Source: a virus. Taken from it: a DNA stretch of 52,813 nt. Below, in pieces: positions 1-52,813 of this stretch. The translations under genes and the position numbers were made by a program. How positions within the stretch are numbered: position 1 is the first letter of the stretch; every line of letters begins with the position of its first letter. The stretch covers positions 1 to 52,813 of the IMG/VR virus record IMGVR_UViG_3300044613_003454, one strand, 5' to 3'. Below the pieces are notes generated by a model, which saw only the letters and a list, made by a program, of their open reading frames with translations, was not told where the DNA came from and searched no databases.

Positions 1-191
1 TGAACCGTTCCCGTAGTAGGCCAGGCAGAGGATCCCTAGCCAAGAATCAGTCAGAGTGACCACCTGATCCGCCCCGCGATTCAGTGGGGGTTCAGGGGTA
101 GCGGACCCCCCGAAGTACCACCGGGCCATCGCCTCGAAGACGGGGAGGGGTATCCGGTTCTCAGATCTTGGACCGGCCGGTCGGTCTTGGG
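1..191. repeat. Terminal direct repeat, left copy
   Basis: These 191 bases recur at the right end of the window (52623-52813). The copies differ at one position that I can see: C at 64 against T at 52686. The repeat holds the last bases of the terminase gene and the start of the small gene between terminase and portal. It therefore sits inside the late operon, which suggests overlap of a circular or circularly permuted genome rather than true T7-style ends. A real terminal redundancy is not excluded. Confidence 0.95.
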
Positions 192-2122
192 TCAGCGGTT
201 CTTGCATCGAGGATCTCGTTGATCTGGTGGGCGTTCAGCTGGGAGAGGTCGAGGCCTTCGCCGATGTGGTGGCCGTTCTCGTAGTAGTCACCGTCCCGCA
301 GCCGCTCGAACAGGGTCTTGTCGTGGTCTGCACCCGGGACCTTGGAGAGGCGGCCCCGGAGGACGAATTGGCTCATGGCGACCGCGTCCAGGCAGTCGTC
401 CTTTTCGAGGCCGCCGTCAGGGGCCTCGGGGTTGAAGGACTCGATCTGGTCGAAGAGGTGCCGCCAGGGAAGCTGGTCGCGACGCCAGAGGGGGAGCTTG
501 ATCTTCCCGTGCTCGAAGCGGAACTGGAGGCCGGCGATCTTGTCCTGCTTCTCCGTCATGCCGGGGTTGAGCTTGACGATCTTGGGCAGGTGGGCGGTGC
601 CGGCCATGTCGTTCGCACGGGTGGAGACGATGGAGGTCAGGGCGTTGAAGAGGGAGACGCCCTGGCGGATCACCTCCGGGTGGACGGTGGGGCACCTCCA
701 GCGGTCCGCCATGTCGAAGACGGCCCGCACCAGCTCGGACTCCTGCCCCTGCCGGGCCCAGAGGTCCAGGACGAACAGGTCGTTCTGGGGGGTCACCGCC
801 ATCAGGCAGCACACCTTGTAGTCGGAGTCGCTGCCCGAGGTGTGTGAGGTGTCGGCGGTCATGAAGGTGCGGCAGTAGGACTGGAGGAAGTCCTTGATCG
901 GCATCTTCTTCCGCTCGGTCACGTCACCCCGACGCTCGTCCCAGCAGATGTAGGCGGTCGAGTTGAGGGGACGGTCGATCCGGTCGTCGATCTCCTCGAA
1001 CCACCAGGCGTGCCGGTCGTCGAGCTCGCCAAAGAACGCGGAGTCCCCGTCGCCGGGGTTGGCGAGATACTCGGAGTTGAAGTTGGCGGAACCGATGGAC
1101 TCCCGGATCTCCTCCAGGGAGAGGGCTTCCTTGAAGCGGGGGCGGGTGACCGCCAACGAAAGGCGTTCCTCACGGGTGGTCGGCCACATGTCCGGCCAGC
1201 AGGACGAGAGGACACCGTCCTCCTCGATGGCGGCGGGGATCACGAGGCGGGACCACCGGTTGAAACGGGGGTCCTTCGCGCGGGCGCCCTCGGGAGTTTC
1301 CTCCAGCTGCATCGCGTGCCAGAGGTAGTGACGCTTCGAGACGAACGTGCCCACCCAATCCACGCCCGTGTCCGGGCGGGTGACCATGGGGATCACGATC
1401 TTGAAGAGGAGCTCGGACATGTACGCCCGCAGCACCGACATCGGGGTCGAGGCCTTCGGGTCGTACTCGGGGTCGTCGAGACGGTAGCGGCGGGGACGGC
1501 CACCTCGCTGCTTCGAGGAGGCGCTCAGGAGGCGGAGCCACGAGCCGTTGTTGAGGATCATGTGCTCCGTGGAGAAGGAGCCCTCGCCGCGACGGGGGAT
1601 GATCCGGCCGCCCTCAAACTCCGGGGCGAAATCGTCGTTCAGGCGTTGGTTATGGATCAGTTGCCGCTTGATCCGCTCGCCCACCTCGCGGGCGTTCGGG
1701 TGCGTGGAGGTCGCGTACACGAACGAGTAGGCCGGCCTCGTGACGAGGCGGAGCAGCATGTCCTTGCAGTTGAGGTACGACTTGGCGGAGCCTCGGGGGG
1801 CCACCGCGGCGGTCATGCGGTACGAGGCCCACTGGCGTAGGAGCACCCAGTGGAACTCAGGGGTCTCCAGGGGCGTGTCGTCGTAGAAGAGCGGATTGAT
1901 GTCCGCATCTTCATCGGGCCAGAGGTAGTAGCGATCAAACCACCATACCGAAGCGACCAGGTTGTCGCCGCGGGTGACTGGATTCTCGTCGAGCAAGAGC
2001 CACTGCCGGCATGCGTTGACGCGAGCCTGACGCTGACCGTCGTCGGTGAGCGTGTCATAGTCGGCCGGCAACGGGTAGTTGGGGTTGCCTTCCGCACGGG
2101 TCTCGATCCTCTTGACGGTCAT
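161..2122 (-). CDS. terL: Terminase large subunit
   Basis: ATPase-nuclease motor that packages DNA through the portal. The product has 653 residues. A Walker A-like motif, APRGSAKS, lies at about residues 108-115, and a Walker B-like segment ending RLDDPE at about 214-219. The C-terminal RNase H-like nuclease shows D424 in MTADTS, acidic residues at about 432-434, and the LEKDDCLDA cluster at about 572-580. The start at 2122 is chosen because its ATG overlaps the upstream stop as ATGA; an open frame continues to 2176 but that part lies inside the neighbour. The next genes downstream, across the contig junction, are a small protein and the portal, which is the expected packaging order. Packaging type (headful or site-specific) cannot be read from this. 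Confidence 0.95.
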   Translation of the reverse strand: MTVKRIETRAEGNPNYPLPADYDTLTDDGQRQARVNACRQWLLLDENPVTRGDNLVASVWWFDRYYLWPDEDADINPLFYDDTPLETPEFHWVLLRQWASYRMTAAVAPRGSAKSYLNCKDMLLRLVTRPAYSFVYATSTHPNAREVGERIKRQLIHNQRLNDDFAPEFEGGRIIPRRGEGSFSTEHMILNNGSWLRLLSASSKQRGGRPRRYRLDDPEYDPKASTPMSVLRAYMSELLFKIVIPMVTRPDTGVDWVGTFVSKRHYLWHAMQLEETPEGARAKDPRFNRWSRLVIPAAIEEDGVLSSCWPDMWPTTREERLSLAVTRPRFKEALSLEEIRESIGSANFNSEYLANPGDGDSAFFGELDDRHAWWFEEIDDRIDRPLNSTAYICWDERRGDVTERKKMPIKDFLQSYCRTFMTADTSHTSGSDSDYKVCCLMAVTPQNDLFVLDLWARQGQESELVRAVFDMADRWRCPTVHPEVIRQGVSLFNALTSIVSTRANDMAGTAHLPKIVKLNPGMTEKQDKIAGLQFRFEHGKIKLPLWRRDQLPWRHLFDQIESFNPEAPDGGLEKDDCLDAVAMSQFVLRGRLSKVPGADHDKTLFERLRDGDYYENGHHIGEGLDLSQLNAHQINEILDARTADPRPTGRSKI

Positions 2123-2508
2123 TCGGTTTCCGGGCGGTACAGGAACATCGGGGTCCCGCTGCCCAGGTACGCACACTCGATGTTGTGCAGGAAGAACTCG
2201 TGGGCCTCCTCAAGGCCCATGTCCTCCGAGAGGACCTCGATGCAGCGGTCGGCGTCGTACACGGCCAGCGGAGGGGACCCCCACTGGACTGCGTAGCCGA
2301 TCAGGGCGTCGTCCATGTTGTCCACGAACAGGGCGTCCGGGTTCATCTCGGAGATGGCTTCCCGCAGACGCTGCCCGTAGTTGACGCGGCGGACCTGCTG
2401 GCGGAGATCCTTGATGGTCTCGATCGCCTCGTCGATGATCGTGTGATCCTCGGACGGGTAATACTCCCGCATCTCCTCCAGCCGCTTCTCGATGTCAGGG
2501 ACGGGCAT
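2119..2508 (-). CDS. Conserved small phage protein upstream of terminase
   Basis: A 129-residue protein with no assigned function. The N-terminal third is a charged helix. It is followed by a segment with ALIGYAVQWGSPPLAVYD and a C-terminal ECAYLGSGTPMFLYRPE, a pattern I associate with short uncharacterised proteins of many aquatic phages; that link is from memory. It overlaps terminase by 4 nt (ATGA) and the upstream gene by 14 nt, so it is probably co-translated with both. No membrane segment or catalytic motif is visible. A role in packaging or early assembly is only inferred from position. Confidence 0.8.
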   Translation of the reverse strand: MPVPDIEKRLEEMREYYPSEDHTIIDEAIETIKDLRQQVRRVNYGQRLREAISEMNPDALFVDNMDDALIGYAVQWGSPPLAVYDADRCIEVLSEDMGLEEAHEFFLHNIECAYLGSGTPMFLYRPETE

Positions 2509-2935
2509 GGATGCGGTCCTCGATGAAGAGGCGGACTGCGGCCATCTGGCAGAGGACCGCGATCATGGAGGTGGGGTTGGACATCGCCGGGCTGACCGCC
2601 ATCAGGCGGGTGGCCACGGAAGTCCAGTGTTGGCTCAGGCCGGAACCGCCGGCCAGGAGCTCACGACGGATGGCGGCGCCGAACTCGGCGGACGTGCCGA
2701 TCACCCGGTCCACCTCAAGGATGCCCATGTCCTCCAGGGAGTAGGCACCCCAGGAGGCCAGGTCCTCCTCACGCAGCCGGCCCGACAGGACGGTGTTGAC
2801 CGTCGCCACCACCGGATGCAGGTGGGAGGACGCGGGCGGAGATGCGGGACTGGCCGGGGGGATTGAGGCCGCGGACTTGGGAGAGGATGCGGGACTCGGA
2901 CCTGACCTGCTCGATTCGTGTGCCGTCTTGCTCAT
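2495..2935 (-). CDS. Hypothetical protein with Ser/Pro/Ala-rich N-terminus
   Basis: A 146-residue protein of unknown function. The first 38 or so residues are Ser/Pro/Ala-rich and unstructured-looking. The rest looks folded, with LASWGAYSLEDMGILEVDRVIG and a C-terminal helix. The first part overlaps the upstream gene (2769-3191) by 167 nt in another frame, so either the true start is later (GTG codons near 2810) or the overlap is real. ATG at 2935 is kept because an AGGA lies nine bases before it. Residues SLEDMGILEVDRVIGTSAEFG recall small late-block proteins of other podoviruses, but I cannot name a family. Confidence 0.65.
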   Translation of the reverse strand: MSKTAHESSRSGPSPASSPKSAASIPPASPASPPASSHLHPVVATVNTVLSGRLREEDLASWGAYSLEDMGILEVDRVIGTSAEFGAAIRRELLAGGSGLSQHWTSVATRLMAVSPAMSNPTSMIAVLCQMAAVRLFIEDRIHARP

Positions 2936-3191
2936 GGGAGACCATCCTAACCGATCCGGTCGAGATCATGCCATTCACTTCCGCCACTTCCCGTATACGC
3001 TTGTTCAACCTGTGCAGGGCGGCAAGCCTGGTGTTGTCTTCCAGGGAGTTGCGGGCGATGTCGATGTAGGTCGTGATCTCCTCCTCGATGTCGAACCCGG
3101 AACGCTGGATGGCGGCAGCGGCCCCGTCGATCGAGAACATCGCCCGGATCGTCTCCTCGCCGTCGGAGATCGTCTCCTTCTCCTTCCTCAC
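2769..3191 (-). CDS. Hypothetical charged helical protein
   Basis: A 140-residue protein that starts with GTG at 3191, overlapping the previous stop as GTGA. The N-terminal 85 residues are charged and helical, with EEEITTYIDIARNSLEDNTRL. The last 40 or so are Gly/Pro/Arg-rich and lie in the overlap with the gene at 2495-2935, where the composition looks out of frame. The true stop may therefore reflect a long real overlap, or a sequence error may have extended the frame. Function unknown. Confidence 0.6.
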   Translation of the reverse strand: MRKEKETISDGEETIRAMFSIDGAAAAIQRSGFDIEEEITTYIDIARNSLEDNTRLAALHRLNKRIREVAEVNGMISTGSVRMVSHEQDGTRIEQVRSESRILSQVRGLNPPGQSRISARVLPPASGGGDGQHRPVGPAA

Positions 3192-4540
3192 GCCGCCTCC
3201 TCCTGGGATCCGCCGAGGGCGACCAGTCCGGAGCTGATGACGGCGGCCAGGGCCAGGATGAACGGAGCCGGCCCCAGACCCTTTGCGATGGACGGGTTGA
3301 CCCGTCCCCCCATCCGCTTGGCTTCCTGTCGGAGGATCTTCATGCCCTCCTTCGACTGCGGAAGCATCGTCTCTCCCTCGCGGAACGTGACATGCTCACG
3401 GGAGAACCGCGTCGGGGAGGGAGTCTTCGGTGCCTTGCCCGGGGCCGAAGGAGCCAAGGTCTCCATGATGGATTCACCCAACCCTTCGTAGTTCCGGCTG
3501 AACTCGAAGTCCGGATTGCGGATCATGGCTGGCAACGAGGAAAGGGTCGCCTGAAGACGCTGTTCAACAGGCATCTTGGTGATGCCTTGGGCCTGGAGTT
3601 CGGAGACGAGGATCCCGAAGTCCCGGGGGGCCATGTTGTTCTTCAGGCCTTCGACGACCCTTCGGAAAGTCTCCTCGGGGTTCTTGCGGAGGAAGGAGAC
3701 CTGCTGAGCAGACATTCCGGTCTCGCTCTGGAGACGGGCACGAACGTCCTTGCGGATCACTTCCTGCATGGGACGGAACACGCCGCTGCCCATGATGTTG
3801 GGCTCAAGCAGCTTTCCCGGGCTGGCCCGAAGTCCGATCGAGGGAGCCAGGATCTCGGAGACGATCGGGTAGGCCTCGGCGAGTTCCCGGCTGGTGGCAC
3901 CGAACGCCACCCCGCCCAACCGCTTCTGTCCCGCCACGGAGAGCTTGCCGAGAGTGCGGAGCTGGGCGTTCCGGTTGCGGACATCGGAGAACTCTGCGGC
4001 TTGCGGCGAGGTGGCAAGACCTTCGAGCCACAGGGCGGTGACGATGGCGTCACGCATGTTGACCCGGTGCAGACGCGGGCCCTTGGAGACACCGACGTTC
4101 ATGACCAGGCCGAGGTTTCCGAGATAGGGACGTATGGCCTTTGCGGCCGAACGCCACTCCGGCTCGGTGATCGAGTATTTACCGGGCTGAAGGTACTTCT
4201 GGACTTCCTTGCGCAGCGACTCGGTCGCCTTGGGGTCGTCCATGACGTTGATGTCGAAGTAGGAAGCCAGGGCCGGAAGGTCACGACGGACGTTCACGCC
4301 CTGGATGGGGGCTCGTCCGATCCCGAACTCCTCGAACGGGAACTGGCCCGTGATGTCGAGAAGCTTCTCCTGGAGGAGTTCAGGGTTCGCACGAGCGGAC
4401 AGCTGGGTCCCGGACTTGAAGAGCCCGCCCAACCCCTCCCCTCGGTACGGGACGGGGACCCCGCGACGGTTGGCTTCCTTGGCCGCGCCCTGAAGGCCGG
4501 ACTCGTCGCCGATCACGTCACGGGGTCCCTCCTCGTTCAC
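3188..4540 (-). CDS. Large late-block protein with C-terminal membrane segment
   Basis: A 450-residue protein that begins with GTG at 4540. It is mostly alpha-helical and alanine/leucine-rich. Near the C-terminus (about residues 424-445) there is one hydrophobic stretch, GPAPFILALAAVISSGLVALGG, that could cross or insert into a membrane. It lies in the same operon as terminase and just below a cluster of tiny basic proteins. The build (long helical body plus one membrane-active segment) would suit an internal or ejection protein, but that is inference. No known motif is recognised. Confidence 0.75.
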   Translation of the reverse strand: MNEEGPRDVIGDESGLQGAAKEANRRGVPVPYRGEGLGGLFKSGTQLSARANPELLQEKLLDITGQFPFEEFGIGRAPIQGVNVRRDLPALASYFDINVMDDPKATESLRKEVQKYLQPGKYSITEPEWRSAAKAIRPYLGNLGLVMNVGVSKGPRLHRVNMRDAIVTALWLEGLATSPQAAEFSDVRNRNAQLRTLGKLSVAGQKRLGGVAFGATSRELAEAYPIVSEILAPSIGLRASPGKLLEPNIMGSGVFRPMQEVIRKDVRARLQSETGMSAQQVSFLRKNPEETFRRVVEGLKNNMAPRDFGILVSELQAQGITKMPVEQRLQATLSSLPAMIRNPDFEFSRNYEGLGESIMETLAPSAPGKAPKTPSPTRFSREHVTFREGETMLPQSKEGMKILRQEAKRMGGRVNPSIAKGLGPAPFILALAAVISSGLVALGGSQEEAA

Positions 4541-4543
4541 GGA

Positions 4544-4657
4544 TCAGTACGCCTTCTTCTTGGCCTTCGGCATCGCCTTGCCGAACTTCGGCATGGGCTT
4601 GGCGCCGGCCTTCTTGGCGAACGGGTTCATCCCGGCCTTCATGGTCTTCTTCTTCAT
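4544..4657 (-). CDS. Tiny lysine-rich peptide (37 aa)
   Basis: A 37-residue peptide, very rich in lysine, with alternating Lys/Pro/Met/Ala (for example MPKFGKAMPKAKKKAY at the C-terminus). A good ribosome site, AAAGGA, lies seven bases before the ATG at 4657. It is one of five short basic proteins in a row. Similar short basic proteins are common in marine and freshwater T7-like phages; their function is not established. Binding to DNA or RNA is likely from charge alone. Confidence 0.7.
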   Translation of the reverse strand: MKKKTMKAGMNPFAKKAGAKPMPKFGKAMPKAKKKAY

Positions 4658-4716
4658 GGGAGTTCCTTTGTGGAGTACCGGCCACGAGCCGGGTACAGGT
4701 TGGGCGGAGTGTAACG

Positions 4717-4899
4717 TCAGTCCGGAAGGAGGAGGGAGATCCGGATCTCCACCTTCTTGGACTCCTCGCATTCCTCGCAGCCGTAGTCGCACTCCTCGCA
4801 CTCCCCCTCCTTGTCCAGCTTGCCGCCGCACTCGGGGCACTTCTTGGGGTCGTACTTGGACGGCTTGCGGGGCTTCGATTTCAGTGGGGGCATGTCCAT
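4717..4899 (-). CDS. Small zinc-ribbon protein (60 aa)
   Basis: A 60-residue protein with a basic N-terminus (KSKPRKPSKYDPKK) and then three CxxC pairs within about 27 residues: CPEC, CEEC and CEEC. The pairs suggest one or two bound zinc ions. The C-terminus is hydrophobic (ISLLLPD). Codons 3-6 (an internal Met, Pro-Pro-Leu) contain a copy of the dispersed word CCCCCACTGA at 4881-4890. ATG at 4899 and ATG at 4893 are both possible starts. Function unknown; nucleic-acid or protein binding is the usual role of such ribbons. Confidence 0.75.
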   Translation of the reverse strand: MDMPPLKSKPRKPSKYDPKKCPECGGKLDKEGECEECDYGCEECEESKKVEIRISLLLPD

Positions 4900-4900
4900 G

Positions 4901-5152
4901 TCAGCAGTTCCAGGCCCGGAGGCTCTTGTTGATGCGGGAGTTCGGATCGTTCGCGGTCTTGGCGGAAGTGAGGCGCTTCTTCATCCCCTTCATCCGGGCA
5001 CAGAAGCTCCGGCGACGCGGCCCTCCCTCGGGCTGCGGCGCCTTGAGGTTTCCCCCGGTGGCACGGTTGTACGCCTGACGGCCGGCCTCGCTGAGCCCGC
5101 CCTCCGGGTTCTTGTGCTTCGCCTTGAAGTTGAACCGCTTCTTCCCCGCCAT
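4901..5152 (-). CDS. DUF6321 family protein
   Basis: An 83-residue basic protein. It shows the family pattern I recall for DUF6321: NPEGGLSEAGRQAYNRATGG near residues 14-33, then RRRSFCARMKGMKK, ending in LRAWNC. No enzymatic role is known for the family, which occurs widely in phages. The ATG at 5152 overlaps the stop of the upstream 44-residue gene (TGATG), so translation is probably coupled. It is part of the basic mini-protein cluster and may act on nucleic acid or be a minor virion protein. Confidence 0.85.
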   Translation of the reverse strand: MAGKKRFNFKAKHKNPEGGLSEAGRQAYNRATGGNLKAPQPEGGPRRRSFCARMKGMKKRLTSAKTANDPNSRINKSLRAWNC

Positions 5153-5286
5153 CAGCGACCTCGCCCCCAGTTCGACTTCATCTGCTTCCACGACTTGGCG
5201 CTGACCGTGGACTTCGACTTGGGACGCGAAGTGCCTGCCGCCTTGCGACGGTTGATGTTGTAGAGGAGTCCCTTCTTTGCAGCCAT
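5152..5286 (-). CDS. Tiny basic protein, KGLLYNI-type (44 aa)
   Basis: A 44-residue protein that starts MAAKKGLLYNINRRKAAG and stays basic throughout. This opening (KKGL-Y-NI, then RRK) resembles a short protein type seen in many environmental phages, from memory. Start and stop codons overlap both neighbours in the TGATG pattern. Function is unknown. The strong positive charge suggests nucleic-acid contact. Confidence 0.75.
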   Translation of the reverse strand: MAAKKGLLYNINRRKAAGTSRPKSKSTVSAKSWKQMKSNWGRGR

Positions 5287-5417
5287 CACTTGCTCCGCTT
5301 CTTGGGGGCCCGCTTGGGGAGCGACTTCATGTTCGGCGTTTCCTTGGCCCACCGCTTCGCGGTCTTGGGCATCTTCGCGAACATGTACTTCTGCTGGGCT
5401 TTCGACTTGAACGGCAT
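5286..5417 (-). CDS. Tiny basic protein, MPFKSKAQQ-type (43 aa)
   Basis: A 43-residue protein reading MPFKSKAQQKYMFAKMPK..., then KRWAKETPNMKSLPKRAPKK. The SKAQQ-MFA and AKRWAKETPN blocks match a small protein type often seen near packaging genes of aquatic phages, recalled rather than searched. Stop overlaps the next gene's ATG (TGATG). Function unknown. Confidence 0.8.
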   Translation of the reverse strand: MPFKSKAQQKYMFAKMPKTAKRWAKETPNMKSLPKRAPKKRSK

Positions 5418-5418
5418 G

Positions 5419-5835
5419 TCAGGTCCTTGGGTTGAGGAGGTTGAGCATCCGGCGGGCGGCGTCGCGGGATTCCTCGATTGTACGTTGCTCCAGTTCCACG
5501 CCGTCCATCACGCGGGCCTTGCAGACCTCCTCAACTAGCATCGGGAGATTCTGCTCGATGTACTCCTTGGGGACCCGGACCGCCTCGTTCTTCTTGCGGC
5601 CCTTCCGGATCTTGGAGCAGCCGGGCACCAGGAAGTCAGGCTGCCCGAACCGGCAGGCGGCCCAGAGTCCGATCCGGAACATGTGGAGGTTCACGAGGCA
5701 GTCCTCGTGGATGTGGAGGATGGGCACTCCGAGGTTGCGGCAGAGCTTCCGGAACGACGCCGGCGTCAGCTGCATCTCCTCGCAGAACCTGGACTCGTGG
5801 ACCCACCGGAGTCCACCGCCCAGGCTGAACGACAT
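5419..5835 (-). CDS. Hypothetical protein, possible DNA-binding fold
   Basis: A 138-residue protein using ATG at 5835, which has GAGG six bases upstream. A TTG at 5856, overlapping the previous stop as TTGA, is an alternative that would add seven residues. The N-terminal part (CEEMQLTPASFRKLCRNLGVPILHI) could form a helix-turn-helix. It is followed by an aromatic segment and a basic stretch (KIRKGRKKNEAVRVPKEYI). It could be a small transcription factor or excisionase-like protein, but this is weak. It sits just upstream of the basic mini-gene cluster. Confidence 0.7.
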   Translation of the reverse strand: MSFSLGGGLRWVHESRFCEEMQLTPASFRKLCRNLGVPILHIHEDCLVNLHMFRIGLWAACRFGQPDFLVPGCSKIRKGRKKNEAVRVPKEYIEQNLPMLVEEVCKARVMDGVELEQRTIEESRDAARRMLNLLNPRT

Positions 5836-5852
5836 CCCTTTCCTCTTGCGAC

Positions 5853-6644
5853 TCAAAAGAGCAGCTCCCCAAGAAGTTCGTCGGTGGTTCTACCCCCGGC
5901 TGGAGGCAGAGAACCGTGCATCAGGTCTCCGATTTGACGCTTCAAATCAATCGGGTTGTTCTTGCTGAAGCCGGTCAACCCCCCTGTGGAAGGGGCAATT
6001 GGTCGTCCAAGAGCGGCCCTGTTTACGAGAACCATTGATTCCGCGTTTTCCAAGGGTGTAAGGGCAGCCGGCAAGTTGCCCTTGTAGCGGGGGGCAGCCA
6101 CCCCTTCACGCTTTGCAGAAGGACCAAAGTCTCGTTCCAAAGCCTTGAGGGTGTCATCTACGGACGAAGTGCCAGGGTATCGGTTGTTGAGATACTCCAT
6201 CGTCTTTCTGATGGAGGGATTGTTGTACCCCTCATCCACGCTCCACAAGGGATTGGCCTTTGGATTGTTGGCTCTCACGTTCCCCTTCACCAACCAACCA
6301 CCCTCGTCAAAGCCAGCCACGGGATACCAGGATCCAGCTGTCTTTCCCGATGTGCCCGAGGAACTTCGGTAGAAAGGAATGGTGTCCCCGTTCACGTTGA
6401 CGAACACGATCGGTCGAGCAGGTTCCCCTGCGGCTTCATACACCGTAAAGGATCCGGTAGATCCTGTCTGGGGATCTGTCACTTCCTGGAAGTTGGGACC
6501 ATCGTCGGAAAGCTTGAACTCCCTGGTGACATTGGGATTCTTGGCTCCGGCCGGGGCGGTTGACCGTTCAGCGAATGGCAACAACCCTTGGCCCTCTTCA
6601 GCAGAGACCCTAAATCGTTCCGGAGCCTTGATCTCCGGCAACAC
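5853..6644 (-). CDS. Hypothetical late-block protein
   Basis: A 263-residue protein with no family I recognise. It mixes beta-like segments (TGSFTVYEAAGEPARPIVFVNVNG, GSWYPVAGFDEGGWLVKGN) with a helical second half and ends in DELLGELLF. The only open start near the previous gene is GTG at 6644, about 20 bases after a strong hairpin, with a weak ribosome site. It follows the 874-residue protein, and the pair may act together in the virion. It shows no lysin motif. Confidence 0.7.
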   Translation of the reverse strand: MLPEIKAPERFRVSAEEGQGLLPFAERSTAPAGAKNPNVTREFKLSDDGPNFQEVTDPQTGSTGSFTVYEAAGEPARPIVFVNVNGDTIPFYRSSSGTSGKTAGSWYPVAGFDEGGWLVKGNVRANNPKANPLWSVDEGYNNPSIRKTMEYLNNRYPGTSSVDDTLKALERDFGPSAKREGVAAPRYKGNLPAALTPLENAESMVLVNRAALGRPIAPSTGGLTGFSKNNPIDLKRQIGDLMHGSLPPAGGRTTDELLGELLF

Positions 6645-6662
6645 CTCTGGTTTGGTCGGGGT

Positions 6663-6685
6663 GGGCTGGGGTGTTCCCCCAGCCC
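6663..6685 (-). terminator. Perfect hairpin after the 874-aa gene
   Basis: A nine-base perfect stem (GGGCTGGGG with CCCCAGCCC) closes a five-base loop directly after the TAA at 6688-6686. On the minus strand no T-run follows, so it may stabilise or attenuate the message rather than end it. It lies between two co-directional genes. Confidence 0.55.
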
Positions 6686-9310
6686 TTACCGAGGGTTTGG
6701 AGCTGAGTCCCCCAGAATCCTGCTTGAAGCTCCAGGGTACTTGGCATCAAGGGCCTTGCGGAACAGCTCTCCGTTCTCTCCCTTGAGGGTGTTGGCGACC
6801 ATCTCGTTGAACTGTTCGTTGGTGATTCGACCGGCGGACACCGACTGCCATGCCCGGTCGTAGGTCTTCATCAGTTCAGTCGCCTTTTCTTCCGGGGAAA
6901 GACGCGCGAAACGATCAGCCCTGGGGGTACGGAGATCGACGTTCGGGACATCAGGTTCAGCCAGTTTGGAAAGGGCCTGGTCGGCGTCCCTGGCGGCCAT
7001 CCTTTCGGCCCTTGCCGCCGCATCAATTTGAGCCCTGGTCTGAAGTGCTGCTTCTGCGTTTTCGACAGCCGTTGACCGAAGCGTCCGGGAAGCGTTGGCC
7101 GGGTTTGCCGCAGCGGCAGATGCTGCCCGCTCAGCAGCAGCCCTGTTCACGTTGAGGCCTCTTGCGGCCTCATTGGCAAGCTCGCCGGCAACGGCGCCCC
7201 GGGTGCGGATGGCATCGGCCGCGACACCTGTTCCTTCGGAAGCAGCGAACCTTCCTACCGGACCGGAAGCCATCTCTCCGGCCATGGCCCCACGAGTGCG
7301 GATGGCGTCCGCCACGACTCCGGTTCCTTCGGAAGCCGCGAATCGTCCAGCAGGACCTGATGCTGCCCTTGCGGCTTCTTCAGCCCCGGCACCAATGGCA
7401 CGCCCAGTCCGTGCAGCAGGCCCGACAGCCGGAACGGCCCCGGCCGCCTCGAACGGATTCACTTGGCCTCCAGGACCTTGTGGAGCCATCGGGTCAAACC
7501 CGACAAACGGAATGAGGCCGAGAAGTAGGGCAGTCTTGTAATCGCCTTGGGCCATGGCCTCTTCAGCAGGGCTACGCACATTTCCCGGTCGATCATAGAA
7601 GCTCATCGGCATCCTTGACCCATCCCCGACGGCTTCAAGGGCTGCCGCCCTGGGCATCATGTCCACCCGTCCCCCGCCCATGTCAACGGGGACGACCTTG
7701 TTCATGTAGTTGGCATGGTCGATCTCCGCATAAATCCTTTTGGTCTCTGCGTCCTGTTGCAAAGTGTCGCCGGAATCAAGGACCACGTTACGAAGCGGCT
7801 CCGACTGTTGGACCACCTTGTTCATGTGGGCCGAAACGCGGGGCGTGGCACGGGGTCCGGAGACCGAAGTCAATCCAGCTTGCCGACGAAGATCATCCAT
7901 CCTCATTCGCTCTGCTTCGGCGTCCACCTCAACGGGGGTGAATGGGACCGGAGCCCGGGGAGGAAGGGTGAAACCGGATGGTTCCTGGGGAACACCCCTT
8001 GCATTCAACGGATTGGTCACCGCAGAAGAACTCGCAGCGAGATCCGCAAGACGACCAGTGGTCGTCGATGACATCATCCTGGAAAGGGCACTTGGCTGTG
8101 GGGAGGGAAGCGGGGGAGGAGAAGGACGGTAAGAAGGAATCTCCGGAACGCCGGAAGGAGAGACCAAGGAATCAAGAGGCCCAGGCATTCCGCCTTCACC
8201 TGCCCCCATCTTGGAGGGGGCGTAGGCCGGCGGGGGCTTGTCAGGGAATGCAGGCGTGAAAGCCTTTTGGGGAGGTTGAGGCGGCGGAACCGGCATGTAC
8301 GTGCCGTTGACATCCCCTGATGATGGCGGGTATGATTTGGGAGCCGGGTTGTCACGCTCCGAGATCATTTGAGCCGCAGCGGCTCGATCCATCTCGATTC
8401 GTTCACGCTCGGTCCCACCTGCGAACCGCTTCTTCACTCGCTCAAGAATCGCATCGTCACGAATCCGCTTAGCCGCAGCAGCCTCAGCGTCGTAGTCGGC
8501 CCTCGTCTTGGCAAGCTCCTCAGAAGCAGTCATCCCGCCGTTCAGGGGTTTCGCAGGATTCGCCTCCCCATAAGCACGTGAAGCAGCCTCCTCAGCGCTC
8601 AATGCCGCGAGGTAGTCCTTGTTCATCTTGACGATGTAGTCGTTGTCGGCCTTGACGGCGGCACGGTTCGCAGCCATCTGCTCTTCCGGTGAAGGGCCGG
8701 TGGGCTGGGCCGGGTTCTGCTCGCCGTACTGACGGCTTGCTTCCAGCTCCGTAGCCAGGTTGGCCCGGTATTGACGGGCCTGTTCGCGCTGTGTCTTCTT
8801 CTGCTCAATCTGCCTTATGAGGGCGTCCCTTTGACGAGCCTTTCTTGCATTCAAGCTTTCCCGGGCGTCATAGCCGGCGATCTGGTTGGCTTCCCACTGG
8901 GCAGCCCTCTTGAGCGAGAGGGGGTTGTTGGCAGCCTGGATGCGGGCTTGCTTGTGAGGCTCCAGGCTGGCGATGAACCTCGCACGTTCGGGGTTCATGG
9001 GTTGATCGTCCAAGACCGGCTTTCCGGTCTTGGGGTCCACCGCACTCGTAGCCGGGGCAGCAGCTGGGGCAGGAGCGGGAGCCGTCGGCGAGGTCGAGCT
9101 GGTGGACAACCCAGGAGGAACCTGGTCCGAGAGTTTCTTGGGCTTCTTCTCCTTCTTGGGACCCCCACTGGATGGAGGTGCCTGGCGCGGGCCCAGGTTG
9201 GGCATGAAGGCGTTGGGGTTGGAGAAGTCGATTCCTTGAGGGTCAAGGAACCAGCTCAGGGGATCCGCACCCTGTGGCTGCCATCTCTGCGGTGAATTGA
9301 ACTGGGGCAT
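6686..9310 (-). CDS. Large disordered/coiled-coil protein (874 aa), first gene of the late block
   Basis: An 874-residue protein beginning MPQFNSPQRWQPQGADPLSW; the same MxQF opening recurs in two internal virion candidates (33643-35301 and 35298-36542), hinting at a shared origin. Order along the chain: a Pro/Ala-rich linker (about residues 45-85), a long Ala/Arg/Glu/Gln-rich coiled coil (about 100-290), a proline-rich segment, a hydrophobic stretch TALLLGLIPFVGF, a tandem 31-residue repeat, then more alanine-rich helix. AGGAG lies six bases before the ATG at 9310. A frame open to 9703 runs into the divergent helicase gene and is not used. Probably an internal/ejection protein; no enzyme motif seen. 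Confidence 0.8.
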   Translation of the reverse strand: MPQFNSPQRWQPQGADPLSWFLDPQGIDFSNPNAFMPNLGPRQAPPSSGGPKKEKKPKKLSDQVPPGLSTSSTSPTAPAPAPAAAPATSAVDPKTGKPVLDDQPMNPERARFIASLEPHKQARIQAANNPLSLKRAAQWEANQIAGYDARESLNARKARQRDALIRQIEQKKTQREQARQYRANLATELEASRQYGEQNPAQPTGPSPEEQMAANRAAVKADNDYIVKMNKDYLAALSAEEAASRAYGEANPAKPLNGGMTASEELAKTRADYDAEAAAAKRIRDDAILERVKKRFAGGTERERIEMDRAAAAQMISERDNPAPKSYPPSSGDVNGTYMPVPPPQPPQKAFTPAFPDKPPPAYAPSKMGAGEGGMPGPLDSLVSPSGVPEIPSYRPSPPPLPSPQPSALSRMMSSTTTGRLADLAASSSAVTNPLNARGVPQEPSGFTLPPRAPVPFTPVEVDAEAERMRMDDLRRQAGLTSVSGPRATPRVSAHMNKVVQQSEPLRNVVLDSGDTLQQDAETKRIYAEIDHANYMNKVVPVDMGGGRVDMMPRAAALEAVGDGSRMPMSFYDRPGNVRSPAEEAMAQGDYKTALLLGLIPFVGFDPMAPQGPGGQVNPFEAAGAVPAVGPAARTGRAIGAGAEEAARAASGPAGRFAASEGTGVVADAIRTRGAMAGEMASGPVGRFAASEGTGVAADAIRTRGAVAGELANEAARGLNVNRAAAERAASAAAANPANASRTLRSTAVENAEAALQTRAQIDAAARAERMAARDADQALSKLAEPDVPNVDLRTPRADRFARLSPEEKATELMKTYDRAWQSVSAGRITNEQFNEMVANTLKGENGELFRKALDAKYPGASSRILGDSAPNPR
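7181..7366 (-). repeat. Tandem repeat, two 93-bp (31-codon) units
   Basis: Two adjacent copies of a 31-residue unit in the 874-aa protein, with shared residues GRFAASEGTGV and ADAIRTRGA. The units start at about 7181 and 7274. The DNA copies have diverged at many third positions, so the duplication is not recent. Confidence 0.85.
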
Positions 9311-9337
9311 GTGGTCTCCTGATAGGAGGATAATCGG
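9311..9337. promoter_or_regulatory. 27-bp divergent intergenic region with two facing ribosome sites
   Basis: Only 27 bases separate the start of the late block (ATG at 9310, minus) from the start of the early block (ATG at 9338, plus). They hold TCCT-ga-TAGGAGGA. The plus strand carries AGGAGG eight bases before 9338, and the complement carries AGGAG before 9310, so the two ribosome sites are partly self-complementary. There is no room for two full promoters, so at least one must lie inside the opposing coding sequence. Confidence 0.8.
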
Positions 9338-9358
9338 ATGGTACTGGGCACTCAACAA
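9330..9358 (-). promoter_or_regulatory. Weak candidate promoter for the late block
   Basis: On the minus strand TTGTTG (9358-9353) and GATTAT (9335-9330) are separated by 17 bases, roughly a sigma-70 layout with poor agreement to consensus. Transcription would begin near 9323, leaving a short leader that includes the ribosome site for 9310. It lies inside the first codons of the helicase gene. Confidence 0.25.
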
Positions 9359-10762
9359 AACCCGCTCCGAACTGTGGAGCCGATGAAGGTGGCGAGGGCG
9401 ATGCTGAAGGTGTGCTTCGAGGACGGCTGCGGCCTCAAGGAGGTGCAGGGCCGGCTCTTCGAGTGGTACGGGGGCAAGTGGGTCCAGCGGGACCGGCAGT
9501 GGCTGGAGGACGCGGTGTGGCGGTGGACCGAGGACCTGCACGTGAGCGACGACCAGAACGGGTTGGTCGTGACCAGGTACGGGCCCAATGAGCACAAGGT
9601 CAACGGGATCGTCCGGGCACTGGAGGCATTGTGCCGGGTCGCCAGGACGGAGGTGCCCCAGTGGCTGAGGTCCGATTGCGATGACCGCCTGTTGGACCCC
9701 CACTGTTCCGTGGCGTTCAGGGACGTGATCGTGGATGTGAGGAGGTCGGCCGCGGAGGGCAAGGTGGTGAGTGTCCCGCGGGGACCCGAGTGGTTCGATC
9801 CGTGCGTCGTGGACGTGGATCTGGACGAGGGGGCTGAGTGTCCCAGGTGGATGAAGTGCCTGGAGGAGTGGTCAGGCGGCGATACGCTCTGGAAAGAGCT
9901 GTTGCAGCGGTGGATGGGCTACTCGATGATGAGCCACCGCCGGTATGCGAAGTGGATGTTGTTTCATGGGAAGATCCGTGCCGGCAAGGGGACGATCAGC
10001 ACCGTGATGCGGTGGCTCGTGGGTGGGACCGGGTTCGTGGGCACCAGCCTGGATGAGATCGCGAGCAGCTTCGGGTTGGATGGGCTGGAGTTCGCCAGGG
10101 TGCTGTGCATCTCCGAGGTCAGTGAGCTGGATTCCAGGGAGGGGGAGGTGGCGGTCCGGGTGCTGAAGAACGTGCTTGGGCGGGATCCGATCAGCATCAA
10201 CGCGAAGTACAAGCGGCAGATGCGGAACGTGGTGGTGAGTGCGGCCCCGTGGGTCCAGGCGAACGAGATCCCTCAGCTGCCGAACAAGGGCCGGGGGCTG
10301 AGCGGCAAGATGCTGGTGCTGCCGTTCGTGAGGAGCTTCGAGGGCAAGGAGCAGCACGACCTGATGGACGTGCTGAAGGGGGAGCTGCCGGGGATCGCGG
10401 CCTGGGCGTTGAGGGGGGCGATCGCGTTGGAGGCGGCCCAGGACGGGGAGAAGTTCGTGCAGCCCGAGACCAGCGAGGCCGTGGTCAAGAGCTACCACCT
10501 CAAGAACAACCCGTTCGACTACTTCCTGGAGGCCCGGTTCGTGAGGAACCGGAACGGGTTCGTGGCCAACGAGCTCGTGCGGCGGGAGTGGAAGGACTGG
10601 TGCCGGTCCAATAACGTGAAGCTGCACGTGGCGGACAACCAGCTGGTCACGAAGTTGACCGAGGAGAGCAGTTGGGATCTCAGCAAGATCAGGAAAGGTA
10701 GCGACGGTACGCGGGGGATCGCGGGTCTTTCGCTGAAGAAGGACCAGGACGATGACCTATGA
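9338..10762 (+). CDS. P4/D5-type superfamily 3 helicase (primase C-terminal domain type)
   Basis: A 474-residue replicative helicase, first gene of the early block. The N-terminal half (about 1-190) looks like the D5_N region. The P-loop reads FHGKIRAGKGT at about residues 209-219. It is followed by an acidic Walker B/sensor region (ARVLCISEVSELD) and an arginine-rich segment (LPNKGRGLSGKMLVLPFVRSFEG) typical of phage/plasmid primase C-terminal domains. A winged-helix end (EFV--NELVRREWKDWC) follows. No separate primase domain is obvious. The strong ribosome site AGGAGG supports ATG at 9338. The non-coding stretch directly downstream is the best origin candidate. Confidence 0.88.
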   Translation: MVLGTQQNPLRTVEPMKVARAMLKVCFEDGCGLKEVQGRLFEWYGGKWVQRDRQWLEDAVWRWTEDLHVSDDQNGLVVTRYGPNEHKVNGIVRALEALCRVARTEVPQWLRSDCDDRLLDPHCSVAFRDVIVDVRRSAAEGKVVSVPRGPEWFDPCVVDVDLDEGAECPRWMKCLEEWSGGDTLWKELLQRWMGYSMMSHRRYAKWMLFHGKIRAGKGTISTVMRWLVGGTGFVGTSLDEIASSFGLDGLEFARVLCISEVSELDSREGEVAVRVLKNVLGRDPISINAKYKRQMRNVVVSAAPWVQANEIPQLPNKGRGLSGKMLVLPFVRSFEGKEQHDLMDVLKGELPGIAAWALRGAIALEAAQDGEKFVQPETSEAVVKSYHLKNNPFDYFLEARFVRNRNGFVANELVRREWKDWCRSNNVKLHVADNQLVTKLTEESSWDLSKIRKGSDGTRGIAGLSLKKDQDDDL

Positions 10763-11233
10763 CCAGACTGACAGGTATTGGCGTGAACTATTCTCCCTTA
10801 TATCTCTCTCCCCTACTTCTTCTTTTTACCTGTCAGTATGTCAGGAGAGAGAAAAGGGGAGGGGGAAACGGGGTTCTCGGGGCCGTGAACGGGGTAGGAG
10901 GTGCTGACGCTGGGTTGGCAGTTGGTGTCAGGGACCTGGCAGGAGGAAAAATTGCCAGACAAAAAGAGGCTTTCCCCCCCGAACGGAGAGGGCGGCCGGG
11001 GGGCTTGGGGCGGTGTCGCGGCGTGGCGTGCCCGTGGGACGGCTGCGGATTACCAGTTATCGGACGCGGCGGGGCGGCGACTATGCGGCGGCCAGCGGCC
11101 CGGGCCCGGCCATAAGCCCCGGAACGGCCGGCACTTACGGCGATAACCTCGGTGGACCTTTCTTTCAGCAGCGGGGAGGTCGTGAGCCGCAGCCGTTGCG
11201 GTTCTTCCCGTTCTGTTCCGAGAGAGGTATCAC
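10763..11233. other. Non-coding 471-bp region, candidate replication origin/control region
   Basis: This is the only gap over 300 bp. It starts with an 11-base perfect inverted repeat (10767-10777 and 10827-10837). The 49-base loop is pyrimidine-rich on the plus strand. A purine-rich run (about 10843-10875) follows. Short TGTCAG/TGGCAG words recur in both orientations to about 10960. The rest is very GC-rich with several palindromes (for example GGCCCGGGCC near 11095). Short open frames exist but have poor composition. It sits between the helicase and an SSB-like gene, which fits an origin. Confidence 0.5.
10767..10837. repeat. Long-loop inverted repeat ACTGACAGGTA / TACCTGTCAGT
   Basis: Two perfectly complementary 11-base arms (10767-10777 and 10827-10837) flank 49 bases that contain CTCTCTCC, which can also pair with GGAGAGAG at 10844-10851. 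The right arm is followed by T-rich then purine-rich sequence. It could be an operator pair, a helicase or initiator binding site, or a terminator of the helicase message. Confidence 0.75.
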
Positions 11234-11605
11234 ATGGCTACGAAGTCCAGCAAGAAGTCCGCCCCCAAGATGGCGCTCGTTGATGCGCCCACTGTCAAGT
11301 CCTCCAAGGAGGGCTCGATCACCGTCGGCGTGAACTCCGTCGGCAACGCTTACACCCTCAGCATGAAGATGCTGGTGGGCGCTCCGACCCTCAAGAAGAC
11401 CCGCAAGGGCAAGAAGTACACGATCAGCGGCGAGTTCCTCATCGACGGCCCGGTCGATATCGGCGGTGTCGAGCACTGGATCAGCGTCTTCTCTGGCTGG
11501 GAGGACGGCAAGAAGGTCAACAAGATCTCCGTCCGCCCCTCGAAGACCGCCGGTCCCGATGACGACGACGACGACGACAATGGGGACGACGGGGTCCCCT
11601 TCTGA
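11234..11605 (+). CDS. Single-stranded DNA-binding-like protein with acidic DDGVPF tail
   Basis: A 123-residue protein. A basic N-terminus (ATKSSKKSAPK) precedes an about 80-residue beta-rich core (SITVGVNSVGNAYTLSMKMLVG, KKYTISGEFLI, HWISVFSGW) compatible with an OB fold. It is followed by seven consecutive Asp and the tip DDGVPF. The acidic tail ending in a Pro-Phe tip is the hallmark of bacterial SSB, where it recruits partner proteins. The body does not obviously match classical SSB, so the call rests on tail, size and position beside the helicase and the candidate origin. A terminator follows directly. Confidence 0.65.
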   Translation: MATKSSKKSAPKMALVDAPTVKSSKEGSITVGVNSVGNAYTLSMKMLVGAPTLKKTRKGKKYTISGEFLIDGPVDIGGVEHWISVFSGWEDGKKVNKISVRPSKTAGPDDDDDDDNGDDGVPF

Positions 11606-11621
11606 CTCCGGCTGACCCGAT

Positions 11622-11655
11622 GGGCAGGGGCTAACACCCCCTGCCCTTTCTTTTT
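11622..11655 (+). terminator. Intrinsic terminator
   Basis: Nine-base stem GGGCAGGGG / CCCCTGCCC with a seven-base loop, followed by TTTCTTTTT. It lies 17 bases after the SSB-like gene's stop. Classic Rho-independent form. Confidence 0.9.
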
Positions 11656-11724
11656 GCGCAGAGTGGGAGGTGGGACGCCGTGTCCCCCTCCCCTTCCCCC
11701 CATCCTCACCCCGGAGACACCGCA

Positions 11725-11943
11725 ATGCAATGGACCAATATCGAAACCTCCACCGAAACCCCCAAGCCGGCCACCGTCAACGGCATCATCGTCAGTGATG
11801 CCGGAAAGCGGGCCATCGAACGAGCCCTCTCGATCGACGCCACCTTGGCGGCCCTGATCCTCGTCGCTATCCTCGAAGCCGAATCCCAGGGCTACGCCCT
11901 CGGCAAGAAGCACGGCAAGGACATCGAAGCGGGCCTCCGCTGA
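11725..11943 (+). CDS. Small hypothetical protein (72 aa)
   Basis: A 72-residue protein of unknown function. The centre (ALSIDATLAALILVAILEAESQGYALG) is helical and hydrophobic enough for an amphipathic or weak membrane helix, and the tail is charged. The ribosome site GGAG lies eight bases before ATG. It sits alone between two terminators, so it probably has its own promoter or depends on read-through. The presence of terminators on both sides suggests a free-standing accessory gene. Confidence 0.7.
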   Translation: MQWTNIETSTETPKPATVNGIIVSDAGKRAIERALSIDATLAALILVAILEAESQGYALGKKHGKDIEAGLR

Positions 11944-11961
11944 ACCCGACCACCCCTTTCT

Positions 11962-11998
11962 CCCCCCTGCCCACCTTCACTGGTGGCAGGGGGTTTTC
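11962..11998 (+). terminator. Intrinsic terminator
   Basis: CCCCCCTGCCCACC pairs with GGTGGCAGGGGG (one bulged C), loop of six, followed by TTTTCT. It ends the message of the 72-aa gene. Its 3' arm AGGGGG lies just before a small ATG at 12001. Confidence 0.88.
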
Positions 11999-12000
11999 TC

Positions 12001-12066
12001 ATGTCCGACCAACCCGCCGGTACTGGTCAGACCCCAACCCAAACCCGGCACGAGAGACAGCAATGA
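12001..12066 (+). CDS. Possible 21-aa leader peptide
   Basis: ATG at 12001 opens a 21-codon frame, rich in Thr, Gln and Pro, whose TGA overlaps the ATG of the next gene as ATGA. The 3' arm of the preceding terminator provides an AGGGGG at ribosome-site distance. It could couple translation to the downstream gene; it may also be chance. Confidence 0.3.
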   Translation: MSDQPAGTGQTPTQTRHERQQ

Positions 12067-12626
12067 CCACCCAGTTCAAGATCCCGACCGCCCACTTCAC
12101 CGTGTGCAACCAGCGGCAGAAGACCGCCATCAAGACCATGATGGAGAAGGGCTGCCCCGATCCCGTGATCGCCCGGATGGAGTACGACATGTTCATGGCC
12201 CCCCGCACCACGAACCGGGCCCAGTTGTCGATGTGCGGCATCGAACTCCCCAACGAGGACCTGATCGCCGACTTCCAGTGTGAAATGATCGCCAACAAGG
12301 TCCGCCTCTGCCTCCTCACCGTGTGGAACGTGCAGTTCATCCACACCGACCACCTCGAACCCCGGGAACTGTACCGGCGGATCTCCGCCTCCATCGACGA
12401 CCTCGTTCCCGATGTCGCCCCCGACCCCGGGGTCTGGGAGTACATCGACCTCACCAACCCGATGCACCCCGAGATGGAGCAGGAGTTCCTCCGACACTAC
12501 GCTTCGGAGAACGAGCGGAACGACTACCGCTCCCGGACCGGCAACGAGCCGCCGGCCTGCATCGTCCCCAAGTACACCCGGGACGCCGAGTTCGCCGACA
12601 TCATGAAGAAGATTTGCACCCCCTGA
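12063..12626 (+). CDS. Hypothetical protein (187 aa)
   Basis: A 187-residue soluble protein that I do not recognise. It carries scattered cysteines (residues 15, 31, 58 and others) and an acidic central part (YRRISASIDDLVPDVAPDPGVWEYIDLTN). No lysin, nuclease or membrane motif is visible. It lies in the accessory run between two terminators. A 21-codon frame ends on its start codon. Function unknown. Confidence 0.75.
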   Translation: MTTQFKIPTAHFTVCNQRQKTAIKTMMEKGCPDPVIARMEYDMFMAPRTTNRAQLSMCGIELPNEDLIADFQCEMIANKVRLCLLTVWNVQFIHTDHLEPRELYRRISASIDDLVPDVAPDPGVWEYIDLTNPMHPEMEQEFLRHYASENERNDYRSRTGNEPPACIVPKYTRDAEFADIMKKICTP

Positions 12627-12644
12627 CACCGGCCACTCTCTCTC

Positions 12645-12676
12645 GCCCCCTCCCCGCCCTCGGGGGAGGGGGCTTT
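12645..12676 (+). terminator. Intrinsic terminator
   Basis: GCCCCCTCCCC pairs with GGGGAGGGGGC (11 bp, loop of about seven) followed by TTT. It separates the 187-aa gene from the next small gene, whose ribosome site GGAG starts a few bases later. Confidence 0.85.
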
Positions 12677-12690
12677 CATTGGAGCCCACC

Positions 12691-12936
12691 ATGAACTCCC
12701 GCATCACCGTATCCCTCACCTCCGACCCCTCGACCCTCCTCGTCGAGACCCCCTGCCCCGAATGCAAGAAGAAGCGGGGCTTCAAGATCCCCGCCTCCGA
12801 CTGGGAGGACGGCATGACCAGCCTCCGCAAGGGCTCGACCATGCAGTCCGCCTTCCCCCTCCTCGACCCCGACAACCGGGAACTCCTCATCTCCGGCGTC
12901 TGCTCCCCATGCTGGACCCGCCTCTTCCGTGACTAG
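12691..12936 (+). CDS. Small zinc-binding hypothetical protein (81 aa)
   Basis: An 81-residue protein with two CxxC pairs, CPEC near residue 22 and CSPC near residue 74, which together could bind one zinc ion. GGAG lies six bases upstream of ATG 12691; an in-frame TTG at 12679 is less likely. Similar two-pair proteins occur among early phage genes, but no function is assigned here. It stands alone after a terminator. Confidence 0.7.
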   Translation: MNSRITVSLTSDPSTLLVETPCPECKKKRGFKIPASDWEDGMTSLRKGSTMQSAFPLLDPDNRELLISGVCSPCWTRLFRD

Positions 12937-12987
12937 GGTGACGTTCACCCCTTCACAAACCCACAAACCTGTATACCATGAGGTGCC

Positions 12988-13251
12988 GTGCCCCAGTACC
13001 CCAAGTTCAAACCATCAGACTTCGTGATCTTCTCACCCAGTCGGGCAGCACAACTCAACGACGAGGACATGCCACCCGACGCCTTCTATCTGGTCGAGGT
13101 CATCGAGGACAAGCAATCGACCTTCGACTTTGAAATCCTCCTATCCGGACCTCGTGCCCTGTGCGAGGCCATCGCCATATCCGCAGCCAAGAAGGGTCAG
13201 CGGGTCTGGTTTCCAAGTGACGACCCTTCAGAACCACAAGGACAGCAATGA
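12988..13251 (+). CDS. Hypothetical protein upstream of DUF932 gene (87 aa)
   Basis: An 87-residue protein with GTG at 12988 as start (AGGTG a few bases upstream). It ends overlapping the next gene as ATGA, so both are likely one translational unit. The sequence (FYLVEVIEDKQSTFDFEILLSG) suggests a small alpha/beta fold. The AT-richer stretch 12945-12980 (CACAAACCTGTATACCAT) could hold a promoter, but the -35 match is poor. Function unknown. Confidence 0.65.
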   Translation: MPQYPKFKPSDFVIFSPSRAAQLNDEDMPPDAFYLVEVIEDKQSTFDFEILLSGPRALCEAIAISAAKKGQRVWFPSDDPSEPQGQQ

Positions 13252-14108
13252 CTCTCGTTCTCCATGCCGGCGGTTACTCCGCCTCCCGTTCCGACATCAA
13301 CCTCGTCCCCACCCCGTCCGCCACCGCCACCCACACCCCCATCTCCCACGCTTGGTTCCTCGACCAGATCCTCTACGCCCTCAACACCTGCGGTTACTCC
13401 GTGACCGACCAGAAGTACGGGCTCAACGGCCAGAAGGGGGAGGACTTCTTCGGTGTCCTCACCCTCGGCAACACCGGACCCGACGGTGACTTCGCCCATG
13501 TCCTCGGCCTCCGCAACTCCCACCGCCACCGCTTCAGTGCCCAAGCGGTGCTCGGCACCCGTGTCTTCGTGTGCGACAACCTGGCGTTCAGGGGGAACGA
13601 CGCCATCATGAAGTTCTCCCGGAAGCACACCTCCCACATCGTCCGTGACTTCCCGAAGATCTGCATGGACAAGATCGCGGAACTCCCGTCCTACTTCCGC
13701 GACACCGAGCAGCAGGTCAGCGCCTGGAAGAACTTCGACCTGGCCAACCGTGAGTGGATGACCCTTCCCGACGGCACGGAGATCTCCTCCGACAGCAACC
13801 CGGACCTGACCCGGATGCGTGCCGCCGACATCTGCATGACCGCCCTCACCAAGGGCGCCACCAACGGACGCCTCCTCCCCCATGTCTGGAAGGAATGGTC
13901 CCGTGAGGACGGGCCCGGCGGCCACACCGCCCTCAAGGGCACCAACCTCTGGTCCCTCTTCAACGCCTTCACCGAGGTGGAGAAGCGTTCGGATTCGCCC
14001 TCGGAATCGCAGCGTCGCACCGCTCGCCTCTCGTCCATGCTGGACGGCGTGGTGATCGGTGACCACGATCGGCACGACGAGCCCGAGCCCGTCCTCGACA
14101 TCTTCTGA
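13248..14108 (+). CDS. DUF932 family protein
   Basis: A 286-residue member of DUF932, a family of phage and plasmid proteins of unknown role. The diagnostic stretch is LGLRNSHRHRFSAQAVLG followed by RVFVCDNLAFRGN and RKHTSHI. The start overlaps the 87-aa gene (ATGA). The C-terminus is acidic and disordered. A hairpin built from two copies of the dispersed word CCCCCACTGA follows the stop. DUF932 genes often lie near replication or anti-restriction genes of mobile elements; here it lies in an accessory run before GP88. Confidence 0.85.
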   Translation: MTLVLHAGGYSASRSDINLVPTPSATATHTPISHAWFLDQILYALNTCGYSVTDQKYGLNGQKGEDFFGVLTLGNTGPDGDFAHVLGLRNSHRHRFSAQAVLGTRVFVCDNLAFRGNDAIMKFSRKHTSHIVRDFPKICMDKIAELPSYFRDTEQQVSAWKNFDLANREWMTLPDGTEISSDSNPDLTRMRAADICMTALTKGATNGRLLPHVWKEWSREDGPGGHTALKGTNLWSLFNAFTEVEKRSDSPSESQRRTARLSSMLDGVVIGDHDRHDEPEPVLDIF

Positions 14109-14130
14109 TCCCCGTCATTCGAGTGAGGGG

Positions 14131-14163
14131 CCCCCACTGATCGGACGTTCCTTTCAGTGGGGG
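14131..14163 (+). terminator. Hairpin formed by two inverted copies of CCCCCACTGA
   Basis: CCCCCACTGA (14131-14140) and TCAGTGGGGG (14154-14163) form a perfect ten-base stem with a 13-base loop between the DUF932 and GP88 genes. Downstream is TCCCACTTTCG, so the T-run is weak. It may be a terminator, or a pair of binding sites for whatever recognises the dispersed word. Confidence 0.65.
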
Positions 14164-14185
14164 TCCCACTTTCGCGGAGTAACAC

Positions 14186-14896
14186 ATGATGCGTTCCCCG
14201 TTGTTCAACTGGGAGGGGCGATCCCATTCCCTCCTCACCTGGACCAAGGCAATGGACTGCTGGTCCTGGTCCATCCCCGCCGGCAAGCACGGCTCCTGCC
14301 CCATGGAGAACCGTGAACCCAACTCCATCTGCAACTCCTGCTATGCCCAGCAGGGCAACTACCTGTGGGCCACCACTGCCCGTGCCCAGTGGGCCCGCTT
14401 CGAGTTCCTCAAGTCCGACCCCGATCGTGCCCTCAAACTCATCACCGACTTCATCAACGACCAGCGCCTCCCCTTCTTCCGTGTCCACGACAGCGGTGAC
14501 TTCCATTCCCTCTCCATGATCTGGCGATGGACGGACGCCGTTCGCCGTTGCCCCGACACCAAGTTCTGGTTCCCGACCCGTGCTTGGACCTTCCCCAACT
14601 GGATGCCGGCCCTCGCCGTCCTCGCCGAGGAACCCAACACATCGGTCCGCCCCTCCGCCCAGAAGTTCGACGAGCCCCCGCCCTGCATCGACCGGCTCCA
14701 GCCCGGCACGATGTCCTCCGATGCCGAGTCCGAATGGGCGCTCACCTGCCCCAAGTCCACCGCTTCCACCTCGTGCGGTACCGAGAAGTGCCGCACCTGC
14801 TGGACCAAGGACCGGGCAGTGAACTACATCACCCACGGCTACCGGCTCACCGACAAGACCCGCCTCCTCCACCTCACCATCGGACGCACCTCATGA
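14186..14896 (+). CDS. GP88-like phage protein
   Basis: A 236-residue protein matching the GP88 pattern from mycobacteriophage-type proteins: SIPAGKHGSCP, CNSCYAQQGNY, then FRVHDSGDFHS, FWFPTRAW and a C-terminal cysteine block CPKSTASTSC--EKCRTCW. The many conserved cysteines suggest a metal centre. Its molecular function is not established. The ribosome site GGAG lies eight bases before ATG 14186; a second ATG follows at once. It ends overlapping the next gene (ATGA). I am fairly sure of the family, not of any role. Confidence 0.8.
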   Translation: MMRSPLFNWEGRSHSLLTWTKAMDCWSWSIPAGKHGSCPMENREPNSICNSCYAQQGNYLWATTARAQWARFEFLKSDPDRALKLITDFINDQRLPFFRVHDSGDFHSLSMIWRWTDAVRRCPDTKFWFPTRAWTFPNWMPALAVLAEEPNTSVRPSAQKFDEPPPCIDRLQPGTMSSDAESEWALTCPKSTASTSCGTEKCRTCWTKDRAVNYITHGYRLTDKTRLLHLTIGRTS

Positions 14897-15255
14897 CAGG
14901 CCGACTCCACATCTCCACCGACTCCTTCCAGTGGCACAAGCACACCCTCGCCTTCACCGGATGGGTGTGGTTCCACACCATCCCCAACCACTCCGCTCGC
15001 CTCTACCTCGACGAGCAGCCACCCGACCCCGACGAGTTCGAGATCGACGACCTCGCCATCGAAGACCTCTCCATCTTCACCAACTCACAGGAGGAACCCC
15101 TCACCGAACACACCATGATCCGCAACGGAGCCCGAGAGAACGACGACTTCGACGGCATCCCCGTCAAGCACATCATCGACGACATCTACCACAGCGACTG
15201 GCTCCTCTCCCAGGTGGAGCAGAACCACACGGACGCGAAGGACCTCGATGAGTGA
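14893..15255 (+). CDS. Hypothetical acidic protein (120 aa)
   Basis: A 120-residue acidic protein beginning MTGRLHISTDSFQWHKHTLAF and rich in Asp/Glu in its middle (DEFEIDDLAIEDLS). It is coupled to GP88 by ATGA and to the following 35-aa gene by an eight-base overlap. No known family. It could be a small acidic mimic or inhibitor, but nothing in the sequence proves that. Confidence 0.7.
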   Translation: MTGRLHISTDSFQWHKHTLAFTGWVWFHTIPNHSARLYLDEQPPDPDEFEIDDLAIEDLSIFTNSQEEPLTEHTMIRNGARENDDFDGIPVKHIIDDIYHSDWLLSQVEQNHTDAKDLDE

Positions 15256-15355
15256 TCGCGAACCCCCGTCCGTCTGGTCCATCATCAACCCCGTAACCAT
15301 CTACCTAGTCCTGATCGTGTACCTCACCATCTCTTTCCTCAAGGCAGAACGATGA
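15248..15355 (+). CDS. Tiny membrane protein (35 aa)
   Basis: A 35-residue frame (MSDREPPSVWSIINP, then a hydrophobic run VTIYLVLIVYLTISFL, ending KAER). One transmembrane helix with a charged tail is clear. It overlaps the preceding stop by eight bases and the next ATG as ATGA, which supports its being translated. Role unknown; candidates are a small host-membrane effector or holin accessory. Confidence 0.6.
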   Translation: MSDREPPSVWSIINPVTIYLVLIVYLTISFLKAER

Positions 15356-15840
15356 ACGACAGCAACACCAACCACACCACCCCCACCCCCCAGACCCTCG
15401 TCCTCGGCACCGTCAACGGCGTCGAGATCACCGCCTCCAGCCTGTCGATGAAGACCCTCGACGACATGCTCAACATCATGTCCGCCCTCGACGGGGACAT
15501 GGGCCGCATCGGCCGCACCATCCGGGGCCAAGTCCTCGCCATCCGCGAGCGGCGTGACGAGTACCGCACCAAGATCGAACGCCTGACCGATGCCCTCATG
15601 CCCTTCATCGAGAACACCATCTCGGAGATGATCACCGAGCGGCTCGATGCACGCATCGACGAACTCGACATCGAGGACACCGTGAAGGACGCCGTGTCCG
15701 ATGCGACCGACCACATGGAGGACGCCATCAAGGAGAACATCCAGTCCGATCTCTCCGACACCATCTCCGACAAGATCAAGGAGGACCTGCCGTACTACCT
15801 CGGCAAGGAACTCAAGAACGTCCGCCTCACCATCGACTGA
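15352..15840 (+). CDS. Coiled-coil hypothetical protein (162 aa)
   Basis: A 162-residue acidic helical protein. After a Thr/Pro-rich start and a short beta segment (LVLGTVNGVEITASSLSMKTLDDML) it is nearly all heptad-like helix with regular Ile/Leu spacing (ISEMITERLDARIDELDIEDTVKDAVSDATDHMEDAI). Oligomerisation is likely. It is coupled to the 35-aa gene and followed by a terminator hairpin. Function unknown. Confidence 0.75.
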   Translation: MNDSNTNHTTPTPQTLVLGTVNGVEITASSLSMKTLDDMLNIMSALDGDMGRIGRTIRGQVLAIRERRDEYRTKIERLTDALMPFIENTISEMITERLDARIDELDIEDTVKDAVSDATDHMEDAIKENIQSDLSDTISDKIKEDLPYYLGKELKNVRLTID

Positions 15841-15849
15841 CCCATCACC

Positions 15850-15875
15850 GGGGGCGGTGTGATCGCCCCCTCTTT
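15850..15875 (+). terminator. Terminator hairpin
   Basis: GGGGGCG pairs with CGCCCCC around a seven-base loop, followed by TCTTT. It lies nine bases after the coiled-coil gene's stop. A copy of the word CCCCCACTGA starts four bases downstream (15879-15888) and runs into the next ribosome site. Confidence 0.75.
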
Positions 15876-15898
15876 CCACCCCCACTGAAAGGCAGCAC

Positions 15899-16225
15899 AT
15901 GTCCAACCGTCAAGCCCTGCTCTCCGTCATCCCTCCCCGCACCGTCGGATCCCTCGCCCGTTGGGTGTTCGAGGCCATCCCCCCTGGTGGCTTCGTCTCG
16001 GCCGTGATCCGCAGCGACCTGTTCGAGGCCGTCGCCCGTGCCGACGACGACAACCGACGCACCCTCGTCGAACTCGTGCAACTCATCCGATGGTACGTCC
16101 CTCATGTCTGCGTCCGGGACGACGAGCCCATGGTCGCATGGCCGAAGGACAAGTACGACGCCGTCCGCGAAGAACTCCACGCCGACCCCCAGTTCGACTG
16201 GCTCAAGGACTACCTCAATGCCTGA
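15899..16225 (+). CDS. Hypothetical protein (108 aa)
   Basis: A 108-residue soluble protein starting MSNRQALLSVIPPRTVGSLARWVFEA. AAAGG lies six bases upstream of ATG 15899, partly overlapping the end of a CCCCCACTGA copy, so a protein bound there could affect translation or transcription of this gene. The rest is mixed helical with an acidic C-terminus (DPQFDWLKDYLNA). No family recognised. Confidence 0.7.
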   Translation: MSNRQALLSVIPPRTVGSLARWVFEAIPPGGFVSAVIRSDLFEAVARADDDNRRTLVELVQLIRWYVPHVCVRDDEPMVAWPKDKYDAVREELHADPQFDWLKDYLNA

Positions 16226-16460
16226 CCATGACACCGTGAAGATCATCCACGCCCTCGGCAGGGCAGCGGCTCAGGTCGGCAACCCCGACCTCTCCCGTTC
16301 CCTCCTCGCCGCACAAGACCTGATCCACGAACTCAAGCGGGACCGCGACTCGGCCCGCCGCATGTACTGCCTCGCCGCCGCCCACATCGACGGCAACGAG
16401 TACCAAGTGCAGGTCTACGCCGCCCGCCAGAAGTGGGGCGACCTCTTCCTCAACGACTGA
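16218..16460 (+). CDS. Hypothetical helical protein (80 aa)
   Basis: An 80-residue protein with start ATG 16218 inside the end of the previous gene (eight-base overlap). Helical, with RRMYCLAAAHIDGNEYQVQVYAARQKWGDLF; the RRMYC segment resembles RGMYCEAQAI in the next gene, so the two may be diverged copies of a short family. Function unknown. Confidence 0.65.
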   Translation: MPDHDTVKIIHALGRAAAQVGNPDLSRSLLAAQDLIHELKRDRDSARRMYCLAAAHIDGNEYQVQVYAARQKWGDLFLND

Positions 16461-16471
16461 AAGGACTGACC

Positions 16472-16711
16472 ATGGACATCGACGACATCGAACGACAGAA
16501 GCACCTCGACCTGCTGGAGGAGGAACTCCGCCAGGTCAAACTCGAACGCGACGCCCTCCGCCGTGAACTCCGCCTCACCCGTGGCATGTACTGCGAGGCG
16601 CAGGCCATCCTCGACATGCACGACAAGATCTCCACCTCCCCCGAGGAGGTGGCCGAGGCCTGCGGATGGGGCCCCCACGACGTGACCTACCCGGAGGACC
16701 CCAATGTCTGA
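16472..16711 (+). CDS. Coiled-coil hypothetical protein (79 aa)
   Basis: A 79-residue protein whose first 45 residues are a charged coiled coil (QKHLDLLEEELRQVKLERDALRRELRL), followed by RGMYCEAQAILDMHD. AAGGA lies seven bases before ATG 16472. It overlaps the following gene by eight bases. It shares a short motif with its upstream neighbour. Function unknown. Confidence 0.65.
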   Translation: MDIDDIERQKHLDLLEEELRQVKLERDALRRELRLTRGMYCEAQAILDMHDKISTSPEEVAEACGWGPHDVTYPEDPNV

Positions 16712-16892
16712 AGAGATCGAACGACTGCGTGCCGAAGTCAAGCGGCTCCGCCTTTCCCTGCACACCGAGATCGCCCAGCGAATCGACGTGACCCTCGGGG
16801 AAGCCCACTACATCTGGGTCAAGGGCGACGCCGGCGTCGCATCCGACGCCCTCTCCAAGGCCGGGCTCACCTTCTCCATCCTCGACCCATGA
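16704..16892 (+). CDS. Small hypothetical protein (62 aa)
   Basis: A 62-residue protein with a short coiled coil (EEIERLRAEVKRLRLSLHTEI) and a compact C-terminal half (EAHYIWVKGDAGVASDALSKAG). It overlaps its upstream neighbour by eight bases and the uracil-DNA glycosylase gene by four (ATGA), so it is in the repair operon. Function unknown. Confidence 0.65.
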   Translation: MSEEIERLRAEVKRLRLSLHTEIAQRIDVTLGEAHYIWVKGDAGVASDALSKAGLTFSILDP

Positions 16893-17551
16893 ACCTCCCC
16901 CTCTTCCCGGCCCGGCCCGACTGCCGGGCCTGTGCCCGTCATGAACTGGCCCCGTGCAACCCCGGCGTCCCCACCACCAGGTGGGGATTGCCGGGCCCGG
17001 GGAACCCCGTGCTCGTCGTCGTCGGTGTCACCCCGAACTGGCACGACCACCAGTTCAACGAGCCCTTCCGTGGCAAGGCAGGCCTGCTCCTGCGGGACAT
17101 CCTCCTTGCCAACCTATCCCCCTTGTGTACGATCTACCTCACCCTCATGGCCCGTTGCGGTCCTGACTTCGAGGCCAAGGCGAAGGACTACAAATCCTGC
17201 TTCCCCCACCACCTCGCCGACCTCTCGCAAATCCTCAGCCACCACCCCTCGGACCCCATCCACTACCTCTTGCTCGGCTCTCCCGCCACGGTCCAGTTCC
17301 ACCGGCTCCACCTCGGGCTTCGCATCTCGCAGAAGGAATCCTTCTCCCTCAACGGGAAGGAACGCACGATCCTCTCCCGTCCTTCCCCCGTGTTCTCCAC
17401 CTGGCACCCGGCCGCCCTCCTCCGCAACAACTCGATCATCCACTCGGTCGAGGACCACCTCAACCTCGTTGAATCCCATGTCCGCAAGGAACTCCGTGCC
17501 CACACCGAGCCCGACATCCAGCCGGCCAGACCCCCGCACCATTTCCCTTGA
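16889..17551 (+). CDS. Family 4-like uracil-DNA glycosylase
   Basis: A 220-residue enzyme that would remove uracil from DNA. Four cysteines have the spacing of the family 4 iron-sulfur cluster: C12/C15, then C90 and C104 (74 residues between C15 and C90, 13 between C90 and C104). Motif 1 is degenerate, GVTPNWHDHQFNEPFRGKAGLLL (about 46-68), where typical enzymes have GEAPG; the first acidic residue is absent. Motif 3 is well kept, FSTWHPAALLRN near residue 171. It overlaps the DNA polymerase gene downstream by 56 bases, so repair and replication are linked. Motif 1 changes could alter specificity or activity. Confidence 0.85.
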   Translation: MNLPLFPARPDCRACARHELAPCNPGVPTTRWGLPGPGNPVLVVVGVTPNWHDHQFNEPFRGKAGLLLRDILLANLSPLCTIYLTLMARCGPDFEAKAKDYKSCFPHHLADLSQILSHHPSDPIHYLLLGSPATVQFHRLHLGLRISQKESFSLNGKERTILSRPSPVFSTWHPAALLRNNSIIHSVEDHLNLVESHVRKELRAHTEPDIQPARPPHHFP

Positions 17552-19535
17552 CATCGAGACCTATGGCATCACCCGATTCACCCCCGCCGGCCGACTGCTC
17601 CCCGAGCAGACCGTGTTCCATCCCGCCCGATCGGTTGACGTGGATGGATGCCCTGTCCATGACCTGGTTCAATCCGTTTCCATCACCTGTCCCCGTGCCG
17701 ACGGAGACCTGGCAGACCTCGTGCCCGGTCCCACCTTCGTCTTCCAGATGCACATCCCCGCACACCGACGGCACCTCGCCCGGTGGCTGGCCCACGCCCA
17801 CTGCATCATCGGGATGAACCTCCAGTTCGACCTGCTCTACCTCCGCTCTCAACCCGACTTCCGCTTCCACCTCGAACGCCAAATCCTGATCGACCTCTCG
17901 GTCCTCAACTACCTGCACTCCGAGCTCCGCCCGGAACGATCCCTCAAGGCGCTCGGCCCCATCCTCGGTACCCATGCCTACACCACGGAACAGATCGACC
18001 GCACGGCCCGTTACCACAACGCCTCCGACCCCCGGCTCCACCGCTACAACGCAGCCGACACCCACAACACCCTCCTCGCCTGCGCCGAGCTCGCCCGCCG
18101 CATCCAAGCCGACTACCCCGACACCGACAAGCTCAGCCCCGACTGCATCACCCACTACTCAGACACCATATGGACAGTGGTACGCATGTCCGAAGCGGGG
18201 GTGCCCATGGACAGGGCTGGCCTCGTACAACAAGAGCAGGGAGTGCTGTCCCAAATGCGGGACCTTGAGGGAGCTGCTGCACAAGTAAACCTCATCCTCA
18301 CCGGCCCCGGCTCGGCCGCCTCGAAGCTCGGCCTCATGAAGGATGCCTGCTCCCTCGTCGAGACCCTGGTCCCCGACATCCGCTCGCACCCCATGTTCCA
18401 GCTGACCGAGGCCCGCAAGGAGATCGCGGTCAACGACGTGAACCGCCAGCTCATGGCGAGCCACCTCAAATCCGTAGACACCGACGACGCCCGCTCCATC
18501 CTGCACCGCCTCTCCCTCCTCGGCGAATACTCCTCAGCCCAGAAGCTCCTCTCCTCCTACCTCTTCCCCCTCCTCCGCCACCAACGGAAGAACCCCGCGA
18601 ACCGCAGCTCCCGCCTCGTGCCCCGACCCCGGGGCATCGGCATCTCCTACCCCACCTGGTACGTCACGCCCACCTCCTCGAAGGACGGCGCCGGCTCCGA
18701 GGGCGGCACCCTCCAGGGCCGCATCACCTGCAAGAACTTCCGGCACCAGACCGACCCCGACTCCATCAAGGCCCACTACAAATCCCGCTGGTCCGCCGGC
18801 CACATCGTGGGCTACGACCTCTCGCAGATCGAGATGGTGGTGGCCGGCCTCCTCTCCGGGGACGAGGCCCTGTGCTCGGCCTTCCTCGCTGAACCCCCAC
18901 TGGATCTGCATACCGGGCGTGCCGTCCAGGTATTCGGCGAGGAGATCCGGCAGCACCCCGACTTCAAGAAGGTGTACCGGCAGGCAGCCAAGGGCGCCAA
19001 CTTCGGGGACCTCTTCCGTGCCGGCGCCGCCACCCTACAGACCCAGGTCTTCGGCATGACCGGAGTCGTCGTGCCCATGAAGATCTGCGACAACATCGTC
19101 CGCACCCGCTCCCACACCCGGCCCGGACTGTGGTCCTGGCAGGAACGCCTGATCAAGGACACCCGTGCCAAGGGCTACGTCTCGCTCCCGTTCATCGGGC
19201 AGTCACGCACCTTCATGGGCGGTGACGCATACGACATCTCGGAAATCGTGAACATGCCCATCCAATGCACGGCGGGCAACGTGCTTCTCCGGATCCAGCA
19301 CCGCCTGCACCAGCTCCTGCCCTCGATCAACGCGGCATCCCCCGACATCCTCATGTTCCTCAACGTGTACGACGCCGTGTACTTCGACACCCGCAACGAC
19401 GCCGCCGTTGACCGGCTCGACACCCTGTTCCGTGACGCCTTCTCATACGTGACAACGGAGGGCTATTGGGCTAGACTCTGCAAGCTGGTGGGTCGGACCA
19501 TCCCGATCCGCTATGAACGCACCATCTACACCTGA
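17496..19535 (+). CDS. Family A DNA polymerase with 3'-5' exonuclease domain
   Basis: A 679-residue replicative polymerase. The exonuclease shows Exo I DIE at residues 19-21, Exo II IGMNLQFD and Exo III YNAAD. The polymerase has motif A YDLSQIE with catalytic D441. Motif B is R495-QAA-K499-GAN-F503-GDL-F507, so the position equal to E. coli Phe762 keeps Phe while the usual Tyr766 is Phe. Motif C is VYDAV (D626), with Tyr where most have His. GTG 17496 is chosen because AAGGA lies five bases before it; ATG 17478 is the alternative. The frame stays open upstream inside the glycosylase gene. No 5' nuclease domain is present. Confidence 0.92.
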   Translation: MPTPSPTSSRPDPRTISLDIETYGITRFTPAGRLLPEQTVFHPARSVDVDGCPVHDLVQSVSITCPRADGDLADLVPGPTFVFQMHIPAHRRHLARWLAHAHCIIGMNLQFDLLYLRSQPDFRFHLERQILIDLSVLNYLHSELRPERSLKALGPILGTHAYTTEQIDRTARYHNASDPRLHRYNAADTHNTLLACAELARRIQADYPDTDKLSPDCITHYSDTIWTVVRMSEAGVPMDRAGLVQQEQGVLSQMRDLEGAAAQVNLILTGPGSAASKLGLMKDACSLVETLVPDIRSHPMFQLTEARKEIAVNDVNRQLMASHLKSVDTDDARSILHRLSLLGEYSSAQKLLSSYLFPLLRHQRKNPANRSSRLVPRPRGIGISYPTWYVTPTSSKDGAGSEGGTLQGRITCKNFRHQTDPDSIKAHYKSRWSAGHIVGYDLSQIEMVVAGLLSGDEALCSAFLAEPPLDLHTGRAVQVFGEEIRQHPDFKKVYRQAAKGANFGDLFRAGAATLQTQVFGMTGVVVPMKICDNIVRTRSHTRPGLWSWQERLIKDTRAKGYVSLPFIGQSRTFMGGDAYDISEIVNMPIQCTAGNVLLRIQHRLHQLLPSINAASPDILMFLNVYDAVYFDTRNDAAVDRLDTLFRDAFSYVTTEGYWARLCKLVGRTIPIRYERTIYT

Positions 19536-19537
19536 CC

Positions 19538-19828
19538 ATGAAGTCCAACCATCGCAAGGTCGTCGCCCTCCTGAACCGGGGGGAGAATGCAGCCGCAGTC
19601 GCCGAGCAAGTGGGCCTCTCCCGCAAGCGGGTGTTCGACCTGGCCCGCCGGCACGAGGCCCCGACCAACCCGCTCGTCGCACCGGGCGGCCGGATCGAGA
19701 AGCAGATCGTGCGCGCGTCGCGCGTGCTCACCATCCCCGAGATCTCCCGTGCCTTCCGCCTGGCCGAGTGCCGGGTCAAGGAGATCCTCTCCAGGGTGGA
19801 CCGTGAAACCAAGTCCGTCCTCCGGTGA
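19538..19828 (+). CDS. Small helix-turn-helix protein (96 aa)
   Basis: A 96-residue basic protein with a clear helix-turn-helix in residues 5-40 (KVVALLNRGENAAAVAEQVGLSRKRVFDLARR). A second similar helical unit (IPEISRAFRLAECRVKEILSRV) follows near residues 65-88. It starts two bases after the polymerase stop and overlaps the nuclease gene as GTGA. Likely a DNA-binding regulator or a small replication accessory. It is one of two candidates for recognising the dispersed CCCCCACTGA word. Confidence 0.75.
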   Translation: MKSNHRKVVALLNRGENAAAVAEQVGLSRKRVFDLARRHEAPTNPLVAPGGRIEKQIVRASRVLTIPEISRAFRLAECRVKEILSRVDRETKSVLR

Positions 19829-20370
19829 CCCGCACCTGGACCATCATCCAGGACGACCGGGAGAAGACGCCCCTCCTCTTCCCCTCCCACCTGGTGATGT
19901 TGGATGCGGCACACCCTCCGTGCGACCGCCGGTCCTGCACCGTGGCCCTGACCGTGACGAAGAAGCGGCTGGTGACGGGGGACTACGCTCTCGCCGGGCA
20001 CGAGTCGAGGGTGCTGATTGAACGGAAGAAGCACCTGCCCGAGCTCTTCAAGAACCTGCTGACCCCGTCCGGGCGGGAGCGGTTCGTTGCCGCATGCGAC
20101 CGGCTGCGATCAGAGTGCGAGCATCCGATACTCATCCTCGAAGGCACCATCGAGCACCTGGTCCGGACCGCCCGTCCCACCCTGGACGTGGACCCCTGGC
20201 TGGTGGTCGATGCCCTTCATCGGATCTGCCTGGAGCGGAGAATCCAGGTACTCTACCTGTCGGCGTCAACCCCCAACCACCGACGATCAGTGGGGGAGGA
20301 AGTCGCCAGGCTGCTGATCAACGGAGCCCTGACCAATGCCCGAACCACTTCAGACATTCCGAGCAGTTGA
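19825..20370 (+). CDS. ERCC4-type nuclease
   Basis: A 181-residue protein with the ERCC4 (XPF/Mus81) nuclease core: DDREK at residues 10-14, LVTGDYALAG near 49-58 and the catalytic VLIERKK near 63-69. Such proteins cut branched or flapped DNA; in phages they act in replication or recombination. It starts with GTG overlapping the HTH gene (GTGA). A copy of TCAGTGGGGG lies in its last part (20287-20296). The end overlaps the next gene by 35 bases. The family is well supported; the exact substrate is not. Confidence 0.85.
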   Translation: MTRTWTIIQDDREKTPLLFPSHLVMLDAAHPPCDRRSCTVALTVTKKRLVTGDYALAGHESRVLIERKKHLPELFKNLLTPSGRERFVAACDRLRSECEHPILILEGTIEHLVRTARPTLDVDPWLVVDALHRICLERRIQVLYLSASTPNHRRSVGEEVARLLINGALTNARTTSDIPSS

Positions 20371-21190
20371 GGGCGCCAGCCCTGCCTACACCGCCGCCGT
20401 CTCGCTCGCCTCCCAGCCCTTCGTCCTCCATCACCAGCAGGTCTACACGTCCACCGCCTCTACCACTGCTGCCATCACTGGGGCGTCGATGACGTTCGAG
20501 ACCCTGGCCTCCACCAGGTTCTTCCCGTGGACCCTCCGGACCGCGAGCTCCTGCTATCCGGTCAGGGTCCCGAACGCCTACAACCGGGTGTACATCTACC
20601 CGCTCTGGATCACCTCGACCGACGACACCACCGCCGGGAACATGCCGTTCTTCGTGGTGGGTACGTACGTCGCCCCGTACATCATGCCGTACGGCCTGTT
20701 CCCGGAAACCCGGGGGCACACCACGTTCAGCAAGCTGAACCCCAAGTGCTACCGGTTCCCCGACGACGTGGTGACCGCCGCTAATCCGAGCGACACGGTG
20801 AGCTCGCCGACCCGGACCAACGGCCTGTGGTCCGTGCTCCCCCCGTACGGCACCAACGCCACCACCTCCAACGGTGTTCTGACCGGCACCACCGGCGGCA
20901 CCAACACCTTCGGCCGAGCCCCTGGTCTCGTGGGTGCGGCCTACATGTTGCCTGATGACCTGAGCATCTCGTCGGGCGACGGCGCCACCGCCCTCGGTCC
21001 TACCACCCCGGCCCTCAGCAACAGCTTCCAGATCATGGGCATGGGACAGGAGTACCAGACCCTTGGCACCGAGGAGATCGTGGTCGCTCTCGGTTCCAAC
21101 CCAACAGGTCTGACGATCTCCAACGCGGCAAGCGTGGTGGGCAAGAGCTATCGAGCCCACTTCTTCCTGATGGGCGTCTTCCTGGGGTGA
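20336..21190 (+). CDS. Virion-like beta-rich protein in the early block
   Basis: A 284-residue protein rich in Thr, Ser, Gly and Pro, with repeated beta-type segments (VYTSTASTTAAITGASMTF, YNRVYIYPLWITST, GVLTGTTGGTNTFG). It resembles a surface, fibre or decoration protein, yet lies on the plus strand between a nuclease and the lysis genes. No signal peptide is seen. Its TSTDDTTAGN and PFFVVGTYVAPY parts resemble no family I know. It could be a late gene carried in this block, or a host-surface effector. Confidence 0.75.
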   Translation: MPEPLQTFRAVEGASPAYTAAVSLASQPFVLHHQQVYTSTASTTAAITGASMTFETLASTRFFPWTLRTASSCYPVRVPNAYNRVYIYPLWITSTDDTTAGNMPFFVVGTYVAPYIMPYGLFPETRGHTTFSKLNPKCYRFPDDVVTAANPSDTVSSPTRTNGLWSVLPPYGTNATTSNGVLTGTTGGTNTFGRAPGLVGAAYMLPDDLSISSGDGATALGPTTPALSNSFQIMGMGQEYQTLGTEEIVVALGSNPTGLTISNAASVVGKSYRAHFFLMGVFLG

Positions 21191-21193
21191 TTG

Positions 21194-21460
21194 ATGAACG
21201 AGCAGACGAAGCAGTCCAGTCAATTGGTTGCGACATGGGCTTCCTTTGCGGCCCTGTGCATTGGCACCGGCGCGGTGCTGATGAACCTGGGGAAGAAGGA
21301 CCAGCAGCTGGCCACCACCACCGAGCAGGTGAAGGAACTCAGCAGCATCGTGTCCGAGCTGGCCAAGGCCCAGGTCGGACTCACCATGAAGGACGCACAG
21401 GTGGATGACCGCCTGCGTGAACTGGCAAGCAGGCTTGACCGCCTGGAAAGGATCAAGTGA
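21194..21460 (+). CDS. Membrane-anchored coiled-coil protein, candidate inner spanin
   Basis: An 88-residue protein with one N-terminal transmembrane helix (QLVATWASFAALCIGTGAVLM, about residues 10-30) and then a coiled coil to the end (QLATTTEQVKELSSIVSELAK, DDRLRELASRLDRLERIK). This is the layout of an inner-membrane spanin. The ATG at 21194 is preferred over an upstream TTG. The stop overlaps the holin-like gene's ATG. Role inferred from topology and from the lipoprotein nearby. Confidence 0.65.
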   Translation: MNEQTKQSSQLVATWASFAALCIGTGAVLMNLGKKDQQLATTTEQVKELSSIVSELAKAQVGLTMKDAQVDDRLRELASRLDRLERIK

Positions 21461-21660
21461 TGAAGGCTTCCTGGAAGACCACCGTTCTCGGGATCTCGAC
21501 CATCCTCGCCGCCGTGTCGGCGATCGTGCAGGCTCTCCTCGACAACGACCCCGCCACCAACCCCGACTTCACCGTCGCGGTCGCCGCCATCATGAGCGGA
21601 GCCGGCCTGATCTTCGCTCGTGACAACAACGTCACCAGCGAGAAGGCCGGGGCCCAGTGA
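21460..21660 (+). CDS. Small two-helix membrane protein, candidate holin
   Basis: A 66-residue protein with two hydrophobic stretches: KTTVLGISTILAAVSAIVQALL and VAVAAIMSGAGLIFARDN. The C-terminal FARDNNVTSEKAGAQ is a pattern I recall from many small aquatic-phage proteins. Two membrane helices, small size and place beside spanin-type genes fit a holin, but this is inference. The start could be GTG 21457. Confidence 0.65.
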   Translation: MKASWKTTVLGISTILAAVSAIVQALLDNDPATNPDFTVAVAAIMSGAGLIFARDNNVTSEKAGAQ

Positions 21661-21661
21661 C

Positions 21662-21886
21662 ATGTTCGACCGGGTCCTCGCCGGCATCGCCCTGGGAATC
21701 CTCGATTACCTGGCTCGTCGCATCGAGCGGGGCCATGTGGCGGTGGATGCCGATCTTGACGTTGATCGCCTTCGCCGTGCCGGCGATCGCATCAATGAGT
21801 GGCTGCTCGCGAACGGTGCTGGTCGAGGAGGGAAGCCCGATAAGGACTGGCCCCCAAGTGTTGACCAGGGTCTACGTTCTGATTGA
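21662..21886 (+). CDS. Small charged protein overlapping the lipoprotein gene
   Basis: A 74-residue protein with a short hydrophobic N-terminal helix (RVLAGIALGILDYLARRI) and a charged remainder (DADLDVDRLRRAGDRINEWLLA). The last 152 bases also encode, in another frame, the start of the lipoprotein gene at 21735. Nested or overlapping pairs are typical for Rz/Rz1 spanins, so it may be part of the lysis set. It begins one base after the holin-like stop. Confidence 0.6.
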   Translation: MFDRVLAGIALGILDYLARRIERGHVAVDADLDVDRLRRAGDRINEWLLANGAGRGGKPDKDWPPSVDQGLRSD

Positions 21887-21971
21887 CGGGGAGTGGGTCC
21901 TTTCGCCCGACCGAGTGGCCATCCCCGAGGGCTGGTACCTGGTGCCCCCCAGCTTCGTGGGCAGGAAGTGA
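21735..21971 (+). CDS. Lipoprotein, candidate outer-membrane spanin
   Basis: A 78-residue protein with a lipoprotein signal: MWRWMPILTLIAFAVPAIAS then the lipobox M21-S-G-C24. The mature part (VYVLIDGEWVLSPDRVAIPEGW, LVPPSFVGRK) is short and resembles lipoproteins I recall from aquatic phage lysis cassettes. It is embedded in a different frame of the 21662-21886 gene. A lipid-anchored outer spanin would pair with the membrane coiled-coil protein at 21194 to fuse the two membranes. This implies a Gram-negative host. Confidence 0.65.
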   Translation: MWRWMPILTLIAFAVPAIASMSGCSRTVLVEEGSPIRTGPQVLTRVYVLIDGEWVLSPDRVAIPEGWYLVPPSFVGRK

Positions 21972-21978
21972 CCATGGC

Positions 21979-22521
21979 ATGGTCAACCGGAGCAAGGACG
22001 CCCGGGACCACATAGGGTTCCTCACCCTCTGGGCCACAGAGTCCCACCGCAAGAGGCGGTTCCCCATGTGGGACAGGGACGAGATCCTGTCGGAGGCCTA
22101 CATCCAGGCCCACCGCCTGCTGACCACGGTCTACGACCCCACGAAATCCACGGTGGTCACGTTCCTCAAGGGCTTCCTCTGGGGTGCCGTCCACTACAGC
22201 TACTGGACCTCGAACGGTTACCGGTTCACCGACGCCGGGCCCCGCTTGAAGATCGTGGTTACACACGATACACTTTGTGAAGAGGTGGCCGTCACCCTTC
22301 CCATCGACCCCCTCGATCTACCCCCACTGACCGAGGAGGAATGGACCATCATCAGGCTGCGCATGGACGGGTACACGATGACCCGCATCGCAGGTGTGCT
22401 AGGGCTGAAGTCCCCGCAGTCCGTGTACAACCGACTCGTGAAGATCAGGGACAAGTTCAACGGAGTAAACGATGCCACCAGAGACAGCACCAGTTCAGAT
22501 GCCCAAGGACCGGGGCCGTAG
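21979..22521 (+). CDS. Sigma-70-family-like transcription factor
   Basis: A 180-residue protein with a region 2-like part (DRDEILSEAYIQAHRLLTTVYDPTKSTVVTFLKGFLWGAVHYSYW, about residues 32-77) and a C-terminal region 4-like helix-turn-helix (LTEEEWTIIRLRMDGYTMTRIAGVLGLKSPQSVYNRLVKIRDKF). The spacing and the YDP--ST--TF motif suit small sigma factors. It could direct host RNA polymerase to late phage promoters. Region 2 is divergent, so an anti-sigma or regulator role is possible. It carries a CCCCCACTGA copy between its two domains (22321-22330) and overlaps the next gene by 50 bases. Confidence 0.75.
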   Translation: MVNRSKDARDHIGFLTLWATESHRKRRFPMWDRDEILSEAYIQAHRLLTTVYDPTKSTVVTFLKGFLWGAVHYSYWTSNGYRFTDAGPRLKIVVTHDTLCEEVAVTLPIDPLDLPPLTEEEWTIIRLRMDGYTMTRIAGVLGLKSPQSVYNRLVKIRDKFNGVNDATRDSTSSDAQGPGP

Positions 22522-23902
22522 CGCCCGCCAGTTCCTGGAGACCGAGGGTCTCGTGCCCCGGATCCCGCCCGTCCGATCGTCCGACTACAACCTCGCACTC
22601 ACCGACCCGTTCGCCTACTACCTCCGCCGCCGGCTCGGCCTGACCCAGGCCCTCTCCTACTCGGAGGCCCTCTCCCGCGGCTCCTACTTCCACACCCTGT
22701 TCGCACTGTACGACCGGGACGATCGCACCCAGATCTACCGCAGGATGTGCAAGGGAAGGCTCGACGAGATCAACGCGATCTGCCGTGACCTCCGCCTCTC
22801 CGAAGACACCCGCACCGTGTCCGTGCAGAACGAGCAGGTGGACCAGGCGTTCGCCACCGCCTGGTACTCGGCGTTCGAGAAGCTGCCCTGCATCCAGGGC
22901 AAGTCCGCCCTGCACCACCTGTCCTCCAACTACATCAAGCTGGGTGCCGAGGTCCGCCTCACGTGGGTGGACGAGCGGTTCCCCAAGACCCGCCAGGTGG
23001 CGCAGTTCGACCTGCTCCTCCTCGACCGCCGCACCCACAAGGTCTGGATCGTGGACGCGAAGACCACGTCGCTTCCCCCACTGATCCGCCTGGCCACGGT
23101 GAAGGAGGAGTTCCAGACGATGCACTACATGCACGCACTGGAGTGGTTCCTCGATCGCGGCCTGCTCCACAAGCAGTACGGTGACCGGCTGCCCAAGGAC
23201 GCGGAGCTCGGGGGCATGATGCACATGGCCGTGCTCAAGCCGTCGATCCAGTTCGGCATGGCCGACCGCGACTTCCACTGGGAGTCCGAGGGCAAGCGCA
23301 CCGGGATCGCCGGCCGCATCATGCGGTCTCCCGTCAACTTGCAGGACCAGGGTGAGTACGTCATCAAGTGGACCAAGAACCAGCCCAGCCCGGAGCCATG
23401 CTGCGGCACCCTTGACGAGTGCCTCCACGTGCTGCACGAGGTCACCGGAAAGAAGCCCGAGAAGGCGTACCAGGGCGAGCCCTCGATCGAGCGGTACATC
23501 GAGCGGTGCATGCGTTGGTACAAGGGCGAAGGTGAATACCTTGACAAGGCCCCGGATTTCCAGAACGACCCGCCTATCAACATTTCTTTCACGCATGCAA
23601 GCACGATGCTTGACAAGGATTGGCGGGCCGACTACCTTTCCCGTGTTGCCATGATCTACAACTTGGCAACCATCGAGGCGAACCCATGCAACTTCCACAA
23701 GAACATCGACGGGCTGCGGATGGGAGCGACGCTCCACCCGTTCAGTCCCTTCTACCTGACGGAGCCGAAGGAGTGGCCGGGCCTGGTGCAGAGCCAGCAG
23801 TTCCTGGTCGCACACCGCGACGCCGGCGATCTTCCCGAAACGCCGGAGCCGCACGAGTTCGACGGGATGATCGAGAGCCTAGACCCCGGGCTCCTCACGT
23901 GA
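22472..23902 (+). CDS. RecB/Cas4-like PD-(D/E)XK nuclease
   Basis: A 476-residue protein with the PD-(D/E)XK core: QFDLLLLDRRTHKVWIVDAKTTS near residues 178-200, with D180 and the D-A-K triad, and a downstream QTMHYMHALEWF helix (the usual Q---Y motif). The N-terminal GSYFHTLFALYD is the family's H-containing motif. Such enzymes are 5'-3' exonucleases that make ssDNA for recombination. ATG 22472 has CGGAG eight bases upstream. Together with the RecA-like ATPase and ssDNA-binding protein downstream it forms a recombination module. A CCCCCACTGA copy lies inside (23075-23084). Confidence 0.85.
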   Translation: MPPETAPVQMPKDRGRSARQFLETEGLVPRIPPVRSSDYNLALTDPFAYYLRRRLGLTQALSYSEALSRGSYFHTLFALYDRDDRTQIYRRMCKGRLDEINAICRDLRLSEDTRTVSVQNEQVDQAFATAWYSAFEKLPCIQGKSALHHLSSNYIKLGAEVRLTWVDERFPKTRQVAQFDLLLLDRRTHKVWIVDAKTTSLPPLIRLATVKEEFQTMHYMHALEWFLDRGLLHKQYGDRLPKDAELGGMMHMAVLKPSIQFGMADRDFHWESEGKRTGIAGRIMRSPVNLQDQGEYVIKWTKNQPSPEPCCGTLDECLHVLHEVTGKKPEKAYQGEPSIERYIERCMRWYKGEGEYLDKAPDFQNDPPINISFTHASTMLDKDWRADYLSRVAMIYNLATIEANPCNFHKNIDGLRMGATLHPFSPFYLTEPKEWPGLVQSQQFLVAHRDAGDLPETPEPHEFDGMIESLDPGLLT

Positions 23903-24255
23903 TGTTCGAGGGGGAGTACGTCACCCTCGTCATCAAGCCGAAGATCGACCTCATCCTTGAGGATGGCGTCGAGTCCATCGCAGACCTGACCGCCAAGTTC
24001 AACTCCACGTTCGACTGCAAGGTGTCCAAGTCACGGGTCACGCAGTGGCTCAAGGACATCGGGTACCGGGTAAGCCGCAAGGTCCAGATCGACAGGCCCG
24101 GCCGTTCACGCTCTCCGGCCGTAACCGAAGACGAGGACCTGCGGCGCCCGGCCCCGGTCGAGGAGTTCCGCACGCAGCACCAGCAGCAGTTCTTCAATTT
24201 CGCACCGCCCGCCGGCATGTTCACGAACGTGCCCATGCCCGGGTTCTCGGAGTAA
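23902..24255 (+). CDS. Helix-turn-helix protein (117 aa)
   Basis: A 117-residue protein with a putative DNA-binding half (ESIADLTAKFNSTFDCKVSKSRVTQWLKDIGYRV, about residues 22-56), then a basic and disordered tail ending Pro/Phe-rich (QQQFFNFAPPAGMFTNVPMPGFSE). The start overlaps the nuclease stop (TGATG). It could be a transcription regulator or recombination accessory. It is the second candidate for binding the dispersed CCCCCACTGA word. Confidence 0.7.
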   Translation: MFEGEYVTLVIKPKIDLILEDGVESIADLTAKFNSTFDCKVSKSRVTQWLKDIGYRVSRKVQIDRPGRSRSPAVTEDEDLRRPAPVEEFRTQHQQQFFNFAPPAGMFTNVPMPGFSE

Positions 24256-24258
24256 ACG

Positions 24259-25161
24259 ATGTCAGTCACCACGATCGCAGGCAAGCTGCCACAGCAGCGC
24301 TACGCCAACCTCGGCTTTACCGGGGTCCGCATGGTTCACCCGCCGGAGAAGCTCTTCGGCCTGATCTGCGGATTGCCTGGTGAAGGAAAGAGTCAGTTCA
24401 TCCACTCGCACCCGGACTCGTGGGTGTGCAACATGGATTGCACCTCCACGCTCGGGGACCCGAAGGCCACCGTCTGGCCGGGCATCAACCCCCAGGGCCA
24501 GCCCATTGACGTGGACGGGCAGCCCCTCGTGCTCACCTGGGAGGCCGTCACCGCCAAGGTCCAGCTCCTCTGCGACCTGGCGAAGTCCAACCAGCCCCGC
24601 CCCGCCACCGTGTTCTTCGATTCGCTCGGCACCTGGATCCCGCTCCTCAAGGACTACATCACCAGGGCCAACGACAAGAAGGACTGGCGTGACATGGACG
24701 GCCGGCGGTCGTGGGACCAGCTGTATGACATGGTCATCGACACCTGCCTCACCCTCCGTCGCTACGGCTACGGCGTGTACATCATCTGCCACGTGGTGAA
24801 CGCGAAGATCCCGCTCGGCGACGACAAGTACGTCTTCAAGCCGGAGCTCACGATCACCGACGGTTTCTACAAGCGTCTCTATCCCCTGTTCGAGCTGGTC
24901 GCAGCGATCTCCTCAGACTGGGTGACCGAGCAGCGGGAGATCGCCCAGCCTCCCATCGTCAGGGACGGGAAGACCGTCACCCTGAAGCCCAAGCTGGTCA
25001 CCGAGAAGCGGAAGCGGTATCTCTTCTCCGTGGATTCCGAGCAGCTCGCCGGCATCACGAAGCACCGCGTCAAGATGGCCGGGGAGTTCGAGCTCCCCGA
25101 GACCGACGGCTGGTTGGAGTTCACCCGCCGCTACCACGAGTCCAATTCGACCGGCGCGTAA
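24259..25161 (+). CDS. RecA-like/Sak4-type ATPase
   Basis: A 300-residue P-loop ATPase. Walker A is GLPGEGKS at residues 38-45. Walker B is ATVFFDSL near residue 118. A later conserved stretch, GYGVYIICHVVNAKI, follows with the spacing of RecA-fold AAA_24/Sak4 proteins. These drive single-strand annealing or strand exchange. It stands between an exonuclease and an ssDNA-binding candidate, the usual phage recombination set. Starts four bases after the HTH stop. Confidence 0.85.
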   Translation: MSVTTIAGKLPQQRYANLGFTGVRMVHPPEKLFGLICGLPGEGKSQFIHSHPDSWVCNMDCTSTLGDPKATVWPGINPQGQPIDVDGQPLVLTWEAVTAKVQLLCDLAKSNQPRPATVFFDSLGTWIPLLKDYITRANDKKDWRDMDGRRSWDQLYDMVIDTCLTLRRYGYGVYIICHVVNAKIPLGDDKYVFKPELTITDGFYKRLYPLFELVAAISSDWVTEQREIAQPPIVRDGKTVTLKPKLVTEKRKRYLFSVDSEQLAGITKHRVKMAGEFELPETDGWLEFTRRYHESNSTGA

Positions 25162-25200
25162 CGCCGGTACATTCACCCCTTTCTCCCAGGAGAAGTCAGC

Positions 25201-25764
25201 ATGTCCAGCAAGATCAGTGCGATGTTCGCGGCCCAGAAGCAGGCGTTCGGTGACGCCAACCCCGACACCGGCGTCGGCGGTCTCGGCGAGTGGCCCACCG
25301 AAGGCGAGCACGACTGCTACGTCCTCGGCCTTGAGATCAACGAGAAGGCCACCTACCGGTTCAGCACCGACCAGGGCCAGCAGGTCGAGCTGCCGGCCAC
25401 CGAGTTCCGGTTCCGGTACCAGCTCCTCAACGACGAGACCAACCCCGACAACCCCCTCGTGTGGGGCGGGGCGCCCTTCACCTTCCCGGACAACGCCGGG
25501 GCCGTCACCGCGGAGGGCCGTCGCACCGGCCTCCAGATCGAGCGGAACCGTTTCTGCGGTCACCTCTCGACCCTGCTTGGAACCAAGGTGGGAACGGCTG
25601 ATGGTCTCGACATCGCCACCGCCATCGGCAAGGTGTCCTCCATCCTCGGCTCGGACAAGCAGGTTGTCTGCACGGTCCGTTGCCAGTACCGTAAGGGCAA
25701 GGGCAACGCGGCGAGCAAGGTCTACAAGACCGAGTTCCTGAACAAGCTCCTGTCCGAAGCCTGA
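25201..25764 (+). CDS. DUF669-like ssDNA-binding candidate
   Basis: A 187-residue protein following the RecA-like gene, with AGGAG eight bases before ATG 25201. The body has beta-rich segments (HDCYVLGLEINEKATYRFSTD, EFRFRYQLLND) and ends KVYKTEFLNKLLSEA. It resembles DUF669-type proteins found after Sak4-type recombinases, recalled not searched. It probably coats ssDNA during recombination. It lacks the acidic tail seen in the SSB-like protein at 11234, so the two may divide the work. Confidence 0.65.
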   Translation: MSSKISAMFAAQKQAFGDANPDTGVGGLGEWPTEGEHDCYVLGLEINEKATYRFSTDQGQQVELPATEFRFRYQLLNDETNPDNPLVWGGAPFTFPDNAGAVTAEGRRTGLQIERNRFCGHLSTLLGTKVGTADGLDIATAIGKVSSILGSDKQVVCTVRCQYRKGKGNAASKVYKTEFLNKLLSEA

Positions 25765-25779
25765 ACCAGACCCCCACTG

Positions 25780-25820
25780 ATCGAGGGGGAGGGGCCCACA
25801 AGCTCCTCCCCCTCCTCGAT
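25780..25820 (+). terminator. Bulged hairpin at end of recombination operon
   Basis: ATCGA-GGGGGAGG pairs with CCTCCCCC-(TCC)-TCGAT, a 13-pair stem with a three-base bulge and a loop of 12. A TAGTACA follows, so there is no good T-run. It starts directly after a CCCCCACTGA copy (25771-25780). Confidence 0.65.
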
Positions 25821-25849
25821 TAGTACACTTCTCCAGCAGGGGGTCGCGA

Positions 25850-26452
25850 GTGCAGCCACGCCCACCTTTCTCAGGGAACGGCCCACAGCTGTCAATGGCC
25901 GCAAGCGTGGTGTTGGATCGGGAAACTGAGCTCGTGACCCCCTACCTGGAACACCCTTCCACGTGCCGGCTGGTCGATCAAGTCGCCACTCCCCGTCCGT
26001 GGAAGATGCCCGTGCCGCTCAGGGCGAGGCACTTCGGATTTCGGGACTTGGGAATCCACTCCCCAAGCCCCGGCCCCTCCAAGTCCGAAGCCCTCGCCCT
26101 GGCGGTGCGTGGCTTCCCGTCCATCCTGACCTACCCAGGGTCCCGGCATTGGCTCGTCCTTACGGTGTCCATGCCGGGCGGTGAGACCCCCACTGATTCC
26201 TTTGCCGGCGAGCCACCTCACTCCAGGGTGGACGGCGATGGCTGCAAGGGATCGCTGATCGCGTCCTCCAAGGGACAGGTCTACATGGGGTACATCGACC
26301 TCGGCCGGGGTACCCTGTCTGCAATGGCGTCCAGGGTCCTGGCTCTTGAGCCGGAGTCCAGGATCCTGGAACGCCTGCTGCCCCGCTACACCGCCGGTGC
26401 CGTCCGCTGGTTCCCCCGCCTGGGGGCCATCCAGTTCTGGTCCGCGATCTAG
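25850..26452 (+). CDS. Hypothetical protein (200 aa), last gene of the early block
   Basis: A 200-residue protein of unknown function, started by GTG 25850 (AGGGGGT seven to ten bases upstream); ATG 25895 is possible. It has no recognisable domain. Residues RHWLVLTVSMPGGE and GQVYMGYIDLGRGTLSAMASRVL look folded. A CCCCCACTGA copy is inside (26187-26196). Its TAG stop shares the palindrome CTAG with the stop of the opposing minus-strand gene. It stands alone after a hairpin, so it may have its own promoter in the AT-richer 25818-25832. Confidence 0.6.
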   Translation: MQPRPPFSGNGPQLSMAASVVLDRETELVTPYLEHPSTCRLVDQVATPRPWKMPVPLRARHFGFRDLGIHSPSPGPSKSEALALAVRGFPSILTYPGSRHWLVLTVSMPGGETPTDSFAGEPPHSRVDGDGCKGSLIASSKGQVYMGYIDLGRGTLSAMASRVLALEPESRILERLLPRYTAGAVRWFPRLGAIQFWSAI

Positions 26453-29400
26453 AACCCCTTGAACGCCTCGAAGGCCTGGCCGGTCTCCTGCTGGATGACC
26501 TGCTGCTGCTCCGCCGTCATGGGGGGCACCTCGATACGCCTCGCCTGGGCCCGCTGGCGGGCCGTATCCGCGGCCGTGATCGCGGAGGCCTCGATGCCTA
26601 GGTTCTCCGCCCGGCCGGCTGCCATCTGCTGGAACTGGCCCCTGAGCTCAGGCGGCATGCGGTCGAGGATCCGCTCGCTGCGGCTGACCGTCCGGTTCTG
26701 CATGGCCGAGTCGAGCTGGTCCTTGCTGATGGTCAGCTCCATCCCGTACCGCCGCTTGAACTCCGCCTTCACCGCCTGCATCTTGGGGATCTCGTTGTTG
26801 AGCAGGGCCTGAATCGCCTTCCGGCGGTACTCCAGGATCTGGTCCCGGTTCTTGATGAGGAACCCGTCGAAGTCCGCCGCACCCTTGAACTGCCCCATGT
26901 CCACCCCCAGCACCTTGGCATAGATCATGCCCGGGCTCTGGTAGTCGATGAGCGTCCCGTCCCCCTTGAAGACCGCGACGTTCCCCTCGGGGGTCCGCTG
27001 GTTCGGGTCGATGTAGGTCTTCTGCAACGAGCCCGGCAGCCCGAACAGGGGGGAGTTCGGCATGTCCGGCACCAGCCCGATCGCCCGGCTGAGGGCCACG
27101 CCACCCGGCACCAGGCGGGGGATGTTGTTCTGGAGCAGGTCCCGCTGCCCGGGATCCAGGGCACCCCTCACGATGTTCATCGGGATGTCGATCACCGGGG
27201 GCACCGGGATGTACTCGTTGCCGTCCTGGAAGAACCGCTCCCCGCCGAACACCTGCCCGAGGCTGGCCCCGTACAACCCGGGGCTCAGGTCCACCCCGAA
27301 GGTGTTCTTGCCCACCTCGTAGAAGATCGCGCTGATGCCCATGCCCCGGATCAGATCCTGGGTCACGCCCTTCATCAGGCCCCGCTCCCCCATCCGGGCC
27401 GACTCGTACGTCAGGCTGGTGAGTGACCGGGTGGGGAAGCTGAGGAACTGACGCATCAGCGGGTTGTTCCCGAGCCGGCCGAACGGGCCCTCACCCTGGA
27501 ACGCCATCGCCGTGTTCAGCGTGTTGCCGCCGAACTGGGTGGACCCGACGAACTCGTCCACGTCCCGCAGCATCCGGTAGTAGTCGGCCGTCCCCCTCGT
27601 GATGTTGCGGCCGGCCGACTTGTACGCATTCTCCACCGTGTGTGCCGCCACGCTGCGGTTCAGCCACTCCGCCTTCTCGAAGAGCTTCATCGGGTAGTCG
27701 TACAGGTACGACTCCTTCCGGCCCACCCCCGTCAGCAGGTCGCTCTTGTACGAGATGGTGTCGAGCGTCGAGAATGTGTCCCGCCCGATCTGGATCAGGT
27801 TCTCCCCATCCACGTTCGCATACTTGAAGTGCTTGCGGATCAGCGCGGTGTGATCCTCGTCGGTCAACGCCTTGAACCCGTACTTCCCCACCCGCTCCGT
27901 GATGTACCCGCCCAGCTCCTTGAACGCGGTGGTGTACGCCTTGAGCACGTTGCCCAGCCCGCCGTAGTTGGCGGCCAGCAGCAGCGGCTGCATCATGTTC
28001 ATCGTCACCGACGCCAGGTTGATGCCGAGGTGCGTGACGTAGAAGTACCGGGCCAACTCCCCGCTCATGCTCTTGGCCTGGCCGAACGTCAGCTCCGCGT
28101 TCGCCACCTCATCGAGCTTTCGGTACAGCCCTGACCCCCAGCTGCCCGAGTCCCGCATCGCCTTGCCCATCCCCGAGTCCAGCATCCCCCTGATCCCCTG
28201 CTTCCCCTTGATCAGGGCCATGTGCGTCGCCGCATGCTCGATCTTCTGGAAGCCGGCCGACTGGCGGAGGATCACCTCCAACGCCTCCTTCGCGTACCTG
28301 TCCTGCAACAGGTAGTGCTCCTCCTGGAAGAACCTCGCAAGACTCTTGCCCCCACGGAACAGATCGCTCCTCTTCATCTCTTTCGCGATCGTCGCCGCCT
28401 TCTCGGGGTTCACGAGGCTGCGGGTGTCCGCGATCGCCTGCTGCAACTTGGGCAGGTCATCGAGGGTCTGCACGTACAGGGCATGCGTGATCCCCGTGTC
28501 CCGGAAGTACCGGCTCCACGACTCCTGCTGGTTCATCCTGTAGGTGCGGGCCACCCCGCCCCGGTCGAGCACCTCCCGGATCCTCTTCTGCGTGTTGGCC
28601 AGCACCTCGTGCCCACGCTCGGTGCCGCCGAACATCCGGAACATCTCCTCCATGTCGTCGGGATCCCAGATCCCGTTCACGCTCTCCCTGCTCAGCACGG
28701 ACCCGCTGGCCACCAGTGACCGCGACCGCCGCTGTTCCATGATGTCGGAGATCGACCGCGTCCCCTTCATGTCGATCACGTTCCTCGGCATGTAGTGCTC
28801 GGGGAACCCCTCGATCATCTTCCGCACCTTGCCGAGCACGTCCTCGGGATCAATGGTCCCGTCCGCGATCAGCTTGGCGGTCTCCGGGTCGATGAGCATG
28901 CTCATCAATCCCTCGCCCGTCCCCTTGAATGCACCGTCCTTCTGGAACCCGAACTTCGCACCCTCCAACGCCCTCAGCAGCTTCTGCTCGTCCGCCACGA
29001 ACCGCCCCTGTGCGGCGCTCTTGGCCTCGTTGCCGAACAGCCGCATCTTCCGCCGCTTCTCCGCCCCCCGATACGCATCCCGCAGCTCCGTCAACCCCAT
29101 CCTCTCGATCACCGCATCCGTGTCCGACGCCACCAGCCGATCGCTGACCCGCTCCTCCAGGTCAAACAAAAGCTTCCCCTCATCCGTCTTCTTGCTGCGA
29201 AGCACGAGGTCCTTGACCTCCCGGTCGAACCCCCGGAGGTTGGCCTCCAACGCAAAGCTGATCTCCTTCGCCTTCGCCTTCTTCACCGGATCCGAGATCC
29301 GCTCGAAGTTCAGGGTGTCCAGACCGTGCCGCTCCAGCACCCGCTTGAGCGGAGCGGCCACCGTTCCCATCATCTCCCGTTCCAGCTCATCCACGCTCTT

Positions 29401-29832
29401 GGTGAACGCCTGAACCGCCGGCGTCAGCGCCGACCCACGGAACATCTGCTGCGGCGCGAGCATCCCCAGGGCCGCGTGCATTCCCCCCTGCTCCTTCACC
29501 AGCGGACTGAACCTCTCCCCCAGGTCGAAGATCGCCTTGCCCGTCCGGCCCAGCATCTGCCCCCCGACCGGGCTCGTGACCGCCATCAGCAGCACGAACG
29601 GGTTGGTCGCGATGTCCACCACCGCATCGGTCACGGGGTTCCGCCCGATGTGGTCCTTGAGCCGGTCCGTGAACGAATCCCGCTCGATGGGGCTGATCGA
29701 GTCCGAACTCGCCAACGTCTGCAACGCACCCCTCAGCGTGAACTCGTTGTCGAGCGCCTGCGTCAGGAGGATCTGCGGCTTGTCGTAGCTGGCGATCTGC
29801 TCGAACGGCAGCGCCATCGGTACCTGGCTCAT
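26449..29832 (-). CDS. Very large internal/ejection protein (1127 aa)
   Basis: An 1127-residue, mostly helical protein, last gene of the late block. Its length and final position recall the large internal virion protein of T7-like phages (gp16-like, about 1300 residues), which is injected into the host. I see no transglycosylase motif at the N-terminus. A hydrophobic segment lies near residues 70-90 (IATNPFVLLMAVTSPVGGQML). The C-terminal part is Gln/Arg-rich (QQQVIQQETGQ). It is separated from the upstream genes by a minus-strand terminator, so it may need its own promoter or read-through. No orthology was tested. Confidence 0.75.
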   Translation of the reverse strand: MSQVPMALPFEQIASYDKPQILLTQALDNEFTLRGALQTLASSDSISPIERDSFTDRLKDHIGRNPVTDAVVDIATNPFVLLMAVTSPVGGQMLGRTGKAIFDLGERFSPLVKEQGGMHAALGMLAPQQMFRGSALTPAVQAFTKSVDELEREMMGTVAAPLKRVLERHGLDTLNFERISDPVKKAKAKEISFALEANLRGFDREVKDLVLRSKKTDEGKLLFDLEERVSDRLVASDTDAVIERMGLTELRDAYRGAEKRRKMRLFGNEAKSAAQGRFVADEQKLLRALEGAKFGFQKDGAFKGTGEGLMSMLIDPETAKLIADGTIDPEDVLGKVRKMIEGFPEHYMPRNVIDMKGTRSISDIMEQRRSRSLVASGSVLSRESVNGIWDPDDMEEMFRMFGGTERGHEVLANTQKRIREVLDRGGVARTYRMNQQESWSRYFRDTGITHALYVQTLDDLPKLQQAIADTRSLVNPEKAATIAKEMKRSDLFRGGKSLARFFQEEHYLLQDRYAKEALEVILRQSAGFQKIEHAATHMALIKGKQGIRGMLDSGMGKAMRDSGSWGSGLYRKLDEVANAELTFGQAKSMSGELARYFYVTHLGINLASVTMNMMQPLLLAANYGGLGNVLKAYTTAFKELGGYITERVGKYGFKALTDEDHTALIRKHFKYANVDGENLIQIGRDTFSTLDTISYKSDLLTGVGRKESYLYDYPMKLFEKAEWLNRSVAAHTVENAYKSAGRNITRGTADYYRMLRDVDEFVGSTQFGGNTLNTAMAFQGEGPFGRLGNNPLMRQFLSFPTRSLTSLTYESARMGERGLMKGVTQDLIRGMGISAIFYEVGKNTFGVDLSPGLYGASLGQVFGGERFFQDGNEYIPVPPVIDIPMNIVRGALDPGQRDLLQNNIPRLVPGGVALSRAIGLVPDMPNSPLFGLPGSLQKTYIDPNQRTPEGNVAVFKGDGTLIDYQSPGMIYAKVLGVDMGQFKGAADFDGFLIKNRDQILEYRRKAIQALLNNEIPKMQAVKAEFKRRYGMELTISKDQLDSAMQNRTVSRSERILDRMPPELRGQFQQMAAGRAENLGIEASAITAADTARQRAQARRIEVPPMTAEQQQVIQQETGQAFEAFKGF

Positions 29833-29846
29833 GCTTTGAGTATCCC

Positions 29847-29881
29847 AAAGAAAGAGGGAGCCCCCTTACGGAAGCCCCCTC
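29847..29881 (-). terminator. Intrinsic terminator (minus strand)
   Basis: On the minus strand GAGGGGGC pairs with GCTCCCTC (eight pairs, one G-U) and is followed by TTTCTTT. It lies after the 150-aa gene and before the 1127-aa gene. Confidence 0.75.
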
Positions 29882-29908
29882 CGGGGAGTAAAGATGCCTG
29901 CGGGAAGG

Positions 29909-30361
29909 TCAGACCTGGCTTCGCCACCTGATCTGGATCGCACACGTGTCGATGCCCGCGAGAACCGAGCCAAACGCGGCCCACAGGGTGGAGCCCGCCG
30001 GAACAAGGTTCTCGGTCGGAACCAACTGAGAGTTGTCCACGAACCGCCACGCACTCGTGCCGGTCTGTACCCGGAGGGGGTACGTGCCAGCCAAGGCAAC
30101 GCTGAGTTCATCGGTCATCACCGTGGTGGTGCCCGTGCCGGCGTACACCGGAAGAGCGGCATCGCTGACCCGCACGATCTTGAGCAGCTCGTCAGCCGTA
30201 GGGGCATCTCCGACGTAGACCATCACCGAATCCACGAGGATGTCCCGATCGGCGTGCAGCAGCCAGAAGTACTGGCCGGTGGATGCCTTGTCGATGACGA
30301 CCGTGGTGATCTGAAAGTCGGACGGGTAATACTTGGGTTCAAGCGGAATCTGGCCGGCCAT
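29909..30361 (-). CDS. Beta-rich hypothetical protein (150 aa)
   Basis: A 150-residue beta-rich protein (DFQITTVVIDKASTGQYFWLL, DILVDSVMVYVGD, PAGSTLWAAFGSVLAG) of the type seen in capsid decoration or tail accessory proteins. Starts eight bases after the previous stop (30370). It is the last gene before the terminator, which could raise its dose relative to the 1127-aa protein. No family is recognised. Confidence 0.75.
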   Translation of the reverse strand: MAGQIPLEPKYYPSDFQITTVVIDKASTGQYFWLLHADRDILVDSVMVYVGDAPTADELLKIVRVSDAALPVYAGTGTTTVMTDELSVALAGTYPLRVQTGTSAWRFVDNSQLVPTENLVPAGSTLWAAFGSVLAGIDTCAIQIRWRSQV

Positions 30362-30369
30362 GGTTCACC

Positions 30370-30834
30370 TCAGAAGGAGTCAACGAGTGCGTTGATGGTA
30401 TCAGGAGAATCGGGGGCTCCGCGGGGGTTTCCAAACCCGCCGGTCGCCATCTGGTAAGCCACGCTCTCCAGGAAATCGCTGCTCTTGCCACCCCCAATGA
30501 CGACCGCCCCCTGCGGCAGGGCCCGCCCGATCAGGAGCTGGTTGTACAGCTGGGGATTCACAGCCGCCAGCCGCATCATGTTCTGGGACATGGCCTCCTG
30601 GAGCCGGCGGGCCTTCATCGCCTGGGCGGCCTCGTGCCTCCGCCTCCGGATCTCCTCGCCAATCATCTTGTCGGTGCCGCCAAGACTCGACTTGCCCGCC
30701 GCAATCAGGTTCTGCCCGATGCCCCCCAGGAACATGGTCGTGGGTACACCTACCCCCAACGCCAGCGTGGGGGACGTGAAGTCCAACCCAATGTCCTTGA
30801 GTCCCTTGAATGCCTTTGCCGCAAGCCTGGTCAT
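30370..30834 (-). CDS. Small virion-type protein with hydrophobic stretch (154 aa)
   Basis: A 154-residue protein with a hydrophobic, glycine-rich segment near the N-terminus (SPTLALGVGVPTTMFLGGIGQNLIAAG) and a basic helix (EEIRRRRHEAAQAMKARRLQEAMSQNMM). The layout suits a membrane-interacting internal protein. Coupled to the upstream gene by ATGA. Function inferred from place only. Confidence 0.7.
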   Translation of the reverse strand: MTRLAAKAFKGLKDIGLDFTSPTLALGVGVPTTMFLGGIGQNLIAAGKSSLGGTDKMIGEEIRRRRHEAAQAMKARRLQEAMSQNMMRLAAVNPQLYNQLLIGRALPQGAVVIGGGKSSDFLESVAYQMATGGFGNPRGAPDSPDTINALVDSF

Positions 30835-31205
30835 CGGCTCACCTCGATGAACTGATAATCAGGGTTCAAGAACGACAATCTCTCGGCCACCTTGCGATCC
30901 GCCATGGTTGCGAGCCCGATCAGGCTCACGTCCTCCTCCGCAAGATACCGCGACCACACCCACGTGCGGTCCTTCCGGCGGATGCTGGCGTCCCCCTCCT
31001 GGCTCCGCTCCCACAGGAACCGCCGCACGTCGGCCTTCGCCTTGAGCTCCTTCCCGGGGAGCACGATCGGATCCTTGGTCACGTTGACGAGGACCCCCAC
31101 TGATTCGCGACCAGTGGGGGTTAGCTTGACCAGGGCATAGCCACGGTTGTTGTGGCTTTCAACGACCTGCTGGGAGATCCGCTTCACGTCGGGGATCTGG
31201 ATCAT
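30831..31205 (-). CDS. Hypothetical protein (124 aa)
   Basis: A 124-residue mixed alpha/beta protein coupled to neighbours at both ends (ATGA overlaps). It has beta segments (GYALVKLTPTGRESVGVLVNV) and a charged helical middle. Its coding sequence contains two inverted copies of the word CCCCCACTG (31094-31102 and 31112-31120) that would form a hairpin in the message. The two copies encode TPTG and SVGV, so the DNA word is kept in different frames. Function unknown. Confidence 0.75.
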   Translation of the reverse strand: MIQIPDVKRISQQVVESHNNRGYALVKLTPTGRESVGVLVNVTKDPIVLPGKELKAKADVRRFLWERSQEGDASIRRKDRTWVWSRYLAEEDVSLIGLATMADRKVAERLSFLNPDYQFIEVSR

Positions 31206-33646
31206 CGGAGTCCGGCCATCAATTCCGCCATGGTGGGACGGCTGGGCTGGGCGATCGCCGCCAGCAGCTGCTCGTTCCCGCGGACAAGGGAGTTCAACGC
31301 CTGGTTCTGGGTGTACTGGTTACGCATGGCGTCAAGCTCCTGCTGACGCTGGATCCCCGCCAGCTCCACGGCGGCCCGCTGCTGGGCCACGGCCGTCTGC
31401 ATCTGCTGGTCCTGACGAATCCCGCCGGTGACGCTTCCCAGGGCCTCAAGGACCCGGAGCCGCTTCTCGTCCTCGGCCCCGATCGTGGCCCCGTGCAGCC
31501 CCGACGCCAGCTCGTAGGCCCCGTACACCGCCGCCAGCGGCCCGAGGAACCGCATCAACCCAGCCAGTTTCCCCGTCTGTCCGGCGATATTTGGAAGAGC
31601 GGACCCCGGCTGATTCACCGGTGGACGGAGGGCCAATGCACCACCCCTGGGACGAACAGCCAATTCCTTGCCGGCCTCGATCGGGCGGGGGACCGTGGAA
31701 CGGGCCAGGGCATAGTTGGTGCTGGTCCGTTCTCCACGGACACCGGCTCGGGGGAGCGGTTCCCTGGGACCCATGCCGGCGATCCTGGCAGGATCCCGCA
31801 GGACTATCGCCTTCTCCGGCTCCACCGGCGTACGGCGGACCGCACCCCCCGGCTCCGGAGTCATCGGATACTCCTTGGCCCCCGCCACGTTGGCGCGGGG
31901 AAGCGGTCCCCGGTCCGGACGAACTCCGCCCGCCGGCTCACCCTCAAGACGGGGAAGTTCGGGTTCAGCCGTCCGGGCCGCGGGCGTCGCCGTGCGTGCC
32001 GCCGTGGTAGCCGCTTCTTCAGCGGTCTCCAATGCAGGCTCGGCGGCAGCAGCGGCACCCTTGCCGGGCACGTTCTTGGCCTGCACTTCCCCCTTGAGCT
32101 CTGTCTTGCGGTTCTTGAAATACTCTCGGAGCTTGGCGACATCCCCCTCCTGGAGAAGGGCGAACGTCTGCTGCATGGTGCGAGCATTGCGGAAGTCCTT
32201 GTCGATCCCCTGCTCACGGATGAGCTGCTGGATCTCCCGGACCTTCGTCGCGCTGCTCACCTCCCGCAACGCTTTGAACATCTTTCTCGACCCCATCCTC
32301 AACGCCTTGTCGTTGTTGGCGTACTTGGCCCCCATGGTCTGCCCGAGGGCCTCGTCCGCCTTGGCCTTGATCCCGGCCTTGACCGCTTCCTTGGTCTTCG
32401 CGATGTCGATGACCCCCCCGCGCAGGCGGCCCTTGATGAAGACCTTGGGGTACATGTTGGAGACCCGGCGGAACTTCTGTTCCGGGCTCAGTGACGTGTC
32501 CTCCATCACCGACTTCAGTTCCATCGCGATGGGGGTCTGCGGGTAGCCACCCTCCATCTTCTGAAGGGCCGAGTACGCATTGGACACCATGTCGAAGTTC
32601 TTCTTCTCGACGGCCGTCATCGCGATCTTGCCGCGGAACGGTTCGAGGAACTTCGACGTTTTGCCGGTGAACGGCGTGAACCTGCGCCGCTTCATGTCTT
32701 CCGCGGAGATACCTCCTTCACGGATTTCCGCCTTGGTAAACCCGCTCTTCGCAGCCTGCTTCGGCTCGCGGGCGAGATCCCCCTTGGCGAGGGTCGCACG
32801 CATGCGGACCGCCTGCTTGGCTTCCGGCTTTGCAGCTTCCTGCTTCAGCCAGTTGTCCATGTACTGCTTGGCTTCCGGCGAGTCCGGCAGGTCTTCCAAC
32901 CGCTTCAGGCCCTGAGTGCTCTTCGAGAGGATGGCGGTCGGATTGACCCCGAGAGCCACCGCACGCTGTCGGAACTCTTCCGCCGCCTTGGCCCCGATCG
33001 TCGCCGGCCCAGCAGGGGTCTTCGCCGCAGGAGCATCCGGCACCCGCGGTTCCACCTTGGCCAGTTTCTCGGGGGCCTTGGCCTTGGGCGTCTTCCCGTC
33101 TCCCTTCTTGGCCTGGGGACCCTTGGGTTTAGGGGCCGCGGCAGGAGTCGGTTCGGGTGCGGCGGCCGGAGCCGGGGCAGCGGTGGCCTTCCCCCACTGA
33201 CCGCCAGACTGGGCCACCTTGACCGGGGCGGCATCGCCCATGTCCTGCAACCCGAACAGGATCCGCTTCGCCGAGTCTTCACCCTTGTTGGCCCGGTCCA
33301 GGATCTCCTGGATGTTGTCCTCGGTGACATCCGCCGGCTTCACGCCCTTCAGGCTCTTCGGCTTGGGGGCCGGAGCCTCGGGGGCCTTCGGTGCTTCCGG
33401 TTCCGGAGCCGCCACCGGTGCCCGTTCAGGGGCCGGACCAACCGCATAGCTTTCCCCGGTGTCGTGGATCTCCCCGGCCTTGAGAAGTTCCTTGAGCCGA
33501 TCTTTGGCAGCCTTGATCTTGTCAGGAGTTGACCTTCCAGCGCCGCTTGCGATGGTGAGCAACTCGGTTAGCTGCTTCTTCGTGATCGCCTTCGGCTTCT
33601 TCCCGAGCAGCTTGTCCGCTTCGGCCTTCATTTCAGCTGGAGTCAT
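31202..33646 (-). CDS. Large Ala/Pro/Lys-rich internal virion candidate (814 aa)
   Basis: An 814-residue protein. The N-terminus is helical (MTPAEMKAEADKLLGKKPK). A long disordered Pro/Ala/Lys-rich region covers about residues 75-220. A basic helical core follows (about 225-480). A second disordered part, rich in Pro/Arg, precedes a short hydrophobic segment (LAGLMRFLGPLAAVYGAYELASG) and a Gln-rich C-terminal coil. This pattern resembles proteins ejected into the host. ATGA overlaps at both ends. A CCCCCACTGA copy is present (33191-33200). No enzyme motif seen. Confidence 0.75.
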   Translation of the reverse strand: MTPAEMKAEADKLLGKKPKAITKKQLTELLTIASGAGRSTPDKIKAAKDRLKELLKAGEIHDTGESYAVGPAPERAPVAAPEPEAPKAPEAPAPKPKSLKGVKPADVTEDNIQEILDRANKGEDSAKRILFGLQDMGDAAPVKVAQSGGQWGKATAAPAPAAAPEPTPAAAPKPKGPQAKKGDGKTPKAKAPEKLAKVEPRVPDAPAAKTPAGPATIGAKAAEEFRQRAVALGVNPTAILSKSTQGLKRLEDLPDSPEAKQYMDNWLKQEAAKPEAKQAVRMRATLAKGDLAREPKQAAKSGFTKAEIREGGISAEDMKRRRFTPFTGKTSKFLEPFRGKIAMTAVEKKNFDMVSNAYSALQKMEGGYPQTPIAMELKSVMEDTSLSPEQKFRRVSNMYPKVFIKGRLRGGVIDIAKTKEAVKAGIKAKADEALGQTMGAKYANNDKALRMGSRKMFKALREVSSATKVREIQQLIREQGIDKDFRNARTMQQTFALLQEGDVAKLREYFKNRKTELKGEVQAKNVPGKGAAAAAEPALETAEEAATTAARTATPAARTAEPELPRLEGEPAGGVRPDRGPLPRANVAGAKEYPMTPEPGGAVRRTPVEPEKAIVLRDPARIAGMGPREPLPRAGVRGERTSTNYALARSTVPRPIEAGKELAVRPRGGALALRPPVNQPGSALPNIAGQTGKLAGLMRFLGPLAAVYGAYELASGLHGATIGAEDEKRLRVLEALGSVTGGIRQDQQMQTAVAQQRAAVELAGIQRQQELDAMRNQYTQNQALNSLVRGNEQLLAAIAQPSRPTMAELMAGLR

Positions 33647-35301
33647 TGTCCGCCTTCCATCTCGCTGAGGAGAGATTCAAGCCTCTGGGTCTCGATGTCC
33701 GATGCGGCCATGCCGCCCTGTCCGAGGATCTGTTCTTGACGGAGCCGTTCCTCTTCACCCAGGGCTGCACCACGGGCTCCGAGTTCGCCGGCCTGGGCCT
33801 GCTGTGCCTTCAGCATCTGCAAGATCACGCGGGGATCCAGGTTCTGCAACTCGGGCTCGGCCCGGGTCAGTGCCTCGATCACCCCCAACAACTCCTGGTC
33901 TCCCATGCCGTAACCGGTGAGCTGCTGCCGAAGGGCCCCGAGCTGCTGCGATCCTTCCGCGGTGGCATAGGCGGCCATCGCATTCCGGTACGCACCACCG
34001 AGATCGAACTTTGAGTGGTCCACGATCTTCTGTCCACCCATCAACTTCGAGTCATCCCCGACCGCCTGCACCGCGTCGATGATCCGACCGACCCCGGTCA
34101 GGGTTTCCCCGAGCACCTCGCTCAACGCCCCATCCGCCCCGCTCGTCCCGAGCCGAGCGAAGGTCTGCGTCCGATTCTCGGCCAGGCCCTCGACGGACTC
34201 CAGCATCCCCATGATCTGGGCGTCGGACATGCCGGCCTGCCGAAGCTGCCCCAGTCCAGCCGCGATCTCCCCCTTGATTGCATCCTGCTGCTGTTGGTTC
34301 AGGTCTCCTGTCCAGTCTTCGCTGCGGCCCAGGCGGGCACCTCCGGCGAGCACCTTCATCATCGCCGCCTTCACGACATCCTTCTGGCCAGCCTTCATCC
34401 CAAGCCCGTCGGAGTGGTTGTCGAGGGCCCGCTCCATGATCGCCGCCGTCATCGCCAGCGGACTCTTGGTCGAGTCCGAAAGGCGTTCCCGGTAGTCCTC
34501 CGGGTTCGAGATCCCGAGAATCGACTCCCCAAGGTTCTCCAGCAGGATCTCTCCGCCTGCGGTGAACAAGCCAAGACCGGTCGTGACCGGAACCCCCTGA
34601 GCCATTTGCACGCGGCCCATCTGCCCCCAGAACCCGTTGCCTCGGGTGACATCGAGGAAGGCGTCGTCGATCGCCCGGGTCATCGCGTCCTCGGCCCCGG
34701 TCCGCTGGGTCATCATGGCGCTCTGGAACGACTGCAACTTACCCATGACCTCGGTGCCCCGCTCCTCCTTGGTCGTGGTCGCAAGCTGGTGGGCCGCCAT
34801 GGTGGAGTTCATGGCCATCTCCAGGTTGCGAGCCTGGGCGTCCAGTGCCTTCCGCTGGTTCCGCATCTCGACCAGTCGCGGGTCGTTGCGGGATGACGCC
34901 AGGATCTGGGCGTCCACCTTCCGCTTCTCGGCCTCGATCTGCTGCAACCGGACCGAGGTCCGGTTCTGCATCATCATCAGTTCCTTGCTCTGCGCTTGGG
35001 ACTGCTCGAACTGACCCTGCTGCTGGGCCATCTCCTGCTGGGCCATCCGCTCACGACTGGCGTTCAGCTGGGCGTAGTCGGCGGACTGGGCCGCCTGGGC
35101 CTGCTGCTGCATCTGTGCCTGGGCCGCCAGCTCGGTCTGCTGCATCTGGGCCCGGTTCGCCTCGGACTCCGCCTGCTGCCGAAGCGCCTGCCCCTGGAGC
35201 CCCACATTCGCCTTCGTCTCGAAGTTGCGACGGGCGACCTCAAGGTTGCCGACCCCGGCCGCAAGCTGCTGGAGGAACGGGTCCGCGTCAAACTGGCTCA
35301 T
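33643..35301 (-). CDS. Glutamine-rich coiled-coil internal virion candidate (552 aa)
   Basis: A 552-residue protein opening MSQFDADPFLQQLAAG. The first 180 residues are a Gln/Ala-rich coiled coil (QMQQTELAAQAQMQQQAQ). The middle holds a hydrophobic patch (VTTGLGLFTAGGEILLENLGESILG), and the rest is helical. It is coupled to both neighbours (ATGA). It shares the MSQF start and Gln-rich build with the next upstream gene, suggesting duplication within an ejection-protein module. Confidence 0.78.
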   Translation of the reverse strand: MSQFDADPFLQQLAAGVGNLEVARRNFETKANVGLQGQALRQQAESEANRAQMQQTELAAQAQMQQQAQAAQSADYAQLNASRERMAQQEMAQQQGQFEQSQAQSKELMMMQNRTSVRLQQIEAEKRKVDAQILASSRNDPRLVEMRNQRKALDAQARNLEMAMNSTMAAHQLATTTKEERGTEVMGKLQSFQSAMMTQRTGAEDAMTRAIDDAFLDVTRGNGFWGQMGRVQMAQGVPVTTGLGLFTAGGEILLENLGESILGISNPEDYRERLSDSTKSPLAMTAAIMERALDNHSDGLGMKAGQKDVVKAAMMKVLAGGARLGRSEDWTGDLNQQQQDAIKGEIAAGLGQLRQAGMSDAQIMGMLESVEGLAENRTQTFARLGTSGADGALSEVLGETLTGVGRIIDAVQAVGDDSKLMGGQKIVDHSKFDLGGAYRNAMAAYATAEGSQQLGALRQQLTGYGMGDQELLGVIEALTRAEPELQNLDPRVILQMLKAQQAQAGELGARGAALGEEERLRQEQILGQGGMAASDIETQRLESLLSEMEGGQ

Positions 35302-36542
35302 CGACCGCCTCCGAACTCAGGCGTGGGGGTGAACGTGATGCCCGGCGTGGTCATCGCAGAGATGTACCCGGTGAGGGCCGCGAACATGCTGGTGGCCCCA
35401 CGCCGGTTGCCCATGATCATCGAGTACATGTCCTTGTATCCGTTCGCCAGGAGGCCGACCGCCTGCAACTCGCTGGCCGCGGACATCTGCTCCATCGTCG
35501 TGTTCAGGCTGGCCGACAGCTGGGTCATCGCGTCCCGGCTTCGCTGGGCGTCGAGCGTCTGGGCCCCGAACGCGGTGCCGATCTGACCCCGCAGCTGACC
35601 GCCGGCCATCGCAGTCTGGCTCTGGGCCATCGTGAGCTGCGAGAGGTTCTGGCCCATCTGGGCCATCGTGTCGTTCAGCCCGGTGTAGATCTGGTTGACG
35701 CCCTGGCTGACCTGCTCGCTCACGGCCTGCTGCATGTTCTGGGTCATGGCCGCCTTCTCCGCCGGCGTCATCATCGACCCGTCCGGATTGCGGCCCATCT
35801 CGATCGACCGCATCTGGTTCTGCACCTGCCGCTCCAGCCCAACCCTAAGATCAGACGCCTGCTGGGCACTGCGGTCCTGGTAACCCGCGATCGTCTTCTC
35901 GTACTGCTGACGGGCCTCGGCCGCGAACTGGTTGGCCTGGGTGATGTCCTGCCCAACCGCCCCCATCTGCTGGTCCCGGAACCGCTCGAACTCCTGGAGC
36001 CCCTGCTGGCCCTGCTGCTGAACCTGCTGGGCGATCCCGCCCAGGTTCTGCCGCATCGCCTGATCCTGGTTCCGGATCGCCTGGGCCCCTTGCTGGAGCT
36101 GCTGGCCGAACTGCCCGATCGCCTGTTCCCCGCGACCGAACTGCTCGTTCATGATCCCCTGCTGGTTCCCCATGTCCTGGAAGATCGCTCCCCCCAGGAG
36201 GGTCCGCCACGCGGCATCGTTGATCGCCGACTGCTGACGGGGTCCAAAGTTCTGATTGGGCTGACCCATGCCCATCCGCCTACGGGCCGCATCAGCCGGC
36301 GTGGTTCCGGTCATTCCCGGACGAGACTGGAAACCAGCCTGTCGCTGCTGTGCCGCCTGCTGTCCCTGCCCCTGGAGCTCGCGAAGCCGGTCCATCGGAT
36401 TGAACGATCCGGGGCCCATCGTCTGGGGGACATTGGACCGACCGCGATAAGTGGATCGTCGAGCCTGGGGTCCGAACGGGGAGAAGTTGGCGACCGGGTC
36501 GTAGTTGCCCTGTCCGAAGTTGGGTACGTTGAACTGGCTCAT
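35298..36542 (-). CDS. Glutamine-rich internal virion candidate (414 aa)
   Basis: A 414-residue protein starting MSQFNVPNFGQGNYDPVANF, then a very Gln-rich coiled coil (QQLQQGAQAIRNQDQAMRQN and similar) and a C-terminal part with Gly and Thr (AALTGYISAMTTPGITFTPTPEFGGGR). ATG 36542 overlaps the nozzle gene's stop (TGATG); a frame open to 37616 lies inside that gene and is rejected. Probably assembles in the head core like T7 internal proteins; inferred from composition and order. Confidence 0.78.
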   Translation of the reverse strand: MSQFNVPNFGQGNYDPVANFSPFGPQARRSTYRGRSNVPQTMGPGSFNPMDRLRELQGQGQQAAQQRQAGFQSRPGMTGTTPADAARRRMGMGQPNQNFGPRQQSAINDAAWRTLLGGAIFQDMGNQQGIMNEQFGRGEQAIGQFGQQLQQGAQAIRNQDQAMRQNLGGIAQQVQQQGQQGLQEFERFRDQQMGAVGQDITQANQFAAEARQQYEKTIAGYQDRSAQQASDLRVGLERQVQNQMRSIEMGRNPDGSMMTPAEKAAMTQNMQQAVSEQVSQGVNQIYTGLNDTMAQMGQNLSQLTMAQSQTAMAGGQLRGQIGTAFGAQTLDAQRSRDAMTQLSASLNTTMEQMSAASELQAVGLLANGYKDMYSMIMGNRRGATSMFAALTGYISAMTTPGITFTPTPEFGGGR

Positions 36543-39500
36543 CAGCTTCCTCGGGTGGTTGCGGACCGTTCCATGGTGAGGATATTGCCCCGGACCGAGC
36601 ACGCCAGGAGTCGGTAGTCCAGATCGGGGCAGAAGATCCTGACACCAGGGCTCAACGAGTTGCCCTTGGCCCCGTACCGCCCATCGGAAGAATCGGTACC
36701 GAAGGCCGCATAAACCAGCCCTTCCCCGTCTTCGATCGACCCGTACAGGCTCCCGTCCGTCTCCTTCGTCTGTGCCTTCGCCACCGGATCCTCGTCCGTC
36801 CCCGAATACAGCACTCCCATGAACCGGTTCATCGGGTTGTTGGCGGTCAGGGTGTCCGTCACCGGGGGCCCGGCCACGTCCGTGAACGCACAGCCCACCG
36901 TATGGGCCATCTTGATCCGGAAGAAGTCGGCCAGCGAGAACACCTGGTTGACCTCGTTGTTCAACCCCAGGTTGTGGCCGACCCACTCGAAGTACACCGG
37001 GCTCACCCCGAACACCATCCCCGAGTGGATGTCCGCCGTCCACGTGGGCACGGTATCCACCGTCACCCCCACTGATGTGTTGGAGACGATCCGGGTCTTC
37101 TTGCCCACATGCTGCGGATGGGTGGCCGAATGCACGCAGTACAGGTAACACCCGGTCCAAGCATTGGCGGACGTGATCGTGGGCGTCAATCCAGTGGGGG
37201 AGATGGCAAACGTCCCCGTCGAGATCGCCCCTGTCGCGATCACCCGGGAGTCCCCGTCGAAGTCGAGGGTGGTGATCCGCCGGTTCCCGTTCCAGCTCGC
37301 GGTGCCACCTACGATCGACTTGCTCCGGGCGTAGTCCACGACATACACCCGCGGCCCTGACCAGCCCACGGCCCCAGCCGGAGGGTTCATCAGGAACATC
37401 GCCCGCCGCTGCAACGGGTTCGCGTACTCGCTGGACGTGAAGTTGCTGGGCCACGCCCCCTGGGCCACGTGGTCGAACACCAGGTCTTCCAGCTTCGTGG
37501 TCTTGGCGGTCGAGAACCACAGGCAGTAGGCCTCCTCCTTGTTCGGGTTGAGGAGGAACATGGTGTTCATCGTCGGGTCGTACCCGAGCTGGATGTCGTT
37601 CATGTCCGACACCCACTCCTTCACGAACACCTGGTTCAGGATCCGGAGCTCATCGAGCTGGGCCTGTGCGTCCACCGCCTTCAGCCCGTGGGGGCTCGCG
37701 TAGTACGCCACGCTGCCGACCGCATCCACCGCCTTGTGGTTGACGACCCCGTAGCCCTCGTGCATCTCCTGGATGCGGATGAACCCGCCGCTCTTGCGGA
37801 TGTGGTACACCCGGTCCTTGGAGATCCCGAGCGCGTTCGCACCCACCTTCGAGAACGTGATCACCTCGCTGCTCGGAAGCGTCGGGTTGTACCGGTTGAA
37901 CGGGGGGAACAGCTCGGGGCTGAACTCCTGGAGACTCGACCACCGCATCTCCCCCAGGCCCTTGTTGATGTCCTCGACCCGCACCGTCTCCTCGGACGAG
38001 TCGGGCTGGGCGTCGATCTTCGAGACGATCATCGTGCCGTCGTAGAACAGGGCCGCCCCGCCGAACGGCATCTTCTGGTCGAAGATGCTGCGGTCGATGT
38101 ACGGGGTCTGGTACACGAGCTGCTTGTCCTCCAGCTCGTAGAAGTACATGGCGTGCCGGTTGTCCGTGACCGCCGGATCGAAGGTGCGACCGGTCCCGTT
38201 CTTGCAGGTGTGGTAGTCCTCCAGGTAGATGATCGCGTCGAGGAACGGGATCCCGGCCACCATCGTGCCGCCGGCATCCTGGATCTTCACGCTCCGGTAC
38301 ACGTACATCAGGTCGTACTTGCCCGAGTCGTACACGATCTCGATGCCCACGTACTGCTCACGCTGCACGTTGGTGTTGTTCGTCGAGACCCGGAAGTCCT
38401 CGGCCCGTGCCTGGGCCACCTCGCTGAACGCGCTCTTCCGCCCGGTCCTGGAATCGACCAGCATGTACCCGAACGCATAGTCGCCGGGCTCCAGCTTCCT
38501 GGCCCGGAACAGGTCCTCCGTCACGAACCAGCTGGTAGAGCTCGTGAACTTGTATTCGCAGCTGGTGCTCCTGCGGCCCCTGATCCGCCAGTAATACTTG
38601 GTGTTGTACTCAAGCTTCCCTGACGCGAACAACGCCGACGGCTCGTACTTCGTGACCGTCAACGCCGTGGCCACCCGCAGCTCGTCGTCGTCGTTGATGT
38701 CCCCTGCTCCCTGCTTGCCGAAGTACACATCCCACACGAGGTCGGTCGGCAAGGCCATGCCGGCGGTGTGGAAGGTGCTCCAGTCGAGCTCCGGGGTCAC
38801 CGACACGTTGGTCTGCTTGTAGGACGGGTTGATCAACACCGTCCTCAACCCGACGTTGACCTCGGTCTGTGCCGCATCGCACGCCGTCCCCAACGGGGAG
38901 ATGGGGGACGGAGGACTCGTGCTGCCCGGGGTAGGAGGGGTCGGCAGGGTGTCCGTCGAGCACAGACCCGTCACCGAGTTTGGGAAGATGTCGGTGCTCG
39001 CGTACGGCTCCGATTCCCGCATCACGATCTGGGCCGCACCCGGACGGTTGTCGTCAAGCGAGATGAAGTCCCCGATGGGGACGCTCGACTCGGGGCTCTT
39101 CAGCAGCGGCTGCAACCCGGGACCGGGCAAGTCCCCGCTCACGGTGGATCCCACCACCACGTTGGTGAAGAAATACGTGCTCGAATACTTCACCATCAGC
39201 TTCGGACGGATGCTGGTGTTCGCCTGTTCCTTGGAGGCGACATGGACGATGTTTCCCCCACTGATCCCGCGGACGAGGAAGTCGGTCTTGAACCCGAAGT
39301 CCTGCGGCCGTCCGGCGGTGGTGAGGCAGGCCTGCACCAGGGTCTTCACGTCCGTCACCACCCGGCCCTTGTATGCGGCCGGAAGGGTCTTGGCCGCGGT
39401 GGGGCTGCCGGCGGTGGTCCCGCCCGCAGTCTGCCAGTTCACCGCAGTGGCCCGGATGTCCCAGGTCACCTCGTTCTCGACCCAGTACGTGTTGGTGTCC

Positions 39501-40237
39501 GACGGGTCGTTCACCAGGAGGATGTCGAGCGAGGTCGATGCCGCGGTGTTGAAGTTCTCGGTGACGGTGAACTCCAGCGTCGCTTCCTCGACGGTCTGGT
39601 TGGACTCGGCCGTGGTGTTGAACCGAAACAGCGACTTGTTGTTGTAGGTGCTCGGCGAGGTGCCGGCGATCCGGAGGTTCTGCTGGCCGCCGTAGTTGGT
39701 GGTCGCGTTGGCGGAGTCGATGTACGAGTCAGCCTCGGGGTAGTACACCTTCTCGTTGGTGGCGTCCACGTAGAACAGGGACGGGCTGCGACCGGTGGCG
39801 AAGCAGTACACGAACCGGCCCGCCACCTCGCAGTCGAACTGGGCCGCGGTATCCACGGCGTCCATCAGCTTGACCACCCGGGTCCAGGACTGCGTGCCTG
39901 AGTTCCAGTAATCGAGGAACACGTCCGATACAGTGGGGGTCGCAGGCCTCTTGGCCCGGTACACGAATCCGTACCCGTAGTGCTCGGCCCCGATCCGGAA
40001 GTCGATCGGATGGAAATCCACCACCTCGGACGCTGCGGAATGGTTGGCTACGCCGGGAAGATCCGAGAAGGTGAAGACCCGCTTGAAGCCGGGGAACGGA
40101 CGGAGACCGCCCTCGTCGGAACCGTCCACGCCGGTGAGCTCGGCCGCCAGGCCCTTCTGCACGCCGGGGCGGGACAGTCGCTTATCCAGGGTTGTCTCGA
40201 TGAGCGGGTAGGCCCACTCGGTCTTCATGTCGGCCAT
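36542..40237 (-). CDS. Tail nozzle-like protein with inserted DNRLRE-type domain (1231 aa)
   Basis: A 1231-residue tail protein. The N-terminus (WAYPLIETTLDKRLSRPGVQKGL, LRPFPGFKRV) and the later DNRPGAAQI and YPEADS blocks resemble T7 gp12-like nozzle (tail tubular protein B), which is about 800 residues. About residues 170-350 hold a DNRLRE-like beta domain (ADSYIDSANATTNYGG, then SLFRFNTT and TWDIRAT). Another part (about 430-560) looks fibronectin-like. The extra domains could bind host glycans. It contains several copies of the dispersed word. Starts at ATG 40237. Confidence 0.75.
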   Translation of the reverse strand: MADMKTEWAYPLIETTLDKRLSRPGVQKGLAAELTGVDGSDEGGLRPFPGFKRVFTFSDLPGVANHSAASEVVDFHPIDFRIGAEHYGYGFVYRAKRPATPTVSDVFLDYWNSGTQSWTRVVKLMDAVDTAAQFDCEVAGRFVYCFATGRSPSLFYVDATNEKVYYPEADSYIDSANATTNYGGQQNLRIAGTSPSTYNNKSLFRFNTTAESNQTVEEATLEFTVTENFNTAASTSLDILLVNDPSDTNTYWVENEVTWDIRATAVNWQTAGGTTAGSPTAAKTLPAAYKGRVVTDVKTLVQACLTTAGRPQDFGFKTDFLVRGISGGNIVHVASKEQANTSIRPKLMVKYSSTYFFTNVVVGSTVSGDLPGPGLQPLLKSPESSVPIGDFISLDDNRPGAAQIVMRESEPYASTDIFPNSVTGLCSTDTLPTPPTPGSTSPPSPISPLGTACDAAQTEVNVGLRTVLINPSYKQTNVSVTPELDWSTFHTAGMALPTDLVWDVYFGKQGAGDINDDDELRVATALTVTKYEPSALFASGKLEYNTKYYWRIRGRRSTSCEYKFTSSTSWFVTEDLFRARKLEPGDYAFGYMLVDSRTGRKSAFSEVAQARAEDFRVSTNNTNVQREQYVGIEIVYDSGKYDLMYVYRSVKIQDAGGTMVAGIPFLDAIIYLEDYHTCKNGTGRTFDPAVTDNRHAMYFYELEDKQLVYQTPYIDRSIFDQKMPFGGAALFYDGTMIVSKIDAQPDSSEETVRVEDINKGLGEMRWSSLQEFSPELFPPFNRYNPTLPSSEVITFSKVGANALGISKDRVYHIRKSGGFIRIQEMHEGYGVVNHKAVDAVGSVAYYASPHGLKAVDAQAQLDELRILNQVFVKEWVSDMNDIQLGYDPTMNTMFLLNPNKEEAYCLWFSTAKTTKLEDLVFDHVAQGAWPSNFTSSEYANPLQRRAMFLMNPPAGAVGWSGPRVYVVDYARSKSIVGGTASWNGNRRITTLDFDGDSRVIATGAISTGTFAISPTGLTPTITSANAWTGCYLYCVHSATHPQHVGKKTRIVSNTSVGVTVDTVPTWTADIHSGMVFGVSPVYFEWVGHNLGLNNEVNQVFSLADFFRIKMAHTVGCAFTDVAGPPVTDTLTANNPMNRFMGVLYSGTDEDPVAKAQTKETDGSLYGSIEDGEGLVYAAFGTDSSDGRYGAKGNSLSPGVRIFCPDLDYRLLACSVRGNILTMERSATTRGS

Positions 40238-40277
40238 CGGGGAACCTCGTTGCCCATAGTATCGGACAACGCCCCGG

Positions 40278-40643
40278 TCAAGGCCATTTGCCCTTGGGAC
40301 AGGTGGCTGCCGGCATCCTCGTCTTGACGGTCAGTTCGGCCCTGGCTTTCTTGCCGCACCCGCATGCCTTGCACCAGCCGACCTGGTCCGGTTCCTTCGA
40401 GGGTTCCAGGCTCGGGCAGGACCGGCAGGCATCAAGCCGCTTCCGGACATCGTCCTCGCTGATGAACTGGGTCAGCAAGGACACTTCCGCGCGGGCGTAC
40501 GAGACCGCCTTCTGGAAGAAGGACTTGGTTTCCGGTTCAGGTTCCGGGGGCCTCGCAGGCACGTTCCGGTCCTCGACCCTTGCCCTGAGCATCCCGTTCG
40601 GCGGTGTCAACGCACTGATGTAGTGATGTCCGTTCAGAGACAT
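40278..40643 (-). CDS. Small zinc-ribbon tail-region protein (121 aa)
   Basis: A 121-residue protein whose C-terminal half has CRSC, then CKACGCGKKA, then ATCPKGKWP. The C--C...C--C-C...CP-GKW pattern is a zinc ribbon I recall from many aquatic phage proteins. The N-terminal half is charged and helical. It overlaps the cysteine-rich gene by 10 bases and precedes the nozzle gene. Probably structural or an assembly factor; function not known. Confidence 0.78.
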   Translation of the reverse strand: MSLNGHHYISALTPPNGMLRARVEDRNVPARPPEPEPETKSFFQKAVSYARAEVSLLTQFISEDDVRKRLDACRSCPSLEPSKEPDQVGWCKACGCGKKARAELTVKTRMPAATCPKGKWP

Positions 40644-42568
40644 GGGTGGGTGGGATCCGTGGGCGGATCGGCCTCGCAAGCCGGCTTGATGATGTGCGGC
40701 TCGCAGCAGGGGTCCAGGGTCTCGGACTCGTTCTCGAACGCGAGGCAGAAGGTCCCGCAGCACGGGGTGGCATCGGTGCAGCCCTGGTTGATGGCGGCAC
40801 AGATGGACCGGTACGAGACCAGGGAATCGTAGACGTTGGGGACGTTGTTGGACACCGAGATCTTGTTGACCCGGTTGCACTCGTGGGGGCAGGTGCTGTC
40901 CCATGCCCCGCAGTTACGCCCGATCCCGTACAGGTACGCATGGTTGAGGATCGTGCAACTCGGCACGTGCCTCCACCCCACGGAGGCACAGGTGGACAGG
41001 GCCCCTGAATCCTCGAAGTCCACCCGCCCGTACACGAAGTGCAGGCCGTCGCAACTGGCCCCGATCATCACCGGCTGGCAAGTGCTGATCCCGCCCCCGT
41101 TCTCCGGGAATGCGTTGCAGTAGTCCTGCGGGGAGCACCCGATCTCCGGGCATATCGGTGCAGTCCCGCAGGGGCGGATCACGATGTTCGTGCAGTCCTC
41201 GCAGGTCTCGTCCGTACCCTGGCCGGGAGGGCAATTCTCGGTCACGTAGTCCCGGGGATACCCGGTGACGTTGAGGCAGTCTCCGCCGCAGATGTCCGAG
41301 TCGCGGCGGGGGACATTCGGGATCTGGTCTTCGGTGTACCCGTCCCAGCAGGCCCAGTCCCAGCCGCCCGGGCGGGCGTGGAAGTAGACCCATTGCCGCT
41401 CGGCCCAGAAGACGAAGTCGTCGTAGTCCTCGTCCCCGGGTTCCGGATACACCCCCGACCACGGGTCCACGATGCACGCCGTGGGTAGCTGGATGGTGAG
41501 ATCACGGGCGTCGAGCGGATCGAGCCGCTTCCAGGTTCCGTCACAGAACTCGAAGTACCGCTTCCTCACCGGACCCAGGTACGGCATGTCCTCGCACGCC
41601 GGCACCGTGCAGCCCGAATAGGCGGCGGGGAACATCGCCTTCAGGTCGATGAGCTCCTGGCGGGCCTCCTCTCTCCAGTCCTTCGCCTTCAAGTACCCGC
41701 CGTCAAACAACTTCTTCAAGACCTCCTGCGGTGGATCATTTTCGCTGCCAAGAGCTGCCACCAGCTCGCACCGTTCAGCATCCGTGATCACCGCGGTGTT
41801 GACCGCGTCGTCGAGGTCGAAGTCAAAGAGCGGCACCCCCGAGCAGGCGAAGATGAAGTGCTTGGGCACCACGCACTGCGGGGACAGCTCGTCCGGCGTG
41901 TTCGGGATGGTCAGTGGGGGAGATGGGTTCTGGCCGGACGGGCAGTCGTCGAAGGTCCACCAGTGCTCGGGATGCACCACCGCGATCAGGTGCTTGTACA
42001 GCGTGCCGGGGTAGACGGTGTTGTACTCACACAGCGGATCGGGTTGCCAGCCGTCGCACAGCACGATGGCCCCCCCGGCATGGCACAGGATGTCCACCAG
42101 CCACCAGTGCGATGGGTGATCCTCCATCCAGGTCTTTTGCCACGGGCTCAGGTTGTGGCCCACGCCGTCCGGGTCGCACGCACAGTTGGTGTACGGCAGG
42201 GTGCAGCAGTCGGTAGCGGTGGCGCTCTCGTCGCACGCACTGCACCGTTTCGTGCCGAACGGCGTGTACTGCGAGATGGCCGGCACGTTCACCAGGAAGT
42301 ACCGGTCCCGGTACGTGTACAGGGTGCGGAACGTGGGGGCGGCATACTCGGTGGTACGGCAGCAGAAGAGCGCGCAGTCGTACGCCCCTTCGGGCGGGGA
42401 CAGGGCGCAACAGTTGCTGGAGTACGTCACCGCTCCCGGTCGCTCGATCTCCAGGACCAGGCTCTCGTTGGGTCCGTGGCAGCAACCGGCGTTCTCGTCG
42501 ATCACGGCCCCCGAGATGCAGGGGTCGCAGATCTCCTGGTTGCAGCAGCACTCCTTCTTCGAGGTCAC
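40634..42568 (-). CDS. Extremely cysteine-rich virion candidate (644 aa)
   Basis: A 644-residue protein with about 55 cysteines by hand count (8-9 %), spread along the whole chain, with many CC pairs (KKECCCNQEIC, NCCALSPP, LFCC, DCCTLP, PCCGTFC, DPCCEP). It is also rich in Trp and aromatic residues (HHWW-like patches, WVYFHARPGGWDWACWDGY). No signal peptide is seen. Such density suggests many disulfides or metal sites in an exposed part of the particle. It lies between tail genes, so a tail or fibre role is likely. I know no family. Confidence 0.8.
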   Translation of the reverse strand: MTSKKECCCNQEICDPCISGAVIDENAGCCHGPNESLVLEIERPGAVTYSSNCCALSPPEGAYDCALFCCRTTEYAAPTFRTLYTYRDRYFLVNVPAISQYTPFGTKRCSACDESATATDCCTLPYTNCACDPDGVGHNLSPWQKTWMEDHPSHWWLVDILCHAGGAIVLCDGWQPDPLCEYNTVYPGTLYKHLIAVVHPEHWWTFDDCPSGQNPSPPLTIPNTPDELSPQCVVPKHFIFACSGVPLFDFDLDDAVNTAVITDAERCELVAALGSENDPPQEVLKKLFDGGYLKAKDWREEARQELIDLKAMFPAAYSGCTVPACEDMPYLGPVRKRYFEFCDGTWKRLDPLDARDLTIQLPTACIVDPWSGVYPEPGDEDYDDFVFWAERQWVYFHARPGGWDWACWDGYTEDQIPNVPRRDSDICGGDCLNVTGYPRDYVTENCPPGQGTDETCEDCTNIVIRPCGTAPICPEIGCSPQDYCNAFPENGGGISTCQPVMIGASCDGLHFVYGRVDFEDSGALSTCASVGWRHVPSCTILNHAYLYGIGRNCGAWDSTCPHECNRVNKISVSNNVPNVYDSLVSYRSICAAINQGCTDATPCCGTFCLAFENESETLDPCCEPHIIKPACEADPPTDPTHPCL

Positions 42569-43425
42569 GGGCAGGCCCCGTCGATCGTGTTGTCGGACTC
42601 GAACACGTATCGACCGTTGTCGGCACGGTGCATGAGCACGACCACGTTGAAGGTTCCCCCACTGATCGTCGTGCCCACCGCGATGGGCTTGAAGGCCTCG
42701 TCGAGCTCGATCTTGTAGCCCGGGCCGGCGAAACCGGTGGTGGCACCGGAGGGGATGGCGTTCACGGATTCGCGCACGTTCAAGGCGTAGTCCTGGGTCA
42801 AGGTGCCGTAGCGACCGTTCACCTTCACGGTGAACCCGTCACCGGCTCCGTATCCTGGCAAGGTTACCTCCTGCCAGGAATACTTCCAGCGGTAGATGTT
42901 CGGGGAGAATGACTGGTGCCCGGTGATCTGGGCCATGAAGGAGCCCTGGGTGTTGCCGCTGCCGGGGCCGCCGTTCTGCCCGTTGTTCCCGTCCACGTCG
43001 TCTTCGTTGCGGTCCGAATCGCACCCGGACTCCTGGCACTCCCCAAGATCGTGGAATGCACCATCCGGGTCCGGCACGCACTGGTCATCGACGCAGGCAT
43101 ACCGGACCTCTTCCCCCGGCCCCGCCCCGTTGCCGTCTCCCGATCCGCCCTCGCCAGGTCCTGCGGTCCCGCCTCCAGGACCACCCGGAAGACCGGGGTT
43201 CACCAACGGTGGAACCGCGGAACCCACGGTGTTGGTCCCGTAGTTGTTGAAGACGGACGGCCCCGTCTGCACGTACCCGGTCATCGACGGGAACTCCAGG
43301 CCGGCCACGAGCGTGACCTGCTGGAACCCCCTGGACCTCAAGCCCTTGATCCCGTCAGACAGCCCAGGAGTGACCTTGTCGAACTCCCTGTTCGCCAGGT
43401 CCTGCTGGTTGGGATCAGCACTCAC
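42565..43425 (-). CDS. Gly-rich protein with small Cys motif (286 aa)
   Basis: A 286-residue protein. The middle is Gly/Pro-rich (about 80-105). It is followed by a cysteine motif YACVDDQCVPDPDGAFHDLGE, then CQESGC, of a type I recall in many environmental phage and bacterial surface proteins. The C-terminal half is beta-rich (FNVVVLMHRADNGRYVFESD). A second acidic Gly/Asn-rich linker (DRNEDDVDGNNGQNGG) links the parts. Coupled to both neighbours. Probably a tail-associated or adhesion protein. Confidence 0.75.
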   Translation of the reverse strand: MSADPNQQDLANREFDKVTPGLSDGIKGLRSRGFQQVTLVAGLEFPSMTGYVQTGPSVFNNYGTNTVGSAVPPLVNPGLPGGPGGGTAGPGEGGSGDGNGAGPGEEVRYACVDDQCVPDPDGAFHDLGECQESGCDSDRNEDDVDGNNGQNGGPGSGNTQGSFMAQITGHQSFSPNIYRWKYSWQEVTLPGYGAGDGFTVKVNGRYGTLTQDYALNVRESVNAIPSGATTGFAGPGYKIELDEAFKPIAVGTTISGGTFNVVVLMHRADNGRYVFESDNTIDGACP

Positions 43426-43886
43426 GACAGGATCTCGGCCTTCCGGGCTGCCGTCAGGATTCCCACGCTCACGAGGTAGTCCATGCCGGCCCCGGTCACG
43501 GGGTCATCGCTGACCACTTCCTGGGCGGCCTGCGACATCATCAGGAAGTCGGCCAGCACCGGATCGCTCATCGCCCCAGTGCGAATCGCCGCACGTTCCG
43601 TAGGCGTGAACCGGTTCAGGAACTCGAACGAGGTCCAGGTCTTCCGGAGCTCGTCCGGAGTCTTGGCCCGCACCGTCCACCCACGAGTCACCCGGTCGGA
43701 TGCCACCGTGAACTTCTCGTCCACGGCCTGCGTCGCCTGGTTGTACGGAGGCACCGGATCGGTGAACACCGGGCGGTACGAAGCCGCCTTCGGGTTTCCG
43801 TTGGTGACAAGGGACTGGTACCAGGCCGGATCGAGATCGACTACCTCGACGACCTGACCATTGACCACCTTTGCATGCTCGCTCAT
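43422..43886 (-). CDS. Fibre chaperone-like hypothetical protein (154 aa)
   Basis: A 154-residue protein starting MSEHAKVVNGQVVEVVDLDP, with VPPYNQATQAVDEKFTVASDRVTRGWTVRAKT in the middle and helical C-terminal half. The opening (KVVNG-V--VI) and length are reminiscent of small proteins placed next to tail-fibre genes. Start at 43886 overlaps the LamG-like gene's stop (TGATG). A longer frame open to 44651 runs into the neighbours and is not used. Role is inferred from position. Confidence 0.7.
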   Translation of the reverse strand: MSEHAKVVNGQVVEVVDLDPAWYQSLVTNGNPKAASYRPVFTDPVPPYNQATQAVDEKFTVASDRVTRGWTVRAKTPDELRKTWTSFEFLNRFTPTERAAIRTGAMSDPVLADFLMMSQAAQEVVSDDPVTGAGMDYLVSVGILTAARKAEILS

Positions 43887-44527
43887 CAGCCGATCCTCTT
43901 GACGTGCGCCGCCGCAGCGGTCGCGTTGTTCGTGAATGACAGTCCGGCTCGAACGTCTTGAACCTCGCGGACGAGCGGCATGTAGAGCGCCAGCTTGTCC
44001 GGTCGGACCGCTGATGGCTTGAAGCCGCGGTAAAGCGACGTGACCTCGGCATCGTTCAGGACGACGCTCCAGATCCCGGCTTCTGCGATGCGTCCGTTCA
44101 AGTATTGCTGAAGTGTGGACGAGACGTACGTCGAGCCGAGCAAAGTCTTCTCCAGTTGCCCGGCGACCGGAGTTCTGTTCGAGCTCGTCGGTCCGGACTT
44201 TACGCCGTCGATCCAAACCTGTTGTGGCTGTCCTGCTGTCGTGTTCCACGATCCGGCGACATGATGCCAAGTGCCTGCCGTCACGGTGTTCGTGGTGTTG
44301 AGGCTCGCGAACGAACCAGATCCTCCGACCTGAATCGTGATTACGTTCGTCGCGCCGACGAGCAGGCTCCAGCGATCTCCACCTGTAGCTGAAGAGATGG
44401 ACAGGATTCTCTGGGCCGCTCCGGTCGTATCGACGTTGATCCAAGCGGCCAACGTCAGAGGTCCAGCCGTCAGCACCGCCGACGCAGCCTCCATGTAGTC
44501 GTTGGTTCCGTCGAAGTCCCAAGCCAT
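43886..44527 (-). CDS. LamG/concanavalin-like lectin protein (213 aa)
   Basis: A 213-residue protein with a LamG-like jelly-roll fold: MAWDFDGTNDYMEA, LTLAAWINVDTTGA, ISSATGGDRWSLLVG, GTWHHVAGSWNTT, QVWIDGVKSG and LNGRIAEAGIWSVVLNDAEV, the classic order of this family. Such domains bind sugars and occur in tail fibres. The start at 44527 overlaps the stop of the adaptor/fibre gene by one base. Probably host-recognition protein. The last 40 residues are helical. Confidence 0.85.
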   Translation of the reverse strand: MAWDFDGTNDYMEAASAVLTAGPLTLAAWINVDTTGAAQRILSISSATGGDRWSLLVGATNVITIQVGGSGSFASLNTTNTVTAGTWHHVAGSWNTTAGQPQQVWIDGVKSGPTSSNRTPVAGQLEKTLLGSTYVSSTLQQYLNGRIAEAGIWSVVLNDAEVTSLYRGFKPSAVRPDKLALYMPLVREVQDVRAGLSFTNNATAAAAHVKRIG

Positions 44528-47232
44528 TAGGCACCTGTTGGCGGAGGCAGGAAGCGGAGTTCGACGGCAAAGAGTTCTGCGTCCCCGGTGAGGGTGTCCC
44601 CGGTACCGCTGACATCGCTGGAGTCCCGGTACACCTTGAGACGGAACGCATCCCCGGCCGTCAACAGGTCGATCTTGTTGTACGGGAAGGTGATCTCGGT
44701 GACCGACGCGATTCCAGTTGAGAGGCTGGCCGCAGTCCTGGTTTCCTGGGAGCCCTCGCTGTCGAAGCTGTCGCTGCCGATGTTGGTGGCGATGATCTTC
44801 TGAAAGGTCGCCCCCCACCGAACATACTCTGTAGACGCGGGAAAACCGGAGGGAACCCAATGCACCCTCACCACAACCACGTCCCCGGATGCCGGCACCG
44901 TGAAACCGTGCGGCATCACGCCGACGAAGATGGCGGCCTCATTGGTCGCCCCGTCATCGAAGTCCAGCACCGCGATGCTGTTGCGGGTGTCGAGCGTGGC
45001 GAAGTTGGACGCTGGGGGCTGGTTGTCCAGGGGGGTCCAAACCTCGATGGTGTCCGTACCCGCCCTGCTCCTGTCCACCCACTCAAGACCGGCCCCCGCA
45101 TTGTTCACGCGAAGGATCTGGTAAGCCGTCCCGATCGAGAGGATCCCTGCGGTATCAGGTCCGGTACCTACCGCAAGATCTCCTGCTGCGTTCCAGATCG
45201 TGTCGGTGGCCACGGATCCACCGCCTCCGCCGGTGTTATCAGTTGCCGGGGCCCAAGCGATTCCGTTCCACTTGATCACCTCATTCAGGGCGGCACCGCT
45301 CTGGGTGAGGTCAGAAAGGGAGTGGGTGTGCGAGGCAGCCGCCACGCCCGCGTTGGCGATGGTGCGGTTCTTCCAGACTCCCGCCGTGTTGTCCCACGAC
45401 AGCAGGTCCTTCTCGGCCTTTCCGCTGATCAGAACGTCGCTGAGCTCCTCCAGCTCCTGGTAGTTCTGGATGTCGATGAAGATCGACCCATCCGGAGAAC
45501 CCGCTCGCTTCACGAGGAACCCTACGCGGACACCATGCTTGGGTGCCGCCGGCAAGGTGGGGGTGGTCGCACCCGCGGTGGTGGACAGGTAGAACGGATC
45601 GCCATCCACGGCCGGATAGGCAGCCGTGTTCGTGGTCAGACCGGTGAGGTAGCCGAAGACCTGGATCAGGCCGGTGGTGTTGGACGGGATGTCCTCGGCC
45701 GCGACGCCGATCGTGTTGGCACTGGTGGACTCAAGGTCCGCATCAGCCAGCTTCACCTTGGCCTCGGTCGCGGCGTGCGAGCCGCTGACGTAGACCACCT
45801 GGCCCTTGTTGATCTGGAAGGCCTCGTCGTTCCTCGCCCTCTTGTACAGGGCCTGCCCCTGCTTGAGGTTCACGTTGGAAGTGAGCCCGAGGGACACCGT
45901 GTTGTAGGTCGAGTCCCAATACTGCCGGCCCACCGCATCAGTGGGGGACACCACACCGGTGTTCAGGTCCAGCAGGTCCACGTTGACTTCGGTGACCGTA
46001 ATCGCCGACGGCAACCCCACCGTGACGGTGGTGCCGCTCACCGACGTTTCAACCTCGTTCGCGGTGCCGGCCACCGTGATGGTGCCGCTCGTGGTGATCG
46101 CCGTTCCGGTGCCGCTGTCCGCGGCCGGGGTGATCGAGGTGACCGTGCCGGAACCGCCGGGGCCGCCGGAAACCGTGCCGGGCTCCCACGTCGAAGTGGT
46201 GGAGTTCCAGACCAGGGCCTGCCCGTTCGTGGGGGCCGTGGACGCCACCGAGCGGCCCTGGAGGCCGTCCACCGTGGGGTTGGGGTAGGTGCCACCGAGA
46301 TCCCCGCCAGCGGCCCCGCACGGGGCGCACGTGCCCGTGGTAGCGGCAGAACCCGAGGTCCCGATCGTGTAGCCCCCCACTGGTTCGACGGTCGCGGTGA
46401 ACCGCTTGCCGATGCGGGAGTTCATGTTCCCGATCGTGTCGTGGGAGGTCTTGATCGCCTGCTTGTACGCAAGCGCCAGGTTCTGCATCGTGACCTGGTT
46501 GATCTTGCGGCCCACGCCCGCACGCATGGCGGCGGAGATGGCGATCGCGTCCGTCATGGGCTCCATGAGGAACGGGATCACCTCGTAGGTGTACGTGCCG
46601 GCGGCGTTGGCCGGAGGATTCCGGAGCGTCATGATCCCGGTGATCGGGTCGTGGCTCGTGATGATCAGCTCGTCGGTGATGTTCGCACCGAGGATCCGGA
46701 TGTAGGACCCGGCGTAGGCGTTGTCCCGCTTGTCGAGCGACCCGATGTTCGGGGTGCCCAGTGTAAAGGTGCCGTTCGCGTTGATCGTCCCCAGGGTGCC
46801 GTGGTGGGCGGCGATGTCCCCGCTGGGGACGTACATCACCAGATAGTTCTTGGACTCGGAGGGAGTGGGCCGGAACGCGAGGAGGTTGCCCTCCAGGGCC
46901 CAGCCGGGGCCGGCCAGGTGGAACTCGTTGCGGGGCCGGAAGTCCTCGGTGAACCAGCCGGTGTTCGGGTCCTGCACGCCGATGCGGAGGACCTGCTTCA
47001 CCGACGGCGGCAGCTTGTAGTACGTGGTGCCGTTGACCACCGAGATGGTCAACATGCAGATGATCTGGTTGTCCGCCATCATCGACACGCGGCCGATCAC
47101 GTCGGACATCGCGCTCGACAGGAAGAACCGGACCAGGTAGTTGTCGTCGTACTTCGCGTCGATGTCCGGGTCATCGAGGTAATGCCGGACCTTCTCGCAG
47201 TACGTCTTGATGATTGAACCGGATGAGTGCAT
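44527..47232 (-). CDS. Tail adaptor-like N-terminus fused to fibre-like region (901 aa)
   Basis: A 901-residue protein. About the first 250 residues resemble T7 gp11-like tail adaptors (SIIKTYCEKVRHYLDDPD, MADNQIICMLTISVVNGTTYYKLPPSVKQVLRIGVQD). From about residue 290 it is fibre-like: GGDLGGTYPNPTVDGLQGR, WNSTTSTWEPG, ISGKAEKDLLSWDNTAGVWKNRTIANAG and AGTDTIEVWTPLDN. The C-terminal 150 residues look like a beta domain. T7 keeps adaptor and fibre separate, so this is an unusual fusion. Follows the 182-aa gene downstream of the capsid gene. Confidence 0.75.
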   Translation of the reverse strand: MHSSGSIIKTYCEKVRHYLDDPDIDAKYDDNYLVRFFLSSAMSDVIGRVSMMADNQIICMLTISVVNGTTYYKLPPSVKQVLRIGVQDPNTGWFTEDFRPRNEFHLAGPGWALEGNLLAFRPTPSESKNYLVMYVPSGDIAAHHGTLGTINANGTFTLGTPNIGSLDKRDNAYAGSYIRILGANITDELIITSHDPITGIMTLRNPPANAAGTYTYEVIPFLMEPMTDAIAISAAMRAGVGRKINQVTMQNLALAYKQAIKTSHDTIGNMNSRIGKRFTATVEPVGGYTIGTSGSAATTGTCAPCGAAGGDLGGTYPNPTVDGLQGRSVASTAPTNGQALVWNSTTSTWEPGTVSGGPGGSGTVTSITPAADSGTGTAITTSGTITVAGTANEVETSVSGTTVTVGLPSAITVTEVNVDLLDLNTGVVSPTDAVGRQYWDSTYNTVSLGLTSNVNLKQGQALYKRARNDEAFQINKGQVVYVSGSHAATEAKVKLADADLESTSANTIGVAAEDIPSNTTGLIQVFGYLTGLTTNTAAYPAVDGDPFYLSTTAGATTPTLPAAPKHGVRVGFLVKRAGSPDGSIFIDIQNYQELEELSDVLISGKAEKDLLSWDNTAGVWKNRTIANAGVAAASHTHSLSDLTQSGAALNEVIKWNGIAWAPATDNTGGGGGSVATDTIWNAAGDLAVGTGPDTAGILSIGTAYQILRVNNAGAGLEWVDRSRAGTDTIEVWTPLDNQPPASNFATLDTRNSIAVLDFDDGATNEAAIFVGVMPHGFTVPASGDVVVVRVHWVPSGFPASTEYVRWGATFQKIIATNIGSDSFDSEGSQETRTAASLSTGIASVTEITFPYNKIDLLTAGDAFRLKVYRDSSDVSGTGDTLTGDAELFAVELRFLPPPTGA

Positions 47233-47234
47233 GT

Positions 47235-47783
47235 TTAGCCCGTTGAGGTCACCTTCTCTGCCATGGCCCAGCGAAGCAGCTCACGCATCTCGTCCAGTTC
47301 CGGGCCGTCGTCCGGCACGTCTTCTAGACTCAGCTTCTCGGCCGCGTCATCCAGACCCCGCTTCCTGAGCACCTTCTCCATGTCGTCCAGCATGGTCTTG
47401 CGGTCCACCAGGGCGGAATGCCTGGCGCTCAGGGCTTCCATCCGCTTCCTACGGTCGTCCTCGAAGACCTTGTGGCCCGGCTGGCATCGCCACAGCAGCC
47501 ACTCGAACTCCGGGAGATCGTCCGGATTCTGGTCCGGAGGGGCTGAGAAGAGGCAGATCTCGGTGGCCACTGCGATCCCTTGCCCGAACACCTTGGGCTT
47601 GATGGACCACTGGGCGAGACCGAACTTCTTCGTCCTCTTGTGGTGGTAGATGAAGAGGTCCTTCTGCCCCGTCTTGTTGCGGAGGGCCTGGATCCAAGGA
47701 CCGTCGGGTACAAGCTCGAACCTGGCCGGGTCAAACTCTGAACCGAACAGGAGAGCCATGGAGATTTCGTCGTCTGATGGCAT
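47235..47783 (-). CDS. Hypothetical protein after the capsid gene (182 aa)
   Basis: A 182-residue protein. The first half is beta-like (GPWIQALRNKTGQKDLFIYHHK, KFGLAQWSIKPK) and the second half is a charged helix (KRMEALSARHSALVDRKTMLDDMEKVLRKRG). ATG 47783 is preferred to GTG 47798 because the GTG lies in the 3' arm of a strong hairpin. Its place between capsid and adaptor is usually that of a head-completion or small assembly protein; unproven. Confidence 0.7.
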   Translation of the reverse strand: MPSDDEISMALLFGSEFDPARFELVPDGPWIQALRNKTGQKDLFIYHHKRTKKFGLAQWSIKPKVFGQGIAVATEICLFSAPPDQNPDDLPEFEWLLWRCQPGHKVFEDDRRKRMEALSARHSALVDRKTMLDDMEKVLRKRGLDDAAEKLSLEDVPDDGPELDEMRELLRWAMAEKVTSTG

Positions 47784-47790
47784 AGGTATA

Positions 47791-47818
47791 GGGGCCACCC
47801 CTTTGACAGGGTGGCCCC
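47791..47818 (-). terminator. Perfect hairpin after the capsid gene
   Basis: GGGGCCACCC and GGGTGGCCCC form a perfect 10-bp stem with an eight-base loop, 26 bases after the capsid stop on the minus strand. No T-run follows, so it may be a partial terminator or an end stabiliser that raises capsid message relative to genes below, as the T7 gene 10 terminator does. Confidence 0.7.
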
Positions 47819-47843
47819 ATTGTACCTGTCCGTCAGTCGGCTA

Positions 47844-49523
47844 TCAGGCGATGTTGCCCGAAGCCATGTAGACCCGATCCTCGGTGATGCCCGTGAGCTT
47901 CATGCCGTTGACCTGGTCGGGGACGAGCTGCATCCGGATGCGGCCCGGCATCTGGCTGGCCTGGGTCACGAGGTTGGCCCCGCCGCCAGACGCGGTCTGG
48001 TAGACCGGGAGCTGGTTGGTGGAGGTCCCGGTGATGGCCCCGGCGACGAACTCGAAGGGCACGTAGGCGTCGGCCTCGGACATCTTGGACATGCCCTTGG
48101 GCGACGGGGGAACGTACTTCTTCCAGTTCTTCCCGCCGAGCTTGATGCCGTACATGGTGCCCGCCTCGACGAACCGCGAGGTGCTGCCCTTGTAGGTCTT
48201 GCCCTCGAACGTGAAGCTGAAGCCCTCGGCCTGGCCCTCGTTCGTGATCGACGCGGCCCGGTTGGTCCGGTCGATCCGGTACTGGCCGATCTTCTGCGAC
48301 TCGTACGCCGACCAGACGCCCTCGGACGCGATGAGCGTGTCGATGGTGTGGCCGAGCGGCTCGAACGCCGAATGGACCCGCTGGAGGTACCGCTTCAGGT
48401 TGTACTCGGTGAGCACGCCGTTGACCGCGTACTTGAAGCTCTTGAACTCCGGACGCTCAGACACGTCGATGTAGTCCGTGGAGTCCGCCTCGTTGCCGAG
48501 GAGACGCTTCAGGTTGCTGGTCTCGTAGCCGTTCTTGAGCCAGCTGTTGATGCCCGCGATGCCGGTGTAGGCGGTGCCGCCCGCATCGTTGACCAGGTGG
48601 CTGTTGGCGTACACCACATCGCAGTTGTTGTTGAGCTCGGTCGTGGCCGAGATGGTGCCGGCGGTGGTCGAGTCGTTGCGGAGCACCGAAGTCGGATCAC
48701 CTTCGAGGATGACGGTCACGGTGTTCGTGAGCGGATCCACGTTTTCCACCAGGAGCTGGATGCGGGTCGAACGCTTCGACTCGCTGAGGGTCAGGGTCGT
48801 GCTGACGAGCTGGTCGGCCGTGTCGTTGAGCCGCATGCCCGTGACCGCACCCGAGGCAGCACTTGAGTTCCAGAGGAAGTCGATGCGCATGCCGCGACTG
48901 AAGCGGTGGCAAGCGAAGTTGCCGGGCTCGAAGCTGAACCGGTACTTGCCGGAAGCGCCGATCTGGGTCGCACTGGTGATGTTGGTGATGGTGCAGAGCT
49001 TGTACGAGTCGTTCTGCGACAGGTACCAGTAGTTGCACAGCGTGTGCGCCATGTTGCGGGCGAACGCCGTCAGCTTCGGGGCGATGACCTGGTCGATGAG
49101 GGCCGGCGTAGCGTCCGCCTGCTTCTCGCCGAGGGTGATCATCAGGTTGGTGACGAGCGAACGCATCGGGATCGCCAGCCGGTACGCCGTGGCGTTCGGC
49201 CCCTCAAGCGGGCTCGGGTACGCCTGGTTGGCCGCCTGGGTGTGCATCAGGGGGCCGTACTCGGTGGTGAGATCGCCGTAGAGATCCTTGTCACCGAAGC
49301 CCTGGCCGGCCTCGATCACGCCGGTGAGGCTGCCCATGAAGAGCTTGGTGATCTTGAGGTCGCGGCCGAGGTCGCCGGAGTTGCCGACGCCCTGGCTGGT
49401 GACGACGTTCTCACGCCAGACCGGGTCGAGGCCGGCGAGGAACACCCGGAGGGACTTGTTGAGGACTTCCTGGATACGGTTGGACTGCCGGTCGAAGATC
49501 GAGCCGGTTGTTGCGAAAGGCAT
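47844..49523 (-). CDS. Major capsid protein
   Basis: A 559-residue protein located directly after scaffold and portal in the standard order. N-terminal MPFATTGSIFDRQSNRIQEVLNK, then SLTGVIEAGQGFGDKDLYGDLTTEYGPLM and a long beta/alpha body consistent with an HK97-type shell protein with extra domains. The composition is neutral and non-repetitive. GAAGGAAA is a good ribosome site before ATG 49523. Strong hairpin downstream. Family identity is inferred by gene order and fold-like features, not by a motif. Confidence 0.82.
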   Translation of the reverse strand: MPFATTGSIFDRQSNRIQEVLNKSLRVFLAGLDPVWRENVVTSQGVGNSGDLGRDLKITKLFMGSLTGVIEAGQGFGDKDLYGDLTTEYGPLMHTQAANQAYPSPLEGPNATAYRLAIPMRSLVTNLMITLGEKQADATPALIDQVIAPKLTAFARNMAHTLCNYWYLSQNDSYKLCTITNITSATQIGASGKYRFSFEPGNFACHRFSRGMRIDFLWNSSAASGAVTGMRLNDTADQLVSTTLTLSESKRSTRIQLLVENVDPLTNTVTVILEGDPTSVLRNDSTTAGTISATTELNNNCDVVYANSHLVNDAGGTAYTGIAGINSWLKNGYETSNLKRLLGNEADSTDYIDVSERPEFKSFKYAVNGVLTEYNLKRYLQRVHSAFEPLGHTIDTLIASEGVWSAYESQKIGQYRIDRTNRAASITNEGQAEGFSFTFEGKTYKGSTSRFVEAGTMYGIKLGGKNWKKYVPPSPKGMSKMSEADAYVPFEFVAGAITGTSTNQLPVYQTASGGGANLVTQASQMPGRIRMQLVPDQVNGMKLTGITEDRVYMASGNIA

Positions 49524-49540
49524 GGTTGGTTTCCTTCAGG

Positions 49541-50464
49541 TCAGATTGCGGATTCGGTCGGAGACGAGGCCAGAGCCCGCTTGATCGTGTCGCTCGCGAA
49601 GCTCTTGACCTGCGACTCGATGTCGCTGATGGTGGCTCCGGGCTTGTACTCAGGATCAGGGGCCGGCTTGGAGCGCAGAATCTCCTGCGCGTCGAGTCCA
49701 GTGACCGTTTCCGACGACCGACCCAGCTTGTCGATGTCGCCGATTACCGACCGGAAGGTGCCCAGGATGGGCTCAGTCGCCTTGTCAACCTCTTCCGCCA
49801 TCCAGGCATCCTCGAAGGTGCCTGCCGCGGCCCGCCGGGTCTGCATCCGTTCCAGGGCCTGACGCTCAAGCTGGGAGCGCAGGGCCTGTTCGGCCTGCTT
49901 CACGCCCTCGTCGCCGCGGAGCGAACGGGAGGTCTCCAGTAGCTTCTGGAGTTCGGGGTTCGTTTTCAAGACGCGATCCAGGTTGGAGTTGAGGTTCTCC
50001 CTCAGCTCACGGACTCGCATCTTGTGGAGTTCGGCACGCTGGGCCTCAAGCTGGGCCCGCAGTTCTTCCGCCTTGTCGTCAGCCATGGTGTCCTCTTCGT
50101 CACCCCCACTGATCTCCGTGTCCTGGAGAGCCTCGTCGGGGATCTCGATTTCCTCGATCTCTTCTTCGGTGTCGCCTTCGTCGGCGGGTTGCGATTCCTG
50201 GATCCGGGACCGGGTGGCCTGGATGTACTGGTCGATCTGCTCGTCCTCGTAGCCGAGGTTGATGAGCACGTTGCGGACGGCGGTCTCCTTGCGGTCCTGC
50301 GGAACGTCCGCCTGGAACAGGGTGCCGACCTCCTCAAGGTCCTTCTGGAGCGTGTCGTTGATCTCGATGGCGTCCTTGAGATCCTTGTGGCTCTGGATGA
50401 GTTCGGCCACCGAGATCTCGGTGCCGTCCTCAAGCGTGATCTTGGTCTGCGGGTCGAGGTCCAT
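49541..50464 (-). CDS. Scaffolding-like protein
   Basis: A 307-residue, highly charged helical protein: acidic stretch EEEIEEIEIPDE at about residue 100-112, then Glu/Gln/Arg-rich coiled coil (AEELRAQLEAQRAELHKM) and helical tail. Typical of an internal scaffold that is removed during head maturation. ATG 50464 abuts the portal stop; next downstream is the capsid gene. A CCCCCACTGA copy lies inside (50103-50112). Confidence 0.85.
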   Translation of the reverse strand: MDLDPQTKITLEDGTEISVAELIQSHKDLKDAIEINDTLQKDLEEVGTLFQADVPQDRKETAVRNVLINLGYEDEQIDQYIQATRSRIQESQPADEGDTEEEIEEIEIPDEALQDTEISGGDEEDTMADDKAEELRAQLEAQRAELHKMRVRELRENLNSNLDRVLKTNPELQKLLETSRSLRGDEGVKQAEQALRSQLERQALERMQTRRAAAGTFEDAWMAEEVDKATEPILGTFRSVIGDIDKLGRSSETVTGLDAQEILRSKPAPDPEYKPGATISDIESQVKSFASDTIKRALASSPTESAI

Positions 50465-52483
50465 TTACATTCCTTGCATGGGAGCCATCGGCATCTGCGG
50501 GCCCGGGGCTCCCTGCTGGAGACCCTGCATCTGGGCCATCTGCTGGTCCAGTCGCCCCAGCATAGCCACATCGTCAGGATTGGGAAGGGCGTTCGGAAGT
50601 ACCAAGCCCATGAAGCCCATCAGGGTCTTGTGGTACTCGATGAAGGCGTTCTGCACTTCCGCCCCCGCGACCGCCATGGTGGGCCCGGCCATGAAGGCAT
50701 TGAGCACCCGGATCTGCATCTCGGGCTTGGTGGTCTGCGGCGTCAGGATCACCTGTCCGGGAGTCTTTCCGTCACCGTAGAGGAGCAGGCAGTTCCGCAC
50801 CACCGACTCGTAGGCCGACTGGTGCTCGTCGGTCCACATCGCGAAGTCGAGACCCTCCTTCAGGGCGAACAGCATGAAGGTGTCCGGGTCGATCTGGAAC
50901 TGCTGCTGGAGCTGGAGGGCTTCCTGCTTGCGGGCCACCTTCGACCGGGGGTTGATGTCCTTGATCTTGAACGACAGCTGTGACAGGGACGGCAGGGGGT
51001 TCTGCTCGAACGAGACCTGCATCGTCTCGGGGTCCACCACGACGCCGGCCAGGTCCAGGGTGAGCTGGTCCACCGTGAACGTCTTGGGGCTGAACACCAC
51101 CTCCCGGACGGTGCTCGCCAGGACGCTCCGGTAGCAGTCTCCCCACGCCTGCTGCACGCCGGCGGTCGGGGTGTTCATCGCCCGGTTGACCTGCTCGTCC
51201 AGGAACTGGAGCCCGGTCGCCGAGTCCACGCGGCCCTTCTCCGCAATCAGGTCCCGGATCGGGTTGAGCCGGTCGATCTGCTGGATGGCGAACGCACTCA
51301 CCTTGCCCGGAACGTCGCCCGAGGTGAAGGGGGTGATGTTGAACGGCTTGAACCCCTCGCTGATCGGGTCCGGTTCCCACGGGAACACCCGGAGTCCCTG
51401 GCCCACATCCCGCAGCATGGTGTTCGCGTTGAACGATCCGTGCGGCAGCACCAGCACGCCGTACCGGTCGATGTCCCGGATGTTGTTGAACAGGGTCTTC
51501 TGGAGCTGCTCGGCCTCCCGACAGAGGGGGAACAGGAGGTCGAAGACGCCGGCGCCGTGGAAGGTGCCGTTCTCCATGAACCTCGCGAACCCGATCGGGC
51601 AGTAGACCTCCCGCCCCTCCAGGTCCTCGTCGTGGATCACGTACTCGCCGCTCGTCACGACGTACCGGCTGACGGTGTCACGGGGCCCCTTGAGCCACAG
51701 CTCCCGCACGCGGACGACCTCAAGGGTCTCCTTCGAGGCGTCGTACCCACCCAGACGGTTGTCCGAGTAGGTGATCTGGCTGCCCAGGGTGTACTCGTTC
51801 GAGGTCCGCTGCTCGTAGGTCTCGCCCGGCTTGATCGTGTAGAACTCCAGCCGCTCCTTGTTGCGGGCCACCTTGGGTCCGAACACGTCCTTCAGGTACT
51901 CAAGGGACACCATCCGCTGACGGAGGAGACCCCGCTGCTTGGTGTAATCCTGCGTGAGGCTCGGGAACGGGAACAGCTCGATGGGGTGGACGACCTCCAG
52001 GTCGGCCGTCATGCCCACCGTGGGGTGGTTGACGATGTGCCCGGCGATGCCGCACGACCCCAGGAGGGCGAAGATGTGGTTGAACTGGGGCACCACGCGG
52101 GAGAGCTGGTGCTCCGAGACCACCTGGTCGAGCATGATCTGGGCGATCGACCGCTGCCGGATCGAGCTGAGGGACGACCCGATGCGGGTGACCATCGGCC
52201 TGAAGTCCAGGCTGGACAGCCGGCCAGAGATCTTGTCCACCGCCGACAGGAGTTCCGAGCTCTGGAACTCCATCCGGTCCTCCTCGTTCAGGTAGGAGTA
52301 CCGGACGGCCCCGCTGTCGGGGTCGAAAACGTCAAACTGACGGGCCCCCATCAGGTAGTACAGGGCCACCAGCCACGTCGCCCTGCGGTACGCCAGGCTG
52401 CTCCATTCCCTCTCCACGTGCTCGTCGATGATCCGGGCCAGCGCCATCGGATCCTTGGTCAGCTTGATCGGGTCGGTTGCCAT
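50465..52483 (-). CDS. Portal protein
   Basis: A 672-residue protein consistent with a podovirus head-tail connector. The N-terminus has VEREWSSLAYRRATWLVALYYLMGARQFDVF, then LLSAVDKISGRLSSLDFRP, as in gp8-like and related portals. The long helical second half ends in a Met/Gln/Pro-rich tail (QQMAQMQGLQQGAPGPQMPM). It follows terminase across the contig junction and precedes scaffold. The start at 52483 is inside the end of the small upstream gene. T7 portal is about 536 residues, so this is longer. Confidence 0.9.
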   Translation of the reverse strand: MATDPIKLTKDPMALARIIDEHVEREWSSLAYRRATWLVALYYLMGARQFDVFDPDSGAVRYSYLNEEDRMEFQSSELLSAVDKISGRLSSLDFRPMVTRIGSSLSSIRQRSIAQIMLDQVVSEHQLSRVVPQFNHIFALLGSCGIAGHIVNHPTVGMTADLEVVHPIELFPFPSLTQDYTKQRGLLRQRMVSLEYLKDVFGPKVARNKERLEFYTIKPGETYEQRTSNEYTLGSQITYSDNRLGGYDASKETLEVVRVRELWLKGPRDTVSRYVVTSGEYVIHDEDLEGREVYCPIGFARFMENGTFHGAGVFDLLFPLCREAEQLQKTLFNNIRDIDRYGVLVLPHGSFNANTMLRDVGQGLRVFPWEPDPISEGFKPFNITPFTSGDVPGKVSAFAIQQIDRLNPIRDLIAEKGRVDSATGLQFLDEQVNRAMNTPTAGVQQAWGDCYRSVLASTVREVVFSPKTFTVDQLTLDLAGVVVDPETMQVSFEQNPLPSLSQLSFKIKDINPRSKVARKQEALQLQQQFQIDPDTFMLFALKEGLDFAMWTDEHQSAYESVVRNCLLLYGDGKTPGQVILTPQTTKPEMQIRVLNAFMAGPTMAVAGAEVQNAFIEYHKTLMGFMGLVLPNALPNPDDVAMLGRLDQQMAQMQGLQQGAPGPQMPMAPMQGM

Positions 52484-52751
52484 TCTTCTGTGCCTTCTTG
52501 GCTGCGTATCCGCCAGGGATCATCTTGACCCGTTCGCGGATCTGGGCGTATTGGACCACGGTTTCGCGTGGGGGGACATCGTTCGCGGGGATTCCCCCAC
52601 TGATTCCGACGGACGGGTGGCGTGAACCGTTCCCGTAGTAGGCCAGGCAGAGGATCCCTAGCCAAGAATCAGTCAGAGTGACCACTTGATCCGCCCCGCG
52701 ATTCAGTGGGGGTTCAGGGGTAGCGGACCCCCCGAAGTACCACCGGGCCAT
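52332..52751 (-). CDS. Small protein between terminase and portal (139 aa)
   Basis: A 139-residue frame starting at ATG 52751 (also at 129 in the left repeat). The first 88 residues look real (MARWYFGGSATPEPPLN, then VVTLTDSWLGILCLAYYG, then ISGGIPANDVPPRETVVQYAQI). The last 50 overlap the portal start by 152 bases and look out of frame (Gly/Pro/Arg-rich). A small indel just before portal would restore a shorter gene ending near 52480. It contains two copies of the dispersed word (52594-52603, 52703-52712). Confidence 0.55.
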   Translation of the reverse strand: MARWYFGGSATPEPPLNRGADQVVTLTDSWLGILCLAYYGNGSRHPSVGISGGIPANDVPPRETVVQYAQIRERVKMIPGGYAAKKAQKNGNRPDQADQGSDGAGPDHRRARGEGMEQPGVPQGDVAGGPVLPDGGPSV

Positions 52752-52813
52752 CGCCTCGAAGACGGGGAGGGGTATCCGGTTCTCAGATCTTGGACCGGCC
52801 GGTCGGTCTTGGG
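52623..52813. repeat. Terminal direct repeat, right copy
   Basis: Right-hand copy of bases 1-191, with one difference (T at 52686, C at 64). It lets the contig close into a circle of 52,622 bases. Confidence 0.95.

Follow-up and report, generated by a model that had tools for sequence, protein, structure and literature searches.

Basic internal head proteins of tailed phages are already known from T4. As described in PMC9026906, the T4 proteins IPI, IPII and IPIII are small and basic, are present at about 300 copies each and bind DNA at low salt; they are ejected on infection and are mostly dispensable in the laboratory. A further system is the Chlorella virus PBCV-1, a eukaryotic giant virus in which, according to PMC3281028, the proteins A278L, A282L and A437L place small basic domains, alone or fused to longer proteins, on the packaged DNA. 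The same paper states that there is no evidence for a large part of basic proteins in neutralising phage DNA. Here we analysed a cassette of tiny genes in a 52,813-nt stretch of viral DNA (IMG/VR record IMGVR_UViG_3300044613_003454, positions 1 to 52,813; hereafter the window). The genes are numbered in transcription order, which runs on the minus strand from 5417 to 4544:

sp1, 5286..5417, minus strand: 43 aa, MPFKSKAQQ family, net charge +14, pI 11.4
sp2, 5152..5286, minus strand: 44 aa, phrog_25774 family (KKGL..NI..R), net charge +13, pI 12.0
sp3, 4901..5152, minus strand: 83 aa, DUF6321 (PF19846), net charge +17, pI 11.5
sp4, 4717..4899, minus strand: 60 aa, net charge -3, pI 5.0, three CxxC pairs and a C-terminal IxLLLP strand
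sp5, 4544..4657, minus strand: 37 aa, low-complexity and rich in Lys/Ala/Pro, net charge +13, pI 10.8
terminase large subunit, 161..2176, minus strand: context gene downstream of the cassette, phrog_38, E 7e-39

A preceding sequence-only reading had listed five tiny ORFs of 37, 60, 83, 44 and 43 codons, four of them strongly basic, and all five are present on the minus strand with sp1, sp2, sp3 and sp5 as the basic members. The TGATG overlaps described for the whole string hold at two of its four junctions (sp1/sp2 and sp2/sp3), while sp3 and sp4 are separated by a 1-nt gap and sp4 and sp5 by 59 nt. Likewise, the cassette lies upstream of the terminase gene in the sense of transcription, but the two are about 2.4 kb apart with four ORFs intervening. 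None of the window's capsid-region ORFs that were scanned against PHROGs received a name, so that portal, scaffold or capsid labels there could be based solely on gene size and order.

The basic cassette proteins resemble the T4 internal proteins in being small and basic (37-83 aa, pI 10.8-12.0), and relatives of sp3 in T4-like cyanophages share with them a protease motif and, in one case, a similar N-terminus. On the other hand, the two sets have no sequence family in common; each window protein has its own micro-gene in a head-to-tail series, and none has a capsid-targeting start. T4 ipII carries a charge of +4 in 100 aa and ipIII +9 in 193 aa, whereas the charge of sp1, sp2 and sp3 is far higher relative to their length. 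At most, then, the window proteins would work like T4 internal proteins; they are not members of that family. As for PBCV-1, no sequence link of its proteins to sp1-sp3 was shown.

We propose, at a probability of roughly 55%, that sp1, sp2, sp3 and probably sp5 come from a loose, swappable set of small basic internal head proteins of aquatic tailed phages that lie against the packaged DNA. They would be produced late, alongside the products of the head and packaging genes, and go into the head, where they would come to rest against the packaged DNA and neutralise part of its charge, and they may be ejected with it, as T4 internal proteins are; sp4 would be a co-transcribed partner. The location of the window's own proteins, their DNA binding and their ejection are what we infer here, DNA binding from charge and the T4 precedent only. 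By charge arithmetic, which is not evidence, 22% of the DNA phosphates would be balanced if every basic protein were present at an assumed 415 copies.

To assess coding status, dN/dS was calculated against metagenomic relatives. Values were 0.10-0.15 for sp1 (three comparisons, with L009, L111 and L113) and 0.09-0.15 for sp3 (three comparisons), 0.30 and 0.37 for sp2 (vs. L017 and L113, respectively), and 0.33 and 0.36 for sp4. These four genes are under purifying selection and are therefore real. For sp5, values of 0.72 and 0.97 indicated no purifying selection; a short basic ORF occupies its place in L009 and L111, and sp5 is kept as a candidate gene whose coding is unproven. That the cassette consists of spurious or decaying ORFs of a GC-rich genome would agree with the sp5 values, yet it is already refuted for sp1-sp4 by their dN/dS of 0.09-0.37 and by the finding of their families in many phages, which leaves this explanation with next to no credibility.

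Both family names given earlier, DUF6321 and MPFKSKAQQ, apply to the cassette. The sp3 protein is a clear member of DUF6321, with 80.9 bits against a Pfam cut-off of 28.5 over model positions 1-72 of 72, and it has a conserved FCAR motif and a final W-x-C. The sp1 family is headed by MPFKSKAQQ and has no Pfam name; sp1 is a possible member of phrog_1375 (E 1.8e-4, profile positions 17-47 of 70), and a Pfam search at E up to 1 gave no match to DUF3008 (PF11450). Membership of sp2 in phrog_25774 followed from a match at E 8.7e-15 covering positions 3-36 of 42. A zinc ribbon had also been read in one of the proteins; for sp4, the PF07191 match reached 18.6 bits, under the cut-off of 25, and in the sp4 relatives of L007 and L008 an acidic run stands in place of the CxxC pairs while the N-terminus and the IxLLLP strand are kept. 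The zinc ribbon is therefore not the defining feature of sp4. For sp1, AlphaFold predicted a hairpin of two helices (residues 6-15 and 17-26) followed by a basic, disordered tail (pLDDT 88.4), and for sp3 an all-helical model (pLDDT 80.9). Foldseek searches with both models gave no useful match, and sequence and profile searches of the PDB with sp1, sp3 and the KKGLYANI family returned nothing except one chance hit at E 1.3; the DNA-binding proposal gains no support from any fold or PDB match.

The set had been said to recur in aquatic phages, which is true of sub-sets. In L111 and L009, which are the closest relatives, the series is sp1-sp3-sp4-sp5-like and sp2 is missing. DUF6321 matched 537 of 50,697 phage records, many cyanophages and pelagiphages among them; sp2 directly matched 24 phage records and its KKGLYANI relatives 84. 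In pelagiphages, cyanophages, roseophages and metagenomic phages, genes of the sp1, sp2 and DUF6321 families and DUF5872-like genes adjoin one another in variable order near head and terminase genes. For quantification, IMG/VR was scanned with the sp1 alignment and 80 loci were kept, 66 of them with a non-nested sp1. Within 1 kb of the latter, sp2 was found in 21 loci and DUF6321 in 20, and in 31/66 sp1 was accompanied by sp2, DUF6321, a DUF5872-like gene or more than one of these. Partner density was 44 hits in 126 kb near sp1 vs. 8 in 380 kb elsewhere in the same loci. Many sp1 loci are near copies, however, and after merging only 6 of 25 non-nested clusters had a partner within 1 kb. Gene order also varies, DUF6321-sp2-sp1 in many loci vs. 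sp1-sp2-DUF6321 in the window. Searches of named records with DUF3008 and the sp1 profile detected no sp1 in DUF6321-bearing cyanophages, and sp1 and DUF6321 are thus not constant companions. Two further arrangements were seen: some longer proteins (183-361 aa; L127, L131, L160, L164 and L181, at 5001) begin with an sp1-like sequence, and a micro-gene beside DUF6321 (L010:554-928) matched DUF5872 with 43.9 bits against a Pfam cut-off of 27.5.

The neighbourhood in named phages places these genes close to head and packaging functions. An sp2-type gene adjoins DUF6321 in HTVC200P, P-SCSP1l, Eistla, P60 and CRP-212. The pair sits between the scaffold and capsid genes in HTVC200P and Eistla, after the capsid gene in P-SCSP1l, and one gene ahead of the small terminase in CRP-212, where the DUF6321 match is weak (14.3 bits with Pfam; E 6.5e-7 with a purpose-built model). 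In HTVC019P, the scaffold/capsid position holds an sp2 gene with no DUF6321 beside it. In P60, the phrog_25774-type micro-gene (L089:5998-6117) overlaps the end of gp45 and is unannotated in the record. Among T4-like cyanophages, the DUF6321 gene lies less than 3 kb from a terminase gene in all 11 records fetched. A PHROG scan of the sp1 flanks covered 87 of 119 chosen ORFs, with opposite-strand ORFs left out, and matched 83 families. Among the matches listed (25 of the 83 families), the named ones were mostly terminase, major head, head protease and structural proteins, with metallo-phosphoesterase (four members) and ferredoxin (two) also present; the scan was made without a control set and thus deserves little weight. 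Proximity to terminase in the T4-like records and, in T7-like pelagiphages, to the genes for scaffold and capsid would suit packaging or assembly helpers as well, that is, proteins that bind DNA, terminase or the acidic scaffold while the head is being filled and are gone from the finished particle. Pfam and PHROG searches linked none of the proteins to a family of small terminases or scaffolds, and we regard such a helper role as unlikely.

The window's sp3 stands alone, and of 78 complete DUF6321 copies in IMG/VR, 74 do so or nearly so (≤110 aa). In T4-like cyanophages, by contrast, DUF6321 is the last module of longer proteins, forming the C-terminal end of chains of 104-591 aa (ten full sequences and part of an eleventh), several of which contain further small modules. 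One of these, KDACY, has a gene of its own next to DUF6321 in L010 and L012, whereas in P-SSM2 and S-SM1 it precedes DUF6321 within one fused protein; the separate and fused forms share 57-60% identity over 30 aa. Modules encoded apart in some phages and joined in others probably work together. According to PMC9026906, the T4 prohead protease gp21 cuts after L/I-X-E. In the 11 DUF6321 proteins (one partial) we counted 18 [LI]xE[AGS] sites against 5.8 expected, a number reached in none of 1000 shuffles; since these proteins are related, the site counts are not independent tests. As a control, 41 sites against 34.0 expected were counted in 45 further proteins encoded at these loci (122 of 1000 shuffles). 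Sites lay no more than 9 aa ahead of a module start, with starts chosen by eye, in 6 of 26 cases vs. 0.84 at random places, and the strict protease site was missing at the other 20 of 26 module junctions. One member, SSZBM1_192 (165 aa), begins with MKTFKQYITEA, and T4 ipII and ipIII begin with MKTYQEFIAEA, with the motif at the matching place; the N-terminus of SSZBM1_192 thus looks like the T4 capsid-targeting sequence. By inspection, none of the five window N-termini resembles MKTYQEFIAEA. We suggest that in T4-like cyanophages the prohead protease probably cuts the DUF6321-ended string of modules apart inside the prohead. This proposed polyprotein form predicts that particles of S-SZBM1 or S-RIM2 contain fragments ending after Glu at L/I-X-E. 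The gp16-gp17 interval of S-SZBM1 that holds the DUF6321 gene also encodes S-SZBM1_194 (L108:5253-7376), a protein of 707 aa that starts with MPAKSVKQQ, matches DUF3008 weakly and contains an S-adenosylmethionine lyase domain.

Published virion proteomes of relatives gave a mixed picture. S-CREM2 ORF137, which has a C-terminal DUF6321 (40.8 bits) but is acidic overall (net charge -20), was detected in virions by mass spectrometry with four unique peptides (Table 3 of PMC10665884); the peptides may come from outside the DUF6321 part. SSZBM1_192 is not among the 30 proteins of the S-SZBM1 virion table (PMC9146016). For S-SM1, for which PMC3037559 reports 41 virion proteins, the record annotates the DUF6321 protein as hypothetical and its neighbour as structural, labels which suggest that the DUF6321 protein is outside the 41. 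The tally is thus one for, one against and a third that is probably against. Standard tryptic methods lose small, very basic proteins, which weakens the negative results. The absence of SSZBM1_192 from its virion table would fit the removal of a packaging helper, while the presence of ORF137 in S-CREM2 virions speaks against removal. In the same S-SZBM1 table, the 87-aa hypothetical protein S-SZBM1_195 (L108:7378-7641), which has no Pfam match, ranks third by emPAI (2.66). A term search of the P-SCSP1u cryo-EM paper gave no match, and the P-SSP7 purification paper contains no proteome.

Two of the three proteomes, then, do not support virion presence, as would be expected if the proteins were late intracellular binders of RNA, ribosomes or host DNA that never enter the virion. 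RNA binding is frequent among small, very basic proteins, and the cysteines of sp4 are of a metal-binding type. Such a role would leave both the head and terminase neighbourhood and the prohead-protease-type sites unexplained, and we hold it to be improbable. The sequence-only reading had offered three roles, namely DNA condensation, action on RNA and small virion proteins. Nothing tested points to RNA, and DNA binding is conjectured from charge and the T4 precedent only; the virion role, inside the head, is the one favoured by the relatives because of their head and packaging position, the protease-like sites, the start resembling a capsid-targeting sequence and one detection by mass spectrometry. 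The statement that the set has no known role was in line with the literature, as no paper containing DUF6321 or MPFKSKAQ was found in a search light on subscription papers; nor did a search with few such papers find the multi-family aquatic cassette, the polyprotein form or the overprinted copy described below in print. If the internal head role is true, it would give a testable function to hundreds of unannotated small genes and reopen the question whether, besides ions and polyamines, tailed phages also use proteins to cope with the charge of their packaged DNA.

A further form of sp1 is overprinted on giant genes. A match in elemo phage, taken at first as a domain of a 3695-aa structural protein, was rejected as such on translation, which placed it in a separate 42-aa ORF in another frame. 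In 14 of the 80 sp1 loci, sp1 lies wholly inside a same-strand open frame of 762-2789 codons; with elemo phage and the Manatee Spring podovirus this makes 16 nested cases, all in one relative frame:

nested sp1 loci (14): L139, L145, L146, L151, L155, L159, L163, L165, L168, L169, L170, L178, L184, L185
further nested sp1 copies: L001:8001-8126 and L094:6001-6129

The nested sp1 genes are 42-54 aa long. Across 13 cluster representatives, mean identity was 62% in the sp1 frame, 36% in the giant frame over the same bases and 13-15% in the giant-frame flanks, and the sp1 frame was better conserved than the giant frame in 78/78 pairs. As the small frame is conserved better than the giant one, sp1 is kept by selection even though it is overprinted; the giant-gene sequence flanking it is otherwise unrelated between loci. 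A Shine-Dalgarno-like stretch was noted within the giant gene for some nested copies (L139, L151 and L155).

Taken broadly, these forms can be read as one tool-kit of chromatin-like micro-modules that coat packaged DNA and are shared by aquatic tailed phages, an idea we put forward tentatively and with considerable doubt. The modules would be deployed as strings of overlapping micro-genes, as in the window, as polyproteins cut by the prohead protease in T4-like cyanophages, or as a gene overprinted in another frame of giant genes in Bacteroidetes-type podoviruses, and the DUF5872 part would be common to algal giant viruses. If true, this would contradict the view, given in PMC3281028, that basic proteins hardly neutralise phage DNA. 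One algal giant virus has annotated members of both DUF5872 and DUF5754. In L139 and L155, DUF6321 directly follows the giant gene. The giant host gene at L139:2039-9823 matches phrog_10089, DarB-like antirestriction (E 9.6e-41).

Follow-up and report, generated by a model that had tools for sequence, protein, structure and literature searches.

Uncultured tailed phages carry a late-operon cassette whose variable member, in the window, is the cysteine-rich gene at 40634–42568 on the minus strand. With a probability of about one half, and judging from sequence, we read its product as a hypervariable, disulfide-stapled virion adhesion component that is made with a dedicated zinc-ribbon assembly helper, in the manner of a tail fibre and its chaperone. 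The window (the whole stretch of DNA analysed, 52,813 nucleotides) derives from an uncultured IMG/VR virus record, and the features used in the argument are as follows.

40634..42568 (−): hypervariable cysteine-rich protein, 644 aa, 55 Cys; from translation, composition, a conserved slot and the lack of a homologue
42518..42550 (−): N-terminal CCC-x4-C-x2-C motif, residues 7–17 of the cysteine-rich protein; from the frequency of CCC among slot proteins
40278..40643 (−): zinc-ribbon partner, 121 aa, with an N-terminal module, an amphipathic KAVSYARAEVS helix and a C-terminal zinc ribbon; from PHROG 13558, identity and covariation
42565..43425 (−): g7, the upstream gene, with an N-terminal anchor-like region, a four-cysteine motif and a C-terminal domain; from alignment
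36542..40237 (−): g9, putatively nozzle-like, 1231 aa, downstream border of the slot; CBM96 match at residues 165–350
47844..49523 (−): g3, candidate major capsid protein; from gene order, not HMM; 154 IMG/VR relatives
161..2176 (−): TerL

Composition and genome setting

The first-pass annotation had counted about 55 cysteines over 644 residues, and the exact number is indeed 55 (8.5%, one residue in twelve), distributed along the whole length of the protein. Most window genes encode 0–2% cysteine, and the mean across other called genes of at least 150 aa in the window and its relatives is 0.88%. Dense cysteine is rare in phage proteins made in a reducing cytoplasm. The gene starts with GTG at 42568, and the four bases GTGA are shared with the stop of g7, the gene before it. 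GC content by codon position is 57/50/88%, and the third-position value of 0.88 is that expected for genes here, so the frame is taken as a real gene. All 13 clade members examined have a high-cysteine gene at this position, so chance is not the explanation.

On the minus strand the gene order runs portal-like, scaffold-like, capsid candidate g3, g4, adaptor-like g5, g6, g7, the cysteine-rich gene, its partner, g9 and then nearly cysteine-free virion-region proteins, where portal, scaffold, capsid and nozzle are names assigned by gene order; the adaptor-like g5 has a weak SU10_adaptor match, below that model's cut-off. In the g5 gene (44527–47232, −) the adaptor-like part is fused to ~600 aa of fibre-like sequence with a GGDLGGTYPNP motif; it is ~294 aa long in most relatives, and a 992-aa form occurs in L014. 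A Laminin-G/pentraxin lectin-like domain at 43886–44860 (−), assigned to g6 two genes upstream of the cysteine-rich gene, overlaps an ORF at 43422–44651 in a different frame. Six virion-region proteins at 26449–35301 (−), ~2900 aa in total, contain one cysteine, in sharp contrast to the cysteine-rich gene.

Both flanking cysteine proteins described by the first-pass annotation exist, a zinc ribbon downstream and a Cys motif upstream, with the upstream gene holding only five cysteines (1.7%). Four of these form a conserved C-x4-C-x13-C-x4-C motif at 43021–43095 (−), and an invariant Cys285 lies one residue before the C-terminal end of g7 (42571–42573, −), where it might pair by a disulfide with the CCC head of the cysteine-rich protein. 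In L191, L192 and L199 the gene upstream of the cysteine-rich gene has a domain homologous to the C-terminal one of g7 (hhalign probability 95.7, E 1e-8).

TerL (161–2176) and the portal-like gene (50465–52483), both on the minus strand, lie at opposite ends of the record, an arrangement suggestive of circular permutation and of a near-complete genome, despite the classification of the record as linear. A link of these phages to planctomycetes is conceivable. A Myxococcota host was considered on account of one capsid relative (L082) whose contig belongs to a Myxococcales MAG, yet when 379 Myxococcota genomes were searched for the partner they returned one zinc ribbon and no cysteine-rich neighbour, and no host was therefore assigned.

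A conserved slot with variable occupants

The candidate major capsid protein was used as query against IMG/VR, and 80 of its 154 relatives were fetched. The segment between g7 and g9, hereafter the slot, is conserved in the close clade, and in every contig that covers it a cysteine-rich gene precedes the partner there. Capsid proteins of these close relatives are 74–87% identical to that of the window and g9 is ~49–63% identical, and their slot occupants are always cysteine-rich (6–10%); the window cysteine-rich protein aligns with no slot protein of those relatives at E < 0.05. Slot proteins, 220–980 aa long, fall into ~23 sequence clusters at E 1e-6, a threshold that is approximate owing to composition and silent on shared folds. 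Families F0, F1 and F4 all occur within the clade of the window, and F0 and F4 have little in common beyond an N-terminal MSNGxxxxxCCC (hhalign, 25 columns). The locus thus combines conserved flanks with a hypervariable body at a single position, as fibres and receptor-binding proteins do.

The zinc-ribbon partner co-varies with the cysteine-rich family

In the window the partner overlaps the cysteine-rich gene by ~10 bases and most likely starts at ATG 40643 (121 aa) rather than at 40904. Its ribbon matches PHROG 13558 (E 4.5e-9, residues 149–207 of the 208-aa ORF), its N-terminal module contains no cysteine and belongs to no recognisable class, and the protein is 35–44% identical to most partners in the clade. 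Across loci, the start of the partner and the stop of the cysteine-rich gene are no more than a few bases apart, mostly with an overlap, and the partners share the ribbon RLxxCxxC...LGWCxxCGCGxxxRAELTVKxxMPxAxCPxxxW.

The partner alignment was used to scan IMG/VR and identified 80 loci. Where the upstream gene could be read, in 70 close loci, a gene of at least 3.4% cysteine lies immediately upstream in essentially all, the automatic ORF choice being wrong or incomplete in four, of which only one (L135) had its N-terminal head confirmed. The association extends to families absent from the partner-query alignment; in the weak matches L200 and L203–L206, the ribbon instead follows tail protein phrog_27845. 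Similarity of the partner N-module is 0.33 within and 0.10 between cysteine-rich families, a difference reached in none of 2000 permutations. Because relatedness inflates the similarity of both modules, the ribbon was taken as control, with values of 0.59 and 0.50, respectively. In L113–L121 the F0-type N-module is kept although the ribbon has been replaced. An adjacent helper that co-varies with its client family, as in fibre–chaperone pairs, is therefore present.

The cassette in other genomic backgrounds

Of 48 further records with the cassette, only 5 contain the capsid gene. Some ten of the others are longer than 30 kb, which makes it probable that the cassette moves across phage lineages, with the reservation that records may be fragments. 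In capsid-lacking contigs the pair adjoins tail genes or holin and lipoprotein genes. Genes in the vicinity of the cassette encode, in L114, a neck protein with a weak tape-measure match next to it and, in L135, a protein with an Mtd_N tropism-determinant domain; in L040 the cysteine-rich stretch is fused to collagen-like repeats.

In F1, F3, F8 and some F0 loci (including L102/L113), the cassette lies directly downstream of genes for a holin-like protein and a small lipoprotein that ends in IPEGWYxVPPS, and a four-base overlap is common. This context makes a lysis-phase role the main rival, namely an envelope or secreted non-virion protein, paired with the product of the zinc-ribbon gene, which might block superinfection or keep progeny off debris; the Llp lipoprotein of phage T5 is the model for such a function. 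We consider it unlikely, given that the cysteine-rich proteins have no export signal by eye, that a collagen-fused form exists in L040 and that the window gene sits between g7 and g9. The holin-like gene of the window and its small lipoprotein (IPEGWYLVPPSF) are found at 21457–21971 (+), ~19 kb from the cassette and on the opposite strand.

The CCC head and cysteine spacing

CCC occurs within the first 40 residues of 61 of the 75 slot proteins, compared with 1 of 741 control genes, and CC in 73 of the 75; slot-protein calling preferred starts near the first CC, which somewhat favours the head position, and the window start was not so chosen. Across the 75 proteins, CC occurs at 1.49 times and CxxC at 0.84 times the frequency in shuffles, and the window protein has three CxxC where 4.7 are expected. 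In family F0, 15 of the 30 columns conserved at ≥85% are cysteines, as expected for structural disulfides, and conserved Trp, Tyr and Pro are retained together with beta strands. The enrichment of CC and depletion of CxxC favour putative disulfides over zinc or other metal ligands.

If disulfides do form, they might serve a structural clamp, collar or decoration protein that cross-links the particle and binds no receptor. A precedent exists in Agrobacterium phage Milano, whose structural proteins contain 2.4% cysteine and whose particle is stabilised by a disulfide network (PMC10491603), and the invariant near-terminal cysteine of g7 would suit such a role. Yet high cysteine across most structural proteins, as in Milano, is not found here: cysteine is confined to the cassette, with 0.7% in the capsid candidate and ~0% in the downstream virion region (one residue in the six proteins). 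A clamp has no need of hypervariability either, and we regard this reading as distinctly improbable.

The first-pass annotation had left a choice between a metal-loaded and a disulfide-stapled protein, and cysteine spacing leads us to prefer the second. A metallothionein-like or Fe-S protein with a metal-binding or thiol-buffering role would agree with the very high cysteine content and the zinc-ribbon neighbour, but the spacing is unlike that of zinc ribbons or metallothioneins, no enrichment of CxxC clusters was found, lengths reach from 220 to 980 aa and F0 has the conserved aromatic residues, prolines and strands noted above. Metal binding is thus very unlikely, and a metal-storage reading was dropped on the spacing.

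Searches for homologues and folds

The window cysteine-rich protein had no match in Pfam, PHROGs, NCBIfam or PDB, no relative among cultured phages (tblastn) or IMG/VR viral contigs (direct scan), and none by phmmer or family HMMs. Prediction of its structure from the single sequence was uninformative (pLDDT 33.7). A model of family F0 (L113, 18-sequence alignment) is mainly beta, with an overall pLDDT of 63.8 and a confident stretch at residues 11–90 (mostly 80–93); it returned no significant match in PDB or BFVD, porin-like matches having a TM of ~0.15, and no adhesin or fibre. Profile and fold searches, the latter with the F0 model only, likewise found nothing resembling a known fibre, spike or chaperone. 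The first-pass annotation would have yielded to an ordinary enzyme of known family; no such family or fold was matched, the fold model again being that of F0. The cassette was not found in cultured phage or plasmid records at the sensitivity used, and a literature search found no description of it.

An effector or toxin that is injected or released against the host, and that the partner neutralises or chaperones, would also pair a hypervariable gene with a family-matched neighbour, but it is highly improbable in view of the late structural position, the constant ribbon and the absence of any effector or toxin family match.

Proposed role

Adhesion is preferred because host-recognition modules, for which precedents exist, are marked by the combination seen here: a hypervariable body between conserved flanks, a neighbour that co-varies with it and a presence in more than one genomic background. 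The suggestion of a tail component or adhesin accordingly holds as far as the late structural location, which synteny supports, and an adhesion or tail role is likely given the variability of the slot, its co-varying helper and the collagen fusion in L040. We propose that the protein, a mainly beta, disulfide-stapled adhesion part of the virion, would be synthesised reduced inside the host, where the co-made zinc-ribbon partner would hold or fold it, the variable N-module gripping the client and the constant ribbon performing a common task. Attachment would occur via the CCC head, possibly by a disulfide to the near-terminal cysteine of g7, and oxidation at or after lysis; a cassette swap would then alter the adhesion target of the phage.

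More tentatively, the cassettes may represent a new host-interaction class, in which dozens of unrelated cysteine-rich proteins with only the CCC head in common, each with a matching zinc-ribbon helper, are exchanged as a unit between distant phages, the helper acting as a thiol chaperone that keeps cysteines reduced until the virion exits. The pair, which was found in uncultured phages only, would reveal a viral route to disulfide-stapled adhesins, and an N-terminal CCC with a downstream RAELTVKxxMPxAxCP ribbon would offer a sequence handle for host-recognition loci missed by the libraries searched.

Comparison with known systems

The C-terminal ribbon of the partner matches that of the PHROG 13558 zinc-ribbon proteins, a family of 69 positions and unknown function, to which the partner adds the amphipathic helix and a family-specific N-module. 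The cassette resembles phage Milano in having a cysteine-enriched protein within the structural region and differs in distribution, with 2.4% across the structural proteins of Milano as against 8.5% in one protein here and almost none elsewhere, and with disulfides that are putative.

The closest functional parallel lies in swappable modules of a fibre and its cognate chaperone, found in distant phages such as Alteromonas phages A5 and V22 (PMC10579305). No sequence similarity to those modules was found, and in the present cassette the client is cysteine-rich with a CCC head, the helper is a zinc ribbon and function is predicted. The likeness lies in organization: an adjacent pair in distant phages, a helper matched to its client and conserved structural flanks.
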